Assembly: GCF_023093535.1 (NCBI RefSeq)
Contig: NZ_CP095757.1
Span: forward strand, 434,001-498,000
Direction: 5' to 3'
Source of the DNA: Halovivax limisalsi
Lineage (GTDB): Archaea; Halobacteriota; Halobacteria; Halobacteriales; Natrialbaceae
Length of the DNA stretch: 64,000 bases
In this document: one piece after another, positions 1 through 64,000 of the stretch
Layout: each line of letters opens with the position of its first letter
Numbering within the stretch: the first letter of the stretch is position 1
The notes under the pieces: model-generated
Told to the model about the DNA's origin: nothing
What the model saw: the letters and a program-made list of their open reading frames with translations, nothing else
Database searches by the model: none
Program-made: the position numbers and the translations under genes

Positions 1-49
1 TGTGGCCTCGATAATACAGCTTCGGATCGCGGGCGAGCGGTCATGCGTA

Positions 50-60
50 CATTTACATAT
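50..60 (+). promoter_or_regulatory. TATA-like promoter element of the rdfA operon
   Basis: The AT-rich stretch CATTTACATAT stands out in GC-rich surroundings and lies about 30 bases before the ATG at 87. That spacing is what a haloarchaeal leaderless promoter would have, and it favours the ATG at 87 over an upstream ATG at 63 that overlaps the element. Confidence 0.55.
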
Positions 61-86
61 ATGTGGGGAGAGGGCCCGTACAACCA

Positions 87-812
87 ATGTCCGAATACGG
101 CTGCAAGGTGTGTCGCGTCCTCGATGCCCGAGGGATGGCGGACTACGAGTCCCAGCTGGTGGCCCACTGGAACGGCGAACGAGGCCAGCGCAAGGGATAC
201 CGCCAGCTCGCAGAGTGGCTCAACGTGACGATGCTCCGGCGCGAGATCGACCGGGCCGGGCTGTCGACGCTCGGCAACGAGGCGGAATCGAAGTACGAAC
301 GGCTCCAGTCGGATCCGACGATCGCGGAGGAGGTTCGAACGGCCCTCCGGACCGCCGGCGTGCCGATCGACGACGTCGAGTCGGACTTCGTCTCCTACGG
401 CGTCGTGCGGACCCACCTCGTCGACTGTCTGGGCGAAGAGTACACCGAAGAGTCGACCGACTGGGAGCCCGAGGCGATCGAGATCGCTCGCGAGCACGCG
501 ACGACGAAGATCACCGAAGCGGTCAGCTCGGCGACGTCGAAGGGCACGCTCGAGGCGGTCGGCGACGTGTCGGTCGACGTCTCCGTCGAACTCGAGTGCG
601 ACGAGACGCACGTGACGGTGCCGATCGATCGCGCCCTGCGACGCGGGTACGTGAGTAAACCGCGGGACGACGAGGAGACACAGGGGTCGAACGACACCGG
701 CGACGCTGGGACGGACGAGGAACGGACGGATAGCGACCGATCGGACGGCAACCGAACGGACGACATCGAGACGTCCGGCGAAGCGGGCGCACCAGCAGGT
801 GATCTCCGATGA
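87..812 (+). CDS. rdfA: Rod-determining factor RdfA-like protein
   Basis: A 241-residue protein that resembles the haloarchaeal RdfA family, which has been linked to rod-versus-disk cell shape. The N-terminus carries a CxxC pair (YGCKVC). It is followed by the family-like core with the repression-type phrases RQLAEWLN, NEAESKYERL and DFVSYGVVRTHL, and by a highly acidic D/T/E-rich tail of about 50 residues. The start was chosen at 87 because of the TATA-like element about 30 bases upstream. The stop overlaps the ATG of the next gene (ATGA), so the two are surely co-transcribed and translationally coupled. RdfA homologues often sit beside an archaea-specific SMC-like gene, as here. The molecular function is not established, and this copy may be a paralogue rather than the shape-determining one. 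Confidence 0.75.
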   Translation: MSEYGCKVCRVLDARGMADYESQLVAHWNGERGQRKGYRQLAEWLNVTMLRREIDRAGLSTLGNEAESKYERLQSDPTIAEEVRTALRTAGVPIDDVESDFVSYGVVRTHLVDCLGEEYTEESTDWEPEAIEIAREHATTKITEAVSSATSKGTLEAVGDVSVDVSVELECDETHVTVPIDRALRRGYVSKPRDDEETQGSNDTGDAGTDEERTDSDRSDGNRTDDIETSGEAGAPAGDLR

Positions 813-2638
813 GCGAGTTCCACATCTCGGTCGAGAACGTCGGCGGGATCGACAGCACGGAGATGACGTTCGCGGACGGCGTCACGCTGATTTCGGGTCG
901 AAACGCCTCGAACAAGACGTCGTTGTTACAGGCGCTACTGTTCGCGCTGGGGACCGACGACGTCCCGATCCGGACCGGCGCGGATTCGGCGACCGTCGAG
1001 CTGACGATCGACGGCCGGACTATCCGCCGGACGGCGTCCCGATCGGGGGCCGGCGTCTCCGTCTCGGGGACGCCGCTCGTCGAGGATGATTCGACGCGCT
1101 TCGCCCGCTTCGCGGGCCTCCTCGAGGAGAACGCGCTCCGCACGGCCGTGCAGACGAACGGGGACTTCGAAACCCTCCTGAAGGAGCCGATGGACATCGA
1201 CGAGCTGGAACGAGAACGGGCCGCGAAACTCGAGCGAAAATCGGAGCTGCAGGCCCAGCTCGACGACGGCGCTGACCTCGAATCCAGGCTCTCGACCGTC
1301 GAGTCGACGCTCGAGGACCGACGGGCGGAGGCTGACGAGCTCTCGGAGACGCTCGACTCGCTGTACGACGAACTCCCGGAGGGTGACGACGAACTCGAAT
1401 CGGTCCGCGAGGAGCGGACGAACCTCGTGTCCCGGCGGGAACGCCTGACCGCCCAGATCGGCGATATCGAGGACGCGATCGACCGTCTGGACGAGAAACT
1501 CGAGGAGCTGACGGACGAGCGGTCGACCCTCGAAGACGAGGCGGCGTCGACCGATCTCGAATCGCTACGCGCGCAGCGTCGCGAACTCCGGGATCAGGTC
1601 GCCGACGTCGACGAGCGCATCGACGTCCTGCAGTCGGTGCTGACGACCAATCGGGAGATGCTCGATTTCGACGTCCGATCGGTCGTCGAGTACGAGTCGG
1701 GGATCGACGAGGACGCCGTCGAGTGCTGGACCTGCGGACAGATGGCGCCGATCTCGGCGTTCGAGGAGACGGTCGAGGAGTTGACGTCGCTCATCGAGGC
1801 GGAGAAGGCGAAACGTCGAGAGTTCGACCCGGAACTGGACGAACTCTCGGAGGCGATCGAGGAACGCGAGCGGACGTCCCAACGGCTCTCACGACTCGAC
1901 GAGCGCATCGAGTCCGCGAAAGCGAAACGCGAGTCTCACCGGGAGTCGATCGCCGACAAGCGCGAGGAGGTGTCCTCGATCGAGGCCGAACTCGAGTCGA
2001 TCGACGAAGACCTCGAGCGGGCGAAGGACGAGCGGGTGGACGACCACGCCGAGATCAGCGAACGGATCGAGGAGACCCGGATCGACCTCGAGGCCAAACG
2101 CCGGGAGATTACCCGCCTCGAAGACGAGCGCGCGGACCTGGAGGACGAGATCGAGCGGCGCGACCGGCTCGAATCGGAACTCGAGACGGTGACGGCCGAG
2201 GCGCGCGAACTCGGAGACCGCATCGAGAACTTAGAGAGCGACCTCCGCGACCGGTTCAAAGACGCCATGGACGAGCTGATCGACGCCCTCGGGTTCGACG
2301 ATATCGACCGCATGTGGCTCGACGGCAACTTCGATCTCGTCATCGCCAGGGAGATCGACGGCGCCGTCCGGGAGGATTCCATCGAGAACCTCGCCGAGAG
2401 CGAGCGCAGCATGATCGGGCTCGTCCTCGGCCTCGCGGGCTACATCGCCTACGACGTCGACGAGATCGCGCCGGTGCTGGTGCTCGACTCGCTCGGGGCG
2501 TTCGACGCCGAGCGGACCGGCAAGCTGGTCGACTACTTCGGCGAGTACACCGACTACCTCGTCGCCGCCGTCCACCCTGAGCAGACGGACCACGAGAGCA
2601 TCGATCAGCGGACTGCGACCGCACCCGGGCAGCCGTAG
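809..2638 (+). CDS. Archaea-specific SMC-related ATPase
   Basis: A 609-residue SMC/Rad50-like coiled-coil ATPase. The N-terminal Walker A is GRNASNKTS (about residues 30-38). Two long, charged heptad-rich arms flank a central CWTCG zinc-hook-like motif (cysteines 306 and 309). The C-terminal lobe has a signature-like stretch NLAESERSM (about 530) and a Walker B ending VLVLDSLGAFD (about 556). The usual Walker B glutamate (DE) is replaced by serine (DS), as in this family. The size is smaller than Rad50. The family is thought to act on chromosomes, but its target is unknown. The gene is translationally coupled to the RdfA-like gene, which suggests a joint function. Confidence 0.85.
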   Translation: MSEFHISVENVGGIDSTEMTFADGVTLISGRNASNKTSLLQALLFALGTDDVPIRTGADSATVELTIDGRTIRRTASRSGAGVSVSGTPLVEDDSTRFARFAGLLEENALRTAVQTNGDFETLLKEPMDIDELERERAAKLERKSELQAQLDDGADLESRLSTVESTLEDRRAEADELSETLDSLYDELPEGDDELESVREERTNLVSRRERLTAQIGDIEDAIDRLDEKLEELTDERSTLEDEAASTDLESLRAQRRELRDQVADVDERIDVLQSVLTTNREMLDFDVRSVVEYESGIDEDAVECWTCGQMAPISAFEETVEELTSLIEAEKAKRREFDPELDELSEAIEERERTSQRLSRLDERIESAKAKRESHRESIADKREEVSSIEAELESIDEDLERAKDERVDDHAEISERIEETRIDLEAKRREITRLEDERADLEDEIERRDRLESELETVTAEARELGDRIENLESDLRDRFKDAMDELIDALGFDDIDRMWLDGNFDLVIAREIDGAVREDSIENLAESERSMIGLVLGLAGYIAYDVDEIAPVLVLDSLGAFDAERTGKLVDYFGEYTDYLVAAVHPEQTDHESIDQRTATAPGQP

Positions 2639-2782
2639 CCCGCGCTCGAACCGGCGGGCCCTGCCCCGATCGTCTCGGACCGAGTGTTCGAACCGTGACT
2701 GAGCCGGTCGCGATCGCCGTACGGCGCGGCGAGCGTGGACTCGGGAAGACTTAACATCCCTCGTCGAGTGCTCCCGGATATC

Positions 2783-3256
2783 ATGCGCGAGCGAGAACCG
2801 ACTGCCGAGCAGTGGTACTTCGAAGATATCGAGATCGGCGAGAGTTTCGACATCCCGTCGAAGACGATGACGGATACGCACTTCGTCCTGTTTTCCGGAC
2901 TGACGGGCGATCACCACCCGATCCACATGGACGAACACTACGCGGCGGAGGAGACCGACTTCGAGAGTCGGGTGGCCCACGGGACGATGATCTCGATGTT
3001 CACCGTGACCGGCGCCTCCTCGCTCTCGGAGCACTTACACGAGTCCTCGATCGCGTTCCTCGAGCACACGAACCGGTTCGTGGCGCCCGTCTTCGAGGGC
3101 GATACGATCTACCCGACGCTGACCGTCGCCGACACGGAGGACAAAGGCGAGAAGGGACTCGTCGTCCTCGAATCGGAGGTCTTCAATCAGGACGACGAAC
3201 TGGTTCTGGAGGGGGAACTGAAACTGCTCGTCAAGGCCCGCGAGGGGGACGAGTAA
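2783..3256 (+). CDS. MaoC-family (hot-dog fold) acyl-CoA hydratase
   Basis: A 157-residue single hot-dog protein of the MaoC/R-hydratase family, predicted to hydrate 2-enoyl-CoA. The catalytic Asp/His signature is visible in the segment FSGLTGDHHPIHMD (about residues 33-46), followed by the typical VAHGTMI. The ATG at 2783 is preceded by a TATA-like CTTAACAT about 30 bases upstream; a longer reading from 2735 adds an unconserved leader. It is the first gene of a three-gene run with a thiolase and a DUF35 protein (gaps of 9 and -1 bases), which suggests acyl-CoA chain processing. The exact substrate cannot be read from the sequence. Confidence 0.85.
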   Translation: MREREPTAEQWYFEDIEIGESFDIPSKTMTDTHFVLFSGLTGDHHPIHMDEHYAAEETDFESRVAHGTMISMFTVTGASSLSEHLHESSIAFLEHTNRFVAPVFEGDTIYPTLTVADTEDKGEKGLVVLESEVFNQDDELVLEGELKLLVKAREGDE

Positions 3257-3265
3257 CCCGTTTCG

Positions 3266-4447
3266 ATGTCGACAGCCACGATCGCGGGCGTCTACGAACA
3301 CCCGACGCGGGAAGCGCCCGACAAGTCGACCATGGAGCTCCACGCGGACGTCGCGGCCGGGGCGCTGTCGGACGCGGGCCTCTCGCCGGAGGACGTCGAC
3401 GGCTACTGTACGGCCGGCGTGCCGGAGTACACGTTCGCCCTCCAGCCCCACGTCATGGCGGATTATCTCGGGCTCGACGTCGGCTGGACCAACTCGACCG
3501 ACGTCGGCGGGTCTTCGTACCTCTCGCACGTCGGGCACGCGGCGACCGCCATCCGGACCGGGGACTGCGACGTCTGCCTGATCACGATGGCCGGACGGCC
3601 CCGCTCGCGAGAACAGGCCGCCGGGACCGGCGTCCGATCGTTGCGAACGATGCAACACAGTTTCGAGCGGATCTACGGCCTGACCCCGGTCACGGCCTAC
3701 GCGATGGCCGCCCGCCGCCACATGCACGAGTACGGCACGACGAAGGAGCAGCTCGCGGCGATCCGCGTCGCCGCCGCGAGTCACGCCCAGCACAACGAGC
3801 ACGCGATGTATCGCGACCCGGTCACGGTCGAGGACGTCACCTCCTCCCCCACCGTCGCGGATCCCCTCTCCCTGCTCGATTGTTGCGTCATCTCCGACGG
3901 CGGCGGTGCCGTCGTCCTGGCCGCAGAATCGGCGATCGAGGATCACGACCTCGACGTCCCGCCGGTGCAGGTGCTCGGCCACGGCGAGACGGTCAGTCAC
4001 CACGAGGGCGGCCGGATCGACCTGACCGAGACGGGTGCTTCGCGGTCTGGACCGGCGGCATTTGACGAGGCCGGGCTCGGCCCGGACGACGTCGACTACG
4101 CGGGCATCTACGACTCGTTCACGATCACCGTCCTCGAGACCCTCGAGGACCTCGGCTTCTGCGAGAAGGGAGCCGGAGGCGAGTTCGTCGAGGGCGGAAC
4201 GCTGCAGGCGCCCGACGGCGACCTCCCGTTCAACACGGCCGGCGGCAGCCTCTGTTCGAACCATCCGGGCAACCGCGGCAGCATGCCGAAACTCGTCGAG
4301 GCCGTGCGACAGCTCCGGGGCGACGCCGCGCCGCCGGTCCAGGTCGACGCGGACGTGGCGCTGGTCCACGGCACGGGCGGCGTCATCGGCACCCGCCACA
4401 GCGCGGTCACCGTCCTCCTCGGTACGCCAGATGGAGGGGTCCGCTAA
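3266..4447 (+). CDS. SCP2-type thiolase-fold protein
   Basis: A 393-residue protein of the thiolase superfamily, close to the archaeal/bacterial SCP-x thiolase-like group that pairs with DUF35 proteins. The N-terminal and C-terminal thiolase halves are both complete. Near residue 85 the usual nucleophilic cysteine position reads DVGGSSYLSHVGHA, so serine replaces cysteine. The C-terminal segment with NTAGGSLCSNHPGNRG supplies the conserved His region. Without the cysteine, ordinary claisen/thiolytic chemistry by the standard mechanism is doubtful; an acyl-CoA lyase, aldolase-partner or carrier role is possible. It overlaps the next gene by one base (TAATG), so it probably forms a complex with the DUF35 protein. 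Confidence 0.85.
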   Translation: MSTATIAGVYEHPTREAPDKSTMELHADVAAGALSDAGLSPEDVDGYCTAGVPEYTFALQPHVMADYLGLDVGWTNSTDVGGSSYLSHVGHAATAIRTGDCDVCLITMAGRPRSREQAAGTGVRSLRTMQHSFERIYGLTPVTAYAMAARRHMHEYGTTKEQLAAIRVAAASHAQHNEHAMYRDPVTVEDVTSSPTVADPLSLLDCCVISDGGGAVVLAAESAIEDHDLDVPPVQVLGHGETVSHHEGGRIDLTETGASRSGPAAFDEAGLGPDDVDYAGIYDSFTITVLETLEDLGFCEKGAGGEFVEGGTLQAPDGDLPFNTAGGSLCSNHPGNRGSMPKLVEAVRQLRGDAAPPVQVDADVALVHGTGGVIGTRHSAVTVLLGTPDGGVR

Positions 4448-4899
4448 TGAGTGATCCACCCGACGACGCCGAATCGGACGCGACCGACCGCTGGGAACCG
4501 CGCCCGACCCCGGACGTCACGCCGGAGACGACGCGGTACTGGGAGGGCGCCGCGACCGACGAGCTTCGACTCGGTCACTGTCCCGACTGCGGGCTCACGT
4601 TCTTCTATCCGCGTGCCCGGTGTCCCGACTGCCTGTCGCCGGCGGAGACCACCGTCGCGGACGGGACGGGAACCATCTACTCGTACTCGGTGACCGAGCG
4701 CGTCGACGGCTGGCCGGACGATCAGCTGCCTCTGATCGTCGCCTACGTCGAACTGACCGAAGGGCCCCGTATCGTGACGAACGTCGTCGACTGCGAGCCC
4801 GCTGACGTCGACATCGGCCGCGACGCGACGGTCGCGTTCGTCCCGACGGACGAGGACGGCGTCTCGGTTCCGGTCTTCCGGCTGGCCGAAGGGGCCTGA
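4447..4899 (+). CDS. DUF35 OB-fold protein with zinc ribbon
   Basis: A 150-residue acyl-CoA-associated OB-fold protein. A rubredoxin-like zinc ribbon is formed by HCPDCG and RCPDCL (about residues 41-61), followed by the OB-fold segment beginning GTIYSYSVTERV. DUF35 proteins form complexes with thiolase-fold enzymes and supply or channel CoA intermediates. The start overlaps the stop of the thiolase gene by one base, which is the classical arrangement of these partners. It is the last gene of the 2783-4899 run. Confidence 0.88.
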   Translation: MSDPPDDAESDATDRWEPRPTPDVTPETTRYWEGAATDELRLGHCPDCGLTFFYPRARCPDCLSPAETTVADGTGTIYSYSVTERVDGWPDDQLPLIVAYVELTEGPRIVTNVVDCEPADVDIGRDATVAFVPTDEDGVSVPVFRLAEGA

Positions 4900-5117
4900 C
4901 GGGGCGATAGCAGGATATCCCGTCCGGATTGCCGACCAGCCCGGCGGGGACGACACGGTACGGAACACAGTCGCTTCTGACGTTCGACCGATCGATCGCC
5001 GCGTTCGTCACACCACGCCGCGATCATGCACGAACCTCTAGACGCCGACCAGTAGAACCGTTAGGGAACCGGAGAAACGAGTGCGCTCGATCAGCGGGTG
5101 CTGGGACTGGCCGTCGA

Positions 5118-5651
5118 TCACTCGTCCGCCCAGTCGAGTCCAGCGTCGGCCGCCGTCTCGCGCGTTTGCATGACGCCGTCCTCGACCTCGTACGGCGAGA
5201 TCAGCTCGATGAGCGTTCCGTGGGTGGATTTCGGGTGGAGGTAGGTGTAGACGTTGTCCCGTTCGGCCGACGGATCCGAGCGCCACGGTTCGTCGCCGAC
5301 GGTGGCGAAGCCGAGGTCCGAGAGCGTTTCGAAGAACTGGCCGAACTCGCTCTTCGGTTCGACCCAGAAACTGATGTGGTGGATCCCCTCGCCGTTCGCC
5401 TCCAGATACGACCCGATCGCACCCTCGCCGACGGTCCCCGGCTGCATCAGCTCGAGCATGACGTCGTTGCCGGCACCCAGATACGCAAAGCGGATTTCCT
5501 CGACGACGTTTCCGTCGTCGTCGTACTCCTTGCCGGGGTCGATCCGGTGCACTTCCGCGTCCTCGCCGAGGAGGGCTTCGAAGGTCTCCACGGCTTCGTC
5601 GAGATCTTCGACGGCGATACCGACGTGGTCGAGTCCGGCGACTTGTGCCAT
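5118..5651 (-). CDS. VOC/glyoxalase-family protein, methylmalonyl-CoA epimerase-like
   Basis: A 177-residue vicinal-oxygen-chelate protein made of two beta-alpha-beta-beta-beta modules. Metal-ligand positions are visible: DHVGIAV at the N-terminus, MLELMQP in the middle, HHISFW at the start of module two and LIELISPY near the end. The first module has a short insertion (PGKEYDDDGN), and the protein is longer than typical methylmalonyl-CoA epimerases (about 130 residues), so the epimerase label is only the nearest guess. A TATA-like TATTTGTG lies about 28 bases upstream of the ATG. It is convergent with the acyl-CoA operon, which fits CoA-ester metabolism. Confidence 0.7.
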   Translation of the reverse strand: MAQVAGLDHVGIAVEDLDEAVETFEALLGEDAEVHRIDPGKEYDDDGNVVEEIRFAYLGAGNDVMLELMQPGTVGEGAIGSYLEANGEGIHHISFWVEPKSEFGQFFETLSDLGFATVGDEPWRSDPSAERDNVYTYLHPKSTHGTLIELISPYEVEDGVMQTRETAADAGLDWADE

Positions 5652-5880
5652 AACAGACGATCGGTCGGTGCGTGTGCACAAATACCTACTGACACCGGCG
5701 TCACTGTCCCGCTCGCACCGATAGGACCCGGATCGGATCGCACCAGCGGGCATCCGACGCACGCTTGCGCCTCGACGCATCAGCCTCGACCAGCAGCCGA
5801 CGGGGCACTGCGAGGTGACGGTTCGAGAGCAGATGGCCGTATGCACAACTGTTATGTAGAAATTGCCGGTACGCTCTATC

Positions 5881-6879
5881 GTGACACTACCGAGCACGGT
5901 CGGGATCGCCGAGCAAGGGACGGAAACGCACACCACGGACCAGCAGGTCGAGATCGCCCGGTGGGCGGCTGACGCCGGGTTCGATTTCCTCCTCGTGCCG
6001 GAGACGTGGGGTCGGGACGCCTTCACCCGAGCTGGGTACATCGCCGCCAGGACCGACATCGCGATCGGGACCGGGCTCGTCCCGGTCCACTCGCGATCGC
6101 CGGCGCTGCTCGCCCAGTCGATCGCCACCGTCGCGGAACTCGCGGACGGAGCCCTGCTGGGGCTCGGACTGTCGTCGGACAACGTCGTCGAGCAATGGCA
6201 CGGCGTCGCGTTCGAACCCGCCCTCCGTCGACAGCGCGAGACGATCGAAATCGTGCGACAGGCGCTGTCGGGGGAGCCCCTCGAGTACGACGGGACCGTC
6301 TTCGACGTCGAACACTTCCGCATGCGGTTCGAGCCGGACCCGGATATCCCGATCTGCGTCGGCGCCCAGGGGCCGAAGAACTGCGAGCTGACGGGCGGCT
6401 TCGCCGATCAGTGGTGGCCCAATCGGATCCCGCTCTCCTCACTCGATTCGCTCCGCGAGCACGTCGATACCGGCGCGTCGAAGCAGGGTCGGGATCCCGC
6501 CGACGTCGACACGGTCCCGTTCGTGACCACGTGCGTGCTCGACGACGGCGACCGGGCGCGAGCGTGTGCGGCCGCCGAGATCGCCCACTACATCGGGGCG
6601 ATGGGGGAGTACACGAAAAACGCGCTGGAGAAGTGCGGGTACGGCGAGGTCGCGCGGACGGTCGACGAGCGCTGGCAGCGGGGCGAGCGAGACGGGGCGA
6701 TCGACGCGGTGTCGGCCGACGTCCTCGACGAGATTACGATCAGCGGGACGCCCGAGCAGGCGCGCGAAACCCTCGACCGATACGGGTCAGAGTGTGATGG
6801 CGCCGTCCTCTTGCCGTCGAAGGACGCCTCGCTCGCCGAGGTCGAGGAAACGATCGATCACGTCGGCGACTGGCTGTGA
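5881..6879 (+). CDS. LLM-class F420-dependent oxidoreductase
   Basis: A 332-residue TIM-barrel protein of the luciferase-like monooxygenase family that uses reduced/oxidised F420. The typical order is present: AADAGFDFLLVPETWG, the IAIGTGLVPVHSRSP strand, LGLSSDNVVE and PICVGAQGPK. It resembles a haloarchaea-restricted LLM subfamily (NP1902A-like). The GTG at 5881 was chosen because a TATA-like TTATGTA lies about 28 bases upstream; an upstream TTG at 5863 would fall inside the promoter. The substrate is unknown. It is followed after 63 bases by a MaoC-like gene with its own TATA-like element. Confidence 0.8.
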   Translation: MTLPSTVGIAEQGTETHTTDQQVEIARWAADAGFDFLLVPETWGRDAFTRAGYIAARTDIAIGTGLVPVHSRSPALLAQSIATVAELADGALLGLGLSSDNVVEQWHGVAFEPALRRQRETIEIVRQALSGEPLEYDGTVFDVEHFRMRFEPDPDIPICVGAQGPKNCELTGGFADQWWPNRIPLSSLDSLREHVDTGASKQGRDPADVDTVPFVTTCVLDDGDRARACAAAEIAHYIGAMGEYTKNALEKCGYGEVARTVDERWQRGERDGAIDAVSADVLDEITISGTPEQARETLDRYGSECDGAVLLPSKDASLAEVEETIDHVGDWL

Positions 6880-6942
6880 CCACCAGGGTCACCGCCGCGA
6901 CGGTCGCTCGTGTTTATGTTCGGGTGTCGTGTACGCCGCCCC

Positions 6943-7386
6943 GTGACGTATTTCGAAGAATACGACGTCGGGATGACGTATCGAACGAACGGCCGGACGA
7001 TAACCGAGTCGGCGATCGAATCGTTCGTCGAACTCTGCGGCCTGTACGAGCCGATGTTCACCGACATCGAGCACGTCAGGGAGCACACCCCCTACGACGA
7101 ACGCTTCGCGCCCGGCGAGTTGGTAACCGACTTCGCGCTCGGAAACGTAATTCGGTCCGGATTCATCGAAGAGGCGATGACGATGCTCGAGTTGCACACC
7201 ACGTTCGAGAAACCTGTCTTCGCCGGAGACACGATATCCGTCGAGATCACCGTCCGCGACACGACGGAACGGAGCGATCCCGAGAGCGGGATCGTCACGT
7301 TCGAGTACGACATTCGGAACCAGGACGACGAAACGGTCGCCACGACGACGGAGACGGTGATGATTCGCCGCCGGCCGGCGGAGTGA
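6943..7386 (+). CDS. MaoC-like hot-dog domain protein
   Basis: A 147-residue second MaoC/hot-dog protein. It has the N-terminal FEEYDVGMTY entry and the active-site region ESFVELCGLYEPMFTD, in which the classical N/D-x-x-H-P is degenerate, then APGELVTDFALGNVI and VFAGDTISVEITV. The GTG at 6943 was chosen because TTTATG at 6913-6918 lies about 27 bases before it; the longer reading from 6910 would translate through the promoter. It may hydrate or hydrolyse an acyl-CoA. The altered catalytic segment makes the activity uncertain. Confidence 0.7.
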   Translation: MTYFEEYDVGMTYRTNGRTITESAIESFVELCGLYEPMFTDIEHVREHTPYDERFAPGELVTDFALGNVIRSGFIEEAMTMLELHTTFEKPVFAGDTISVEITVRDTTERSDPESGIVTFEYDIRNQDDETVATTTETVMIRRRPAE

Positions 7387-7644
7387 ACTGCGATCGGACA
7401 CCGTCGCAGTGATCGGTCGAACCGAACGCGCGAGCCGTCCGATCGACGACCTGGTGGTCAGTGTTCCGAATCGATTCGTGGTACGGGGTGCCGCCCGGCG
7501 AGTGTACTCGCCCACGAGTGGGCCGAACGGAGACAAAATTATAAGCAATAGAGTGTCTCGATCGGTATGTAACGCCCACGGGAACGGTGCCCGGCCACGG
7601 CGATGACGGTCGACCGGCTGTAGTGGTGGTCGCAGCGACACCGC

Positions 7645-8136
7645 TTACTCGGCCGCCGCATCCCAGAACTGGGCCCGCGCATCGACCGTCTCTTTATTTG
7701 CCGGCGGTCGTCGCGGTTCGAGGCCGGCCTCACGCAACAATCGCTGGACGTGTCGCCGGCTGTACTCGACGTCGAGTTCTTCCCGGAGGAACCGACCGGC
7801 GAGTTCGGTGGACCACCTGTCCGCGTCGTACCCACACTCCGTCGGCGCCTGCCTGACGGCCCGCTCGAACCGCTCGCGCTCGTCCGCCGCCAGTTTGGGT
7901 GGTCGCCCGGGCCGTTCGTCGTCCGTGATCGCCTCCGCGATCGGGCGCGCTTCGAGCCGGTCGAGCCAGTCGTAGATCGTTCGCTCGCGCATGTCGAACC
8001 ACTCGGCGATCATCGGGACCGACGGTCCGCGCTTGTACAGGATCGCGACCATCAGCCGCATCGTCTCCCGTTTACCCTCGGCCGATTCGAGCGCGGCCAG
8101 GAGTTCGTCGGCCGAAATAGCCTCGATTTTTGCCAT
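7645..8136 (-). CDS. Stand-alone IS630-type helix-turn-helix protein (transposase N-terminal domain)
   Basis: A 163-residue protein that matches only the DNA-binding N-terminal half of IS630-family transposases of haloarchaea. It has a first HTH (about residues 33-60, with WFDMRERTIYDWLDRLE), the basic linker RPGRPPKL and a second winged HTH (about 100-145, FLREELDVEYSRRHVQRLL). The DDE catalytic domain is missing: the frame stops after FWDAAAE, and I see no DDE remnant downstream. An intact TATA-like element (ATATTTATT, about 28 bases upstream of the ATG) and an undamaged frame suggest that it is expressed rather than a decaying fragment. It could be a domesticated DNA-binding protein or an inhibitor of related transposition. 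Confidence 0.7.
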   Translation of the reverse strand: MAKIEAISADELLAALESAEGKRETMRLMVAILYKRGPSVPMIAEWFDMRERTIYDWLDRLEARPIAEAITDDERPGRPPKLAADERERFERAVRQAPTECGYDADRWSTELAGRFLREELDVEYSRRHVQRLLREAGLEPRRPPANKETVDARAQFWDAAAE

Positions 8137-8503
8137 GCGCGATTAACTGGTCTGCAGTCAAATAAATATTGTAGTTACTTGTGTCTCTAATTTACTCTCG
8201 AACTGCCGCGGTCGGCACGCGCTGGCACGATGGCCCGGATCAGGATCGGAGCGGGCACGCCCGGTCCCGGGCCGCCTCGTCCGACGCTTCGGTCGCCGCG
8301 AGCGGTTCGGATCCACCGTTTCCACTCGGGTTCGATCGCTCACCGCTCGCGCAAGAATCAGTCTGGCGAGCGCGAAGCTCTCGCTGACCGTTCTCTCGCT
8401 CCGCTCGGCAGGAGACCAAAAAGGCCTCGCTGTTCACGGGTCGTTCCGCCCCGCTCGCGTCCGAGACTTCGCGTTCGCTCAATCCTCGCTTCCGCTCGGC
8501 GTA
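8137..8503. other. Intergenic region with promoter and ileS-end duplicate
   Basis: The 367-base gap holds the promoter of the HTH gene on its left edge. At 8280-8313 there is an imperfect copy of the 3' end of ileS. Between the copy and ileS lies low-complexity sequence rich in CTCGCTCCGCTCGG-like words. I see no supported gene. Confidence 0.6.
8280..8313. repeat. Degenerate copy of the ileS 3' end (copy A)
   Basis: The 34 bases match 8508-8540 with two substitutions and one inserted base. Read on the minus strand they encode EPLAATEASD, almost the same as the C-terminal EPLAAAEASD of IleS. It lies about 195 bases downstream of the ileS stop. Confidence 0.7.
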
Positions 8504-11500
8504 CTAGTCCGACGCTTCGGCCGCCGCGAGCGGCTCGATCGCCAGTTCCATCGAGACGCCCTCGACGTCCCAGGTCTCGCGGCGGCCGTCCGAGACCGAC
8601 CGGAGTTCGTCGGCGCGAACCTCCTCGCGGACTAGATCCAGGCGTTCGTCGATCAGGTCGGCCACGCGGTCGTCGTCGACGTCGAGTTCGAGCGCGATGC
8701 GTTGCTCGACGTCGAGATCGGCGTCCTTTCGCATCTCCTGGACGCGCCGGATGACCTCGCGGGCGTAGCCCTCGCTCTCGATGTCCTCGGTGAGCGAGGC
8801 GTCGACGTAAGCGACGCCGTGCTCGTCGCCCTCGATGGTGATCGCCGAGCCGGCGACGCCCTCGGGCGTCCGCGTGACGAACGAGACCATCTCCTCGTCG
8901 AGCTCGATATCCTCGTCAAGGGCCGCCGAGACCGCGTCTTCGATGGCGTCGAGACTCGGTTCCTCGACGCTGGCCTCGTTGAGCGCGGTCATCACGTCGC
9001 CGGCCCGGTCGCCGAATTCTGGACCGAGCAGGCTCATGTCGGCCTCGGCGCTGTACTCGAGTTCCTCCCATCGCTCCTCGGGGTCGAGCACCTGGATCTC
9101 GCGGGCGTTGAGCCGGTCGGCCAGCAGGGCCTCGTGGCGAGAGACGGCCTCGGCGAGTCGCTCGTCGTTCGCCGCCACGACGACGCGCGGGACGGGCCAG
9201 CGCAGCTTGCGGCCGGCCTGCTGGCGGGCGTTCGCGCCGGCTTCCTCGATCGCGCGCAGGAGCGAGACGTCGGTTTCCAGTTCCTCGTCCTCCCACCGGT
9301 CGTCGGGCTCGGGCCAGTCTTCCATGTGAACCGTGTCGAACCCGTGCTCGCCGGTGAGCTTGCCGTAGAGCTTCTCGGTGACGAACGGGGCGTAGGGCGC
9401 GAGGAGGACGACGGTCTCGCGGAGGACGCGGTAGATCGTCGCGTAGGCCGCGGACTTCGAGGGGCTTTCGGCCTCGTCCCACATGCGCTCGCGGACCGCC
9501 TGGACGTAGAACCGGGAGACGTCCTCGACGACGAACTCGATCAGGGCGGAAAGCGCCCGGTCCTGCCGGTAGTCCTCGAAGTGGGCGGCCATCTCGGCCT
9601 TCGTCGACTGCAGCCGGGCGAGCACCCACTCGTCGACGAGTTCGAGGTCGTCCGCGACCGCATCGAGGTCAGTTTCGTCGGGGTCGAAGCCGTCGAGGCG
9701 CATGTACGGCAGCGGGAAGCGGAACACGTTCCAGAGCGTCCGGAGGTGGCGCTCCATCGTCTCCATGCCGTCCCAGGAGAAGCGCATGTCCTCGCCCTGC
9801 GGGTTCGCCGAGAGCAGGAACAGCCGCATGGCGTCGGCGCCGTGGCGCTCGATGGCCTCCTGTGGCTCCACGACGTTGCCGACCGACTTGGACATCTTCC
9901 GGCCATCCTCGTCCAGCGCGAAGCCGTGCATGAGAACTTCATCGTAGGGAATCTCGCCCATCGCGGTCGTCCCCATCCCCAGCTGCGACCAGAACCAGCC
10001 CCGCGTCTGGTCGTGGGCCTCCATGATGAGGTCCGCGGGCCACAGTTCCTCGAACTCGTCCTCGTTCGACGGGTAGCCGATCGTGCCCAGCGAGGCGACC
10101 GAGGAGTCGAACCAGACGTCGAAGACGTCCGGCACGCGCGTGTAGGTCGTCCCGTCCTCGGTGATCGTCAGCTCGTCGACGGTGTCCTTGTGGAGGTCGA
10201 CCGTCTCGGGATCGACGTCCTGGTCGACGCGCTCGGCGAGTTCCTCGCGCGTCCCGATGACGATCATCTCGTCGGGGTCGACGCCGTTGTCGGCGCCGTT
10301 CGCGTCGCCATCGCCGCCATCTTCCGGCGTCCAGACGGGCAGCGGGATGCCCCAGTAGCGCTGCCGGGAGACGTTCCAGTCGGGCGCCTCCTCGACGAAG
10401 TCGCGAAAGCGGTTGTCGCGGGCCCACTCGGGGTGCCACTCGCTGTCCTCGATGTTTGCGAGCAGCTCGTCCTTGACGTCGGTGATCGTGATAAACCACT
10501 GCTCGGTGACGATCTGGATGATGCCCGTGTCGCAGCGCCAGCAGTGACCGTAGCTGTGCGAGACCGTCTCCGAGGCCAGCAGCGACCCATTTTCTTCGAG
10601 GTCGGCGACGATGTCCTCGTTCGCGTCGCGGACGAACTGGCCCTCGTACGCGCCGCCCTCCGCCGTGTAGACGCCGTCGCTGCCGACTGGACAAAAGATG
10701 GGGAAGTCGAGTTCGCGCCCGCGCTCGAAGTCCTCCTCACCGTGGCCCGGCGCGGAGTGGACGAGGCCGGTGCCGTCGCCGTGCGTGTCGACGTAGTCGG
10801 CCGCGTAGACCTCGCAGGCGCCGTCGAAGTCGGGGTGTGCGGGGACCTCGTCGGCCACCGGGTGCTCGTAGGCCCAGCCGAGCATGTCCTCGCCGGAGAG
10901 TTCCTCGACGACCTCGTAGTCGTCGTAGCGCCCGGCCGAGAGGACCTCATCGACCTTCGCTTCTGCCACGTACAGCAACTCTTCCTCCCCGCCCTGTTCG
11001 GCCTGTACGCCGACGTAGTCGCCCGCCTCGTCGACGGCGACGAACGTGTTCGCGGGGATGGTCCACGGCGTCGTCGTCCAGACGACGAGTTTGCCGTCGT
11101 CACCTGCGTCCGCCGGCGCGTCGCCATCTCGATCCACCAGATCGAATTTCACGTAGATCGAGGGATCCTCGACGTCCTCGTACTCGACCTCGTTGTTCGC
11201 GATCGCCGTCTCGCAGCGCGGACACTGCGAGATGGAGCGGTGACCCTTCTCGACGAGGTCGCGCTCCGCGGCCCGCGAGAAGCCCCACCAGGCGGCCTCC
11301 ATGTACTCCGGCGAGACCGTCTTGTAGGGATCCTCCCAGTCCATCCAGACGCCGAAGTCCTGGAAGTCCGCCTGCAGGCCCTCGAGTTGCTCGTCGGCGA
11401 ACTCCTTGCAGGCCTCGATGAAGGCGTCCTCGCCGTAGGCCTCGATGTCCTTCTTGTTCTCGAAGCCGAGTTCCTCCTCGACTTTCGTCTCGATCGGCAG

Positions 11501-11773
11501 GCCGTGCATGTCGTAGCCCGGCCGGTCGGTGACGTCGTAGCCCTGCATCCGCAGGAAGCGCAGGTAGACGTCCTTCAGCGTCTTGTTCCACGTCGTTCCC
11601 ATGTGGGCCGCGCCGGAGGTGTACGGCGGCCCGTCGACGAAGAAGAACCGCTCGCCGCCCTCCCGGTGGGCTTTCGTCTGCTCGTAGGCGTCGACCGCGT
11701 CCCAGTACTCGAAGACCTCCGCTTCGAGCGCGTGGGACTCGTACTGGTCGGCCACCTCGCCGAATCGACTCAT
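8504..11773 (-). CDS. ileS: Isoleucyl-tRNA synthetase
   Basis: A 1089-residue class I aminoacyl-tRNA synthetase of the length expected for archaeal IleRS. It charges tRNA-Ile in the cytoplasm. The HIGH-type signature appears as HMGTTWN (about residue 58) after PPYTSGAA. The CP1 editing domain occupies about residues 185-420. The KMSKS loop is present exactly as KMSKSVGN (about 622). The anticodon-binding and archaeal C-terminal extension follow. The protein is strongly acidic, as expected for a salt-in organism. It stands alone on this strand, and a stretch matching its last codons is duplicated just downstream. Confidence 0.97.
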   Translation of the reverse strand: MSRFGEVADQYESHALEAEVFEYWDAVDAYEQTKAHREGGERFFFVDGPPYTSGAAHMGTTWNKTLKDVYLRFLRMQGYDVTDRPGYDMHGLPIETKVEEELGFENKKDIEAYGEDAFIEACKEFADEQLEGLQADFQDFGVWMDWEDPYKTVSPEYMEAAWWGFSRAAERDLVEKGHRSISQCPRCETAIANNEVEYEDVEDPSIYVKFDLVDRDGDAPADAGDDGKLVVWTTTPWTIPANTFVAVDEAGDYVGVQAEQGGEEELLYVAEAKVDEVLSAGRYDDYEVVEELSGEDMLGWAYEHPVADEVPAHPDFDGACEVYAADYVDTHGDGTGLVHSAPGHGEEDFERGRELDFPIFCPVGSDGVYTAEGGAYEGQFVRDANEDIVADLEENGSLLASETVSHSYGHCWRCDTGIIQIVTEQWFITITDVKDELLANIEDSEWHPEWARDNRFRDFVEEAPDWNVSRQRYWGIPLPVWTPEDGGDGDANGADNGVDPDEMIVIGTREELAERVDQDVDPETVDLHKDTVDELTITEDGTTYTRVPDVFDVWFDSSVASLGTIGYPSNEDEFEELWPADLIMEAHDQTRGWFWSQLGMGTTAMGEIPYDEVLMHGFALDEDGRKMSKSVGNVVEPQEAIERHGADAMRLFLLSANPQGEDMRFSWDGMETMERHLRTLWNVFRFPLPYMRLDGFDPDETDLDAVADDLELVDEWVLARLQSTKAEMAAHFEDYRQDRALSALIEFVVEDVSRFYVQAVRERMWDEAESPSKSAAYATIYRVLRETVVLLAPYAPFVTEKLYGKLTGEHGFDTVHMEDWPEPDDRWEDEELETDVSLLRAIEEAGANARQQAGRKLRWPVPRVVVAANDERLAEAVSRHEALLADRLNAREIQVLDPEERWEELEYSAEADMSLLGPEFGDRAGDVMTALNEASVEEPSLDAIEDAVSAALDEDIELDEEMVSFVTRTPEGVAGSAITIEGDEHGVAYVDASLTEDIESEGYAREVIRRVQEMRKDADLDVEQRIALELDVDDDRVADLIDERLDLVREEVRADELRSVSDGRRETWDVEGVSMELAIEPLAAAEASD
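8508..8540. repeat. ileS 3' end repeated downstream (copy B)
   Basis: This is the in-gene partner of the copy at 8280-8313 and encodes the final residues EPLAAAEASD of IleS on the minus strand. Confidence 0.7.
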
Positions 11774-11850
11774 ACCGGAGGGAATTGGCTCCGAGGGTAA
11801 AGAGGAATCGGTGTGACAGACGCGCCTGTCTGATCGGGGCGGGGCGGCAC

Positions 11851-12237
11851 TTACTCGGATTCAGTTGGCTCCAGCGCCACGCGATCGATGGCGAGTTGAT
11901 CGTAGTCACCCTCCGAACCGAGTACCGGCGTTCCCCAGGTGTCCGCCATCCCGGCGTGGAGCGCGTCGAAGTTGGTCAACCCGTGTGCGTCCTGATACCG
12001 CACCGCCTTCAGTACGACATCTGCGTGTTCGTCCGGGAGCGGTGGAACCAGTTCCACGAGGTTCGACACGGCACGGACGCGATCGATTCCGTATCGCTCC
12101 GAGACGAGCATGAATTCGGCGTACGCGAGGATAGAGGTTCGAACCGTTCGCTCTTCCAGCGCCGCCTCGGCTTCGTCTTTCAGCCAGTCAGATCGCTTCG
12201 CGAGCGCCAGGAGGAAATCAGTCTCGACGTAGATCAT
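11851..12237 (-). CDS. PIN-domain toxin, VapC-like
   Basis: A 128-residue PIN-domain ribonuclease. The acidic active-site positions are visible as YVETDFLLAL near the N-terminus, ILAYAEFML in the middle, TNFDALHAG (about residue 90) and GSEGDYD near the end. PIN toxins of this type cleave RNA and are held in check by the partner encoded immediately upstream. The ATG at 12237 lies inside the end of the antitoxin gene (20-base overlap), so translation is coupled. An upstream reading to 12312 adds only out-of-family residues. Confidence 0.85.
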   Translation of the reverse strand: MIYVETDFLLALAKRSDWLKDEAEAALEERTVRTSILAYAEFMLVSERYGIDRVRAVSNLVELVPPLPDEHADVVLKAVRYQDAHGLTNFDALHAGMADTWGTPVLGSEGDYDQLAIDRVALEPTESE

Positions 12238-12466
12238 CCATCGCCTCCTCGCTCGCCGCTTCTCGTGCCTCGGTTCGCAATTCCTCGACCGATCGTCCAT
12301 CGAACGCGTCACCGACGGCCTCGCGCAATCCCTCCAGCGGATCGTCGTCGATGGGGATCAGCTCGATGTGGTCCTCGTACTCGACGACGTGGTACTTCTC
12401 GCCGTGGCGTTCGCGGATATCCTTCGAGAGGTACAGCCGGCCGCGATCGTCGGTCGTCGTGCCCAT
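12218..12466 (-). CDS. AbrB/MazE-type antitoxin of the PIN toxin
   Basis: An 82-residue protein with an N-terminal swapped-hairpin AbrB domain (TDDRGRLYLSKDIRERHG, then YHVVEYEDHIELIPI) and a C-terminal acidic helical region (ELRTEAREAASEEAMD) that would wrap the toxin. Such antitoxins bind their own promoter. The ATG at 12466 was chosen because the AbrB fold starts there; a TATA-like AAAATTCC-type stretch follows upstream. It overlaps the PIN gene by 20 bases. Confidence 0.83.
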   Translation of the reverse strand: MGTTTDDRGRLYLSKDIRERHGEKYHVVEYEDHIELIPIDDDPLEGLREAVGDAFDGRSVEELRTEAREAASEEAMDDLRRD

Positions 12467-12595
12467 CTTCCTACTGTCTCCGTAGGCGTGGGAAGATAAA
12501 ATTCCTTTCCCACGGCATCGGCCGGACTGGTCAAGTGAATATTCGGCGGCCACGTTCCAAAGAACTAACCACCGTATCCTCGAATTAACGAGTCG

Positions 12596-12721
12596 ATGAC
12601 CGATATTCTCTCCCGATTTCTCTCGAATCTGGCGTGGGTCGTTTCGGCCGTCCTGGCAGTTCTATTGAGTGCATACGCCATCGCGGTCCTCACCCGGACG
12701 CGGTCCCGGCGCCGGTCGTGA
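12596..12721 (+). CDS. Single-span membrane micropeptide (hypothetical)
   Basis: A 41-codon ORF with a short polar N-terminus, one clear hydrophobic span (about residues 13-31) and an RTRSRRRS basic tail, so the C-terminus should face the cytoplasm. Its stop overlaps the ATG of another tiny ORF (TGATG). The two could be a coupled pair, or one two-span protein split by a frameshift. No function is recognised. Confidence 0.4.
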   Translation: MTDILSRFLSNLAWVVSAVLAVLLSAYAIAVLTRTRSRRRS

Positions 12722-12789
12722 TGGCCGTCGTCTCCTGCGTGATCGTCGCCGCCTGGCTGACTCACCAGCAATCGCCCGAGACAGAATAG
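12721..12789 (+). CDS. Tiny hydrophobic ORF coupled to the preceding one (hypothetical)
   Basis: A 22-codon ORF whose first 13 residues are hydrophobic (VVSCVIVAAWL) and which ends in a polar tail. It starts on the last base of the preceding stop. Whether it is translated separately, or is the second membrane span of the previous ORF after a frameshift, cannot be decided from one sequence. Confidence 0.25.
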   Translation: MAVVSCVIVAAWLTHQQSPETE

Positions 12790-12843
12790 GACGGATTGAT
12801 TCGGTGATCGGTCACTCCGCGTGCGCGCCGTTCGCCGCCTGCC

Positions 12844-13326
12844 TCAGCCCCTTGCGCCGGTTCGACGGCCGTCACGGCCTCCCGCCACCTTCGCGTGCAG
12901 CCAGTCGCCACCCATCGCGCCCAGGACGCAGAGCAAAACGGCGATCGCGGTAACGAGGGCGATCGCGACCGGCGTCAGGAGGACGGAAACGATGGTCATC
13001 CACCCGGAGGCGGAGGCGATCGTCGTCGCGGCGTTCGCGAGGTAGACGACGACCGTCGCGACCGAGCCGACGAGTCCGACCTGGACGCCGACCAGCCGCG
13101 CCGACGTCGGCCGGTCACCGTAGTAGTAGCCGGCGATCACGGCGGCGAGTACCATCGGAGCACCGGAAATCGTCCCACCGGCAACCATCCCGGGATCGGT
13201 CACCGCACTCCACGAAAGCACGATCGTGATCGGCACCGTCGCGAGGCCGAGCAGCGTCGCCACGGGTCGGTCGCCGTCGGCGAGACCGCGGACGGCCCGC
13301 CCGAGGACCGCCAGCACGTCGGACAT
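12844..13326 (-). CDS. Four-span membrane protein, DUF5518-like
   Basis: A 160-residue membrane protein with four hydrophobic segments (about residues 23-42, 52-70, 82-103 and 108-135), a polar N-terminus and a basic C-terminal tail GGRDGRRTGARG. The motif AAVIAGYYYGDRPTSARLVGVQVGLVG, split over the second and third segments, resembles the haloarchaeal DUF5518 family. No function is known for that family. Confidence 0.6.
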   Translation of the reverse strand: MSDVLAVLGRAVRGLADGDRPVATLLGLATVPITIVLSWSAVTDPGMVAGGTISGAPMVLAAVIAGYYYGDRPTSARLVGVQVGLVGSVATVVVYLANAATTIASASGWMTIVSVLLTPVAIALVTAIAVLLCVLGAMGGDWLHAKVAGGRDGRRTGARG

Positions 13327-13445
13327 GCATCCGCCTTCGGTGGCCGAGTAAATAACGATTCCCGTCCGCCGCCGTTCGAGTGGGAGCGACTCGAGGGAGG
13401 AGCAGCAATTCGTAGAAGAGCTGCGGGAGATCCGAGCCGGATCGC

Positions 13446-13691
13446 TTACGACGCGAGCGTCTCGCTCGCTTTCACCAGCAGTCGCTCGTAGCCGATGCCG
13501 TAGACGCCGGCGTAGAGCATGACGACACCGATCGCACCGAACCAGGCGGCCAGGAAGAGGTCGCCACCGCCGAGGTGTTGCAGGCTGGCGTTTTCGGCGA
13601 GGATGCCGCCGACGGTGAGGAGGCCGGCCAGGATCGTGTAGACGGCGAGCGAGAGCAGTTCGACCAGTACTTCGGGCACGGCAGACGTCAT
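13446..13691 (-). CDS. Small two-span membrane protein (hypothetical)
   Basis: An 81-residue protein with two membrane spans (about residues 9-30 and 44-66) separated by an ENASLQHLGGGD loop. The ATG at 13691 was preferred because the alternative upstream start at 13712 adds only seven polar residues. It is a haloarchaeal-type conserved small protein as far as I can judge, with no known role. Confidence 0.55.
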   Translation of the reverse strand: MTSAVPEVLVELLSLAVYTILAGLLTVGGILAENASLQHLGGGDLFLAAWFGAIGVVMLYAGVYGIGYERLLVKASETLAS

Positions 13692-13790
13692 TGGAGACTC
13701 CCAGGAACTCACCCGGCTTATCGTTGACGCTTCGGGCGGCGAGGGAGGAAGAGGGCGTTTCGATAGCCGTCTAGCCCTCGCCGCTCGGGC

Positions 13791-13982
13791 TCACGCGAAT
13801 TTCAGCAGCCCGAGCGCGGCCACGCAGTCGGCACAGACGCGCCTGTCGGCGTTCTCGTATCGACTCGCCAGTGATCCGCAGTGCCTCGCCGAAAGCCGAG
13901 CCCAGTGATCCGACGAGAGTTGTGCGCCGCACCGATCGCAGGCCGGTTCGGCGGTCGGCCCATCGGTTGCGTACCGGGGCAT
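13791..13982 (-). CDS. Small CxxC zinc-finger protein
   Basis: A 63-residue protein with two cysteine pairs, CDRC (about residues 15-18) and CADC (about 51-54), which would form one treble-clef or zinc-ribbon site. It resembles the many short zinc-finger proteins of haloarchaea that are often missed in annotation. The start at 13982 follows the conserved-looking N-terminus MPRYATDG. No partner gene is adjacent and the function is unknown. Confidence 0.6.
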   Translation of the reverse strand: MPRYATDGPTAEPACDRCGAQLSSDHWARLSARHCGSLASRYENADRRVCADCVAALGLLKFA

Positions 13983-14532
13983 CACCGGTCCTCCGGATCG
14001 GTCGCAATCGCGTTCTCGATCGGTTTCGAATCCGAACTCGTTCCGGACCGGAGCAGTCGCTGATCGTACCACAGGCGTGCGAGACCTTTTTGTCTCGTGG
14101 ATTTGTACTGTAACATGGCTGCTGAAAACCGCGGCTGGTTTTCGGAAGCCACGTCTCGGGTGTGCTCGCACCCGGGGCATTCTCCGTGTGCCCCCGTACC
14201 GAATGGAAACGTGGGCTTCCGGTCACCGATACGACACGTTCCGTAATATAGCTACTGGATATTCTCGTAATTAACGTTTTGAGAAGGCCGTCCGGGTTCG
14301 CTCTCGAATGGGAACGCACCGGCCGGAACAAAGACAATATTCTGAAATGAGTGTGCGGAGGAAGCTTCGGTTCCGCTCGTTCGCACTTCGTCGTGGTGGA
14401 ACCGACCGCGAGGCTATCCCCATTTTGCCGACCGTCGCAACCCGACCCAATTTCCAGGCTGATCGAGTACGTGCACTCGTGTTCGTCATGTTCGAGTGGC
14501 CTCGGCTAACGGTGATCCCGAACGATTAAGTT
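13983..14532. other. Intergenic region without a recognisable gene
   Basis: About 550 bases, noticeably more AT-rich than the surroundings after position 14180 (for example around 14240-14280). Short open frames exist on both strands but none has plausible haloarchaeal composition or a recognisable motif. It may hold decayed foreign DNA. Confidence 0.5.
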
Positions 14533-14550
14533 CATAGTTCGCGTACTATG
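14533..14550. promoter_or_regulatory. Palindromic operator at the start of the winged-helix regulator gene
   Basis: CATAGT and ACTATG form a perfect inverted repeat separated by six bases (TCGCGT), ending four bases before the ATG at 14555. The site covers the expected transcription start of a leaderless mRNA, so a repressor bound here would block initiation. Autoregulation by the encoded winged-helix protein is the simplest reading. Confidence 0.5.
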
Positions 14551-14554
14551 GACT

Positions 14555-15181
14555 ATGTCGAAGGCGCCGCCCGCCTCCGACCCGCCGGACGCTGGACGGG
14601 CCGCCCGGCAGTTCTTCGTCGTGCAGGAATTGCTGGGTTCGCCCGAGCTCGCCCGATTCTACACGGATCTGTTGATCAATTCGCCGACGACGGTCACCGC
14701 CGTCCGGGAGCGCCAGGGGTTCTCGAAAAGTACCGCGTACAAGTACGCCAATCGGCTGGCAGAGCTGGGCGTCGCCACCGAACTCGACGAGTACGAGAAT
14801 GGCTCGTCACGCTGGCGAGGCGACGCCGTCAGCGGCGACTGGACGGACGAAACGACGCTCGAATTCGGCCCGGCCATCATCGCCGTCTACGGGGCGACGA
14901 GCGTCGACGACCTCGAACTGTTCGTGGACCGGCACGGAAAAGCCGCGCTCGCCCCCGCGATTACGGCCACGGTCCGGTATCTCGAAGGGGAAACGACGCG
15001 CCGCGGGGTGGCGAACGACCTCGGCGTCCCGGCCGTCGAGGGGATCGCAGTGACGCAGGCGGTCGAGCGAATACTCGCGGTCCTGGCGAACGACGACCCG
15101 ACACTGCAGAGCGCCGCATTCGAAGTCGAGGTGCACGAGCGTGCGATCGAGCAGGGCCCCTACCAGCGAGCCGATGGGTGA
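14555..15181 (+). CDS. Winged-helix transcriptional regulator, DUF7437-like
   Basis: A 208-residue cytoplasmic DNA-binding protein. A winged HTH occupies about residues 25-80 (LLINSPTTVTAVRERQGFSKSTAYKYANRLAELGVA), where the recognition helix is SKSTAYKYANRL. A beta-rich middle (FGPAIIAVYGATSVDDLELFVDRHG) and a helical C-terminus follow. The layout resembles a haloarchaeal regulator family of TrmB/MarR flavour. A perfect palindrome sits immediately before the start codon and suggests autorepression. The ligand and other targets are unknown, and neighbours do not reveal a pathway. Confidence 0.65.
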   Translation: MSKAPPASDPPDAGRAARQFFVVQELLGSPELARFYTDLLINSPTTVTAVRERQGFSKSTAYKYANRLAELGVATELDEYENGSSRWRGDAVSGDWTDETTLEFGPAIIAVYGATSVDDLELFVDRHGKAALAPAITATVRYLEGETTRRGVANDLGVPAVEGIAVTQAVERILAVLANDDPTLQSAAFEVEVHERAIEQGPYQRADG

Positions 15182-15292
15182 ACCGCATCCGTCGCCGTTC
15201 ACCCGGTCTGCGAGACCAGAATATACGCTTCGGACAGCCGCACCTGATTCGAAACCGACACACCCTTCGACCGCCACCACCTGCCTCCGTTC

Positions 15293-15964
15293 GTGTCCCG
15301 GCCATCGTCACCGACCGACGACCCCGCCTTCCCCGAGTCACGCCACGTCGTCGAAGCCGACTGCGAGCGCTGCCCCCAGCTCGTCGACTGTCGCGAGGAG
15401 ATTTCGTGGGGGACGGGTCCGCTCGACGCCGCGGTCTTCGTCGTCGGCGAGGCGCCGGGCGCGGGCAACCCCGACGCCGATCGCTGGCGCGGCGGCAACT
15501 GGACGGGGATGGCATACACCGCCCAGCATTCCGGCCGACGAATTCGCCGATTGATCGACGACGTCGGGTACGCTGGCGAAACCTTCTACACCAACGCCGT
15601 GAAGTGCTTTCCTGCCGATTTCGACGACCCGTCCACGAATCGCGAACCCACCGACGCGGAGCGGGCGGCCTGTCGCGACCACCTCGTGGCGGAACTCGAA
15701 ACGGTCGACCCCGACGTCGTCCTCGCGACGGGCAAGCACGCGACCGTCAGCATCCTCGAAGCGGACGGGCGCTCGCTCGCGGACCTGGACGGGACGGGCT
15801 TTCTCGACAGCGTGCTGGACCCGGCGCGCTGTGACGCACTCGGGACGTGGCTCCTGCCGGTTCTGCACCCCTCCTACCAGGACGTCTGGATCGCCCGGCT
15901 GGGGTACGAGCGCGCCGAGTACCTGCAAACGGTCCGGAAGCGGCTGGACGAACTGGTCGACTGA
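15293..15964 (+). CDS. Uracil-DNA glycosylase, family 4-like (Fe-S)
   Basis: A 223-residue member of the uracil-DNA glycosylase superfamily. Motif 1 reads GEAPGAGNP (residues 52-60). The C-terminal HPS motif is LHPSYQD. Cysteines C24, C27, C105 and C127 match the CxxC...C...C pattern expected of a 4Fe-4S cluster in family 4; C33 is extra. It removes uracil from DNA in base-excision repair. The start is a GTG at 15293; no in-frame ATG fits. The gene is monocistronic between the regulator gene and a DUF2891 gene. Confidence 0.83.
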   Translation: MSRPSSPTDDPAFPESRHVVEADCERCPQLVDCREEISWGTGPLDAAVFVVGEAPGAGNPDADRWRGGNWTGMAYTAQHSGRRIRRLIDDVGYAGETFYTNAVKCFPADFDDPSTNREPTDAERAACRDHLVAELETVDPDVVLATGKHATVSILEADGRSLADLDGTGFLDSVLDPARCDALGTWLLPVLHPSYQDVWIARLGYERAEYLQTVRKRLDELVD

Positions 15965-16079
15965 GTAGCGACGTTGCTCATCGAAGTACGCCACCGGTCC
16001 CGGGACGCCCAGAACCCGACAGAATTGCACACGGTTCGAGCCGGAAGAATCACGGTCCGACCGTCGTATCGTTCCCCCA

Positions 16080-17168
16080 ATGCATCCGTTCGAGGGGGTC
16101 GACACCGCGATCGTCGTCGAGGGGCGGAGCGACTGGGTCAGATCGGAGCTGGCGGACCGCTTCGCCGAGGCGCCGCTTTCCGGCGTCGAGCGCGAGTATC
16201 CACACCACGTCGGGGCGATCGACGGGCCCGACGACGTCCCGCGGCCCGCCGAGGACCACCCGGTCTTCTACGGCTGCTACGACTGGCACTCGGCGGTCCA
16301 CGGCCACTGGGCGCTCGTCCGCGGGCTCAGGCTGTTCGACGACCACCCCCGCGACGCCGAGATCGTTGAGTCGCTGGACGCGCGTCTCACGCCCGAGAAC
16401 GTCGAGCGCGAGCGTGCGTACCTGGAAGACAACCCGACGTTCGAGGAGCCCTACGGCTGGGGCTGGTTCCTCCGGCTCGCCGCGGAGCTTCACCTGTGGG
16501 TGGAGTCGGGCCCCGACGAGCGCCCGGACGCCTGGCTGGAAACGCTGCGCCCGCTGGAGGAAACCGTCGTCGAGCTCGTCGAATCTCGGCTTCTGCCCTC
16601 GGAGCGTCCCCAGCGGGTGGGAACGCACGGCAACACCGCGTTCGCGCTCTCGTGCGTGCTGGACTACGCCCGGGTGCGAGGCGAGAGCGACCTGGAGCGG
16701 GCGGTCGTCGACGCGACGGCCCGACTCTACGGCGACGACCGCGACTACCCCATCGAGTACGAGCCGCTGGGATGGGACTTCCTCTCGCCGGCGCTCGTCG
16801 AGGCCGACCTGGTGCGCCGGGTCCTCGACTTCGCGTCGTTCGCCGACTGGTTCGACGAGTTCCTGCCCGACGTGGCACGGTCGCCGGCCGAGGCCCTCCC
16901 GGACCCCATCGCCGTCGATCCCGACGTCGACGACGGCATGACGCTGCACCTGGCCGGGCTGGACCTCTCGCGAGCGTGGTGTCTGGCCGGGATCGCGGAG
17001 ACGCTGGGCGACCGCCCCGCCGCGGCGGCGATGGAGCGATCCGCCCGCGAGCACGCCGACGCGGGCCTCTCGGTGGCGTTTACCGACACCTACGCCGGCT
17101 CGCACTGGCTCGCGTCGTTCGCGCTCTACCTCGTGACCAGGCGCGACGGCGCCATCGCACCGCCGTAA
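16080..17168 (+). CDS. DUF2891 family protein
   Basis: A 362-residue protein of the DUF2891 family. The sequence runs as an alpha/alpha-barrel-like helical repeat: FYGCYDWHSAVHGHWALVR (residues 63-81, split here by its conserved WHSxVHGHW core), ENPTFEEPYGWGWFLRL-like middle, then HGNTAFALS and a final GSHWLASFALYLV. Conserved histidines and aromatic residues line what would be the barrel mouth. It is probably a cytoplasmic enzyme; the reaction is unknown. Confidence 0.85.
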   Translation: MHPFEGVDTAIVVEGRSDWVRSELADRFAEAPLSGVEREYPHHVGAIDGPDDVPRPAEDHPVFYGCYDWHSAVHGHWALVRGLRLFDDHPRDAEIVESLDARLTPENVERERAYLEDNPTFEEPYGWGWFLRLAAELHLWVESGPDERPDAWLETLRPLEETVVELVESRLLPSERPQRVGTHGNTAFALSCVLDYARVRGESDLERAVVDATARLYGDDRDYPIEYEPLGWDFLSPALVEADLVRRVLDFASFADWFDEFLPDVARSPAEALPDPIAVDPDVDDGMTLHLAGLDLSRAWCLAGIAETLGDRPAAAAMERSAREHADAGLSVAFTDTYAGSHWLASFALYLVTRRDGAIAPP

Positions 17169-17227
17169 GAACAAGTGGGCCCACAGTCAGAGCGCCGGAT
17201 GGTATCTTTACGCTCTCCAAAACGGTT

Positions 17228-17539
17228 ATGGGCGTTCCCACTGTTAGTGGGAACGTGGCGAAAGTAGATTCGAAGGGACGGGTCGTTCTCCCGCAGGAAG
17301 TCCGAGAGCGCCTCGGGATGACGCCCGGAACGGAGGTGGCTATCCACGAGGAAGGCGGAAAAGCGGTCGTCGAACCGGAAGACGACCCGGAAGCGATCAT
17401 CGATCGCATGGACCAGCTGGTTTCGGAAGCGACTGCTAACCGCTCCGAACCGGCCCAAATCGACGAGACCGCCGATCCGGTCGCGCAGAAGCACCGCGCC
17501 GCGATCCGACGGGGGGCGGCGAACGACGACGATGAGTGA
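17228..17539 (+). CDS. AbrB-type antitoxin of second PIN pair
   Basis: A 103-residue protein with an N-terminal AbrB/MazE DNA-binding fold (VDSKGRVVLPQEVRERLGM, then VAIHEEGGKAVVEPE) and an acidic, partly disordered C-terminal tail. It is the upstream partner of the PIN gene, which it overlaps by eight bases. The ATG at 17228 opens the AbrB domain; a TATA-like TATCTTTACG lies about 20-27 bases upstream. Confidence 0.83.
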   Translation: MGVPTVSGNVAKVDSKGRVVLPQEVRERLGMTPGTEVAIHEEGGKAVVEPEDDPEAIIDRMDQLVSEATANRSEPAQIDETADPVAQKHRAAIRRGAANDDDE

Positions 17540-17999
17540 CGCGGGCGGTCCGTACCTGTTCGACGTTGGAGTTATCGCACTCGCACACGCGGACACGCCG
17601 GTTCGCGGCGCTGCGCTCCCGTACGTGCGAGATGCCATCGCCGGTGATATCGATGCCGTCGTGCCGTATCCGACGCTTTTCGGCGCGCATTCCGTCCTGA
17701 CAACGTACTACGGACTATCGATTACGGATGCATCCCGGCTACTCGAGAATTTCATGGAGGCGAAACGCGTCCGCTGGTACGACGGGATGCCCGACGACGT
17801 CGTTCGAGGTGGCTTGTCGCGATCGAGTGACGCGAACGTCGACGGCTGGGACGGATACTACGCGCAGGTGGCGATCGACGAAGGAGTCGAGACCGTCCTG
17901 ACGATCGACGACGACTTCGAGCGGTTCGACGCGTTCGATACCGAGGTCGTTCTCTCACCCGACGAGTTTCGCCAGTTGGATCAGTTTCTCGAAAACTGA
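17532..17999 (+). CDS. PIN-domain toxin-like protein
   Basis: A 155-residue PIN-domain protein. The N-terminal YLFDVGVIALAH carries the first acidic site, the middle has YYAQVAIDEGVETVLTIDDDFERFD with the later acidic residues, and the C-terminus is helical. It overlaps the AbrB gene by eight bases, which is the usual VapBC order. It is clearly divergent from the PIN protein at 11851-12237, so the two modules are unlikely to cross-neutralise. Confidence 0.78.
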   Translation: MSDAGGPYLFDVGVIALAHADTPVRGAALPYVRDAIAGDIDAVVPYPTLFGAHSVLTTYYGLSITDASRLLENFMEAKRVRWYDGMPDDVVRGGLSRSSDANVDGWDGYYAQVAIDEGVETVLTIDDDFERFDAFDTEVVLSPDEFRQLDQFLEN

Positions 18000-18032
18000 A
18001 TCGGCCGTCGGATCGTGGTGTCTTTGATCGGG

Positions 18033-18647
18033 CTACGTGGCGGGGGTGAGCTCCCGGTCGGCGTAGACGGTGACGGCCGAGAGGAGTCCCACGACGACGG
18101 CCGCCGCGACGGCGCCGGTCAGCAGGGTGGCGAAGTCGAGGCTGAGTTCGGTCATGAGCGCCCCCATGGTGTCGGCGCCGAACTCCGTCTCCGCCAGGAC
18201 GACGCCGAGGACGACGAGCGCGACCGTCCCGACGGCCGTGCCCGCGCCGGCGAGTTTGGCGACCTCGCCCGTCTCGTCGTCGACGGTTCGCGAGAGGTTC
18301 AGCCCGACGGCGACGCCGATCACGCTGGCGAGAAACGGCGTCGCGAGCATCGTCCAGGTCGAGAGGATCGTCGCGGTCATCGGTTCCCAGACCGCGTTGG
18401 TCCCCGTCCCCGGGCCGCTACTTTCGGGCGGTTGGATCGGGTTGCCGGTCGCCGAGACGACGATCACCAGCAGGCCGATCGCCACCCCGGCGGCCGCGTA
18501 GATGCCGACGACCGACTTCAGGTGGGCTTTCCCGCGATCGCTCGAGAGCAACGAGTCGCTCGTCGCCGCGATCTGCTCGTCCGCTCGGCTCCCGACCGGC
18601 GATTCGTCCGCCTCGGTCCCGTCCCCTGTCGTGCGCTGCTGTGACAT
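18033..18647 (-). CDS. Four-span membrane protein (hypothetical)
   Basis: A 204-residue protein with a polar, acidic N-terminus of about 45 residues followed by four hydrophobic segments (about residues 46-68, 88-116, 130-153 and 170-195). The loop between the first two spans is proline/glycine rich (NPIQPPESSGPGTGT). The ATG at 18647 was chosen over one 21 bases upstream because it starts a typical polar haloarchaeal leader. The function is unknown. Confidence 0.6.
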   Translation of the reverse strand: MSQQRTTGDGTEADESPVGSRADEQIAATSDSLLSSDRGKAHLKSVVGIYAAAGVAIGLLVIVVSATGNPIQPPESSGPGTGTNAVWEPMTATILSTWTMLATPFLASVIGVAVGLNLSRTVDDETGEVAKLAGAGTAVGTVALVVLGVVLAETEFGADTMGALMTELSLDFATLLTGAVAAAVVVGLLSAVTVYADRELTPAT

Positions 18648-19325
18648 GCGTCTGTGACAGGCGAACACCGGCGTAAAAAGATATCTATTCTATTGAATTT
18701 CTGTTTGAAGTATTTATTTTATTCGGTAAGTCGATCGCGAGCCGCCGATCGCGGTGTTCGAACTCGGTCGCACCCCGCGGATCTGGCACGCACACTCTCG
18801 AGTGCCGTGATCCGACGCCCATCGCCGAACGGGACTCACCGGCATTCCAGTCATAGCGGATACACTAAAGGGGGCGTAAACGGTGCAGTGATATACGAAA
18901 TTCGGGCAATGGGCGCGACTGTAGAACCAACATGAGGGTCAGCAATCGGCCAAATTCCCCGGAAAAGACGCTACTATCGCAGTTCTCGAGCAATCGTTGT
19001 GATTCGCCGCGAAGAAGTGGAACGAACACCTGACGAGCCATCTGCTCGCAGTCGTTTAGATGGTTCGTGGGCCGCGCTGTAGGGTCGACCACCGACGGGG
19101 ACGCTTCGAAATCGGATCCGGTCCGGCACCGATTTCCCGACGCGCCGCACGGGAGCGGTGGCCGTCGTCTGTGCCGGCCGTGTTTCGTCTGCGAGTGGTC
19201 CGACGTGAGCGTGATGGAGCAACGTAGCGAGATCGGACCGGGCGGCGCCACCGGAGCGATCGATCCGTAAAACCGCCGGGTTGAAGCGCGTGGTCGTAGA
19301 CGGTCGCCACATATCAGGTGTCACT
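18648..19325. other. Low-GC intergenic region, no supported gene
   Basis: About 680 bases. The stretch 18680-18730 is very AT-rich (promoter-like for the membrane gene on the left). Between about 18880 and 19070 a minus-strand frame has protein-like composition (LPEFRISLHRL, QMARQVFVPLLRGE) but lacks a clear start and any recognised motif. It may be a fossil gene. Confidence 0.45.
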
Positions 19326-20330
19326 ATGTGCGACCCAGGTCAGCCACCACCGCCCGCTCGCCTGCCCGAGCTCCTCGTCGACGGAGATGATGGGGCCGTG
19401 ATAGCCTGTCTCGAACGGCTCGGAAGCGCCGACGCCGATCGGCGCAAGCGGACGCTACGTGCAGTTCGAAACGTGGCCGAGGACCGTCCGGCCGTCTTCG
19501 AGGGGCGAGTCGGCGCGCTCGAAGCGTTCCTTTCCGACGACGATCGAGCCGTCAGACTGACGACCGCGAAGGTATTCGTCACGCTGGCCCGGTCGCAGCC
19601 GGAGCACGTCCGGCCCGTCGTCGACGCCCTCGCGGACCGGTTGGCCGACGACGAAGCGTTCTACTACGTCAGGGCGCGGTGTGCCGAAGCGCTGGGGTAC
19701 GTCGCGGCCGAGGCGCCCGAGGCGGTCGCCGACCCGGAAACGCTCGCGGAGCTTCGCGTCGGGCTCGCGTTCGACGAACCCGAGGTCAGAGAAAAACTGG
19801 CGAAGGCGCTTTCCCACGTCGCGCTCGGTGATCCGAGTCGACTCCGCCATCACGTCGGCTCGCTGGCCGAACACCTGGACGACGAGAACCCGTACGTTCG
19901 GTATCACCTCTGTACGGCGCTGGTCGTCGTCGGGTGCGAACAGCCGGCGGAACTGGCCGACGCAGCGGCGGCGCTCCGCGAGCGGCTGGACGACGAGAAT
20001 CCGTACGTTCGGGGACGAGCCGCGGAGGCCCTCGGCCTGCTCGCCGAGTCGACGGACGCGGTGGAGACGAACTCGGGTCCGGACGATGTCACCGCCGAGG
20101 ACCCGCCGGCGTTCCTCACCGACCGCGTGCGGTTCTACCGGCGACGGGTGGGCGCAGGCCAGTCCGGGTCGGCTCCGTCGGACGTCGGGACGGTAGCGTC
20201 GGTTCGAGCAGGAACGGACGACGTCGTCGCGGAACTGACCGCACCCGACGGGGAGGAGTGTCCGAACTGCGGGCTGAACGTACAGCACGGGGGCCCACCG
20301 ATGTGCCCGCGCTGTGGCGTGCCTCGCTGA
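19326..20330 (+). CDS. HEAT-repeat protein with C-terminal zinc ribbon
   Basis: A 334-residue alpha-helical repeat protein. About six HEAT-like helix pairs fill residues 10-235; two are nearly identical (HLDDENPYVRYHLCTAL and RLDDENPYVRGRAAEAL), evidence of recent internal duplication. A flexible acidic region follows, and the last 30 residues form a double CxxC zinc ribbon (CPNCG and CPRCG). It would act as a cytoplasmic protein-binding scaffold. It lies 59 bases before the first iron-box-controlled binding protein on the same strand, but that gene has its own promoter, so no operon link is claimed. Confidence 0.75.
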   Translation: MCDPGQPPPPARLPELLVDGDDGAVIACLERLGSADADRRKRTLRAVRNVAEDRPAVFEGRVGALEAFLSDDDRAVRLTTAKVFVTLARSQPEHVRPVVDALADRLADDEAFYYVRARCAEALGYVAAEAPEAVADPETLAELRVGLAFDEPEVREKLAKALSHVALGDPSRLRHHVGSLAEHLDDENPYVRYHLCTALVVVGCEQPAELADAAAALRERLDDENPYVRGRAAEALGLLAESTDAVETNSGPDDVTAEDPPAFLTDRVRFYRRRVGAGQSGSAPSDVGTVASVRAGTDDVVAELTAPDGEECPNCGLNVQHGGPPMCPRCGVPR

Positions 20331-20333
20331 CGG

Positions 20334-20385
20334 TTTCGGGCCGCCTAAAAGTAGGAAGTGTTTTATCCGTTTAGGCGAGCCTAAA
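20334..20385. promoter_or_regulatory. Paired iron-box operator/promoter of binding-protein block 1
   Basis: The downstream box at 20370-20385 is a perfect TTTAGGC-GA-GCCTAAA palindrome that ends four bases before the ATG at 20390. An upstream, weaker box at 20334-20349 (TTTCGGG-CC-GCCTAAA) lies exactly 36 bases away, and the TATA-like TTTTATC sits between them. The sequence resembles DtxR-family (Idr/SirR-type) metal-repressor sites. Binding at either box would block TBP or the start site, so repression under iron-replete conditions is inferred. Confidence 0.75.
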
Positions 20386-20389
20386 CCGT

Positions 20390-21652
20390 ATGGCGAACGA
20401 AGCCAACGAGCGGGCGACACCGACGCGAAGAGAGACGATCAAATACGGCGGGGTCGTTGCCGTCGGGGGGCTAGGCGCCGGCTGTCTCGGCGGCGGAGCA
20501 GACGCCGACGATCCCGCAGCGGACGCCGACGACCCCGCGGCGGGCGAGGAGGCGGCCGGGGCGGATGAAGAGACGACCGGGACGGATGCGGAAACCGGAG
20601 ACGACTCGACCGATCGGGCAGGATCCGGGTACTCGGTCTCGATGGAGCCGATGGGGACCGTCGCGTTCGAGGAGCCGCCGGACACCTGGCTCGCGTTTCT
20701 CAGCACGTACGGCGACATGGGGATCGCCCTGGGCAAGGCCGACGGGCTCAGAGGACTCTGGGATCCCGAGACGATGCCGACGGCGTTCTACGACGCCCTG
20801 CCGGGCGTTGACGTCTCGTTCGACGACGTCACGCCGATCGCGAACGGCGGCGAGTTCGACAAGGAGATCTTCTACGAACTCGACTGCGACGTCCACCTGC
20901 TCGATCCCAACTGGCTCGGCGTCCTGGCCGACGACTGGAGCGGGGACGACGCCGCGGAGATCGCCGCCGGAGTCGGACCGTTCCTCGGCAACTACATTCG
21001 ACGACGCGGCGACGACTGGCACGACTACCGCTACTACACGCTGTACGAGGCCTTCGAGATCGTCGCGGCGGCGTTCGACGAGACCGAGCGCTACGAGGCG
21101 TTCGCCGCGATCCACGACGAGATGCTGGCGACGATCGAGGAGACGCTGCCGCCGACCGCGGACCGGCCGACGGTCGGACTGCTGTCGGTCAACTCCGACT
21201 TCGAGGCGGGCTCGTTCTTCGCCTATCCCGTCCAGGCGGGGAACAACCACAAACAGTACCGCGACCTCGGGATGCGCGGCGCCTTCGACGACCACATCGA
21301 GGGGAGCTACGCGGAGTGGGACTACGAGCAATTACTCGAAGTCGACCCCGACGCGATCGTGTTCCAGTACGGCTTCACCCACGTCTCGGCCGAGGCGTTC
21401 GAGGCCCGCCTCGATGCCATGCGCGACGATCCGATCGGCAGTCAGTTGCAGGCGGTCCAGACCGATCGGCTCTACCGTGGCGGGGGCTCCTACCAGGGAC
21501 CGATCGTCAATCTCTTCCAGACGGAGGCGGCGGCGCGACAGTTCTATCCCGACGCGTTCGGCGAGTGGAACGGGATCGAGACGCTTCGCGAGGACGACCT
21601 CACGGTCTTCGATCGAACGCGAGTTGCGGACAGCATCAACGGAGACGGCTGA
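20390..21652 (+). CDS. ABC-type siderophore/iron binding lipoprotein 1 (subtype A)
   Basis: A 420-residue exported solute-binding protein of the FecB/BtuF-like class. The signal is a Tat type (TRRETIKYGG) with a lipobox GAGC, then an unusually long acidic D/A/E-rich tether (about residues 35-80) typical of haloarchaeal lipoproteins. The mature fold begins YSVSMEPMGTVAFEEPP. Lobe-two marks include the WHDYRYYTLYEAFE helix and the DPDAIVFQ strand. It is first of three consecutive binding-protein genes (gap of one base to the next) under an iron box. Its ligand is probably a ferric siderophore or heme-like chelate; that is inference from family and regulation. Confidence 0.85.
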   Translation: MANEANERATPTRRETIKYGGVVAVGGLGAGCLGGGADADDPAADADDPAAGEEAAGADEETTGTDAETGDDSTDRAGSGYSVSMEPMGTVAFEEPPDTWLAFLSTYGDMGIALGKADGLRGLWDPETMPTAFYDALPGVDVSFDDVTPIANGGEFDKEIFYELDCDVHLLDPNWLGVLADDWSGDDAAEIAAGVGPFLGNYIRRRGDDWHDYRYYTLYEAFEIVAAAFDETERYEAFAAIHDEMLATIEETLPPTADRPTVGLLSVNSDFEAGSFFAYPVQAGNNHKQYRDLGMRGAFDDHIEGSYAEWDYEQLLEVDPDAIVFQYGFTHVSAEAFEARLDAMRDDPIGSQLQAVQTDRLYRGGGSYQGPIVNLFQTEAAARQFYPDAFGEWNGIETLREDDLTVFDRTRVADSINGDG

Positions 21653-21653
21653 A

Positions 21654-22895
21654 ATGAGCGAACAAAACCACGCTGGACGGCACGCGGCACCCACGCGCAG
21701 GGACGCGCTCGCGTACGGCGGGGCGGTCACCGTGGGCGGACTGCTCGCGGGCTGTCTCGACGCTGCGGACGACGGCTCTGCGCCGAATTCGACGGAGCCG
21801 GAACCATCGACGGCGGACGAGCCGGCCGAAGATACCAGCTACTCGGTATCGATGGCCCCGATGGGCGACGTCACCTTCGACGAGGTCCCGAAGACGGCCT
21901 ACGCGTACAGTCCGCACTACGCCGACATGGCCGTCGCGTTCGGTCACGGGGATGCGATCGCATCGCTCGGGGCGCCGGACGCGTACACGACATCGATGAA
22001 TTACTACTACGAAACCGTCGAAGGCGCATCCGTCGACGCCGGGGACCTCACGGCGGTGTGGAACGACGGCGTCGATAAAGAGGTCTTCTACGACATCGGC
22101 GCGGACGTCCACTTCCAGGACCCGTGTTGGTTGCGCCAGTTCGCGGACAACTGGACCCGCGAGGACGTCGACGAGGTGCGACAGCAGATCGGTCCCTGGT
22201 TCGGCAACCGGTACAGCCGCGAGCACACGGACCCGCCGGCGGGGTGTCGGGACGGGTATCGATATTACACGCTCTGGGAACTCTCGGAGAAAGTCGCCGC
22301 CGTCTTCCGCGAGGAGAAGCGGTTCGAGGCGTTCCGGACGATGTACGAGCGCCTCGAAGCGGAGATCCGGACGAACCTCCCGCCCGAAGCCGAGCGCCCG
22401 ACCGTCGGACTCGTGACCATCAGGGACGGGACGTTCCGGCCGTACGAGCTGAACAACCCGGGATTCGCCAAGGCGCACCTCCGACCGCTCGGGGCGAAAG
22501 ACGCCTTCGCGGCGAGCGACCAGACCTACGACGAAAATCAGGACGGACGCCTCGACTACGAGGGGATGCTGTCGGTCGATCCGGACGTGATCCTCCACAG
22601 TCAGGGGGTCGGCGGCTTCTTCGACGTGGCGGCGATCCGGGAAACGCTGGAGGATCACCCGGTCGGGGGCGAACTCGCGGCCGTCCAGAACGACCGCGTG
22701 TACAGTTCCGGGACGCCGTTCCAGGGTCCCTTGATGAATTGCTTCCAGCTCGAAATGACGGCGAAGCAGCTCTACCCGGACGCCTTCGGGGAGTGGCCCG
22801 CCGACGGGAGCGAAGACGCCTACCCGGAAATCCCCACGGACGAACAACTCGTCGACCGAAATCGGATCGCGGACGGCATTCGCGGGGACATCTGA
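21654..22895 (+). CDS. ABC-type siderophore/iron binding lipoprotein 2 (subtype B)
   Basis: A 413-residue paralogue. The Tat signal TRRDALAYGG ends in lipobox LAGC, followed by a shorter acidic tether. The receptor core starts SYSVSMAPMGDVTFDEVP. By eye it groups with binding protein 4: both share a YSREH/LSRAH-x-x-PP segment, a YYTLWEL helix and an insertion TYDENQDG/TYAENYEG in the second lobe. It begins one base after the stop of protein 1 and ends one base before the start of protein 3, so the three are made from one mRNA. Confidence 0.85.
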   Translation: MSEQNHAGRHAAPTRRDALAYGGAVTVGGLLAGCLDAADDGSAPNSTEPEPSTADEPAEDTSYSVSMAPMGDVTFDEVPKTAYAYSPHYADMAVAFGHGDAIASLGAPDAYTTSMNYYYETVEGASVDAGDLTAVWNDGVDKEVFYDIGADVHFQDPCWLRQFADNWTREDVDEVRQQIGPWFGNRYSREHTDPPAGCRDGYRYYTLWELSEKVAAVFREEKRFEAFRTMYERLEAEIRTNLPPEAERPTVGLVTIRDGTFRPYELNNPGFAKAHLRPLGAKDAFAASDQTYDENQDGRLDYEGMLSVDPDVILHSQGVGGFFDVAAIRETLEDHPVGGELAAVQNDRVYSSGTPFQGPLMNCFQLEMTAKQLYPDAFGEWPADGSEDAYPEIPTDEQLVDRNRIADGIRGDI

Positions 22896-22896
22896 A

Positions 22897-24126
22897 ATGA
22901 GCGAACGGAACGACGCAGGACGATACGTCGCACCGACGCGCAGGGACGCCATCGCCTACGGCGGGACGGTCGCCGTGACCGGACTCCTCGCCGGCTGTCT
23001 CGGAGACGAAAGCGTGGGGTCGGAGCCGGAACCGACATCGGAAGGCGCCGACACCGAGCGTTCGGACGAACCGGCCGACACCGAGGACGCCAGTTACTCG
23101 GTGACGCTGTCGCCCGTGGGCGAGGTCAGCTTCGAGGAGCCCCCGGAGACCGTCTTCACGCGATTGACCCACCACGCCGGCATGGCGTTCGCGCTCGGCC
23201 GCGGGAATTCGATCACCGCGATGCACGCCCCGGACTACTACGACGGACTCTGGAACCAGTACGTCGAGCGCCTGCCAGGCGTCGAGCTCGATTGGAGCGG
23301 GCTGTACTCCTCCTGGCAACCGGAACAGGAGAAACTGTACGAACTCGACAGCGACGTCCACCTGGCCGATCCGGCCTGGATCGGCGTCCAGGACGCCTGG
23401 GACCGAAGGGAGCTCGACGAAATCGCCGAGCGTATCGCACCCTGGTTCGGCAACTCGTTGAGTGACAGTCACCAGGAACCCCAGGTCGCCTGGATCGACG
23501 ATTACGAGTACTACACGCTCTGGGAGCAGTTCGAGCTCGTCGCCGACGCGTTCCGGGAGCGAGGGCGCTACGAGGCACTGGCCGCGGTCCACGACGACCT
23601 CGTGGCGACGATCGAGGCGGGCGTTCCCCCCGAGGCGGAGCGTCCGACGGTCGCCGTCATCGCCGCTGCCGACGTCGATGAGATCTACACCTACCCCGTG
23701 GGGACGCCCGGATTCCTCAACGCACACACTCGGCCGCTCGGGCCGAGGGACGCGTTCGAGGGGGCGGTCGAACCGACGAGCGTCGTCGACTTCGAGACGC
23801 TCCTCGAGTACGATCCCGACGTCATCCTCCACCTCGGCGGGATGGAGCCGAACACCGACATGGCCGAGCGCCGGGACGTCTTCGCGGACGATCCCGTGGC
23901 TTCGCGGGTTGAGGCCGTGGAGAACGGCCGCGTCTACGCCCAGGGCGCGCGCTACCAGGGGCCGATTCTCAACCTCTTCCAGCTGGAGATGACCGCGAAG
24001 CAGCTCTACCCGGACGTCTTCGGCGAGTGGCCGACGTACGAGGACGGACCCTACCCAAAGATCCCCGAGGACGAACGGCTGTTCGACCGCCAGATCGTCG
24101 CGGACGCGATCCGCGGAGACCGATGA
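22897..24126 (+). CDS. ABC-type siderophore/iron binding lipoprotein 3 (subtype C)
   Basis: A 409-residue paralogue and last gene of block 1. The signal peptide is TRRDAIAYGG with lipobox LAGC; the first 15 residues closely copy those of protein 2 at DNA level, which points to exchange between the genes. The core starts YSVTLSPVGEVSFEEPP. It shares with protein 7 a 39-bp identical DNA patch at that point, the HLADPAW/HLTDPAY segment and NAHTRPLG/AAHTRPLG in lobe two. The C-terminus LFDRQIVADAIRGDR is the common end of the family. Confidence 0.85.
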   Translation: MSERNDAGRYVAPTRRDAIAYGGTVAVTGLLAGCLGDESVGSEPEPTSEGADTERSDEPADTEDASYSVTLSPVGEVSFEEPPETVFTRLTHHAGMAFALGRGNSITAMHAPDYYDGLWNQYVERLPGVELDWSGLYSSWQPEQEKLYELDSDVHLADPAWIGVQDAWDRRELDEIAERIAPWFGNSLSDSHQEPQVAWIDDYEYYTLWEQFELVADAFRERGRYEALAAVHDDLVATIEAGVPPEAERPTVAVIAAADVDEIYTYPVGTPGFLNAHTRPLGPRDAFEGAVEPTSVVDFETLLEYDPDVILHLGGMEPNTDMAERRDVFADDPVASRVEAVENGRVYAQGARYQGPILNLFQLEMTAKQLYPDVFGEWPTYEDGPYPKIPEDERLFDRQIVADAIRGDR

Positions 24127-24292
24127 TCGACGGCGCGGCCGTCGTCGGGATCCGAGCCCCACGACGAGCGGCGTAGTCACCGCGCACTACGGGCTCGGAA
24201 CCGTGATCGACGACCGCAGGCCGTCCTCGTAACGCCCGTGTGCGCCCCTGGTGACCCGTTCGCCGGCGGAGCGGGAGGTCGGCACGCCAGGT

Positions 24293-24344
24293 TTTAGGCT
24301 CGCCGAAAAATCGACGGCGTTAATACGGTTTAGGTAGGCCAAAA
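24293..24344. promoter_or_regulatory. Paired iron boxes of the cupredoxin lipoprotein gene
   Basis: Two boxes lie 36 bases apart: 24293-24308 (TTTAGGC-TC-GCCGAAA) and 24329-24344 (TTTAGGT-AG-GCCAAAA). The TATA-like TTAATAC is between them, and the second box ends four bases before the ATG at 24349. The layout is the same as at 20334-20385 and 28898-28949. Confidence 0.7.
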
Positions 24345-24348
24345 ACAT

Positions 24349-26826
24349 ATGCGAGAGACACGGCGAACCTGGATCGCGGGAACGGGCGCGACGGTGCTGG
24401 GCACCGCCCTCGCGGGCTGTAGCGGAATTCTCGACAGAGACGACTCGACGGGCGACGGGGACGATCGCTCGACGGGCACCACGACCGAGACCGACGACGG
24501 GTCGGACGAGGGCGAGAGCGTACAACCGGAGCCGACGGACGTCGCGGTCGCCGCGGAGTGGAACGCGATTCGGACCCGGCTACGCGACCCGGTGATCCTC
24601 GGCCACGCCGACGAGTTCGCCGCCGGCGCATCCGTGGCGGGGGCCATCTTCGAGCGGTTCGAGCGAGCATCGGGCGAGGACAACGCCCACGAAATGCTCG
24701 AAGCGACGAGCGAGGGGGACTACGAGGGGTTCGAAGGCGGCCTGGCAGACCTCCGAGAGGCCCTCGAGGACGAGGACCTGGCGGGCGCACACGACGCGAT
24801 GCGCCGCGCCGACGAACACCTTCGGGACGCCCAGGGCGTCCTCCTGGGATCGGATTCGGTCCGATCGCTCAGCCTCCTCGTGATGGGCGCCCACGTCGCC
24901 GACGCGGCGCTGCTGGCGGCGATCGGCGATCTCACCGATGCGGCCGCGGAGTTTTCACACATCGGCGATCGCTTCGAGGAGAGCGGCCTGCGTGACGTAC
25001 TGACCGACGCCGACGGGGCGGCCGCCGACACGTTCGCCGGAGCGCTCGACAGCGCGGCGTCGGCCGCAGAAGCCGAGGATGGCGAGGCGGCGGTAGCGGA
25101 CGCGGCCGAGGCCTTCGAGGCGGCCACCGATGCCGGCTACGAACTCCGTTCCGAGCCGGTCGCCGGAGCCGGGCACCTCGCCGCGCTGCAGGCCAGGGGC
25201 TGGGACGCGGCCGCGCTCGCGACGCTGGGCGGGCCGTCCACGGCGTTCGCCCACGCGGCCGCCCTGACGATCTACCGGGCGCGAGTCCGCGACGCGGCTC
25301 GACTCTACGAGCGCGGTCACGCCGACGCCGCACGCGAGCGCGTCGAGACCGTCTTCGGCCACTTCGAGGGCGCCCGCGCCCACGAGGCCCTCGAAGACGC
25401 CAGCGAAGACGCCTACCAGCGGTTCGAGGACGACGGGCTGAGCGCGCTCTCGACGGCCATCGAGACCGACGACGCCGAGGCCGCGGCGTCGGCGATCGAG
25501 ACGATCGACGACGCGCTGGTCGACGGGATCGAGGCGCTGGGTCGCGGCGCCGAACCGGCGTTGCTGGAAGCGGGGTACTTCAAGGCGCGGATCGAGGACG
25601 CCCTCGAACGCTATCGACGCGGCGAGCGAGACGTCGCCGCCGAGACGGTTCGCGGCCTGTTCGAGACGTTCGAGGCCAACGAGGCCGACTTCCACGAGAC
25701 GCTCGAGGAGACCGACGAATCGCTGTACGAGCGGTTCGAGGACGAACACCTCGCCGGGCTGATCGCGGCCGTCGAGGACGGCGACGACGCGGCCGTCGAC
25801 GAGCACGTCTCCGGCATCCGGGAAACGCTGCTGGAGTTCGAGACGGCCGCCGGGTCCGTCGCGCAGGTGAGCGCGGTCGAGAGCGGGTACGTGGCTGCCC
25901 GGGTGTTCGACGCCGACGTCCTCGGCGTCATCGGTGAGCGCGAGCGTGCCGGCTCGCTGGTCCAGTCGGCCGTCCAGCACTTCGAGGAAGGTGCCGGTGG
26001 ATTCCACGAAGCGCTCGAAGCGGCCGATCACGAGCGGTACGAGTCCTTCGAAGCCGCCCTCGAGGGCGCGGCGAGCGCCGCGCGAGGGGACGGGAACGTC
26101 GGCGAACGCGCCCGGACGTTCAACGACGAGGCGGTCGCGGCGATCTACGCGGTGGTGGCGTCGGCCGGCGGGTCGTTCGGGACCGAAGCCACGACGATCG
26201 TACAGGAGACGTTCGCCCACTTCGAGGGCGCCCGCGTTCACGAACTGCTCGAAGCGGCCGACCGCGAGGCCTACGAGGGGTTCGAAGCGGCCCTCGAGGC
26301 GTACATCGGGGCGCTCGAATCGGGGTCGGGGATCGACGCTGCCGCCGATCGGTTCGCGGACGCGGCGCTTCGCGCGCAGTTTGCCGTCGCCGGGGCCCCG
26401 GACGCGGCGCCGGTCGGCGAGGCGGAGACCGGCGGCGGTGCAGGCCACGAGTCCGAGCTGGAGGGCGGTCCGAACGTCGTCGAGGGCGTCCCCGACGACG
26501 TCGACCACGTCGTCGATATGCAGGCCGTCACCTTCGAGCCCGACGACCTGACGATTTCGCAGGGCGACACCGTCGCCTGGACATTCGCTGGCGGTGAGCC
26601 ACACACCGTGACCGCGTACGAGGACGGAATCCCGTCGGAGGCGGCGTACTGGGCCTCCGGCGGGTTCGACTCCGAAGCGGCCGCTCGCGAGGGCTGGGAG
26701 GCGGGCCGCGGGGCCGTCCAGTCGGGCCAGTCGTACGTCCACACCTTCGAGACGACCGGGACCCACGAGTACGTCTGCATCCCGCACGAGGCCGCCGGGA
26801 TGGTCGGCTCCGTGACCGTCGAGTGA
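24349..26826 (+). CDS. Giant repeat lipoprotein with C-terminal cupredoxin domain (DUF5059-like)
   Basis: An 825-residue exported protein. The signal is twin-arginine (ETRRTWIAGTG) with lipobox LAGC, then an acidic D/T tether to about residue 60. Six helical repeats follow, each marked by F-x-x-FE ... HE-x-LE ... YE-x-FE (starting near residues 101, 203, 334, 438, 541 and 621; the second is degenerate). The C-terminal 120 residues form a plastocyanin/halocyanin-like domain with type-1 copper ligands in EPHTV and YVCIPHEAAGM (His, Cys, His, Met). It looks like the haloarchaeal DUF5059 family. A redox role at the cell surface in iron acquisition is inferred from the iron boxes and from being embedded between binding-protein blocks. 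Confidence 0.8.
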   Translation: MRETRRTWIAGTGATVLGTALAGCSGILDRDDSTGDGDDRSTGTTTETDDGSDEGESVQPEPTDVAVAAEWNAIRTRLRDPVILGHADEFAAGASVAGAIFERFERASGEDNAHEMLEATSEGDYEGFEGGLADLREALEDEDLAGAHDAMRRADEHLRDAQGVLLGSDSVRSLSLLVMGAHVADAALLAAIGDLTDAAAEFSHIGDRFEESGLRDVLTDADGAAADTFAGALDSAASAAEAEDGEAAVADAAEAFEAATDAGYELRSEPVAGAGHLAALQARGWDAAALATLGGPSTAFAHAAALTIYRARVRDAARLYERGHADAARERVETVFGHFEGARAHEALEDASEDAYQRFEDDGLSALSTAIETDDAEAAASAIETIDDALVDGIEALGRGAEPALLEAGYFKARIEDALERYRRGERDVAAETVRGLFETFEANEADFHETLEETDESLYERFEDEHLAGLIAAVEDGDDAAVDEHVSGIRETLLEFETAAGSVAQVSAVESGYVAARVFDADVLGVIGERERAGSLVQSAVQHFEEGAGGFHEALEAADHERYESFEAALEGAASAARGDGNVGERARTFNDEAVAAIYAVVASAGGSFGTEATTIVQETFAHFEGARVHELLEAADREAYEGFEAALEAYIGALESGSGIDAAADRFADAALRAQFAVAGAPDAAPVGEAETGGGAGHESELEGGPNVVEGVPDDVDHVVDMQAVTFEPDDLTISQGDTVAWTFAGGEPHTVTAYEDGIPSEAAYWASGGFDSEAAAREGWEAGRGAVQSGQSYVHTFETTGTHEYVCIPHEAAGMVGSVTVE

Positions 26827-27009
26827 GCACAGCATGACGACTCCGACATCCCGTCGAACGGGCTCCGCAGGGTGCATCCGCCGTAGTGCGGACGGCACCA
26901 CCGGCCGCCTCGGTCAGCTTGGCGATCCGTTCCGGGCCCGGAGAGCGGGCGACCGGCGCGCGGACCGATCGGTCTCCGACCGGGACTCGACCGGGGGTGA
27001 CGCACCGAT

Positions 27010-27948
27010 ATGGTCGGGGTGACGCTCGCAGAAATCAGAGCGCACATCGAGTCCCTCGCCAGCGACGACGGCGACTACTACGTCGTCTGCGGACGCACGG
27101 GTGATCGACCGGTGCCCGCGGCCGGCCACCGGTTCCCCGATCGCGCCACCGCGCGAGCCGCCGCCCGCGCCACCGGACAGTATCGCTCGGCGCTGCGACG
27201 CTACGATCCGCAGGTCCCCTACTACGACCTGATCGTCTGCGAGGTGCCGTCTCGGTCCACCTCGGCGCGGTCCCGGGAGTCGGCGGGCGACCCATCGCAC
27301 CGGCAGCCGGCAGGGTTCGTTCTCGCCGGCGACAACACGACCGAGCGCTGCGACCTCGTCGAGTTCTGTCACCGCGCGGCCGGTGCCGTCTTCGAGACGC
27401 TCTCCGAGGCGGGCTACGGAGCGGTCGAACGCGCCGTCATGGACACCTACTTCGACCTCGCCGAAACCGTCGGCGATCCCGACGAACTCTGTCTGTGCCT
27501 GCTCGAGAGCACGGCCGCCGAACTCGCGGCGCGGTTGTCCCTCGACGCCCAGGCCGACGTCCTTACCGGCGCTGCGGCCAGGCTCGAGCCGATCGAGGCC
27601 GATAGCGCCTCGCCCGGGGCACGCGCCACCGATCCGCTCGAAACGACGTTGGCCGCGCTCGATCGGCGGGGACTCGTCGGGAGCTACGCGCGGTCGCCGT
27701 GGTCGGTCGACCGCGACGGGACGGTCCGGTCGAGCACCGTTGGCCTCTCACGGTACGCGCTGTCCCCACAGGATGGGTGCCTCCCGGTGTTACCGATCAC
27801 GCTGGAGCTGGCTCGGCAGGGGTCGGGCCGGCTGCTCCGGTCGGTTGCCGTGACCGCCGTCGGAGACGGGTGGCACCTCGAGATTCGTCTCGGTGGAGCG
27901 GAACCCCACGGCGAACTCGTAAACGCCCCGATCGAGGAGGACGGGTGA
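27010..27948 (+). CDS. Haloarchaeal protein of unknown function (DUF7551/DUF7552-like)
   Basis: A 312-residue soluble protein without a signal peptide. The N-terminal 85 residues (LAEIRAHIESLASDDGDYYV, RTGDRPVPAAGHRFPDRATA, PYYDLIVCEVP) look like a small separate domain concerned with recording or sensing. A linker follows, then a helical middle (VEFCHRAAGAVFETLSEAGYGAVERAVMDTY, split) and a beta-rich end. I believe this matches uncharacterised haloarchaeal DUF families but cannot confirm the number. Two bases separate it from the next gene, so the pair is co-transcribed. It lies inside the iron island but has no recognisable iron box of its own. Confidence 0.6.
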   Translation: MVGVTLAEIRAHIESLASDDGDYYVVCGRTGDRPVPAAGHRFPDRATARAAARATGQYRSALRRYDPQVPYYDLIVCEVPSRSTSARSRESAGDPSHRQPAGFVLAGDNTTERCDLVEFCHRAAGAVFETLSEAGYGAVERAVMDTYFDLAETVGDPDELCLCLLESTAAELAARLSLDAQADVLTGAAARLEPIEADSASPGARATDPLETTLAALDRRGLVGSYARSPWSVDRDGTVRSSTVGLSRYALSPQDGCLPVLPITLELARQGSGRLLRSVAVTAVGDGWHLEIRLGGAEPHGELVNAPIEEDG

Positions 27949-27949
27949 G

Positions 27950-28732
27950 ATGGGTGTCGAGACGTACGTGGATCGCGCGCGGGCGCGAGCCGAATCCGAA
28001 CGGGAGGCCGTCTCCCGACGGCGCGAGGCGCTCGAGCGATTCCGCACGCGCCTCGAGCGGATCGAGACCGATCCGCTCCCCAGTTCGCCGGCGCGCGTGG
28101 GCGTCGCTCCGGGACCAACGCACCGGGCCGACTGCGGAACCGACGAGGGATGCCGCGCGGTTCGGCGCGCTTTCGCCGAGACGGTCCGTCCGCACAGCAC
28201 CGACGACGAGTCCGAGTCGGTGCTGGAGACGATTCGGGCGGTGTTCACCGATCGGGTCGCGGTGGGACTCGCGCCGACGACGGACGCGACGTTCACGCCC
28301 GACCTCGAGCGGCTCGTCCTCGCGGAAACGCGGACCCGACGAGCCGAGGCCGCAGCGCTCGAACGGGCACTGGATCGAGAAGCCGCGCAGTTGGAGCGCG
28401 CCGCCGGCGTCGTCGACGAGATCACGGACTGGCTCGTGGAGGCGAACGAGACGGCCCTACGGACGCTCGGGTTCGAGGCACTGGCGCGCCGACACGAGAC
28501 GCTGACCGACCACCGAAATCGGTGCGACGAGCTCGCCAGCGAGCGCCAGCGGTTTCTCGGGGAGGCGACCAGTGCGGGTGCGACTGCAGGGGTTTCTCAC
28601 CGCCGGCTCGTCCCGTCGCTCTACGAGGACTTCCCGGTCGACCACCCGGTGCTGGCGACGGTCGCCCGACTCGACTCCCTCCTCGAGTCGTGTCAGCGAA
28701 CCGTTCGGGCCCACCTGGTTCGGCGGGTCTGA
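27950..28732 (+). CDS. Helical protein of unknown function (DUF7260-like)
   Basis: A 260-residue, charged, mostly helical cytoplasmic protein. The start VETYVDRARARAESEREAV and the long Arg/Glu-rich helices give a coiled-coil impression; a central part resembles FTPDLERLVLAETRTRRAEA. The C-terminus contains YEDFPVDHPVLATVARLDSLLESCQ. It resembles a haloarchaeal DUF7260-type family, a guess from memory. The ATG overlaps the context of the preceding stop (GTGAGATG), so it is coupled to the gene at 27010-27948. Confidence 0.6.
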   Translation: MGVETYVDRARARAESEREAVSRRREALERFRTRLERIETDPLPSSPARVGVAPGPTHRADCGTDEGCRAVRRAFAETVRPHSTDDESESVLETIRAVFTDRVAVGLAPTTDATFTPDLERLVLAETRTRRAEAAALERALDREAAQLERAAGVVDEITDWLVEANETALRTLGFEALARRHETLTDHRNRCDELASERQRFLGEATSAGATAGVSHRRLVPSLYEDFPVDHPVLATVARLDSLLESCQRTVRAHLVRRV

Positions 28733-28897
28733 GCAATGCCACCGGCCCTCACCGAACCCCCGATGAGGCAGTCCGACCGCGGCACTAGTCCGGCGGACAG
28801 CGGGTAACGAGGGGCGCTACGGGCACCGGCACGGATTCCGTGCGGGCGCCGACGCAGTTGCGCGTGTGCTTCGCGAACCGCGGTACCGTTCCCGAAT

Positions 28898-28949
28898 CTT
28901 AGGATGGCCTAAAATTCGGAGCGTTTTTATTCGTTTAGGCTAGCCTAAT
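28898..28949. promoter_or_regulatory. Paired iron boxes of the flavoprotein-permease operon
   Basis: The boxes at 28898-28913 (CTTAGGA-TG-GCCTAAA) and 28934-28949 (TTTAGGC-TA-GCCTAAT) are exactly 36 bases apart. The TATA-like TTTTTATT lies between them, and the second box ends four bases before the ATG at 28954. Confidence 0.75.
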
Positions 28950-28953
28950 TCGC

Positions 28954-29124
28954 ATGGTGAACGATCGAGAAGGACGCGGGACGGTGGTCGGAGTCGGCCC
29001 GGACGTCGTCGCCCGTCACGCATCGACGTCGGAGACGCGTCTCGTGACGGCGGTCCGCGAACGGCGCCGGGACGACCCGATGACGAGCGTGGCATCGGTA
29101 GTCGACGCCGACGGAGGGAGCTGA
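28954..29124 (+). CDS. Small hypothetical protein, first ORF of the flavoprotein-permease operon
   Basis: A 56-residue ORF that begins four bases after the iron box and stops two bases before the flavoprotein start. It is polar and Arg/Asp-rich (VVGVGPDVVARHAS, VRERRRDDPMTSVAS) with no signal peptide or membrane span. It is short enough to be missed by automatic gene finding. Position as the first translated frame of an iron-regulated mRNA argues that it is real; it could also be only a leader ORF that sets translation of the next gene. Confidence 0.5.
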   Translation: MVNDREGRGTVVGVGPDVVARHASTSETRLVTAVRERRRDDPMTSVASVVDADGGS

Positions 29125-29126
29125 CC

Positions 29127-30167
29127 ATGGGGGCGATCGACGACACGCCAGGGGATACCGAATTCGAGTTCGACCGCGACGTGGTGATCGTCGGCGGGGG
29201 CCCGGCCGGCTGTTCGGCCGGAGTGTTCTGCGCCCGCGACGGACTTGAGACGCTCATCTACGACCGCGGGCGCTCGTCGATTCGACGGTGCGCCTACCTC
29301 GAAAACTACCTCGGGTTTCCGGCGGGGATCGACGTCGAGACGCTGTACGAACTGTACCACGACCACGCGGAAACCGCCGGCTGCGAGATCCGCGCCGACC
29401 TCGTCGAGTCCGTCGAACGGCGCGACGGCGAGGGATTCCGCCTCACGCCCCAGGAGGGCGACCCGGTCACCGCCCGGCGAGTGATCGCGGCCACGCGCTA
29501 CGACGGGGAGTACCTGCGCGGCCTCGACGACGCGATGTTCGAGACGCACGTCTACGACGGCGAGGAGCGCGAGCGGTTCGACCGCGAGTATCCCGATCGC
29601 GACGGGTCCACCCCGATCGAGGGACTGTACGTGGCCTCGCCATCGGCGGAGGCGGATATGCAGGCGATCGCGGCGGCGGGCCGCGGCGCGCGCGTCGCCC
29701 GTCGCGCGATCGCCGACGCCAGGATCGACGAGGGCTGGTGGGAAGCGGTCGCCGCGGGCGTCGACTGGGTCCGCCGCGACGCCGAACGCGACGGCGAGTG
29801 GACCGACCGCGACCGGTGGGTCGAGCACTTCGACGAGCACTACGGCGCGGACGCGCCCGTCGATCCCGCGTCCGATCGGTACCGGCGCGTCCGCGAGGCG
29901 AGTATCGACGAGTCCCTGGCGTCGTACATCTCGCCCGCGGAAATCGAGACGCGGACGGCGACCGGCCACGAGCGCCTCGCGTCCCACCTCGATCCGGAGC
30001 GGGTCGTCGCGGCGCTTCCGACCGACGCGCTCCTCGAGTCCGTCCCGGACGAGGACCTGCTCGCCGCGGCCGCGGCGATCGAATCCGGCGGCTCGGACGC
30101 GACGAGCGAAACCGACGGATCGGCCGGAGCGGTCGAATCTACCGGGCCGGCCGAGGAGGTCGACTGA
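29127..30167 (+). CDS. Thioredoxin-reductase-like FAD protein, probable iron/siderophore redox partner
   Basis: A 346-residue flavoprotein. The FAD-binding Rossmann motif VVIVGGGPAGCSAG (about residues 19-32) opens a thioredoxin-reductase-like fold with YLENYLGFPAGI next. Two typical features are missing: the catalytic CxxC and a second GxGxxA NAD(P)H-binding fold. A late GLYVASPSAEADMQAIAAAG resembles the second FAD contact. About 130 additional residues at the C-terminus (from DEGWWEAVAAGVDWV) are helical and acidic. A role in reducing ferric iron or modifying siderophores in the cytosol is inferred from its operon with a FecCD permease. It overlaps the next gene by one base. Confidence 0.75.
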   Translation: MGAIDDTPGDTEFEFDRDVVIVGGGPAGCSAGVFCARDGLETLIYDRGRSSIRRCAYLENYLGFPAGIDVETLYELYHDHAETAGCEIRADLVESVERRDGEGFRLTPQEGDPVTARRVIAATRYDGEYLRGLDDAMFETHVYDGEERERFDREYPDRDGSTPIEGLYVASPSAEADMQAIAAAGRGARVARRAIADARIDEGWWEAVAAGVDWVRRDAERDGEWTDRDRWVEHFDEHYGADAPVDPASDRYRRVREASIDESLASYISPAEIETRTATGHERLASHLDPERVVAALPTDALLESVPDEDLLAAAAAIESGGSDATSETDGSAGAVESTGPAEEVD

Positions 30168-30499
30168 TGACCGATCGGGGCCGCACCCGCGGCGGTGTCC
30201 GGCGGGTGTGGGGTGCGATCCGCTCCGCGGTCGACGTCGTCGTCCCGTCGACCGCTGCCACCGCGGCGGACAGCTACGGCTCGCCCGCGGTCGCCGACGA
30301 CGAGCTCCGCGTCGCCGGGTTCGACGGTGGGGCGTTCGCGACGTCGGCACACCTCGGCGGCGTGGACCCGTCGGTACACTTCTACGGAGTGGCGCGGGGG
30401 TCGGACAGGGTGGCTGCGCCGGCGGACAGACCTGCTGTGCGGGCGGACGGGGCGGTCCGGAGGGAGAATAGTGCGGCGGACGGTGAGAGCGATGCATAA
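30167..30499 (+). CDS. Hypothetical protein between flavoprotein and permease
   Basis: A 110-residue protein that begins with its ATG on the last base of the flavoprotein stop (TGATG) and overlaps the permease gene by eight bases. A basic, amphipathic start (GGVRRVWGAIRSAVDVVVPS) precedes a short beta-like middle (DELRVAGFDGGAFATSAHLGG) and a disordered Arg/Ala/Asp tail. I recognise no family. The tight coupling on both sides implies that it works with the flavoprotein or permease. Confidence 0.6.
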   Translation: MTDRGRTRGGVRRVWGAIRSAVDVVVPSTAATAADSYGSPAVADDELRVAGFDGGAFATSAHLGGVDPSVHFYGVARGSDRVAAPADRPAVRADGAVRRENSAADGESDA

Positions 30500-31859
30500 C
30501 GAGACGGCCGCCGGAGGCACAACCCAGCCCGGAACGCGCGACACCCGCCGGTTCGCCTGGCTGCTCGACCCGAAGCTGCTCACCACCGTACTCGTGAGTA
30601 GCGTGGTCGTGGCGCTGGCGGGGCTGGTGCAGGTGAGCTTCGGCGCCTACTCGATGACGATGGGCCAGGCGTGGGGCGCGGTCGTCGATCCGACCGTCCT
30701 GTTCGACCAGCAGGCCTGGAGCGCGTTCTTGCTCGGCGGCGAGGTCCCCGAGATGGACCCCGGAACCCTCATCGTCTGGAACATCCGCCTGCCGCGGGTG
30801 TTCGTCGCGGTCATCGTCGGGATGAACCTCGCGGTGTCGGGGGCGATCTTCCAGGCGATCACGCGCAACGAACTCGCGAGTCCGTTCATCCTCGGCGTCT
30901 CCTCGGGCGCCGGCCTGATGATCCTGCTGGCGCTCGTGGCGATCCCCTCGTTCGTCCTGGCGGTTCCGTTCGTCGCCGCGACCGGAGCGCAGGAGAACCC
31001 GCTGGGCTGGGCGGCGTTCGGCGCGTGGATCCTCGGGCTCGCGGTCGCCTGGCGGTACGGGCTCGGGCGGCGACGGATGCTCGCCGCGGGGCTGCTCGGG
31101 CTCGTCGGGCTCGCGGTCGCGTTCGTCGCCGTCCCCGGCGTCAGCCCGCCGGTCGGGATCGAGTCGTTGTCGGTCACGGTCTCGTCGTTACTGCCGATAC
31201 TCGCCGCCCTCGGGGGCGCGGTCGCGTTCCTCGTCGTCTACGCGATCGCCTGGAAGAACGGTACGTCGCCCGTCCGGCTGGTGCTCGCGGGCGTGATCGT
31301 CGGCACCTTCTTCGGGAGCCTCCAGACGGCGCTGTTCTACTTCGCCGACGACATCGGGGTCGTCCAGTCTGCGATCGCGTGGACGACGGGATCGCTGACG
31401 GGGACCGACTGGGAGCAGGTGCGCCTCGCACTCCCGTGGTCGATCGTCGCGATGGTGCTCGCCCTCGCCGGGGCCCGCCAGTGCAACGTGCTGTTGCTCG
31501 GCGAGCGCACCGCCAGATCGCTGGGGATGTCGATCGAGAAGGTCCGATTCGCGCTCTCGGGCGTCGCCGTGCTGGCGGCCGCCGCGAGCATCGCCGTCGC
31601 GGGCATCGTCGGGTTCGTCGGGCTGATCGTGCCCCACATGGTCCGCAACCTCGTCGGCAGCGATTACAAGAAGGTGATCGTCGGCTGTCTGTTCGTCGGA
31701 CCGGCGCTGCTGGTTTCGGCCGACGTCGGCGCTCGGTTGGGACTGAGCGTCCTCATGGATACCGATCGCCAGGTGCCGGTCGGCATCGTCACGGGGCTCG
31801 TCGGCGGGCCGTACTTCCTCTACCTCATGCGAAAGCAAGAGCACATGGGCCAGATCTGA
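30492..31859 (+). CDS. FecCD-family ABC permease, enlarged
   Basis: A 455-residue inner-membrane permease of the FecCD/BtuC family that imports siderophores, heme or cobalamin. Hallmarks are RLPRVFVAVIVGMNLAVSGA, QAITRNELASPFILGVSSGAG, the coupling-helix segment GERTARSLGM and the end ADVGARLG. Usual members have about 330-350 residues; here an extra hydrophobic stretch of roughly 90 residues (about residues 155-245, containing WAAFGAWILGLAVAWRYGLG) is inserted, adding two or three spans. The long polar N-terminus (about 25 residues) is also unusual. It is the only permease in the island; no ATPase subunit is encoded in the window. Confidence 0.88.
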   Translation: MHNETAAGGTTQPGTRDTRRFAWLLDPKLLTTVLVSSVVVALAGLVQVSFGAYSMTMGQAWGAVVDPTVLFDQQAWSAFLLGGEVPEMDPGTLIVWNIRLPRVFVAVIVGMNLAVSGAIFQAITRNELASPFILGVSSGAGLMILLALVAIPSFVLAVPFVAATGAQENPLGWAAFGAWILGLAVAWRYGLGRRRMLAAGLLGLVGLAVAFVAVPGVSPPVGIESLSVTVSSLLPILAALGGAVAFLVVYAIAWKNGTSPVRLVLAGVIVGTFFGSLQTALFYFADDIGVVQSAIAWTTGSLTGTDWEQVRLALPWSIVAMVLALAGARQCNVLLLGERTARSLGMSIEKVRFALSGVAVLAAAASIAVAGIVGFVGLIVPHMVRNLVGSDYKKVIVGCLFVGPALLVSADVGARLGLSVLMDTDRQVPVGIVTGLVGGPYFLYLMRKQEHMGQI

Positions 31860-32006
31860 TCCGAGGGCCGACACGACACGCCGGACGGCACCGGTCAGGC
31901 CGACGGGATTGCTCGACGCGGGGCCGTCGCCGGTACGGATCGTCGCCGCCCGCCGCGACTCGTCGTGGCGTTAATTGTCCGATCGAAATCGGAGGAATTA
32001 CATAGT

Positions 32007-32022
32007 TTTAGGTGAGCCTAAA
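32007..32022. promoter_or_regulatory. Iron box of binding-protein block 2
   Basis: TTTAGGT-GA-GCCTAAA ends three bases before the ATG at 32026. A TATA-like AATTACATAG lies directly upstream. In contrast with the three other promoters I found no second box at the 36-base spacing. Confidence 0.72.
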
Positions 32023-32025
32023 AAT

Positions 32026-33252
32026 ATGGAACGGACGGGGGGATGTGACCGCGGACGGACGCGACGGACGGCGATCAGGTACTGCGGGGCGGTCGCGGGG
32101 GGCGGACTGCTCGCAGGGTGTCTCGGAGAGGGCGACGACGAAGCACCCTCGAATTCGACCGAGCCAGAGCCTGCTACGACCGACTCGGCGGCCGAAGGCG
32201 CCGGCTACTCGGTGACGATGTCGCCGGTCGGCACCGTCGAGTTCGAGCGACCGCCGGAGACGGCGACGGTGTACGACGCGACGTGGGCCGACATGCTCGT
32301 CGGGCTCGGTCGCGGTGACGCGGTACTGTCGCTCGGGCATCCGGAGAACTTCTACGCCGGCTACTACGACCAGCTCGACGGCGTCTCCTTCGAGCCGGGC
32401 GACCTCGCGGCGCTCTACAACGACGGACTCGACAAGGAGCAGTTCTACGAACTCGACGCAGACGTTCACCACCTCGATCCCGTCAATATCGGGTACAGCG
32501 GCTGGTCGGGCTGGTCGATGACGGACGTGGACGAAATCGAAGCCCAGGTCGGGCCGTTCGTCGCCAACCGATTGAGTCGCGCGCACGCCGAGCCGCCCGC
32601 CGAGTACGACGGCGGCTACGAGTACTACACGCTCTGGGAGCTCACCGAGAAGATCGGGCGGGTCTACCAGAAAGCGGATCGAGCGGCCGAACTGAAGGCG
32701 ATCCGCGACGAGCTAGTCGCCGACATTACGGCGGCCCTCCCGCCCGCGTCCGAGCGACCGTCGGTCGGGCTGGTCGTGTTCTCGCCGGATACGGACTCGT
32801 TCTCGCCCTACAAGATCGACGCGCCGGGCTACGGCAAGGCGCAGTACCGCCCGTTCGACGTCGAGGACGCCTTCGCCGACAGCGACAAGACCTACGCGGA
32901 GAACTACGAGGGGAGCTACGACGTCGAGGGCCTCCTCGAGGTCGATCCCGACGTGATTATTCACAACTGGGACATCGAACCGAGCGATCGGACCCGCGCG
33001 ATGCGTGAGTTCTTCGCGGATGACCCCGTCGCCCGGGAACTCACCGCCGTCCGGACCGACCGCGTCTACGTCGGCGGGACGCCCACCCAGGGCCCGATCA
33101 CGAACCTCTTCCAGCTCGAGATGACCGCCAAGCAGCTGTTTCCCGAACAGTTCGGCGAGTGGAAGGGCGTCGGCGAACACGACCGAGACGAACGGCTGTT
33201 CGATCGCGACCGGCTCGCGTCGGTCATCACCGGGGGTGACGGAAATGCGTGA
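32026..33252 (+). CDS. ABC-type siderophore/iron binding lipoprotein 4 (subtype B)
   Basis: A 408-residue exported binding protein and first gene of the five-gene block. Signal: GRTRRTAIRYCG with lipobox LAGC, then a short acidic tether. Core: YSVTMSPVGTVEFERPP, HHLDPVNIGYSGWSGWS (residues around 145-160) and YYTLWELTEKI. It groups with protein 2 by lobe-two motifs (DAPGYGKAQYRP; TYAENYEG). The ATG at 32026 follows the iron box by three bases; the apparent longer reading from 31975 would pass through the operator. Its end overlaps the next gene by eight bases. Confidence 0.85.
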   Translation: MERTGGCDRGRTRRTAIRYCGAVAGGGLLAGCLGEGDDEAPSNSTEPEPATTDSAAEGAGYSVTMSPVGTVEFERPPETATVYDATWADMLVGLGRGDAVLSLGHPENFYAGYYDQLDGVSFEPGDLAALYNDGLDKEQFYELDADVHHLDPVNIGYSGWSGWSMTDVDEIEAQVGPFVANRLSRAHAEPPAEYDGGYEYYTLWELTEKIGRVYQKADRAAELKAIRDELVADITAALPPASERPSVGLVVFSPDTDSFSPYKIDAPGYGKAQYRPFDVEDAFADSDKTYAENYEGSYDVEGLLEVDPDVIIHNWDIEPSDRTRAMREFFADDPVARELTAVRTDRVYVGGTPTQGPITNLFQLEMTAKQLFPEQFGEWKGVGEHDRDERLFDRDRLASVITGGDGNA

Positions 33253-34441
33253 GGACGGGCCGCACGGGCCGCTGACGCGCAGACAGTACGTGACCTACGG
33301 CGGCGCGACCGTCGGCGCCGGAGTGACCGCGGGCTGTCTGGGTGGAGAGTCCGAGACCGACGACCCGACGACCGGTTCGGGCGACGGCGAAGACGGGACG
33401 GCGGCGGAGCCGGCCGAATCCGCCGACGGATCCTACTCCGTCACGATGGAGCCGGTCGGCACCGTCGCGTTCGAGCGGGTTCCGGAGACGATCGCGCCGT
33501 TTACGGCGGACTACGCGGACATGCTCGTCGCGCTCGGTCACGGGGACGCCGTCGCGACGACCTGGCTCCGCGAGCGCTACAAGACGCGACACTACGACCA
33601 GCTCGACGGCGTCTCGATCGATCTCGACAGCCTCACCGAACTGTGGAGCGACGGGGTCTCGAAGGAGCCGTTCTACGAGGTGGACGCCGACCTCCACCTG
33701 ATGGACCCGCACACCCTGACCGACTGGTTCCAGGCCTGGGACCGATCGGACCTCGCGGAGATCCGCGACACCGTCGCCCCCTTCCTCGGGAACGTCATCT
33801 TCCGGCGGACGGACGACTGGCACGACTACCGCTACTACACGCTGTACGAGGCGTTCGAGCGGGTCGCCGAGGTCGTTCAGGAGCGCGAGCGGTTCGAGGC
33901 GCTCAGGGACGTCCGCGACGACCTCGTCGCGACCGTCCAGGCGGACCTGCCCGCACCCGACGAGCGGCCGAACGCGGCCCTCGTCTGGGGCGGCGAGCAG
34001 CCCGACGAGTTCTTCCCGTACCGCCTGTCCGGGAACGGAGCGAACAAGGAGCACTTCCGCGCGCTCGGGCTTTCGGATGCGTTCGCCGGGACGGGGATCG
34101 ACGGCCTCTCGACGAGCGATTCGGGGAGCATCGATTACGAGGCGATGCTCGAGGTCGATCCGGATTCGCTCCTGGTCAGGGTCCACGGCGCGGGCCTCTC
34201 CCGCGAGGCGTTCGAGGAGCGCGTCGTCGAGTACATGCGCGATCACGAGGTGGGCCGCGAGCTCACGGCCGTACAGAACGACCGGGTGTTCCGCGGCGGG
34301 CCGATCTACAGCGGCCCCCTCCACAACCTGTTCATGATCGAGCGGTACGCGACGGCGTACTTCCCCGAGCGGTTCCCCGCGGACGAACTGTTCGACCGCC
34401 AGGCCGTATCGGCCATCGTCGACGGAGGGTTCGACGCGTGA
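33245..34441 (+). CDS. ABC-type siderophore/iron binding lipoprotein 5 (subtype A)
   Basis: A 398-residue paralogue of protein 1. Signal: LTRRQYVTYGG with lipobox TAGC, followed by a D/G/E-rich tether. Core: YSVTMEPVGTVAFERVP and the subtype-A helix WHDYRYYTLYEAFERVAEV. Over that helix its DNA is almost identical to protein 1. The ATG at 33245 lies in ATGCGTGA, overlapping the stop of protein 4 by eight bases; a GTG at 33236 is possible but less likely. It ends in a GTGA overlap with the next gene. Confidence 0.85.
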   Translation: MREDGPHGPLTRRQYVTYGGATVGAGVTAGCLGGESETDDPTTGSGDGEDGTAAEPAESADGSYSVTMEPVGTVAFERVPETIAPFTADYADMLVALGHGDAVATTWLRERYKTRHYDQLDGVSIDLDSLTELWSDGVSKEPFYEVDADLHLMDPHTLTDWFQAWDRSDLAEIRDTVAPFLGNVIFRRTDDWHDYRYYTLYEAFERVAEVVQERERFEALRDVRDDLVATVQADLPAPDERPNAALVWGGEQPDEFFPYRLSGNGANKEHFRALGLSDAFAGTGIDGLSTSDSGSIDYEAMLEVDPDSLLVRVHGAGLSREAFEERVVEYMRDHEVGRELTAVQNDRVFRGGPIYSGPLHNLFMIERYATAYFPERFPADELFDRQAVSAIVDGGFDA

Positions 34442-35613
34442 GCGAGACTGACGGGGCGGTTCGACGGGTTGCGCCGACGCGCAGACAAACGATCTCGGCC
34501 GGCGGGATCGCCGGGGCCTCACTCCTGGCCGGCTGTCTCGGCGACGAAGCGCCCGAAGGTGACGAGGAACCCGCCGGGAATCGCTCCTCGGCGGGCGACG
34601 GATCCTACTCGGTCACGATGGAGCCGGTCGGAACCGTCGCGTTCGAGTCCGTCCCCGAGCGCTGGATCGCCTACGATGGCGGCTACGCGGACATGGGCGT
34701 CGCGCTCGGGCAGGCCGACGGCATGACCGGCATCGGCGGTGCCGATCGGTACTACACGGACGTCTACGACGAACTGCCGGGCGTGAGCGTCGATCACGAC
34801 CGGCTCGAGGCGCATCCGGAGGTCCGGACCCGGGAGGAGTTCTACGAACTCGACAACGACGTCCACCTCTACGACCCCGGGATGCTGATCAACTGGTTCG
34901 ACTGGGACCAGGCAGACGTCGACGAGATCGCGGAGCAGGTCGGCCCGTTCGTCGGAAACCTGATCTTCCGGCGGTCGGACCAGTGGCACGACTACCGCTA
35001 CTACACGCTCTACGAGGCGTTCGAACGGGTCGCGACGGTGTTCCAGGAGCGCGAGCGATTCGAGGCGTTCGCCGACCTCCACGACGCGTTCGTCGCCGAC
35101 CTCCAGGCGCAGTTGCCGCCCGCCGACGAGCGCCCGAGCGTCCTGCTCACGTACGACGAGACGGCGACGCCCGACGCGTTCTCGCCGTATCGCCTCAACG
35201 ATCGCGGGACGAGCAAGAAGCAGTGGCGCGACCTCGGCGTCCAGGACGCGCTCGCGGGCACGGGCGTCGAGAATCTGAGCACGACCGATCGCGGCAAACT
35301 CGACTACGAGGCGTTGCTCGAACTCGACCCGGACGTGATCCTCCTTCGCGGCCACGAGCGAACGTCCGCCGCGCAGTTCCGCGACGAGATCGTCCCGTAC
35401 ATGGCGGAGCACCCCGTCGGCGGCGAGCTGACCGCCGTCGAGAACGGGCGCGTCTACCGCGGCGGCTACCTCCACCAGGGTCCGATCCACAACCTCTTTC
35501 TCACAGAGCGGGCGGCGAAACAGCTCTACCCCGACGTGTTCGGCGACGTGACCGACGATACGGAACTGTTCGACCGGCAGCGGGTTGCAGACATCGTCAC
35601 CGGAGAGATCTGA
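34438..35613 (+). CDS. ABC-type siderophore/iron binding lipoprotein 6 (subtype A)
   Basis: A 391-residue paralogue beginning at a GTG that overlaps the previous stop (GTGA), the only clear non-ATG start in the family. Signal: PTRRQTISAGG with lipobox LAGC; the tether is short. Core: YSVTMEPVGTVAFESVP; helix WHDYRYYTLYEAFERVATV. The C-terminus FDRQRVADIVTGEI is encoded by the first copy of the 67-bp direct repeat that brackets protein 7. Confidence 0.85.
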   Translation: MSETDGAVRRVAPTRRQTISAGGIAGASLLAGCLGDEAPEGDEEPAGNRSSAGDGSYSVTMEPVGTVAFESVPERWIAYDGGYADMGVALGQADGMTGIGGADRYYTDVYDELPGVSVDHDRLEAHPEVRTREEFYELDNDVHLYDPGMLINWFDWDQADVDEIAEQVGPFVGNLIFRRSDQWHDYRYYTLYEAFERVATVFQERERFEAFADLHDAFVADLQAQLPPADERPSVLLTYDETATPDAFSPYRLNDRGTSKKQWRDLGVQDALAGTGVENLSTTDRGKLDYEALLELDPDVILLRGHERTSAAQFRDEIVPYMAEHPVGGELTAVENGRVYRGGYLHQGPIHNLFLTERAAKQLYPDVFGDVTDDTELFDRQRVADIVTGEI

Positions 35614-35631
35614 GCATGAACGACGACACCA
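35565..35631. repeat. 67-bp perfect direct repeat, copy 1
   Basis: Runs from the last codons of binding protein 6 through the stop and spacer into the first codons of protein 7. It is identical to 36797-36863 without a mismatch; offset 1232 bases. Confidence 0.9.
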
Positions 35632-36845
35632 CCGACGCGACTCGAACGGGTGTACCGACGCGACGAGACGCGATCGCGTCCGGCGGCGCGGTCGTCGGCG
35701 GGCTGCTGGCCGGTTGTATCGGTGCGGACGGGAGCGGGGACGGCGACAGCGAGGCCGCGCCGACAGAGACGGGAACCGACGGCGGAAGCGAAGTGGCCGA
35801 GGACGGGGGCTACAGCGTTTCGATCTCGCCCGTGGGCGAGGTCAGCTTCGAGGAGCCCCCGGAGCGCGTCTATACGGGGTTGCCGAATACCGCGGACATG
35901 GCGATCGCCGCGGGGCAAGCCGAGGGGATCACCTCGGTCTACTTCCCCGAATACCACGGAACCCTGCTGAACAACTTCTACGAACGGCTTGACGGCGTCT
36001 CGTTCGAGTGGGACGGGCTCACCGATTCGTGGAAGCTCGACAAAGAGGGCTTCTACGAACTCGACAGCGACGTCCACCTCACCGATCCGGCCTACGCGTC
36101 GACCCTGGAGACCATTGACGCCGACGACGTCGCGGAGATCGGCGAGGAGATCGCGCCGTGGATCGGCAACTACTACAGCAACACGCACTCGACGCCGCCG
36201 ACGAAGTGGGCGGACGATTACCAGTACTACGGACTCTGGGAGATATTCGAGACCGTCGCGAGCGTGTTTCGGTCCACGGAGCGCTATCGGGCCCTGCACG
36301 AGGAGTACCGGAACCTCCGCTCGACGATCGAAGCGGGGCTGCCCCCGAGCGACGAGCGGCCGACCGTCGCCCTCACGTTTCCGACCGAAGACAGCATTGG
36401 GATCTTCCACCTGAACGCGCCGGGATTCCTCGCCGCTCACACCCGGCCGCTCGGTGCCGTCGACGCGTTCGCCGATGCGGAATTCGAGCAAACCGCCCAG
36501 ATCGACATGGAGGCGATGGCGGAGGCGGACCCAGACGTGATCCTCGCCCTGTTCCGGCTGGCGTCCGGGTACAGCATCGAAGCGACGAGAGATCGCTTCG
36601 AGACCGATCCGGTCGGACGGACGATATCGGCCGTGGAGGCCGGCCGGATATTCTCACAGGGGATCAGGTATCAGGGGCCGATCACCACCCTCTTCCAGCT
36701 CGAAATGACAGCCAAGCAACTGTATCCTGACCGCTTCGGGGAGTGGCCGGGATACGTCGACGGCGAACCGTACCCGGAACTACCCGAAGCCGAGCGACTG
36801 TTCGACCGGCAGCGGGTTGCAGACATCGTCACCGGAGAGATCTGA
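35616..36845 (+). CDS. ABC-type siderophore/iron binding lipoprotein 7 (subtype C)
   Basis: A 409-residue paralogue of protein 3. Signal: PTRRDAIASGG with lipobox LAGC, then a G/D/E/T tether. Core: YSVSISPVGEVSFEEPP, encoded over a 39-bp patch identical to protein 3, then the HLTDPAY segment and YYGLWEIFETV helix. Its first eight codons and its last 14 codons are the same as the matching ends of protein 8 and protein 6 respectively, through the 67-bp repeat. The gene therefore sits like a cassette between two identical junctions. Confidence 0.85.
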   Translation: MNDDTTDATRTGVPTRRDAIASGGAVVGGLLAGCIGADGSGDGDSEAAPTETGTDGGSEVAEDGGYSVSISPVGEVSFEEPPERVYTGLPNTADMAIAAGQAEGITSVYFPEYHGTLLNNFYERLDGVSFEWDGLTDSWKLDKEGFYELDSDVHLTDPAYASTLETIDADDVAEIGEEIAPWIGNYYSNTHSTPPTKWADDYQYYGLWEIFETVASVFRSTERYRALHEEYRNLRSTIEAGLPPSDERPTVALTFPTEDSIGIFHLNAPGFLAAHTRPLGAVDAFADAEFEQTAQIDMEAMAEADPDVILALFRLASGYSIEATRDRFETDPVGRTISAVEAGRIFSQGIRYQGPITTLFQLEMTAKQLYPDRFGEWPGYVDGEPYPELPEAERLFDRQRVADIVTGEI

Positions 36846-36863
36846 GCATGAACGACGACACCA
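36797..36863. repeat. 67-bp perfect direct repeat, copy 2
   Basis: Spans the junction of binding proteins 7 and 8 and is identical to 35565-35631. Together the two copies bracket protein 7 in direct orientation. Confidence 0.9.
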
Positions 36864-38101
36864 ACGACGCGAATCGATCGGCGGCACCGACGCGCAGAGA
36901 GACGATCACCTACGGCGGCGCGGTCGCCATCGGCGGGCTGCTGGCCGGCTGTATCGGTTCGGACGGAAGCGGAGACGGCGAGGAGACGCCGAACGAGACG
37001 GCGGCGGGACCGGACGAGGCGGCCGACCCGGACGGGGAGACGGCATCCGGATCGACGTCCTACGAGGCCTGCATCGAGCCGGCGGGTTGTCAGACGTTCG
37101 AGGCGGTCCCCGAGACCTACATCGTGAACAACGGCGAGTGGGCCGACATGGCCTTCGCGCTCGGCCAGCGCGAGGGCTTTCTGACGGCGACGAACATGAT
37201 CCCGGGGTTCCTGTTCGAACCGTTCGGGCTCGACGTCCCGCCCGAGGACGAAACCACGTCGCTCTCGGCGGCCGACTGGGACAAGGAGATCTTCTACGAA
37301 CTGGATCCCGACGTCATCCTGATGGATCCGACGTACATGCACGAGACGGGCTGGGACGACGCCTGGGACGAGGCTGATACCGAGGAGCTCGCCGAACACG
37401 TCGCGCCGTTCTTCGGCAACAACATCCTTCGCCGGCGCGAGTTCCACGACTACCGGCTCTACACGCTGTACGAGGCGTTCGAACGGCTCGCCGACCTCTT
37501 CCAGGAACGCGAGCGCTACGAAGCGCTCGCGGCCGTCCACGAGGACGTCCAGCAGACGGTGCGGGCGCGGCTCCCGCCCGAAGCCGACCGCCCGTCGATC
37601 GCGCTCGTCAACAGCGCCTCCGACCCCGCCGAGGGGACGTTCTATCCGATGAACACGCAGGTCGAGGGCGTGGAGATGAAACCCTACCGGGACCTGGGCA
37701 TCGAGAGCGCGTTCCCCGACTCGATGGTCGACGCGGGAACCATCGACTACGAGCAACTGCTCGAGGTCGACCCCGAGATCATCGTCGTCCACTGGGGGAT
37801 CGGCACGACCGGCGAGACGGACGGCTTCTCCGCGGCGGCGTTCCGCGAGCGGTACGTCACCCCGATGGCCGAAGACGCCGTCGGCAGCCAGCTCACGGCC
37901 GTCCGGAACGACGCCGTCTTTCCCGGCGCCTTCGGCTCGCAGGGGCCGCTCGTGAACCTGCTCCAGACCGAGCTGGTCGCCCGGCAGCTGTACCCCGAGA
38001 CGTTCGGCGCGTTCGATCCGGATCGCTTCCCCGACGTTCCGGCGGACGATCGGCTGTTCGACCGCCAACGGGTGAGAGACATCGTCGACGGCGAGGTCTG
38101 A
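36848..38101 (+). CDS. ABC-type siderophore/iron binding lipoprotein 8 (subtype A, divergent)
   Basis: A 417-residue paralogue and last gene of block 2. Signal: PTRRETITYGG with lipobox LAGC. The core start is divergent (YEACIEPAGCQTFEAVP instead of YSV-S/T-M-x-PxG), with two additional cysteines that could form a disulfide or bind metal. It has a longer loop PFGLDVPPEDETTS and the helix FHDYRLYTLYEAFERL that places it nearest subtype A. Ends FDRQRVRDIVDGEV. The divergent ligand-side N-terminal lobe suggests another substrate from its neighbours. Confidence 0.83.
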   Translation: MNDDTNDANRSAAPTRRETITYGGAVAIGGLLAGCIGSDGSGDGEETPNETAAGPDEAADPDGETASGSTSYEACIEPAGCQTFEAVPETYIVNNGEWADMAFALGQREGFLTATNMIPGFLFEPFGLDVPPEDETTSLSAADWDKEIFYELDPDVILMDPTYMHETGWDDAWDEADTEELAEHVAPFFGNNILRRREFHDYRLYTLYEAFERLADLFQERERYEALAAVHEDVQQTVRARLPPEADRPSIALVNSASDPAEGTFYPMNTQVEGVEMKPYRDLGIESAFPDSMVDAGTIDYEQLLEVDPEIIVVHWGIGTTGETDGFSAAAFRERYVTPMAEDAVGSQLTAVRNDAVFPGAFGSQGPLVNLLQTELVARQLYPETFGAFDPDRFPDVPADDRLFDRQRVRDIVDGEV

Positions 38102-38219
38102 ACAAGACCCCGCTGAAACCGCCTCGTGACGGGTTGAGACGATCGGTGACGCGATTTCGGACGGGATCGGCGACGAGCACGAACCGTGCATTTATTGCGG
38201 AATTCGGTGACAGGTACGT

Positions 38220-38558
38220 ATGCGCAGGCGCCGGATGCAGGGACTGATCGGCGGCTTCGCCGTCGTGGTGGTCGGCTGCCTCTTGGTCGGTCGGTGGGAG
38301 CTCCTGCTCCCGTTTTCCCTCGCGCTCGTCGTCTGGACGCGCCTGCTCGGTCGGTACGGGCCAACGGACGTCGTCCTGTCCGCACTGGCCATCCCGTGCG
38401 TACTCGCTCCGGCGGTCGCCGCCATCGACGCGCTCGGAAACGGGCCCGGGGTCGACTGGGTGGGTGCCGTGTCGGTCGCGACCGCCGCGCTGTTGTCCCT
38501 CGCAGTCCTCGTCGACGGGGTGATCGTGAATATCGGAACCGGTGCGTCGAATCGATGA
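38220..38558 (+). CDS. Small membrane protein (hypothetical)
   Basis: A 112-residue protein with three or four hydrophobic spans (about residues 8-25, 28-45, 50-68 and 80-102) and an Arg-rich N-terminus (RRRRMQG), so the N-terminus faces the cytoplasm. No family is recognised. It stands alone between the iron island and the HIT gene; a TATA-like CATTTATTG lies about 30 bases upstream of the ATG. Confidence 0.55.
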   Translation: MRRRRMQGLIGGFAVVVVGCLLVGRWELLLPFSLALVVWTRLLGRYGPTDVVLSALAIPCVLAPAVAAIDALGNGPGVDWVGAVSVATAALLSLAVLVDGVIVNIGTGASNR

Positions 38559-38656
38559 GTGCGATGACCGATGAGTTCGACGACGGAGGGCGGTTCGAAC
38601 GTCCGACCGCCGTCTCGCGGGTAACCTTCATACGCCGCGGTGACACAGCCTTCCAC

Positions 38657-39076
38657 ATGTCCACGATATTCAGCCAGATCGTCGACGGGGAGATCCCCGC
38701 CCGCGTCGTCTACGAGGACGAGGCCACGTTCGCCTTTCTCGACGCGAACCCGCTCGCGCCGGGCCACACGCTCGTCATCCCGAAGGAAGAGTACGAACGG
38801 TTGAACGACGTCCCCGAGGACGTCGCGTCGGCCCTCTACGCGACGATCCACGCCCTCGTCCCCGCCGTCGAGGACGCGGTCGACGCCGACGCGAGCACCG
38901 TCGCGTTCAACAACGGCGAGGCGGCCGGCCAGGAGGTCCCACACGTTCACTGTCACATCGTCCCGCGGTTCGAGGGCGACGGCGGCGGCCCGATTCACGC
39001 GATCGCCGGGGAGACGCCCGACCTCTCGGACGGCGAACTGGACGAAATCGCAAGTGACATCGAAACCCGGGTGTGA
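38657..39076 (+). CDS. HIT-family nucleotide hydrolase/transferase
   Basis: A 139-residue histidine-triad protein of the Hint/PKCI branch. The catalytic triad motif is HVHCHIVPR (about residues 97-105), preceded by the usual SQIVDGEIPARVVYEDE start and the NPLAPGHTLVIPKEE segment. It hydrolyses phosphoramidate or dinucleotide bonds in the cytoplasm. The start at 38657 is the only one that retains the family N-terminus. Confidence 0.93.
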   Translation: MSTIFSQIVDGEIPARVVYEDEATFAFLDANPLAPGHTLVIPKEEYERLNDVPEDVASALYATIHALVPAVEDAVDADASTVAFNNGEAAGQEVPHVHCHIVPRFEGDGGGPIHAIAGETPDLSDGELDEIASDIETRV

Positions 39077-39198
39077 ACGGCACTGCCCGCTCTCGCCTCG
39101 TCCGAGCGAAATCTCGCGGCGCGGTCGGCCGTCGAGTTGTCGGCCCGCCGCGCCGTCGATGCAAGGAATTTTGATCCTCCCGCGACGCCATCACCGGT

Positions 39199-39903
39199 AT
39201 GACCCGAGGCGTCGGCGAACACGCGCTGATCCGGGAGACGCTGCCGGACTGGCTGGCCGTCCTCTTCGGGCTCGTAACCCAGCTCGGCGACACCTGGTTC
39301 CTCCTCGTCCTGCTCGCGGTCCTCTTCTGGCGGGCGCGTCCCAGTCGGTCCGGCGTCGCGTTCGTCACCGGCGCCTGGCTCGCCGGCATCGGACTCTACC
39401 GCGGCCTCAAGGTGACGCTCGCGCTCCCCAGGCCGGCGGCGACGCCGCTGGACCCCCAGACACTGCCGACCGCCGTCGAGACGCTCTACCAACTCACCGC
39501 GTTCGGCGCCGGCTACGGCTTCCCGAGCGGCCACGCCGTCAACTCGACGGTCGTCTACGTCGGCCTCGCGACCGTCTGGACCGCCTGCACCGTCCGGCGG
39601 CGGTACGGGGTCGCCGGCGCGATCGTCCTCGGCGTCACCACCTCGCGGATCGTCCTCGGGCTGCACTTCCTGGTCGACGTCGTCGTCGGCGCCGGGCTTG
39701 CCCTCGGCCTCCTGGCCGGGATCCGCGCGCTCGGCCGGCACGTCGGATCCGACACGCCGACCGTCGCCTTCGCGACGGCGGTTCCGTTCGCGGGATTCTA
39801 CGCGGTCGCGAGCGGGGGAACTCTCGAATCGATCGCGCTCGCCGTCGCCGCGGTCGGCGGCCTGATCGGGTGGCGCCGGTACCGATCGAGGCTCGACGAC
39901 TAG
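39199..39903 (+). CDS. PAP2-family membrane phosphatase
   Basis: A 234-residue membrane protein of the type-2 phosphatidic acid phosphatase family. All three signature parts are present: KVTLALPRP (motif 1), GFPSGHA (motif 2, catalytic His) and SRIVLGLHFLVDV (motif 3, nucleophilic His). About six membrane spans. It would dephosphorylate a lipid or polyprenyl phosphate at the outer membrane face. Monocistronic. Confidence 0.9.
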   Translation: MTRGVGEHALIRETLPDWLAVLFGLVTQLGDTWFLLVLLAVLFWRARPSRSGVAFVTGAWLAGIGLYRGLKVTLALPRPAATPLDPQTLPTAVETLYQLTAFGAGYGFPSGHAVNSTVVYVGLATVWTACTVRRRYGVAGAIVLGVTTSRIVLGLHFLVDVVVGAGLALGLLAGIRALGRHVGSDTPTVAFATAVPFAGFYAVASGGTLESIALAVAAVGGLIGWRRYRSRLDD

Positions 39904-40053
39904 GCCGAGGCCCTCGAAAACAGACCACGACGGAGACCGATCCGCGGGCACGAATTACAGGATCAAATGAACGCAATTATCGGCCAGGAGCGCGTACCGG
40001 CTCGCATCGAGGCCGATCGGCGGCGACGATCGGCCCGACGCACGTGATCAACT

Positions 40054-41502
40054 ATGGCATTCGAAATTCACGATCGGTACCAGCTGTTCGTCGACGGCGC
40101 GTTCGTCGACGCGGCCGACGGCGAGACGCGCGAGACGATCGATCCCGCGACCGGCGAGCCCATCGCCACCGTCGCTGAGGCGACCGCGACCGACGTCGAT
40201 CGGGCCGTCGAGGCGGCCGCGGCGGCCCAGCCCGAGTGGGCGGCCACGTCCGCGGCCGAGCGCGGACGAATCCTCCAGCGCGTCGCTCGCTCGGTTCGCG
40301 AACACGCCGACGAACTGGCCGAACTCGAGAGTCGCGACCAGGGCAAGCCGGTGTCGCAGGCCCACCACGACGTCGAGGGCGTCGCCCGCTTCTTCGAGTA
40401 CTACGGCGGCGCCGCCGACAAGCTCGAGGGCCGGACAGCGCCGACGGGCGCCGACAAGCTCGCGTTCACCGAGCGCGAACCCTACGGGGTGAGCGGCCAG
40501 ATCGTCCCGTGGAACTTCCCCGTCAACCTGACCGCGCGCGGCGTGGCGCCGGCGCTGGCGGCCGGCAACGCCGTCGTCGTCAAGGCGGCGCCGACGACGC
40601 CGCTCTCGGCGCTCCGGCTGGCCGAGCTGGCGAGCGAGGCGGGCGTCCCCGACGGCGCGCTCAACGTGCTGACCGGCGGCGCCGAGCCCGGCGAGGCCCT
40701 CTCGGATCACGGCGACGTCGACGTCCTGACGTTCACCGGCAGCGTGCCGACGGGGCAGGCAGTGATGCAGTCCGCGGCGGAGACGATCACGCCCGTGACG
40801 CTCGAACTCGGCGGGAAGAACGCCGCGATCGTCACGCCGGAGGCCGACCTCGGCTCGGCGGTCTTCTGGACCTCGATCGGCATCTTCACGAACGGCGGCC
40901 AGATCTGCTCGGCGGCCGACCGCGCCGTCGTCCACGAGTCGATCTACGACGACTTCGTCGAGAGCGTCGTCGACCGCGCGGAGTCGTACGACCTCGGCCC
41001 TGGCGTCGAGGATCCGGGAATGGGGCCGCTCAACCACGAATCGCACTACGAGAGCGTCCTGGAGTACATCGACGTCGGCGTGAACGAGGGCGCGACGCTC
41101 GCGACGGGCGGCGAGGCGGCCGACCGCGAGGGCTTCTTCGTCGAGCCGACGGTCTTCACCGACGTCGAGCCCGACATGCGCATCGCCCAGGAGGAGATCT
41201 TCGGCCCCGTGCTGACGGTCATCCCATACGGCGATCCTGCCGAGGCCGTCGACATCGCAAACGGCGTCGAGTACGGCCTCACCGGCGGCGTCTTCTCGCA
41301 GGACGTCGACGAGGCGCTCTCGCTCGCCCGCCGCGTCGACGCGGGCACCGTCTACGTCAACGAGTGGTTCGGCGGCACGCCCGAGACGCCCTTCGGCGGG
41401 ACGAAGAAGAGCGGGATCGGTCGCGAGAAGGGACTCGAGGCCCTCGACGCGTACCTCCAGACGAAGTCGATCACCGTCAACCTGGACGATCCGACGGCCT
41501 GA
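40054..41502 (+). CDS. NAD(P)-dependent aldehyde dehydrogenase
   Basis: A 482-residue ALDH-superfamily enzyme of full length. Cofactor region VPWNFPVNLT and FTGSVPTGQAV; catalytic glutamate in LELGGKNAA (about residue 251); catalytic cysteine in GGQICSAADR (about 285); C-terminal NEWFGGTPETPFGGTKKSGIGRE. The last segment and the IxA/T features resemble betaine-aldehyde/gamma-aminobutyraldehyde-type enzymes, but the substrate is not determined. Monocistronic. Confidence 0.93.
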   Translation: MAFEIHDRYQLFVDGAFVDAADGETRETIDPATGEPIATVAEATATDVDRAVEAAAAAQPEWAATSAAERGRILQRVARSVREHADELAELESRDQGKPVSQAHHDVEGVARFFEYYGGAADKLEGRTAPTGADKLAFTEREPYGVSGQIVPWNFPVNLTARGVAPALAAGNAVVVKAAPTTPLSALRLAELASEAGVPDGALNVLTGGAEPGEALSDHGDVDVLTFTGSVPTGQAVMQSAAETITPVTLELGGKNAAIVTPEADLGSAVFWTSIGIFTNGGQICSAADRAVVHESIYDDFVESVVDRAESYDLGPGVEDPGMGPLNHESHYESVLEYIDVGVNEGATLATGGEAADREGFFVEPTVFTDVEPDMRIAQEEIFGPVLTVIPYGDPAEAVDIANGVEYGLTGGVFSQDVDEALSLARRVDAGTVYVNEWFGGTPETPFGGTKKSGIGREKGLEALDAYLQTKSITVNLDDPTA

Positions 41503-41562
41503 GCTGACCGAGAGGTCTCACGCCCGATCCGAATTCGTCCACGCCGAGTCCGCGGGGTTCGG

Positions 41563-41928
41563 TCACGCACGACTGGCGTCCCGGCGCTCGCGAACGCACC
41601 TGGCGCCGGCGACGCAGAGGACGCTCACCGCGTAGTAGAACGCGAGCAGCAGCGCGAGGATGACGCCGTGGCGCAGGACCGGGAGCGCGAACAGGATCTC
41701 GAGGCCGAGGGGGTCGAAGAAGACGGCGCGCATCGCGGCGATCGGATAGTAGACGGTGTACCGGAAGCCGACCTCGAAGATCGTCTGGAGGGGCCCTCTC
41801 ACGGGAACGAAGGGGCGAAACGAGTTGACCATCATCGCCGCCGGACCGACGGCGATGACGACGAACAGCGCCACCGTTCGCCGATCGCCAGCGGTTCGTC
41901 GCAGTCGTGCGCGCACCCCCTCTCGCAT
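41563..41928 (-). CDS. Three-span membrane protein (hypothetical)
   Basis: A 121-residue protein with a basic N-terminus (MREGVRARLRR), hydrophobic segments about residues 19-36, 48-66 and 76-105, and a basic tail. The ATG at 41928 fits a TATA-like CATATACC about 30 bases upstream; a GTG at 41940 would add four residues. It is divergent to the glycerophosphodiesterase gene. No family is recognised. Confidence 0.5.
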   Translation of the reverse strand: MREGVRARLRRTAGDRRTVALFVVIAVGPAAMMVNSFRPFVPVRGPLQTIFEVGFRYTVYYPIAAMRAVFFDPLGLEILFALPVLRHGVILALLLAFYYAVSVLCVAGARCVRERRDASRA

Positions 41929-42034
41929 CGCTTCGATCACGGCCCCCTTTGTTACCGGAGGTATATGTCAGTTATGGAATCGGTATCGGGACCGAACGAA
42001 CGCGTTAACTTGATAGACTACTAACTTGCGGGGG

Positions 42035-42847
42035 ATGCCCTCCAGAATTCCACGTCGACTCGCCGCTTCCCGGCGGTCGTTCCTCGCCGGAGCGGGCGCC
42101 GCCATTGCGGGCGGCTCGGCGCTCGGTCCCGTACTCCACAGGGGTGAATTACCGGGATCTCCCCCGTCGATCGTCGGCCATCGGGGCGCCGGCGGTCTCG
42201 CGCCGCCGAACACGATGGCGGCGATCGAGGCCGGGCTCGAGGCCGGCGTCGACGGGATCGAACTCGACGTCTGGCGAACCCTCGACGGCGAGTTGCTCCT
42301 CTTTCACGACGCCGTCCTCAACTGGGAGTCCTCGGCCGAGGGGCTGATCGAGTCGACGGCCTGGGGCGAGATCGAGGGCGAGACGATCGGCGGGGAACCG
42401 CTGATCCGGCTGCCGCGCGCGCTCGAGCGCCTGGCGGCGGCCGACGTCGACGTCTACGTCGAGCTCAAGGCGCCCGGCTTCGAGGAGGAGGTGATCGAAA
42501 CCGTCGAATCGTACGGCCTGCGCGATCGGCTGACGATCATCTCGTTCGATCGGGCCGCCCTCGAACCGGTCCGCGAGACGGACGTTCCGATCGGCCTGGT
42601 CGGGACGGTCCCCTCGGGCGGCCTGGTCGAGGCGGCCGTCGACCTCGGCGCCGCGTCCGTCTTCAGCCACTACACCCCCCACGCGATCGGGTCGTATATC
42701 GACGAAGCGGCCGAGGCCGGGCTCACGACCGGGATCTGGAAATTGGTCGAAACCAGTGGGACGCTGCACGATTCGCTCGAAGCCGGGCCGGACGTCTTCG
42801 TGACGAACTACCCGGACCAGGCGATCGAACTCCTCGGCAGCCAGTAA
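42035..42847 (+). CDS. Tat-exported glycerophosphodiester phosphodiesterase
   Basis: A 270-residue exported GDPD-family TIM-barrel enzyme. The signal is a Tat type (SRRSFLAGAGAAIAGG), so it folds in the cytoplasm and acts at the surface. Catalytic and metal sites: GHRGAGGLAPPNT (His/Arg), GIELDVWRTLDG (Glu/Asp), LFHDA (His) and VELKAPG. It would release sn-glycerol-3-phosphate from deacylated lipid. The ATG at 42035 was preferred over a TTG at 42026; a TATA-like TTAACTTG lies about 28 bases upstream. Confidence 0.88.
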   Translation: MPSRIPRRLAASRRSFLAGAGAAIAGGSALGPVLHRGELPGSPPSIVGHRGAGGLAPPNTMAAIEAGLEAGVDGIELDVWRTLDGELLLFHDAVLNWESSAEGLIESTAWGEIEGETIGGEPLIRLPRALERLAAADVDVYVELKAPGFEEEVIETVESYGLRDRLTIISFDRAALEPVRETDVPIGLVGTVPSGGLVEAAVDLGAASVFSHYTPHAIGSYIDEAAEAGLTTGIWKLVETSGTLHDSLEAGPDVFVTNYPDQAIELLGSQ

Positions 42848-43024
42848 TATCGGCCGAACGAGGGCCCGCAGCGAGTACGCGGCGGGATGCGTGTCGGACG
42901 GGGACGCGGCGTGAGAGGGTATCGGACGCGCAGTCGTGATGCGCCGTGGCGATCGAAGACGATCGGCGCGTCGCCGCCGGCCGCGTGCCGTCACCGTTTT
43001 GGCGTCGCTCCGCCACGATCGACC

Positions 43025-43264
43025 ATGTTCGTCGCTTCGATCGTGGCCGACTTCCGCCGGTACCCGGTCGCGGCCACCCTCGAGTACGGCAGCCTGGCGG
43101 TCTGCGTCGGCCTGCTCGTCGGGCTCGTCGCCGCGTTCGCCACCGGCCTGCCGGGCTATCCCGGCGGCATCTGGCTCGCCGTCACCGTCGCGGGCGCGGC
43201 GTTCGTCTGCTTCTGGACCGTCGTCTGGCCGCTGTACGAGCGCGTCAGCGGCGAGACCGAGTGA
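43025..43264 (+). CDS. Small two-span membrane protein (hypothetical)
   Basis: A 79-residue protein with two hydrophobic spans (about residues 22-43 and 51-70), ending in LYERVSGETE. The ATG at 43025 is the only start that gives a typical membrane N-terminus; longer readings from 42887 add Arg-rich shadow sequence. Convergent with the peptidase gene. Confidence 0.5.
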   Translation: MFVASIVADFRRYPVAATLEYGSLAVCVGLLVGLVAAFATGLPGYPGGIWLAVTVAGAAFVCFWTVVWPLYERVSGETE

Positions 43265-43332
43265 TCCGGCTGGAAGAGATCGAATCTTCCGCGAGGCCGG
43301 TCGGCTTCGCGGATCGGTCGATACGACGGCCC

Positions 43333-44397
43333 TCAGACGAGGAGCGAGACCAGCAGATCGCCGTAGACGAGCGCGATCACCAGTCCGGCGAGCAGCGGGA
43401 GGAGAAACGGCGTTCCCGGCGAGACCCAGGCGGTTTCGGTTTCGGCGAGGACGTCGAGGCCGTCGCGAAGTTGCTCCGGCGACGTGCCGTAGGCCGAGCC
43501 GTCGATCGAGTCGAGGAAGGCGTCGGCGCCCCAGGGATCGGTCACCGCGTCGGTCGACGCGTCGACGACCACGTCGTCGGTCACATCGACGTTCTCGCCG
43601 ATGGCGGCCCCATCGTTCGCCTCGGGTTCATCGGTCGCCCCGGTCTCGGCCCCACCGTCGGTGGCCGGCCGCTCGACGTCGACGGCGCCGTCCGTCGGCG
43701 GGTTCGGCTCCGCGGGGAGCGACGCGGGATCGCGGTAGCGGTCCGGGTCCGCTCGAACGTCCGACAGCGTCAGGCCGCGCCAGCGGAGGTACATCCGGAG
43801 CGCGTCGAGATCGAGGCCGGAGAGCGTGGTGCCCGTCGGGGTTTCGAGCAGTCGGCCGTGGGTCGTCTCGACTCGCTCCGCGGAAACGGGCCACCCGAGG
43901 ATCATCGCGGGCGTGAACCGGCCGGCGAGGGCGTTCCGGATCGCCAGCCCGACCGGGACCGCGAGCCCCACGAGCACGCCGTTGGCCAGGATCGACAGCG
44001 AGAACGGCAGCAACTCGTCGCCGCCGGCCAGCGGGAACGTCACGCCGACGAGTTCGTAGCTCGGAACGACGGGAAACACCATCGCGAGGATCATCACCGC
44101 CTTCGCGTCGGCGCCGCCGAAACCGCCGAACCACCAGAAGAGGTAGGCGAGCGCCACGACGAAGCCGAGACTCGTCGCCGCGGGCAGCAGGAACGCCTGC
44201 CAGGTGTGGACGTCCGCCGCGTAGGCGGTCCACCCGTCCCAGACCAGCAGGACCGCCCCGAGGACGCCGAGCGGGATCCAGGCCTCGCTCGGCACCCGGC
44301 GAGTCCTGACGTCGAGGACGGCCGCCCAGACGAAGACCGGCAGCGCGAGCAGGCGCAGGAGGTCGGGAACGGACGCCGAGACGAACGCGAGTGTCAC
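43333..44397 (-). CDS. A24-type prepilin/preflagellin peptidase
   Basis: A 354-residue aspartic membrane protease. The two catalytic aspartates are in VLDVRTRRVP (about residue 26) and FGGADAKAV (GxGD variant). About six spans in the first 210 residues; then a long acidic, partly disordered insertion (about 240-320) and a final hydrophobic C-terminal span (LLPLLAGLVIALVYGDLL). It removes the class III signal of archaellins or pilins. The GTG at 44397 starts at VTLAFVSASVPDLLRL and follows a TATA-like AACACTAAC by about 28 bases; no fitting ATG exists. Confidence 0.82.
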   Translation of the reverse strand: MTLAFVSASVPDLLRLLALPVFVWAAVLDVRTRRVPSEAWIPLGVLGAVLLVWDGWTAYAADVHTWQAFLLPAATSLGFVVALAYLFWWFGGFGGADAKAVMILAMVFPVVPSYELVGVTFPLAGGDELLPFSLSILANGVLVGLAVPVGLAIRNALAGRFTPAMILGWPVSAERVETTHGRLLETPTGTTLSGLDLDALRMYLRWRGLTLSDVRADPDRYRDPASLPAEPNPPTDGAVDVERPATDGGAETGATDEPEANDGAAIGENVDVTDDVVVDASTDAVTDPWGADAFLDSIDGSAYGTSPEQLRDGLDVLAETETAWVSPGTPFLLPLLAGLVIALVYGDLLVSLLV

Positions 44398-44743
44398 GAG
44401 CGCCCATCTGCGCGCCACTCGTGTTAGTGTTTCGGGGCGACGTCGACGCGGGTCGACCGCGCCGACCGGTCGGCGTTTCCACTGCGTCGCCACGTGTTCG
44501 TCCCGCCGGTTTCGCTCCGAACACTCCACGCGCGGCGCGCATCGAAGCGATCGCCTCAGCGACGGCGGACCAGATCGCCATCCGGCGTCGGCTCGAATGG
44601 AGAGGGCGTCGTGATGCCGAACCACGGCATCAGGAGGGAACGCGTTTCGGTCGAATCGAGCGGGCGCAAACCCATCAAAGGTCCAATGTGGATGGCCAGT
44701 ATCGCCAGAGCTTCTATCCCCCGTTGTCTGTCTGTATCCGAGC
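44398..44743. other. Intergenic region
   Basis: About 346 bases between divergently transcribed genes. It holds promoters for both sides. I see no supported gene; longer open frames here lack start signals and have an Arg-rich shadow composition. Confidence 0.5.
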
Positions 44744-45718
44744 ATGAACGACCGTACGCCGGCCGAGTTACGGGCGCGAGCGGCCGACGTCGAGGTGCGA
44801 GAGGTGCTCCACGCCGTCCCGCCACACGACGTCTTCGAGGTCGAAGTCGACGGCCGACGCGCCGTCTGCAAGGTGTCGGTCGACGAGCGCGGAGCGGCCG
44901 GCGTGGAGGGGCGCACCCTCCGGCGAGTCGATCGCGAGACGTCGGTGCCGGTACCGGAGATACTCGACGTCGGTTCGAACTGGTTCCTCGCCGCCTATCG
45001 TGGCGACGCACCCGAAGAGCCGCCCGACGACGACCGGGTCCTCGAGACGGCGTGGCTCCGCGCGGCGGGTCGCACCCTCGCGACGCTCCACGAGGACGCG
45101 CGGTTCGACCGACCGGGGCTGCTCGCAATCGACGGCGATCCATCGGATCCGGCGAGCGGTCTCCGGGTCGACGCGCCGTCGGGGGCGACCTGGCCGGACG
45201 CGCTCGACGACCTACTCGCGATTTACGAACGAAGCGTCGCGGGAACGGGCTACGCCGATGCGATCGTCGAGGTTCGCGACTTTCTGTCCGCCCACGCCGA
45301 ACGCTTCGCCGCGCTCGAGGGCACGACGGCGTCGCTGCTCCACGGCTGGTTCACGCCGGACCACGTCGCCGTCGCCGGCGGCGAAGCGACCTGCGTCATC
45401 GACTTCGAGCACGCGCTCGCGGGGAACCCGGAGTGGGACTACTGGCGGACGGCAATCGCGCTGTTCCGGGCCGGCGGCTGGGACGGCCCTGACGACGCCG
45501 AATCGACCTTCCGCGACGCCTACGAGTCCGTCCGGCCGCTACCGACGGGGTTCGACGAGCGCGCCGACGCCTATCGGGCCTTCGTCGCGGCCTCGCACCT
45601 CGACTCGCTCGCGACCCAGCGCGGGATCGACGACGAGACGCGGGAGGTAGCGGCGTTCCTGTCGACGCACGTCACGGAGGCGGTCGATAACTGCCGAGAA
45701 TCGTGGGCGGACGGGTGA
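44744..45718 (+). CDS. APH/choline-kinase-family phosphotransferase-like protein
   Basis: A 324-residue kinase-fold protein of the aminoglycoside phosphotransferase family. N-lobe lysine-type strand RRAVCKVSV; catalytic-loop region LLHGWFTPDHVAV, where the canonical HGDxxxxN aspartate is replaced (HGW-F-TPDH); metal-binding CVIDFEHALAGNPEWDYW. Because the catalytic-loop Asp is altered, activity is uncertain although the DxE/DFE motif is kept. A role in small-metabolite phosphorylation rather than antibiotic resistance is more likely in an archaeon. Confidence 0.8.
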   Translation: MNDRTPAELRARAADVEVREVLHAVPPHDVFEVEVDGRRAVCKVSVDERGAAGVEGRTLRRVDRETSVPVPEILDVGSNWFLAAYRGDAPEEPPDDDRVLETAWLRAAGRTLATLHEDARFDRPGLLAIDGDPSDPASGLRVDAPSGATWPDALDDLLAIYERSVAGTGYADAIVEVRDFLSAHAERFAALEGTTASLLHGWFTPDHVAVAGGEATCVIDFEHALAGNPEWDYWRTAIALFRAGGWDGPDDAESTFRDAYESVRPLPTGFDERADAYRAFVAASHLDSLATQRGIDDETREVAAFLSTHVTEAVDNCRESWADG

Positions 45719-45751
45719 CGCGGGCCGCCGCCACCAAAAATCAGGCCTGGG

Positions 45752-46549
45752 TCACCGACGTAGCGCGCCCAGCGCGTCCGCGGCCTCGCGGGCCGCCTCG
45801 AGACACTCGCGAGCGTAGCGCGGATCGTCGGTCGCGGCCGCCTCGCGGGCGAAACGCTCCAGCGCGACGGTCAGGGACTCGCGTGCACTTCCGAGGTCGC
45901 CCTTCGCCGGGGCCCGGGGACCGTCTTCTGCGTCGAACGACGAATGCCGATCGGCCCGGGGATCGGCCCCGTCACCGGTCGCGTTCGGCGTCCGGGGCGA
46001 GCGTCCCGCGTCCGGGTTCGTCGGCGAGTTCGACGGCTCGAACGAGCGGTCGTCGGCCGCACCGTTCCGGCCACCGGTCTCCCCGGCGTCGGCGATCGAC
46101 GCGCCGGCATCGCGGGGCGAGCCCGTGTCGTCGGTGGCCGGCGCGGCATCGCTGTCGGTCGGTGCGACGGTGCCGTCGGCTCGCGGTGTGCCCGCATCGG
46201 CCGATTCGCCGTCGTCAGCGGCCGGCGGGGCGTCGGACGGCGCGGTTCCGGCCGCCGGCGGCTGGCGCCCGTCGGCGTCGGGGTCGTCGCCCTGGCCCTC
46301 CGCCGGGACGGACGCATCGACGCCCTCGGGCCCGCCGTGGCAGGTCGGACAGAAGTTGACGCCGTTCTGGCGGAAGATCGGGTCGCCGCAGGTGCCGCAG
46401 TGGCCGTTCGTCATCGTCGCGCCCTTCAGCAGGAGGTCGCTCATCCGCCGGGTCGACTCGCGCTTTTGCTCGTCCCGTTCGTACTTCTCGCGAAGCTCCT
46501 CACGGAGGGCTTCCTTGTCGATGCCGCCGTCGTCCTCCGTCTCGCTCAT
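45752..46549 (-). CDS. Zinc-ribbon protein, Sjogren/scleroderma autoantigen 1 family
   Basis: A 265-residue protein. The N-terminus (EKYERDEQKRESTRRMSDLLLKGATMT) and the zinc ribbon CGTCG ... FCPTC (about residues 50-70) match the p27 autoantigen-1 family of archaea. A long D/A/P/T-rich acidic linker (about 80-210) follows and ends in a helical tail (SARESLTVALERFAREAAA). The molecular role is unknown. The ATG at 46549 starts the family domain. It lies 50 bases downstream of a GNAT gene on the same strand, so the two may be co-transcribed. Confidence 0.8.
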   Translation of the reverse strand: MSETEDDGGIDKEALREELREKYERDEQKRESTRRMSDLLLKGATMTNGHCGTCGDPIFRQNGVNFCPTCHGGPEGVDASVPAEGQGDDPDADGRQPPAAGTAPSDAPPAADDGESADAGTPRADGTVAPTDSDAAPATDDTGSPRDAGASIADAGETGGRNGAADDRSFEPSNSPTNPDAGRSPRTPNATGDGADPRADRHSSFDAEDGPRAPAKGDLGSARESLTVALERFAREAAATDDPRYARECLEAAREAADALGALRR

Positions 46550-46599
46550 ACGCGTGCAAATGGGCCGGAGCGTCGAAAAGGCTGCGACCCGCGATCGGG

Positions 46600-47019
46600 T
46601 CACTCGGTCCGTCGAAACATCCCCTTCGACGCCGGGCGCGTCTCCTCGTAGCCGAACCGCTCGTAGAAGCCGTCGACGTCCGCGAGGAGGTTGACGTAGG
46701 CGTTCGGCGGGGCGGTCTCGTCGATCCACGCGTCGAGCGCCGCCAGGATCGCCGATCCGAGACCGCGCCGCTGGTGGTCCGGGTGGACGGCCATATCCGT
46801 GAGCTGGTAGACGGTGCCGCCGTCGCCGACGACGCGGCCCATGCCGACGGTCTCTCCGGTGGGACCGTGGACCACCGTAACGCCGAACAGCGAGTTCGGC
46901 AGACCCCGTTCGACGCCCGCGGCGGATCGAGGCGCCATCTCGGCCGCCCGGCGCAACCGGATGAAATCCGCGGGCGACGGAAGCGTTTCACGAAGCTCGT
47001 ACTCGTCCGGCAGAGTCAT
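46600..47019 (-). CDS. GNAT-family N-acetyltransferase
   Basis: A 139-residue acetyltransferase. Acetyl-CoA-binding motif A reads DMAVHPDHQRRGLGSAIL (about residues 77-94) with the R-x-x-G-x-G core; the N-terminal part is ELRETLPSPADFIRLRRAAE, the C-terminal FYERFGYEET is the usual motif B. The acceptor substrate cannot be inferred. It is upstream of the zinc-ribbon gene on the same strand. Confidence 0.9.
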   Translation of the reverse strand: MTLPDEYELRETLPSPADFIRLRRAAEMAPRSAAGVERGLPNSLFGVTVVHGPTGETVGMGRVVGDGGTVYQLTDMAVHPDHQRRGLGSAILAALDAWIDETAPPNAYVNLLADVDGFYERFGYEETRPASKGMFRRTE

Positions 47020-47070
47020 GCGTATACTCCGTCGGGACGTGGAACAAACGTTTCGACGGCGTCGCAGGGA

Positions 47071-47523
47071 TCACTCCGCCACGGCGTCCTCGAGGATGTC
47101 GAGCGCGTCGGCCGGGTCGTCGGCCTCCGCCAGGTCGAGCGCGGGAACCTCGACGGCGCCGAGTCCGACGATCGGTTTCTCGTAGACGGAGGCGAAGCCG
47201 ATTTCCGAGAGCGTGCCGGCGCTGCCGGCCAGGGCGATCACGGCGTCGCCGTTCAGCGGGACGAGGGCGTTACGGGCGTGGCCCATCCCGGTGGCGATCG
47301 GAACGTCGACGTGTGGGTTGGCGTCGTCGACCGACCCGGTCGGGAGGATCCCGATCGTCCGGCCGCCGCCGGCCGCGGCGCCGCGACAGACCGCCCACAT
47401 CGTGCCGCCGAGCCCGCCGCAGACGACGTCGTGGCCGCGCGTCGCGATCTCCCGGCCGACCGATTCCGCGAGCACCGACTCCTCGTCGGTGATCTCGCCC
47501 CCGCCGATGACGCTCACGCGCAT
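47071..47523 (-). CDS. TIGR00725/LOG-like nucleotide-binding protein
   Basis: A 150-residue Rossmann-fold protein of the TIGR00725 branch of the LOG/DprA-like superfamily. Motifs: VSVIGGGEI, VVCGGLGGTMWAVCRGA and the phosphoribohydrolase-like ALAGSAGTLSEIGFA (the PGGxGTxxE equivalent, with PGG changed to AGS). Possible nucleotide 5'-monophosphate phosphoribohydrolase or nucleotide-binding protein; not proven for this branch. Confidence 0.83.
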   Translation of the reverse strand: MRVSVIGGGEITDEESVLAESVGREIATRGHDVVCGGLGGTMWAVCRGAAAGGGRTIGILPTGSVDDANPHVDVPIATGMGHARNALVPLNGDAVIALAGSAGTLSEIGFASVYEKPIVGLGAVEVPALDLAEADDPADALDILEDAVAE

Positions 47524-47786
47524 ACCGTCACCAACGACCGTCCGACCCCTTGACTGTTTGGTTCCCAGAAATGCCCCGATACATTTGGCCGCGCTGCCGC
47601 GTAGAATATCGGCCGACGCTTCCACCGTCGACCGGCCGTCGAGCAGGGGCCAGTTCCGTCGGGCGCGGGGAGACTGGCGCACCCTGACGGCAGTGCCGTA
47701 GCGGTGGCGTCGGTCGCCCCGTCGCCGCCCGCCGCGGGCCGCCCACCGGGGGATTTAACGACGGGGCCGGGAATGAACCACCTAGC

Positions 47787-48701
47787 ATGTCGAAAGTTAG
47801 CGTGATCGGTGCCGCCGGGACGGTCGGCGCCGCAGCCGGCTACAACCTGGCGCTCCGGGACGTGGTGGACGAACTCGTCTTCGTGGACATTCCTGACCAG
47901 GAGGACGTCACGATCGGACAAGCCGCGGACACCAACCACGGCGTGGCATACGACTCGAACACGACGGTCCGCCAGGGGACCTACGCGGACACCGCCGGGT
48001 CGGACGTCGTCGTCATCACGGCTGGCATCCCCCGTCAGCCGGGCCAGACCCGGATCGACCTCGCGGGCGACAACGCCCCGATCATGGAGGATATCGGATC
48101 CTCGATCGCCGAGCACAACGACGACTTCGTCACCGTCACGACCTCGAACCCGGTCGACCTCCTGAACCGCCACCTCTACGAGACCGGCGACCGGGCCCGC
48201 GAGCAGGTGATCGGCTTCGGCGGCCGCCTGGACTCCGCGCGCTTCCGGTACGTCATCTCCCGGCGCTTCGACGCGCCCGTCAAGAACGTCGAGGCGACCA
48301 TCCTCGGCGAGCACGGCGACGCCCAGGTCCCCGTCTTCTCGAAGGTCCGCGTCGACGGCGAGGACCGCGCGTTCGACGAATCCGAACGGGAGGAACTGCT
48401 CTCGGAACTCCGGGAGAGTGCGATGAACGTCATCGAGAAGAAGGGCGCGACCCAGTGGGGGCCGGCGACCGGCGTCGCCCACACCGTCGAGGCCATCCTC
48501 CGCGACACGGGGGAAGTCCTGCCGTGCAGCGTGAAACTCGACGGGGAGTTCGGCCACGAGGACACCGCGTTCGGCGTCCCCTGCAAACTCGGCGCGAACG
48601 GCGTCGAGGAGATCGTCGAGTGGGACCTCTCCGACCACGAGACGGACCTGCTGTCGGAAGCGGCCGAGAAGCTCGAAACGCAGTACGGGAAGATCGCGTA
48701 G
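47787..48701 (+). CDS. mdh: Malate dehydrogenase (LDH-like)
   Basis: A 304-residue NAD-dependent malate dehydrogenase of the lactate-dehydrogenase-like type used by haloarchaea. NAD-binding [11 protein letters not shown] at the N-terminus, DIPD after beta-2 (NAD preference), the substrate loop [13 protein letters not shown] whose Arg favours malate over lactate, [10 protein letters not shown] and the catalytic His in ILGEHGDAQ. Oxidises malate to oxaloacetate in the citric-acid cycle. Its length equals that of other haloarchaeal enzymes. Confidence 0.95.
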
Positions 48702-48755
48702 CGGGTCGGCGAACGATCCGACACCGCTTTTTCGATCGAACCGACAGTATCGGGG

Positions 48756-49220
48756 ATGAGCGACATCCAGTGCAAAGTTCTCGGACTCGTCCGGCGCGAC
48801 GACGAATACCTGGTCCAGCACCTCACGGACCCGGGCGCGAGCGGGTTCTACAGACCGATCGGCGGCGGCGTCGAGTTCGGCGAATCGAGCGACGAGGCGC
48901 TGGCACGAGAGTTTCGCGAGGAACTCGGCATCGACCTCGAGGTCGGCCAGCCCGTCGGCACGATCGAGAACCGGTTCACCTGGAACGGCGACGCCGACCA
49001 CGAGTTCGTCATCTGCCGGAACGCGACGTTCGTCGACGACGCGCTGTACGATCGCGAGCGCTTCGACGGGATCGACGACGGCGGACGGATCGAGTACGAG
49101 GCGACGTGGCGGACGCTCGACGACCTCGCCGACGGTCCGGAACCGCTCTATCCCGAGGGGCTGGAGGGCTTGCTTCGCGGGCATCTCGGAGACGGAGTCG
49201 GCCACGTCGACGATCGGTGA
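48756..49220 (+). CDS. NUDIX hydrolase
   Basis: A 154-residue NUDIX protein. The 23-residue Nudix box is complete from GGGVEFGE through REFREELGI (about residues 36-58). The substrate is a nucleoside-diphosphate derivative or similar. It starts 54 bases after mdh with its own TATA-like sequence (ACCGACAGTAT is weak), so co-transcription with mdh is possible. Confidence 0.9.
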   Translation: MSDIQCKVLGLVRRDDEYLVQHLTDPGASGFYRPIGGGVEFGESSDEALAREFREELGIDLEVGQPVGTIENRFTWNGDADHEFVICRNATFVDDALYDRERFDGIDDGGRIEYEATWRTLDDLADGPEPLYPEGLEGLLRGHLGDGVGHVDDR

Positions 49221-49280
49221 TGCCAGGACGGAACGGATGGGAAACAGAGAGAAACGTGGGGTTGGCAGAAAGCTGTAATT

Positions 49281-51983
49281 CTACCGCCGCTGGTCGTGAC
49301 CGAGCGCGGCCCGGAGGATCCGCATTCCAAGCGCGGTGATGCCGTAGTTCTCCATGCCGAAGGGGTGCATGTTCGACTGGTTGGCTGGCGGCAGGAGGCT
49401 GCCGATGACGGTGATCGAGCCCAGTTCGCCGACGATCACGCCGCCGCCCGTCGTCGCGGCCACGTCACCGCCGGCCGACGTGAACGCGTTCTGGCTCACG
49501 GTGTGGACCGGCGACTCGTTGCTGGTCGTGTAGCCGATCGTCGGCCCCGTCCAGAGTTCGCTCTCGAGCGAGCTGACGTGGTTCACCAGCTCGTGGTTCG
49601 ACGTACTTCCCAACATGGCGAACTGCCGGGTGCTTCGATCCACGTCCGAGGAGCCGATGGAACTCGCACCCTCGACATCGAGCGGGCCCAGCAGCGAGAG
49701 GCCCGCGTCGGTCAGGACGAGTTCGCCGCCGGCGTCGACGTACGTCTCGATCGCGGAGACGTACGCGCCGCTGTTGACGCCGTCGTCGTGGACGAGCACC
49801 AGCTGGTCGTAGGCGGGCTGGCCGCCGCTGACCAGCGAGCCGCTCTCGACGTCGCTCACGGAAAGCGTCGCGGCCGAGCCGTCGACCATGGCGTCGCCGT
49901 ACTCCTCGAGGAAGGTGACCGGCGTCACGTCGTACGCGCGCTGGTCGTAGTCCATGATCCCAGGGTCCGGCCGGCCCCTGGCCTCGATGGTCGAGACTCG
50001 AAGGTCGGCGGAGGCAGCCTCGTCGCGAGTGCGTCCGCCCTCAGCGCGATCCCGGCCGTCCTCGCCGCGAGCACGCCCGTTTCCGCCGCGGACGCGGACC
50101 TCCCAGGTCCCCGGGTCGGGATCGGTGATCAGCCAGTCCGCGCCGCGACCGAATTCGCGCACGCGCACCGGCGCGGACCGGACCTCGGTGCCGTCCGGCG
50201 CGATCAGCGAGGCCTCGTCGATGCGGCCCGTCGCTTCGGTGACGTCGATCGAGAGCGTGTGGACGTCCCGATCGACGCGGATCCGGTGGCGGCCGCGACC
50301 GCGCGTCGCGTCGATCGTCGTCTCGTCGCGAGAGATCGACGTCGCCGAATCGACGGCGACGTCGTCGGAACTGCGGGCCACGGTCGGGCTGTCGACGATC
50401 GCGAGCGAGCGCCCGCCGGTCTCGATCCCGCCGTCGACGGGTTCGGCCGCGACGCGCGCGAGTTCGCGCATGCAGATCTGGTAGGCCGCCGCCTGGACCG
50501 TCACGAGCCCGGCGTTGAAGGGGACGGGGCTGGCGGTCTGGGCGTTGTCGATCGCCATCTCGTAGCTGAGGACCGTCGCGCCGAGGCCGCCCATCTCGAC
50601 GGCCTTGCCGAGCCAGCCGCCCATGCTGCCGGTGACGTTGTAATTGATCGTGTCCGCGGTGGTTCCCCACTCGTAGGGGACCGAGGGGACGTCGTAGATG
50701 CCTCGCTGAGAGGCCGCGTCGGAGATCTCGCCGCTGTACTGGTCCATCAGCGGGGCGATCTCGTCCTCGTAGGCCTGATTCGTCCGCTCGTTGAGGGCGT
50801 CGATCGCGGCCTGGTCGCGCGGCCCGTACTCGTCGTTGCCCTGCATCGAGTTGACGAGGTGGTTCGAGCCGTACATCCCGTGGAAGTCCGAGGCGAAGGC
50901 GACGTCGTCGTACTTTCGGAGTTCGTGGACGAGCCACAGCACGTCCGGAACGTACTGCTCGTACTGGCTCTCGACGTCGTCGTCGGGGCCGCTCGGGTCG
51001 TCGTTCACGAGATCCTCTCCGTTCGGCTCGCCGGGATACTTGTTGGGGTCGATGAGCCCCGCGGTGGGGTACTGCCGGTTCGGGTCGAGGTTGGAGCCGT
51101 TGACGCGCGTGAACGTATCGCTCGAGGAGCTGGCCGCCGAGACCGTCTCGGGGTGCTTCGCCATCCAGCCGTCGGGATTCGACAGGACGAAGACCAGCCC
51201 GATGTCGTCGAGCCAGGATTCGAGTTCGGACTCTTCCCCGCGGAGGACGCCCTCGAGGAGCCGCATCCCCGCTTCGACGCCGCTTCGCTCGTCGCCGTGG
51301 ATGCTGAGCGAGTTGACGACGACCGACTTGTCGGTGATCGAGTCGACGTCGTTCGATAGTTCCGCGACCACGAGGTCGTAGGTGCTGTGCCCGCCGGTTC
51401 GTCGGTTATCGAGCCCCGGCGTGTTCCCGAAGCGTTTGACGTTGACGCGGTCGGGGTACTCCTCGGCGAAGTGTTCGAGGCCGGCGACGGCCTCCTCGTA
51501 GGCGATGTAATCGAGCGCCTCCTGCGGGTCGGGGAAGACCCGGTCCGGGTACTCGTAGTGCTTCCAGAACGGGTTCGCGCCGGGCGCGTACTGCAGGCGC
51601 GTGACGAGGAAGTACTGGGAGATCTCGTCGATCTCGCCCGTCGTCAACCGGGCGTACATGGCCGCACCGGGGCCGCCGGTCGTTTGCACGTCCGTCCCGA
51701 AGTCTGTCAGTTCCGAGAGGACGCGGTCGTCGAAGGCGCTGACCAGCGTCGGGATGCGCTCGCTCGACCCGACGTTGTCGTAGAGGTACTCGAGTTCGTC
51801 CGTCAGTTTGTAGCGCTCGACGGCCGACTCACGCGATTCGCGGCCGCGTCCCGTCGCGGCCGCGCTCGCCGATCCGCTCGCCAGTCCGACCGTGCCGGCG
51901 GCGCCCGCCAGGAACCGGCGCCGACTCACTGGACAGGGCCGCTCGTCGAGAGCGTGGTCGTCCGCGTCGTCAGTGTGAAACAT
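49281..51983 (-). CDS. Tat-exported M14-family zinc carboxypeptidase, large
   Basis: A 900-residue exported metallopeptidase. Signal: Tat motif SRRRFLAGAAG. The M14 domain (about residues 130-510) contains HGDERSG (zinc HxxE, about 225), DPNRQYPTAG (substrate-binding Arg), DFHGMYGSNH (third zinc His) and a C-terminal catalytic-Glu region LSYEMAIDN. The C-terminal 380 residues comprise a proprotein-convertase-P-like or beta-sandwich part (RIRVDRDVHTLSIDVT) and an alpha/beta part (YDQLVLVHDDGVNSG) ending near the terminus. No lipobox or membrane anchor is seen. Acts on surface or environmental proteins. Confidence 0.88.
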   Translation of the reverse strand: MFHTDDADDHALDERPCPVSRRRFLAGAAGTVGLASGSASAAATGRGRESRESAVERYKLTDELEYLYDNVGSSERIPTLVSAFDDRVLSELTDFGTDVQTTGGPGAAMYARLTTGEIDEISQYFLVTRLQYAPGANPFWKHYEYPDRVFPDPQEALDYIAYEEAVAGLEHFAEEYPDRVNVKRFGNTPGLDNRRTGGHSTYDLVVAELSNDVDSITDKSVVVNSLSIHGDERSGVEAGMRLLEGVLRGEESELESWLDDIGLVFVLSNPDGWMAKHPETVSAASSSSDTFTRVNGSNLDPNRQYPTAGLIDPNKYPGEPNGEDLVNDDPSGPDDDVESQYEQYVPDVLWLVHELRKYDDVAFASDFHGMYGSNHLVNSMQGNDEYGPRDQAAIDALNERTNQAYEDEIAPLMDQYSGEISDAASQRGIYDVPSVPYEWGTTADTINYNVTGSMGGWLGKAVEMGGLGATVLSYEMAIDNAQTASPVPFNAGLVTVQAAAYQICMRELARVAAEPVDGGIETGGRSLAIVDSPTVARSSDDVAVDSATSISRDETTIDATRGRGRHRIRVDRDVHTLSIDVTEATGRIDEASLIAPDGTEVRSAPVRVREFGRGADWLITDPDPGTWEVRVRGGNGRARGEDGRDRAEGGRTRDEAASADLRVSTIEARGRPDPGIMDYDQRAYDVTPVTFLEEYGDAMVDGSAATLSVSDVESGSLVSGGQPAYDQLVLVHDDGVNSGAYVSAIETYVDAGGELVLTDAGLSLLGPLDVEGASSIGSSDVDRSTRQFAMLGSTSNHELVNHVSSLESELWTGPTIGYTTSNESPVHTVSQNAFTSAGGDVAATTGGGVIVGELGSITVIGSLLPPANQSNMHPFGMENYGITALGMRILRAALGHDQRR

Positions 51984-52146
51984 ACTACGAACGCATCATT
52001 CTATCCCCCGGGAGATATATTTATTCTAGCTCGACAGAAATAATATCGGGCCGCGAGGTCGTGATAATCCAGGGACTGCGCCGCCGCTGCCGTCGCGGGC
52101 GATGAGGTGACCGAGGCCGGTTCGGTGCGGCGCGGTAGCGGACGCG

Positions 52147-52392
52147 TCAGGGAATCAGCTGTTCGCCGTCGGCATCGTACACCGTGATCGCGTCGACGGG
52201 GCAGGCGCGGGCGGCGAATTTGGCGTCGAGCTCGGCGTCCGGGGGGACCTCGCGTTCGAAGACGCCGTCCTCGACCTCGGTCGATTCGCGGAGGACGGCT
52301 TTGCCGCGGTCGGTGTCCTTCTCGAACTCGTCCCACGCCGCAACGCACTGGTACATCCCGATACAGACGTCCTCGTCGAACGCGATTCGCAT
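52147..52392 (-). CDS. 3Fe-4S-type ferredoxin
   Basis: An 81-residue ferredoxin. Cysteines C10 (DVCIGMYQC), C16 and C64 (ARACPVDA) are kept, while the second position of the CxxCxxC motif is methionine. This three-cysteine arrangement suits a [3Fe-4S] cluster, as in the ferredoxins that serve cytochromes P450 and some oxygenases. No such partner gene is adjacent. Confidence 0.88.
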   Translation of the reverse strand: MRIAFDEDVCIGMYQCVAAWDEFEKDTDRGKAVLRESTEVEDGVFEREVPPDAELDAKFAARACPVDAITVYDADGEQLIP

Positions 52393-52506
52393 ATCTATTC
52401 CTTCACCTGTAACCGTTTAGCCTTGGCGACGCGGCCTCGGCGGTCGTTTCGAGAGTCGATATCGAAACTAACTATTTATGGCGATGGTTGTTGGTTGTAA
52501 TTCGGT

Positions 52507-53559
52507 ATGTCATACCATGCCACTGATCGATCGGCCGTCACGACCGACCGACGCCTCGCGCGTCGAACCGTACTGGCCACCGGCGCCGCGATACTCGGCG
52601 TCGGCGCGCCGAGCGCGTCGATCGCCGCGAGCGATGGACCGGAGCAGACGAACAAGGCTTCGTCGGCGGGTTCGTGTGACTCGGAGCTGGATCGCTGGGA
52701 CCGACCCGTCGTCCGGACTGACGCCGATTGGGACACGACCGTCTCGGACGCCCGATACTGTTCGCTCCCGTGTGCGCTGACGGAGTCGACGCCCCTCCGG
52801 ATCGGCCAGCAGATTCGACTCTCCGGCGGCGGGCCGAACGGCTACGAGACGGCGGCGTTCACCGTCGCCGATCACCGCGACGACGGCGCAGTCGGCCTCA
52901 CCGACGGTGGGCTGAGCCGGATGGATCTCGCCGACGGCGACGGCGTCACGATCGGGGCGAGACCGGTCCACCCGTCCTACGCGTCGCGAAACGCGGCCAG
53001 ACTCAACGAAGAGTACGCGGAGTACCTCGTCGGCGACGTGGCGGCGACGTCCGTCCTCGCGATGGCACCCCACGGCGGCCACATCGAGCTCGGGACCGAT
53101 TTCCAGGCCGAGCGCGTCGCCGAGACGACGGGCGGGCTGGGGTGGGTCGCCGCCGGGTTCTACGACGGTGCCGGGACGTACAACCGGTGGCACGTTCCCT
53201 CCATCGACGTCGAGATCGACTCGTTTCCCGCGCTCTCGGGACTCGCCGGGGGAACCTACGACTGGACCGTTGCCTTCCACGGCCTCGCCGACGACGCCAT
53301 CATCGTCGGCGGGACCGCGAGCGAAGTCGACCGTCAGACGGTCGCGGACGCGATCACCGCGCGGCTGCCGAACACGCCGGTCGAACTCGGGTCCGATTCG
53401 ACGACCGGATACGACGGCTCGTCGCCGATCAACGTCCTCAATCGGATCGGCCAGACGGGCCGCACCCTCCAGCTCGAACAGCCCAAATCGGTCAGAGTGA
53501 ACGACTGGCACGCCGTCGCGGATGGCGTCGCCGACGCGATCGGCGAGTTGTCGGCTTGA
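52507..53559 (+). CDS. Tat-exported poly-gamma-glutamate hydrolase-like protein 1
   Basis: A 350-residue exported protein of the PghP/YjqB-like family (M14-like fold) known from phages and bacilli that depolymerise poly-gamma-glutamate. Signal: LARRTVLATGAAI Tat type. Catalytic core: MAPHGGHIELGTDFQAERVA (about residues 187-206, split here), YNRWHVPSIDVEIDSF and VAFHGLADDAI. Zinc ligands would be the HGG and later AFHG histidines plus a glutamate. The start at 52507 follows a TATA-like CTATTTATGG by about 30 bases. First of three paralogues. Confidence 0.82.
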   Translation: MSYHATDRSAVTTDRRLARRTVLATGAAILGVGAPSASIAASDGPEQTNKASSAGSCDSELDRWDRPVVRTDADWDTTVSDARYCSLPCALTESTPLRIGQQIRLSGGGPNGYETAAFTVADHRDDGAVGLTDGGLSRMDLADGDGVTIGARPVHPSYASRNAARLNEEYAEYLVGDVAATSVLAMAPHGGHIELGTDFQAERVAETTGGLGWVAAGFYDGAGTYNRWHVPSIDVEIDSFPALSGLAGGTYDWTVAFHGLADDAIIVGGTASEVDRQTVADAITARLPNTPVELGSDSTTGYDGSSPINVLNRIGQTGRTLQLEQPKSVRVNDWHAVADGVADAIGELSA

Positions 53560-53810
53560 CGCCGTCCAACTGCCGGTTCGTGGGGCGCGACACGCTCACA
53601 CGGGACTCGTGTGTTCGGGCGCCGACCCCGACGGAGCGGTGGCCGTGGGTTGCGAACCGACGCCCGCGCCAGGACGAGCGGATCGATCGGTCACGTGAGC
53701 GCGGTTCGCTGCCAGACCGTTCGAGTTAGAACCGGGACGATCGATCGGAATTGCAAGGCCTGTAGTACGTGCTAATAGTTAATACCAACTACGATGGCGC
53801 TTGGAACGCA

Positions 53811-54833
53811 ATGGACCCCCAGTCCTCACCGAGCCGCCGTCGCGCCAGTTCCCGATCGAGTCGGCGACGCGTTCTCGCGGTCGGCGCGTCGCTCCTCGGA
53901 CTCTCGGCGATCTCGACGGGATCGGGCACCGAATCGGATGCCACGACCTCCTGCGGACCCGAGGTGCGCTACTGGCAACGGCCGGTCACCGAGACCGACG
54001 CCGACTGGTCGACGTGGTCGCCCCCGTCGCGGTACTGCTCGCTTCCTCGGTCGTTACTCCGGACGACGGTGCTCGAGGTGGGCCAACAGGTTCGGCTCAG
54101 ACACGACGAATCCGGGTTCGAATCGGCCGCGTACACGGTCGCCTCCGCGGCCCACGGCGGCGCCGTCGGTCTCACCGAAGGCGGACTGGACCGACTTGGT
54201 GTCGACGAGAACGACGTGGTGACGATCGCGTCGATGGTCGTCCACCCGATCTACGATTCGCGTCAGGAGGCGCGGCTCAACGACGAGTTCGTCGAGTACC
54301 TCGCCGGCGACGACGGTGCGGCGACCGTCGTCACGTTGGCCCCGCACGGGGGCTACATCGAGTACGGTACGGACTTCGAGGCCAGACGCGTCGCCGAGCA
54401 GGCCGACGGGCTCGGCTGGATCTGCGCCGGCTTCAACAGCGGGGGCGGCGCGTTCGATCGGTGGCACGTGACGTCCACCGAGATTCACGCCAATTCCTTC
54501 CGGGAGCTGGGCTGTCTCCTCGATCGCGACTTCGAGTGGGCCGTCGCCTTCCACGGCTACACGAACGACTACATCACGGTCTGTGGGACCGCGAGCGAGA
54601 GCGAACGCGAGACGGTGGCGAACTCGCTCGGCCAGCGACTGCCGGACGTGTCGATCAAGGTGCCGACAAACGGGGACGGGGATTATCGCGGCGTCTCGCC
54701 GGCAAACATCCTCAACCGGGTCGGCGAAATCGGCCGAACGATCCAGATCGAACAACCGTTCGGCGTCAGGGAGACACGGTGGCACCACGTGGCCGACGGC
54801 GTCGTCGAAGCGCTCGAAATCCTGACCGATTGA
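53811..54833 (+). CDS. Tat-exported poly-gamma-glutamate hydrolase-like protein 2
   Basis: A 340-residue paralogue of the preceding gene. Signal: SSRRRVLAVGASLLG. Core: LAPHGGYIEYGTDFEARRVA (split), FDRWHVTSTEIHANSF and VAFHGYTNDYI. The N-terminal part is also alike (VRYWQRPVTETDADW versus a similar stretch in protein 1). The ATG at 53811 was chosen because a TATA-like CTAATAGTTAATA lies about 30 bases upstream; a GTG at 53769 is within the promoter. Confidence 0.82.
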   Translation: MDPQSSPSRRRASSRSSRRRVLAVGASLLGLSAISTGSGTESDATTSCGPEVRYWQRPVTETDADWSTWSPPSRYCSLPRSLLRTTVLEVGQQVRLRHDESGFESAAYTVASAAHGGAVGLTEGGLDRLGVDENDVVTIASMVVHPIYDSRQEARLNDEFVEYLAGDDGAATVVTLAPHGGYIEYGTDFEARRVAEQADGLGWICAGFNSGGGAFDRWHVTSTEIHANSFRELGCLLDRDFEWAVAFHGYTNDYITVCGTASESERETVANSLGQRLPDVSIKVPTNGDGDYRGVSPANILNRVGEIGRTIQIEQPFGVRETRWHHVADGVVEALEILTD

Positions 54834-54963
54834 TTCGGCGGCGACGCTGGGTTCGGTCCTCGCGGCGCAGCCGTCCGAACGAGCCCGACAGATATCGTGT
54901 GGTGTGTTAGTCGGGACCATATATCATCGTGATTTTATGTTCCCCGCCGTCAGAGTCGACGCT

Positions 54964-55752
54964 ATGGCCACGGACGCCAGTGCGGCGAGCGAACCGACGG
55001 GCGACGCGCTCGGACGGGCGATGTGGGACTACCAGCACGATCGGTACGGCGCGCTTCGCTACCGCGACGGATCGAGCGCGATGGACGGCCGCGTCGAGGC
55101 AAATTACTTCGCGCCCCGCTCGGAGTGGGCCGATCGGCGGATCGACCAGCTGTCGACGCTGGCCGAGGCCGGCGGGCCGATCCTCGACGTCGGCTGCGGG
55201 ACTGGCCAGCACGTCCGCTGGTTCCAGGACCGGGACGCCGAGGCGATCGGGATCGACGTGAGCCCGCGTGCGGTCGCGACGGCCCGGGCGACGGGAGCCC
55301 GCCAAGTACTCGTCGGCGATATGTTCGACCTGCCGTTCCCGGCGGATCGCTTCCGCGCGATCAACTGCTCGGGGACCCAGCTCGGCCTCGGGGGCTCGCT
55401 CGCCGGCATTTCGTCGCTCCTCGACGAATTCGCCCGCGTGACGACCGACGACGCCGTCGCCCTCGTCGACAACTACGATCCGCGGGGGCTCGACGCGGAC
55501 TTCTTCGGCTACCGTCCGGACCCCCGCGACGGCATCGCCCACCGGTGCTTTCACTTCGAGTACGAGCCACCATCCGACGGATCGTCGGGCAGGGCGATCG
55601 GCGCCTCGCTTCACTTCCTGTGCTGTTCGCCCGACCGACTCCGCGAGGCGGTCGGCGAGACGCCGTGGCGCGTCGCTCGCGCGTTCGAGCAAGACGACGG
55701 GCGCTTCTACCGGGCGCTGCTCGAGCGCACCGGCCCCGACCCGGCACCGTGA
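54964..55752 (+). CDS. Class I SAM-dependent methyltransferase
   Basis: A 262-residue methyltransferase. SAM-binding motif I reads ILDVGCGTGQHVRW (about residues 72-85), motif II IGIDVSPRAV, and motif III FPADRFRAINCSG. A helix-rich N-terminus WDYQHDRYGALRYRDG precedes. The start at 54964 fits a TTTTATG TATA-like element about 30 bases upstream. It lies between two hydrolase-like genes but has its own promoter; substrate unknown. Confidence 0.85.
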   Translation: MATDASAASEPTGDALGRAMWDYQHDRYGALRYRDGSSAMDGRVEANYFAPRSEWADRRIDQLSTLAEAGGPILDVGCGTGQHVRWFQDRDAEAIGIDVSPRAVATARATGARQVLVGDMFDLPFPADRFRAINCSGTQLGLGGSLAGISSLLDEFARVTTDDAVALVDNYDPRGLDADFFGYRPDPRDGIAHRCFHFEYEPPSDGSSGRAIGASLHFLCCSPDRLREAVGETPWRVARAFEQDDGRFYRALLERTGPDPAP

Positions 55753-55881
55753 CGACCCGCCGGATCGATCCAGTGCCTGGACGCCGGCGTCCCGGCCCCG
55801 ACGGTGCCGTCGCTACCGGCCATAATATTCGATCGATTCGAGTAGAAAGAATAATGGTAGACCGGTCGTGACGGTGTCGTG

Positions 55882-57429
55882 ATGGACCGGCCCGCCGAGC
55901 GAACCGTCGACCGACTAGGCGACGCCGCCAGGTGCTGCCTCAGGCGAGACGTGCTTCGCTCCGGGGCCGCGGTTTCGTCGATCACGTTGTTGCTGACGAT
56001 GCGCGGCGATACGTCCGCGCCCGACGGCGCCAGTTCGGCCGAACGCGGGTCCCCGGCCGCGTCGGGCGGCGATCGACCGGACGCCGGTCTGGCCCAACGG
56101 AGCGCCGGCGGGACCGGGGCCGACGCAGCAGGTAACCCGAACGCGTCCGCCGGGGACGGCGCTGCCGACCAGAGACGCGGCGCCGACGGGGACCACGACG
56201 CGGACGACCGGGCGAGCGACAGCACCACCGAAGGCGGCACCGAAGCAGACGGCGGGAACGATCGGGGCGACGAACAGGCCGGTGAAGACGACGAGGACGG
56301 GACCGAAGACGGTCGCGAGAACGGCGGCGATGACGGCGGCGACGGCGAATCGGACGGCCCCGGTAACGACGATGACGGGGACGGCGAGGACGACGGCGGT
56401 AACGACGATGGCGGGGATACCGGCGAAGATGGCGGGGACGGGACCGACGACGGTGACGATGGGAGCGGAGATGACGGCGACGACGGCTCGGGCGACGAAG
56501 GGACCGACGACCCCGACTGGCGCGACGGCGCCGTCGAACTGTCCGAGACGTCACTCGGTGCGAGCGGGGCGGTCGATCCCGGTTCCCGGTGCGTCCTTCA
56601 CCCAAAATTTCTCGCCGCGCACGAGCTGGAGGTCGGCCGCCAGATCCGCGTCCGACCCGACGACCCCGGCGCGGTGGCCGACGCGACGTTCACGATCGTC
56701 GAGTCTCGCGAGGGGGACCCGTTCGACCTCGGCCTCGACCCGTCCGGCCTGGACCGCCTCGACGCGACGGGCGGTGACGCGGCCGCCATCGACGTGCTGG
56801 CGGTCGACCCAGCGATCGAGTCCCGTGACGGCGCACTCGCGAACGCGGAGTACGCCGAGGTGCTCCGGGGGACGAAGACCCAGCAGCGGCTGGTCGTTCT
56901 CGCACCCCACGGCGGCCACGTCGAACCCGGGACGGATCGGCAAGCCGAGCGGCTTGCCGAGGCACTCGACGGACTGGCCTGGATCGCCGCCGGCTACGAC
57001 GATTCCGGCATCGCGTTCGATCGGTTCCACGTCACATCGACGGCGATCCACCCGGACTCGTTCCCGACGCTCCGGTCGATCGCCAAGACGGACTTCGAGT
57101 GGGGCGTCGCCTTCCACGGCTTCTCGGTCGACGATCGCGTCCTCGTCGGCGGCCGGTGTGACGAGTCCGTCAAGGCGGGCGTCAGGGACGCGATCGACGA
57201 GGTGCTGCCCGAGACGGCGGTCGAGATCGCCCCGCCGGACGGCCCGTACGCCGGCACGTCGCCGGATAACGTGCTCAACCGCCTGGCACCGTTCGACAGG
57301 ACGATCCAGCTCGAACAGCCCCTCTCGATCCGCCGCGAGGCCGCCGGTCGCGTCGTCGACGCCGTCGCCGACGCCCTCGCGGACGAGCTGGAGGGGACAT
57401 CGATCGCCGATCGGCGGTCGGCGTTCTGA
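55882..57429 (+). CDS. Exported poly-gamma-glutamate hydrolase-like protein 3 with acidic linker
   Basis: A 515-residue paralogue. The N-terminus holds a Tat-like segment CCLRRDVLRSGAAV. Residues about 40-215 are low-complexity and extremely acidic, D/G/E/N-rich (many DDGGDGED-type words), a linker not shared by the other two copies. The hydrolase domain at the C-terminus has LAPHGGHVEPGTDRQAERLA (split), FDRFHVTSTAIHPDSF and VAFHGFSVDDR. The ATG at 55882 is preferred over a GTG three bases earlier. The linker could extend the domain through the S-layer. Confidence 0.8.
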   Translation: MDRPAERTVDRLGDAARCCLRRDVLRSGAAVSSITLLLTMRGDTSAPDGASSAERGSPAASGGDRPDAGLAQRSAGGTGADAAGNPNASAGDGAADQRRGADGDHDADDRASDSTTEGGTEADGGNDRGDEQAGEDDEDGTEDGRENGGDDGGDGESDGPGNDDDGDGEDDGGNDDGGDTGEDGGDGTDDGDDGSGDDGDDGSGDEGTDDPDWRDGAVELSETSLGASGAVDPGSRCVLHPKFLAAHELEVGRQIRVRPDDPGAVADATFTIVESREGDPFDLGLDPSGLDRLDATGGDAAAIDVLAVDPAIESRDGALANAEYAEVLRGTKTQQRLVVLAPHGGHVEPGTDRQAERLAEALDGLAWIAAGYDDSGIAFDRFHVTSTAIHPDSFPTLRSIAKTDFEWGVAFHGFSVDDRVLVGGRCDESVKAGVRDAIDEVLPETAVEIAPPDGPYAGTSPDNVLNRLAPFDRTIQLEQPLSIRREAAGRVVDAVADALADELEGTSIADRRSAF

Positions 57430-57555
57430 GTCGATTCGGGTCGTTCGCCCGTTGGTGGGACGTGCGCAGGCCTGGCTGAACCGGCCGTCGGAAACCGGTT
57501 CGCGGTATCGCGCAGGAACGTTTTTCAGCCCGGTCGGTCAACGACGACAGACGGA

Positions 57556-58764
57556 ATGGTCGCGCTGTCGTTCGTCGGCCTCGTCGGCGTCGCGATACTA
57601 ACCTGTCTGGCGATGGCGTGGGTGCTCGGCGCGAACAGCAACTCGCCGCCCTTTGCGCCCGCCATCGGAGCGAACGCGATCTCGACGATGCGGGCGGCGT
57701 TCGTCATCGGGCTGCTCGCCGCCGCGGGGGCCCTCATGCAGGGCGGGAGCATCTCCGAGACGATCGGCGCGGATCTCATCGACGGCGTGACGATCACGCC
57801 GCTTGCGGCCATCGCGGGGTTGCTCACCGCGGCGACGTTCATGGGGATCGGCATCTACACGCGATACCCGATCCCGGCGGCGTTCGCGACGACGGGCGCG
57901 ATGGTCGGCGTCGGGCTCTCGCTCGGCGGCGACCCGGCGATGGCGACCTACCGGCGGCTCGGGATCTTCTGGCTGTTCGTCCCGATCATGTCCGGCGGGC
58001 TGGCCTACGCGACCGCGGTCACGCTGCGGCGGGACGACATCCCGGAATCCGTCGGCGTCCCGGCGCTGGCGGGGCTCGTCGGGGCCATCATCGCCAACAT
58101 CCGCCTGGGCGTCATCCCGGATCCCGCCGCCGACCAGGGGACGGTCGCACGGTTTATCTCCCGGCGGTTCGGCGGCGGGCCGACGCTCGCGGGCGGCGTC
58201 GACCTCGGCATCGTTCTCGTGACGATCGTGGCCGGCGCGATCGCCTTCTCCCTGGTGCGCCGGAGGGTTCTCACCTCCGTCGAAGGCGGGATCCGGTCCT
58301 TCCTGCTCGTCCTCGGCGGGATCGTCGCCTTCTCCTCGGGCGGCTCGCAGGTTGGCCTGGCGACCGGTCCGCTCGAGAACCTCTTCCGGGTCGAACTCGG
58401 CTTGCCGGGGATCACGCTGCTCGCGCTCGGCGCCGCGGGGATCCTCGCCGGCGCCTGGATGGCCGCGCCGCGGCTGCTGCAGGCGACGTCTCGGGAGTAC
58501 GCCCAGCTCGGCGTTCGCCGCTCCATCGCCGCGCTCGTCCCGGGATTCGTCATCGCCCAGCTGGCGATCTTCCTCGGCATCCCGATCTCGCTCAACAACA
58601 TCATCCTCTCGGGCGTCATCGGCGGCGGCCTCGCGGCCGGCTCCGCGGGGGTCTCCCGGCGCAAGATCGGCGTCACGGTCTCGTTCTGGCTGCTGACGCT
58701 CGGAAGCTCGATCGCTCTGGGGTACGGCGTCTACCGGGTCCTCGCGTTCGGGCTGGGCCGGTAG
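57556..58764 (+). CDS. PiT-family inorganic phosphate transporter-like protein
   Basis: A 402-residue membrane protein with about ten spans arranged as two inverted halves. The PiT signatures occur as GANSNSPPFAPAIGANAIS near the N-terminus and FSSGGSQVGLATGPL in the second half. In canonical PiT proteins these read GANDxANA, so both aspartates are replaced here. A haloarchaeal PiT branch with similar changes may exist, so the transported ion is not certain. No regulatory partner (PhoU) is adjacent; a universal stress protein is convergent. Confidence 0.82.
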   Translation: MVALSFVGLVGVAILTCLAMAWVLGANSNSPPFAPAIGANAISTMRAAFVIGLLAAAGALMQGGSISETIGADLIDGVTITPLAAIAGLLTAATFMGIGIYTRYPIPAAFATTGAMVGVGLSLGGDPAMATYRRLGIFWLFVPIMSGGLAYATAVTLRRDDIPESVGVPALAGLVGAIIANIRLGVIPDPAADQGTVARFISRRFGGGPTLAGGVDLGIVLVTIVAGAIAFSLVRRRVLTSVEGGIRSFLLVLGGIVAFSSGGSQVGLATGPLENLFRVELGLPGITLLALGAAGILAGAWMAAPRLLQATSREYAQLGVRRSIAALVPGFVIAQLAIFLGIPISLNNIILSGVIGGGLAAGSAGVSRRKIGVTVSFWLLTLGSSIALGYGVYRVLAFGLGR

Positions 58765-58801
58765 CTGGACCTCGGGCGACCGGTTCTGTCCGCTGTCGGC
58801 C

Positions 58802-59248
58802 TCAGTCCAGGATCGTGACGGGGACGTCGGTTCGCTCCGCGATCAGTTCCGGAATACCGTCCCCGAGGAGGCGTCTGACGACGCCGCTGACGTCGTGTCC
58901 GGGGACGACGACGTGATCGACCCCGTTGCGGTCGACGAACGACGGAACGACCTCCGCCGGCGGCCCCTCGCGATTCTCGACCGTCACCCGCGACGGGTCG
59001 TCGACCGACGTTCGCAGGTCTTCGGCCCGGGCGCGGGCGTCCGCGAGTCGCTCCTCGCTTCGTTCCAGGATCCGCCCTTCGCTCACGGGCTGATCCAGCG
59101 GCGGGACCGGCGAGAGGAGGGTCACGGTCGCCGCAGGAAACGTCTCCAGCGCGCGTTCCAGCGCGGCTGCATCGTCGGGGTCGCCGAGTGCGACGACGAG
59201 GACGTGGTTCGGATGCGGCACGTGTTCGCGTACGCGGTCCGACCCCAT
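58802..59248 (-). CDS. Universal stress protein (UspA) family
   Basis: A 148-residue UspA-fold protein. It has the strand VLVVALGDPDDAA, the middle helix-strand ENREGPPAEVVPSFV, VDHVVVPGHDVSG in the position of the ATP-binding G-2x-G-9x-G, and the end VPVTILD. The glycine-rich loop is altered (GHDVSGVVRRLLGDG), so nucleotide binding may be weak. The ATG at 59248 opens the fold. Confidence 0.78.
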   Translation of the reverse strand: MGSDRVREHVPHPNHVLVVALGDPDDAAALERALETFPAATVTLLSPVPPLDQPVSEGRILERSEERLADARARAEDLRTSVDDPSRVTVENREGPPAEVVPSFVDRNGVDHVVVPGHDVSGVVRRLLGDGIPELIAERTDVPVTILD

Positions 59249-59433
59249 CGTTCTATCGCCGCGGGCTCTCCCGATCGGGCGCGTTGACCGGTGGTGCCGG
59301 CGTCCTGCGCCCCGAAAGGATCGGCGCTCCAGGCGGACCGCCCTGGACGGCCCTGCATCCCGAACGCGGCCGGTCCGCCATCGAACCAGCACCGCCAGTA
59401 AGTTCATTGTTGCATAGTGTCACTGTCGGTTGC

Positions 59434-61254
59434 ATGGACGACGACTCGATGGCCGATCGGGTGGCTCGTCTCGAGGCCATCGTCGATCGGCAGCGGGAAC
59501 GGATCGCGGCGCTCGAAGCCGAGTCGAACGGGACGGACGACGCCGCAGCGCGGCCGACCGAGAGCCGGAGCGCCGGTCGATCGCTGCATCGACGAGGGTT
59601 CCTGACCGCCGCGGGGGCGCTCGGGGTGCTGGGGTTCGGGGCCGGGATCGCCGGCGCAACACCCCGGGGCCAGCTCGGCACAGGCGACCGGCCCGTGGAG
59701 GCCCTCTACGCGGACCGAGTGGCGATGACGGGACCGAATCGAACGATCGAGGGGGTCGAGTCGCTCTCGGCGACTGCCATCGCGAGCGATCGCGTGACCG
59801 CGACCGAACTCGGGACGAGCGCCGCGCCCGTCGACGACGTCGTCGCCGACCGGCTCTCGATGGCCGGCCAGCAGCGGTCGATCGAGAACGTGGACACGCT
59901 CACGGGTCGGTCGGTCTCGAGCGATCGGATCACGACGAATCGGCTGGTTCACGAACCGCTCACCCGGAGCGACGACGCGATCGGCACGGGCGCCGTCGTC
60001 TCGACCGAACCGACCCACCTGGTCGTCGACCCGAACGGCGACGACGCCGCCGACGGCACGTCGACGGATCCGATCGCGACGCTGCAGGAGGCGTTCGATC
60101 GCCTCGCGCACGTCCAGCAGCACCAGTTCACCGTCGCGTTCAACGACGGCGTCTACGAGGACACCTCGGGAGTGAGCCAACCGCACTGTCCCGTGGTCAT
60201 CGGCGGCTGGCCGCGCGGGCTGGAGGACGGGACCGGAAACTCCTCGAAGTACCCGATCCACTTCGTCGGCGATACGCAAACCCCCTCGAACGTCGTGATT
60301 CGCCATCGCGCGGTCGAGTTCGCGATCCAGGGCCGGGTCACCTACCGGACGCGAGTCGAGGGGATCCGGTTCGAGGCCGGCGTCGGTCACTACGGCTCGA
60401 CGATGGACTTTCGCAACTGCGAGTTCGCCCACACGGAGAGCGACTTGCTGTCTGCCACCGGCGGCTACGACCACGCGGTCAACGTGATCGACTGCCACTT
60501 CGATCCGAACGCGGGGCCCAACGGCGAGGGCATGTCCAGCGCCGTGACCGCGAACGGCCACGGGAGCATGACCGTCAGACGGTGCACGGGCGCCGTCACC
60601 GGCGACCTCTTCTTCGAGGGCGACGGCCGGGTCACCTGGGAGGGAAACAACCGGGTGATCGGCTCCTTCCCCTCGACGTACCTCTACGAGGACTGGCGGG
60701 ACGGCAAGTTCGCGAATCGCGCCTCGACCGACCACCGGTGGAAGGCCTTCCATCCCGAATGGACGGTCACGGGCGGCAGCCCGTACCCGGAACGGGGAGC
60801 GGCGGTGTTCCCGGCGGCCAGCAACGGATCCCACAATCTCCACTTCGAGGACATGGCCTTCTCGACCGGGACCTGGGAGATCGACTTTTCGGTCGGATCG
60901 AATCTGAGTAGCGGCAAGACGCTGTTCTTGCTGCCGGCGGACTGGACCGGATCGAGTGACGAGGTGCGGCTGTCCGTCAGGGCGAACGGGACGGTCGACG
61001 TCAAGAAGAAGGTCGACGGTACCATTCAGGACCTCAACCTAAGCGGGAGCTGGCCGGTCGATACGGCCGAGCACACGGTTGCGCTGCGCCGAAGTCGCGA
61101 TATCGACGACAACGGGAACGCCGGGTACGAGCTGTTCCTCGACGGGACGAGCATCGATTGGGTGACCGATTCCTTCGTCCCGGCGCCCCAGCACCTCGTG
61201 ATCCGCCATTCGATGGACGACGAGTGCCGCCTCTCGCGGATACAGGCCTACTGA
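59434..61254 (+). CDS. Tat-exported coiled-coil/beta-helix surface protein
   Basis: A 606-residue exported protein. It begins with a short coiled coil ([22 protein letters not shown]) ahead of the twin-arginine signal ([14 protein letters not shown]), an unusual order. Next come three short tail-fibre-like repeats of the type ...[19 protein letters not shown] (about residues 90-185), then a right-handed beta-helix region (about 200-410, with [13 protein letters not shown] and CEFAHTESD). The C-terminus is a beta-sandwich/concanavalin-like domain. Adhesin or polysaccharide-binding function is likely; the substrate is unknown. Start chosen at ATG 59434. Confidence 0.7.
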
Positions 61255-61318
61255 GAACGTCCTCGCCCCCGTCGCCCGACACGACACTTTAAATCGGAGC
61301 ACGACCCAACCACGGGTA

Positions 61319-63712
61319 ATGAATCTCGAGGAGCTGTCGGGGCTCCCGCCCGGCGCCGTCTCGCACTTCCGGTCCGAGGGGATCGAGTCGCTGTATCCCC
61401 CGCAGGCCGAGGCGGTCGAGGCCGGAGCCACCGAGGGCGACAGCCTCGTCGCGGCCGTCCCGACCGCCAGCGGGAAGACCATGATCGCCGCCCTGGCGAT
61501 GCTGTCGGCGATCGAGCGCGGCGGCAAAGCGCTGTACATCGTCCCCCTTCGCGCACTCGCGAGCGAGAAAAAGGAGGAGTTCGAGGCCTACGAGGAATTC
61601 GGCGTCTCGGTCGGGGTCACGACGGGCAACTACGAGAGCACCGACGACTGGCTCGCCTCCCGTGACGTCGTCGTCGCGACGAGCGAGAAGGTCGACTCGC
61701 TCGTGCGCAACGGCGCCGACTGGCTCTCGGAACTCACCTGCGTCGTCAGCGACGAGGTCCACCTCATTGACGACCGCAACCGCGGGCCCACGCTGGAGGT
61801 CACCCTCGCGAAGTTGCGGGCCCTGAACCCCGCGCTCCAGGTCGTCGCCCTCTCCGCGACGGTGGGCAACGCCGACGAGATCGCCGACTGGCTCGACGCC
61901 GAGCTCGTCGCCTCCGACTGGCGCCCGATCGACCTCCAGCTGGGGGTCCACTACGGCAACGCGATCAGTTTCGACGACGGCAGCAAGCGCGAGGTGCCCG
62001 TCGACGGCTCGGAGAGCCAGGAGGACGCCCTCGTCCGGGACATCGTCGCCGAGGAGGCCTCCGCGCTCGTCTTCGTCAACTCGCGGCGCAACGCCGAGGC
62101 CGCCGCGCGCCGACTCGCGAACGTCGTCGCCCCGGAACTCGATCACGACGAGCAGGAAGCGCTCGACGACCTCGCCGACGACATCAGGGACGTCAGCGAC
62201 AGCGAGACGAGCACGGATCTGGCCGCCGCCGTCGAGAAGGGCGCTGCCTTTCACCACGCCGGACTCGCCAGCGACCACCGGTCGCTCGTCGAGGACGCCT
62301 TCCGCGACCGCCTCCTGAAGGTCATCAGTGCCACACCGACGCTCGCCGCGGGCGTCAACACGCCAGCCCGCCGCGTGATCGTCCGCGACTGGCGGCGGTT
62401 CGACCCGACCGCCGGCGGGATGGCGCCGCTGGACGTCCTGGAAGTCCACCAGATGATGGGCCGGGCGGGACGACCCGGCCTCGACCCCTACGGCGAGGCC
62501 GTCCTGCTGGCCAAGAGCCACGACGAGCAGGACGAACTCTTCGAGCGCTACGTCTGGGCCGATCCCGAGGACGTCCGGTCGAAGCTCGCCGCCGAGCCCG
62601 CCCTCCGGACGCACGTCCTCGCGACGATCGCCTCCGGCTTCGCCCGCACCCGCGACGGCCTGCTCTCGTTCATGAACGAGACGCTCTACGCCAGCCAGAC
62701 CGGCGAACGCGGGCGGCTGGAGTCGGTCACCGACACCGTGCTGGACTACCTGGAGCGGAACGACTTCATAGAACGCGAAGGCGCTGGATCGACCCAAACA
62801 CAATCGGCCGAGGACGACCCGTTCACCTCCGCCGCCGACCTCGCCGCCGAGGCCGACCGGGACGTCGAGCTCCGGGCGACGAATCTGGGCCACACCGTCT
62901 CGCGGCTCTACCTCGACCCGATGAGCGCCGCGGAGATCGTCCACGGGCTCGAATCGGCCGACTCTCGCCCGACAGCGATGGGGCTCTACCAGCTGATCGC
63001 GCGTACGCCGGATATGTACGAGCTCTACCTGCGCTCCGGCGAGGACGACACCTACGGCCAGCTCTACTACGAACTCGAAGACGAGCTGCTGGGCGAGAAA
63101 CCCAGCGAGTACGAGGAAGACCGGTTCGAGGACTGGCTGTCCGCGCTGAAGACCGGCGCCCTCCTCAAAGACTGGGCGGACGAGATGGACGAGGATCGCC
63201 TCACGGAACGGTACTCCATCGGGCCCGGCGACCTCCGCGGGAAGGTCGACACCGCCGAGTGGCTCCTCGGGGCGGCGGAGACCCTGGCCGCCGAGATCGA
63301 CTCGGACTGGAGCGTCGCCGTCCGCGAGGCGCGCGCCCGGGTCGAACACGGCGTCCGCGAGGAACTGCTCGAACTCGTCTCCGTCCGCGGCGTCGGTCGA
63401 AAGCGCGCACGCCAGCTCTACGCGGCCGGAATCGAGACGCCGGCGGACCTCCGGACGGCCGACAAGGGCGTGATTCTGGGCGCGCTTCGCGGGAAGAAGA
63501 CCGCGAAGACCATCCTCGAAAACGCCGGTCGCGACGATCCCTCGATGGACGGCGTCACGCCGATCGACGCGGATTCGGCCGGCGCGACCGGCGACTCGGG
63601 GACCGACACGGAAACCGGATCGGGCGACGACGCCGGTTCGGACGAGCGGGCCCGGTCGAACGCGTCGGCCGCGGCCGACGCGGAGGATCAATCCAGCCTG
63701 GGTGACTTCTGA
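61319..63712 (+). CDS. hel308: ATP-dependent DNA helicase Hel308
   Basis: A 797-residue superfamily-2 Ski2-like helicase. Motifs: Q-motif-like [10 protein letters not shown], Walker A PTASGKT (residues 48-54), DEVH box (145-148), SATVGN (motif III), [22 protein letters not shown], and [10 protein letters not shown] (motif VI, about 378). The winged-helix and ratchet domains follow, then a helix-hairpin-helix [17 protein letters not shown] (about 690). An acidic tail ends the protein. Unwinds forked DNA at stalled replication forks. Its stop overlaps the ATG of the Cgi121 gene (TGATG). Confidence 0.93.
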
Positions 63713-64000
63713 TGGAACTACTGGAATGCCGGCTCTCGGTCGACGACATCGATTCGTTCGTCGCGGATCTCGGCACGATCGGCGATCGACACGGGACGAC
63801 GGTCCAGGCGTTCGACGCGCGGTACGTCGCCGACCGGGAACACCTCGAACGGGCCGTCGAACTGGCCGATCGAGCGATCGAACGCGGCGACACCGTCGCC
63901 CGCGATCGGGCGGTCGAGATCCTGCTGTACGCCGCCGGTCGCCGCCAGATCGATCGCGCCCTCGAGATGGGCGTCGCAGACGGCGAGTGGCCCGCCGTGA
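63712..64000 (+). CDS. cgi121: KEOPS complex subunit Cgi121 (5' part)
   Basis: The first 96 codons of a protein cut by the window end. The start [20 protein letters not shown] and the segment DRAVEILLYAAGRRQIDRALEMGV agree with Cgi121, the KEOPS subunit that helps recruit tRNA for t6A modification. The gene is translationally coupled to hel308 (TGATG), a typical haloarchaeal arrangement. Confidence 0.88.
   Translation, partial: MELLECRLSVDDIDSFVADLGTIGDRHGTTVQAFDARYVADREHLERAVELADRAIERGDTVARDRAVEILLYAAGRRQIDRALEMGVADGEWPAV

Follow-up and report, generated by a model that had tools for sequence, protein, structure and literature searches.

A binding-protein gene set in a duplicated junction suggests gain, loss and exchange of entire genes in haloarchaeal siderophore-type arrays through recombination between similar gene ends

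The array lies on a chromosome of 3.89 Mb that was assembled as a single contig and is 99% complete, and we analysed a stretch of 64 kb from it (434001-498000), referred to here as the window. The window contains eight paralogous genes for Peripla_BP_2 lipoproteins with a Tat signal and a lipobox, arranged in two clusters, g1-g3 and g4-g8 (Table 1). The products of g3-g8 scored 36.4-53.7 bits against the Peripla_BP_2 profile (PF01497), for which the curated cut-off is 27.5. The proteins are of the FhuD/BtuF type, whose solved relatives are Fe-hydroxamate and iron-uptake binding proteins, and the array is predicted to encode siderophore-type binding proteins. Palindromes of the TTTAGGnnnnCCTAAA type, which look like an iron-regulator box, were found at 20360-20389 (before g1), 28899-28955 (before the FAD reductase region), and 32009-32025 (before g4). 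Haloarchaeal fhu genes are reported to have ferR signals upstream (PMC11349517), and the palindromes in the window may be the same signal. A HEAT-repeat protein is encoded at 19281-20330, directly upstream of g1-g3, and HEAT-repeat genes also adjoin the arrays of Natrinema and Haloterrigena. A DUF5059 and plastocyanin-like protein is encoded at 24349-26826, downstream of the g1-g3 cluster.

Table 1. Features of the binding-protein gene clusters and of the duplicated junction (window coordinates)
Feature	Position	Strand	Remark
g1-g3 cluster	20390-24126	+	other cluster of this gene family
g1	20390-21652	+	
g2	21654-22895	+	
g3	22897-24126	+	
FAD-dependent reductase-like gene	29127-30167		precedes the g4-g8 cluster
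FecCD permease	30492-31859		directly upstream of g4
g4-g8 cluster	32026-38101	+	
g4	32026-33252	+	first gene of the Peripla_BP_2 array; iron-box-like palindrome (TTTTAGGTGAGCCTAAAA) before it
g5	33245-34441	+	Peripla_BP_2 Tat lipoprotein
g6	34438-35613	+	Peripla_BP_2 Tat lipoprotein; GTG start
g7	35616-36845	+	Peripla_BP_2 Tat lipoprotein
g8	36848-38101	+	Peripla_BP_2 Tat lipoprotein
Perfect 67-bp repeat, left copy	35565-35631	+	final 49 nt of g6 with its stop codon, spacer GC, 16 nt from the start of g7
Perfect 67-bp repeat, right copy	36797-36863	+	final 49 nt of g7 with its stop codon, spacer GC, 16 nt from the start of g8
Wider duplicated junction (g6 tail, Tat/lipobox head), left copy	35565-35717	+	aligns to the single g6-g8 junction of locus L163
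Wider duplicated junction, right copy	36797-36945 (right edge approximate)	+	aligns to the same L163 junction
g7 core (ligand-binding lobes), putative inserted or deletable unit	35718-36796	+	no counterpart in the L163 array; rare, patchy subfamily

A preliminary description of the locus had reported a perfect direct repeat on the two sides of g7, running from the end of one gene through its stop codon and the intergene into the start of the next. The two 67-bp copies were found to be exactly identical, with an extension of 0 bases on either side, and to span the g6-g7 and g7-g8 boundaries as described, once the starts of g6 (GTG at 34438), g7 (35616), and g8 (36848) had received minor corrections. 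Each copy consists of the last 16 sense codons and the stop of g6 or g7, a 2-nt spacer (GC), and ATGAACGACGACACCA of g7 or g8. This is the longest exact repeat in the window, the next ones (41, 39, and 26 bp) all being between genes of the same family, and the junction sequence occurs at two places only in the whole genome. The 41-bp repeat is shared by g1 and g5 (21011-21051 and 33812-33852) and the 39-bp repeat by g3 and g7 (23110-23148 and 35826-35864); both lie within the coding cores of separate clusters and possibly reflect exchange between clusters about 12 kb apart. A junction collapsed or duplicated during assembly is an exceedingly improbable source of the 67-bp repeat, since the copies flank different genes and diverge directly after the 67 bp, all reading frames are open, and the genome is a single contig of the completeness given above.

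The strong divergence described for the neighbouring genes was confirmed for their bodies, which share only ~53-55% DNA identity. In steps of 20 codons along g6 and g7, identity stays at 40-65% until it reaches 100% at the end, and g7 and g8 are 83-88% identical across their first 40 codons, falling mostly to 33-67% thereafter. The 67 bp are the perfect stretch within a 144-nt repeat, 87% identical, that reaches the lipobox of g7 and g8. This wider repeat (~150 nt) is composed of the g6 tail, TGAGC, and the Tat/lipobox head of g8. Its right half is diverged by about one quarter while the left 67 bp are perfect, indicating that a single clean event cannot account for everything. Insertion and the last homogenisation may therefore be separate events, the perfect 67 bp possibly having been renewed after the insertion. 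The repeat had been called recent, which fits the perfect 67 bp but not the flanking head homology.

The junction was compared with 211 family genes from haloarchaeal loci. Among 214 pairs of family genes from the same locus, g6/g7 had by far the longest stop-aligned exact run, 67 bp as against 22 bp in the next pair, and its tail identity over 51 nt was 49 (same-locus median 32, 99th percentile ~47). In 21,941 cross-locus pairs, the longest runs resembled matches between related species. When any register was allowed, one other adjacent pair had a junction run of more than 26 bp, that of Haloarcula pellucida, with runs of 59 and 55 bp at the 3' ends. There, a g3-like gene and a g7 ortholog (L059, 8742-11245) are nearly identical over their last ~150 nt, in which both exact runs lie; this is an independent case involving the same g7 subfamily. 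In the heads of genes in other arrays, runs of 60 bp (L115) and 41 bp (L064 and L085) were found. The end runs in Haloarcula pellucida and the head runs of 41-60 bp in other arrays indicate that exchange at gene ends recurs. In Haloarcula mannanilytica, the RRETPT motif is duplicated within the signal peptide of the g8 ortholog, seen as a 30-bp overlapping exact repeat with an 18-bp offset (L113, 12483-12530).

These comparisons bear on whether the tail and the start were simply kept for function, through the C-terminal helix, stop-start coupling, or the Tat signal, so that the repeat would be convergence or retained ancestry. The family tail LFDRQRVADIIxGE is indeed conserved throughout, and tail DNA is similar at many junctions. 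However, the tail shared by g6 and g7 is identical at all third positions, its 49/51 is unequalled among the other same-locus tail pairs, the repeat extends into the poorly conserved start MNDDT, and the 67 bp are missing from most junctions of related species. Such an origin is very unlikely, and constraint as the sole cause was ruled out by the junction background, both in other arrays and in the stop-aligned runs. The 67-bp repeat is neither chance nor constraint; the same junction is absent from other boundaries, in agreement with the earlier preference for recent exchange over constraint.

The tail of g7 is 100% identical to that of g6 (orthologs 60-87%) and its head is 84% identical to that of g8 (orthologs 65-74%), whereas its core shares 49-53% with both g6 and g8. 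In a tree of the cores, g6, g7, and g8 fall into three old subfamilies, each having orthologs in other genera. The core of g6 has ~80% identity with Halosimplex and Halovivax orthologs, that of g8 80% with Haloarcula mannanilytica, and that of g7 is most like Halarchaeum (73% at the amino acid level). Tandem duplication, one of the origins proposed at first, is not supported by these data in the form proposed, because g7 belongs to an old, distinct subfamily with its closest relatives in other families and only its ends match its neighbours. A recent tandem duplication of g6 or g8 was likewise ruled out, as the cores belong to different old subfamilies. The g7 subfamily was detected at E<=1e-135 in 7 of the 392 genomes of the order, its own included. 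Within its own family it was found in one other genome among the 125 searched, at 57%, and its best relatives, at 68-69%, belong to another family, the best named one being Halarchaeum nitratireducens. The GC3 of the g7 core (0.858) is the lowest of the eight, the others ranging from 0.877 to 0.940. The patchy, out-of-family relatives together with the lowest GC3 point to horizontal spread of the g7 subfamily. In an AlphaFold model of g7 (mean pLDDT 88), residues 1-58, which form the head, are disordered and the last helix (398-405) is inside the exchanged tail. The ends that are exchanged would thus border the fold, with the core passed on in one piece, in agreement with end exchange that spares ligand specificity.

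An array without g7 was found in a genome of another family (L163, genome G379), in which g5 (71%), g6 (70%), and g8 (70%) stand in the same order. Its junctions are the same as those of the window, -4 and 2 nt, the g6-g8 junction being of 2 nt. In blastn comparisons, window positions 33431-35717 and 36798-38101 both aligned to L163 and overlapped there by ~149 nt, and in a base-by-base alignment the single L163 junction matched both window copies. One L163 junction thus corresponds to two in the window, which resembles a g5-g6-g8 array with the g7 core inside a junction turned two. When the window flanks were joined at the repeat in silico, the g6 and g8 proteins were unchanged and the sequence was 1232 bp shorter. 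Both the cassette-like presence or absence of g7 and its frame-preserving loss by one crossover, as anticipated in the preliminary description, are therefore supported, the former by L163 and the latter by the in silico joining. The direction may have been insertion in the window rather than loss in L163. As L163 belongs to a different family (~76% DNA identity), g5-g6-g8 may instead have been assembled there independently, or g7 may have been lost there. The g7 orthologs and the L163 g6 alike end in VADIVNG[ED]I, so that the tails alone give no copying direction. Among the same-genus genomes, the array is absent in G001-G003 and G004 has a different array.

A second reading is that g7 is a long-standing resident and that only its junction was recently overwritten by one conversion tract, from the g6 tail and g7 head to the g7 tail and g8 head or the reverse, with no recent insertion. 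One tract covering 67 bp or more is enough to account for the perfect repeat, heads in other arrays have been homogenised without gain or loss of genes (the runs in L115, L064, and L085 above), and in Haloferax volcanii the genome copies are known to undergo efficient gene conversion (PMC11276520). By itself, however, such conversion leaves unexplained both the absence of g7 from the parallel g5-g6-g8 array and the near-absence of its subfamily from the family, and we regard it as a serious but rather unlikely account of the locus as a whole.

Turning to other genomes, we compared an array whose flanks are conserved among N. versiforme JCM 10478, N. versiforme BOL5-4, H. turkmenica, and H. salifodinae; it has eight, five, three, and two genes, respectively. 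The difference of eight versus five is between two genomes named N. versiforme, in which the array itself is only ~91% identical. Gene 1 of BOL5-4 combines the head of JCM 10478 gene 1 (V1) with the core of its gene 3 (V3), the switch lying at nt 100-105, just past the lipobox (dlogL 70.4 versus <=11.4 in 500 permutations). Gene 2 of H. turkmenica combines the core of JCM gene 6 (V6) with the tail of gene 7 (V7), with the switch at nt 1135-1138 of 1182, within the last 45 nt (dlogL 23.4 versus 8.5 in permutations), and gene 1 of the same genome has a tail from JCM gene 5. Gene 4 of BOL5-4 and gene 2 of H. salifodinae have tails resembling that of gene 7, but a single changepoint fits best in the head rather than in the tail. 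In Halorubrum, cores from two different subfamilies occupy the same slot in cibi/aquaticum and in halodurans, where the upstream flank is up to 90%, the head 82-93%, and the tail with the start of the next gene up to 95-98% identical. Chimeric genes whose breakpoints fall inside or beside the shared blocks are thus present in N. versiforme, H. turkmenica, and Halorubrum. Gene orders are also scrambled between genomes, for example g6-g3 and g3-g6, or g5-g6 and g6-g5. A scan for head switches through upstream-flank identity returned mostly conserved-tail matches and was set aside. The array at L177 (G375:C59:1-16000) has at least 11 family genes in tandem, one of them with an odd arginine/serine-rich insertion in the signal peptide; at the contig end, the final bases of the strand read (CTGTCTCTTATACACATCT) resemble leftover sequencing-adapter sequence.

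A discrete, patchily distributed unit between perfect direct repeats is also what a site-specific or transposon-like cassette would look like, with the repeat as a target duplication or as the attachment site of a dedicated recombinase. Yet the repeat is ordinary coding sequence conserved family-wide, the inverted repeats are weak only (17 nt at 76%), and the breakpoints in other genomes vary in position and sit where paralogs are alike. We found no recombinase gene inside the g7 unit and no defined core site. With neither a recombinase in the unit nor a convincing site, this extremely improbable explanation was rejected.

Homogenisation of the ends was quantified in 60 neighbouring gene pairs outside the window, forming 43 independent groups, with matched pairs from different genomes as the reference. 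Neighbours had excess DNA identity in the heads (+0.077, p 2e-8) and in the tails (+0.038, p 4e-6). Three of the four core segments showed no excess, and one showed +0.009 (p 0.014). Within a locus, adjacent genes had a greater excess at the ends than genes standing apart, which argues against a genome-wide codon or signal-peptide preference as its cause. The tail excess was weak at third codon positions (p 0.009 by groups, 0.24 by loci), indicating that protein-level constraint contributes to the similarity of the tails. The ends of neighbours are homogenised, and the cores are essentially not.

Given the repeat, the chimeric ends of g7, the g7-less array elsewhere, and the like breakpoints in other genomes, we consider it probable that the g7 core is set in a duplicated g6-g8 junction and that homologous recombination at paralog ends adds, deletes, and swaps genes. 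The paralogs, as a set of interchangeable siderophore-type binding proteins, would be alike in DNA only at a 5' head of ~100 nt (Tat signal to lipobox) and a 3' tail of ~50 nt (LFDRQRVADIIxGE-stop), fused across junctions of a few nucleotides, and these ends could serve as footholds for ordinary homologous recombination. The core of g7, from a horizontally spread subfamily, would have ended up in a pre-existing g6-g8 junction and left a junction copy on each side, the perfect 67 bp being the portion most recently created or refreshed. Crossing over between the two copies would remove g7 precisely, with g6 and g8 still in frame, genes could be gained by unequal crossover, and conversion would keep the ends alike. 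The agent was presumably RadA-type homologous recombination, and the selected benefit may be an altered repertoire of iron compounds. More tentatively, and with somewhat less than even confidence, we propose that haloarchaeal siderophore-binding arrays are a family-wide cassette system, in which standard ends kept alike by conversion act as sockets, ligand-binding cores from any haloarchaeon are inserted, exchanged or lost in frame, and homologous recombination together with gene transfer renews the repertoire of usable iron carriers.

Our comparisons with other species suggest that recombination between similar gene ends brings entire genes into these arrays, removes them and exchanges them. 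The window would then preserve a perfect footprint of a kind of step that is normally deduced only after the fact, in which a complete binding-protein gene enters or leaves an array where a junction is present twice. Such a process would explain why gene order and content are scrambled in haloarchaeal arrays despite the age of the proteins and, if it operates as proposed, would account for how such archaea reshuffle which iron compounds they capture. It would also extend to archaea a mode of tandem-gene evolution that we found described only for staphylococcal and streptococcal clusters; in the open-licence papers searched, there was no report of such recombination for archaea or for ABC binding proteins. 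As in the window, Haloferax volcanii has multicopy, iron-responsive siderophore ABC binding proteins, with 11 copies of FhuD-type paralogs (PMC11349517), and the accessible sections of that paper do not address tandem recombination.

The window array shares with recombining clusters of the lpl, esaG, and tipC kind the presence of tandem paralogs with short blocks of high identity. In the lpl lipoprotein cluster of Staphylococcus aureus (Tsuru & Kobayashi 2008, as described in PMC9484751), tandem paralogs likewise recombine at a common stretch, the exchanged unit comprises the 3' part of one gene, the intergene, and the 5' part of the next, and gene number varies among strains. The lpl foothold of ~130 nt, however, is in the middle of the gene and the ends vary, whereas here the footholds are the ends and the ligand-binding core varies. 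In tipC, similarity blocks are at the 5' and 3' ends, a layout like that of the window, and recombination takes place between tandem paralogs, and in esaG copies are gained and lost (Garrett et al. 2022, PMC9484751). Those are immunity genes of Firmicutes, in contrast to the archaeal ABC-transporter binding proteins, whose cores are very old and whose order differs between genera. The csa1 'gene accordions' of S. aureus also change copy number in a lipoprotein gene array, and their amplification rises when RecA is induced (PMC7360770). The csa1 paralogs are 61-80% identical overall (PMC7360770), whereas in the haloarchaeal array only the ends are strongly homologous and what varies is which of the cores is present.
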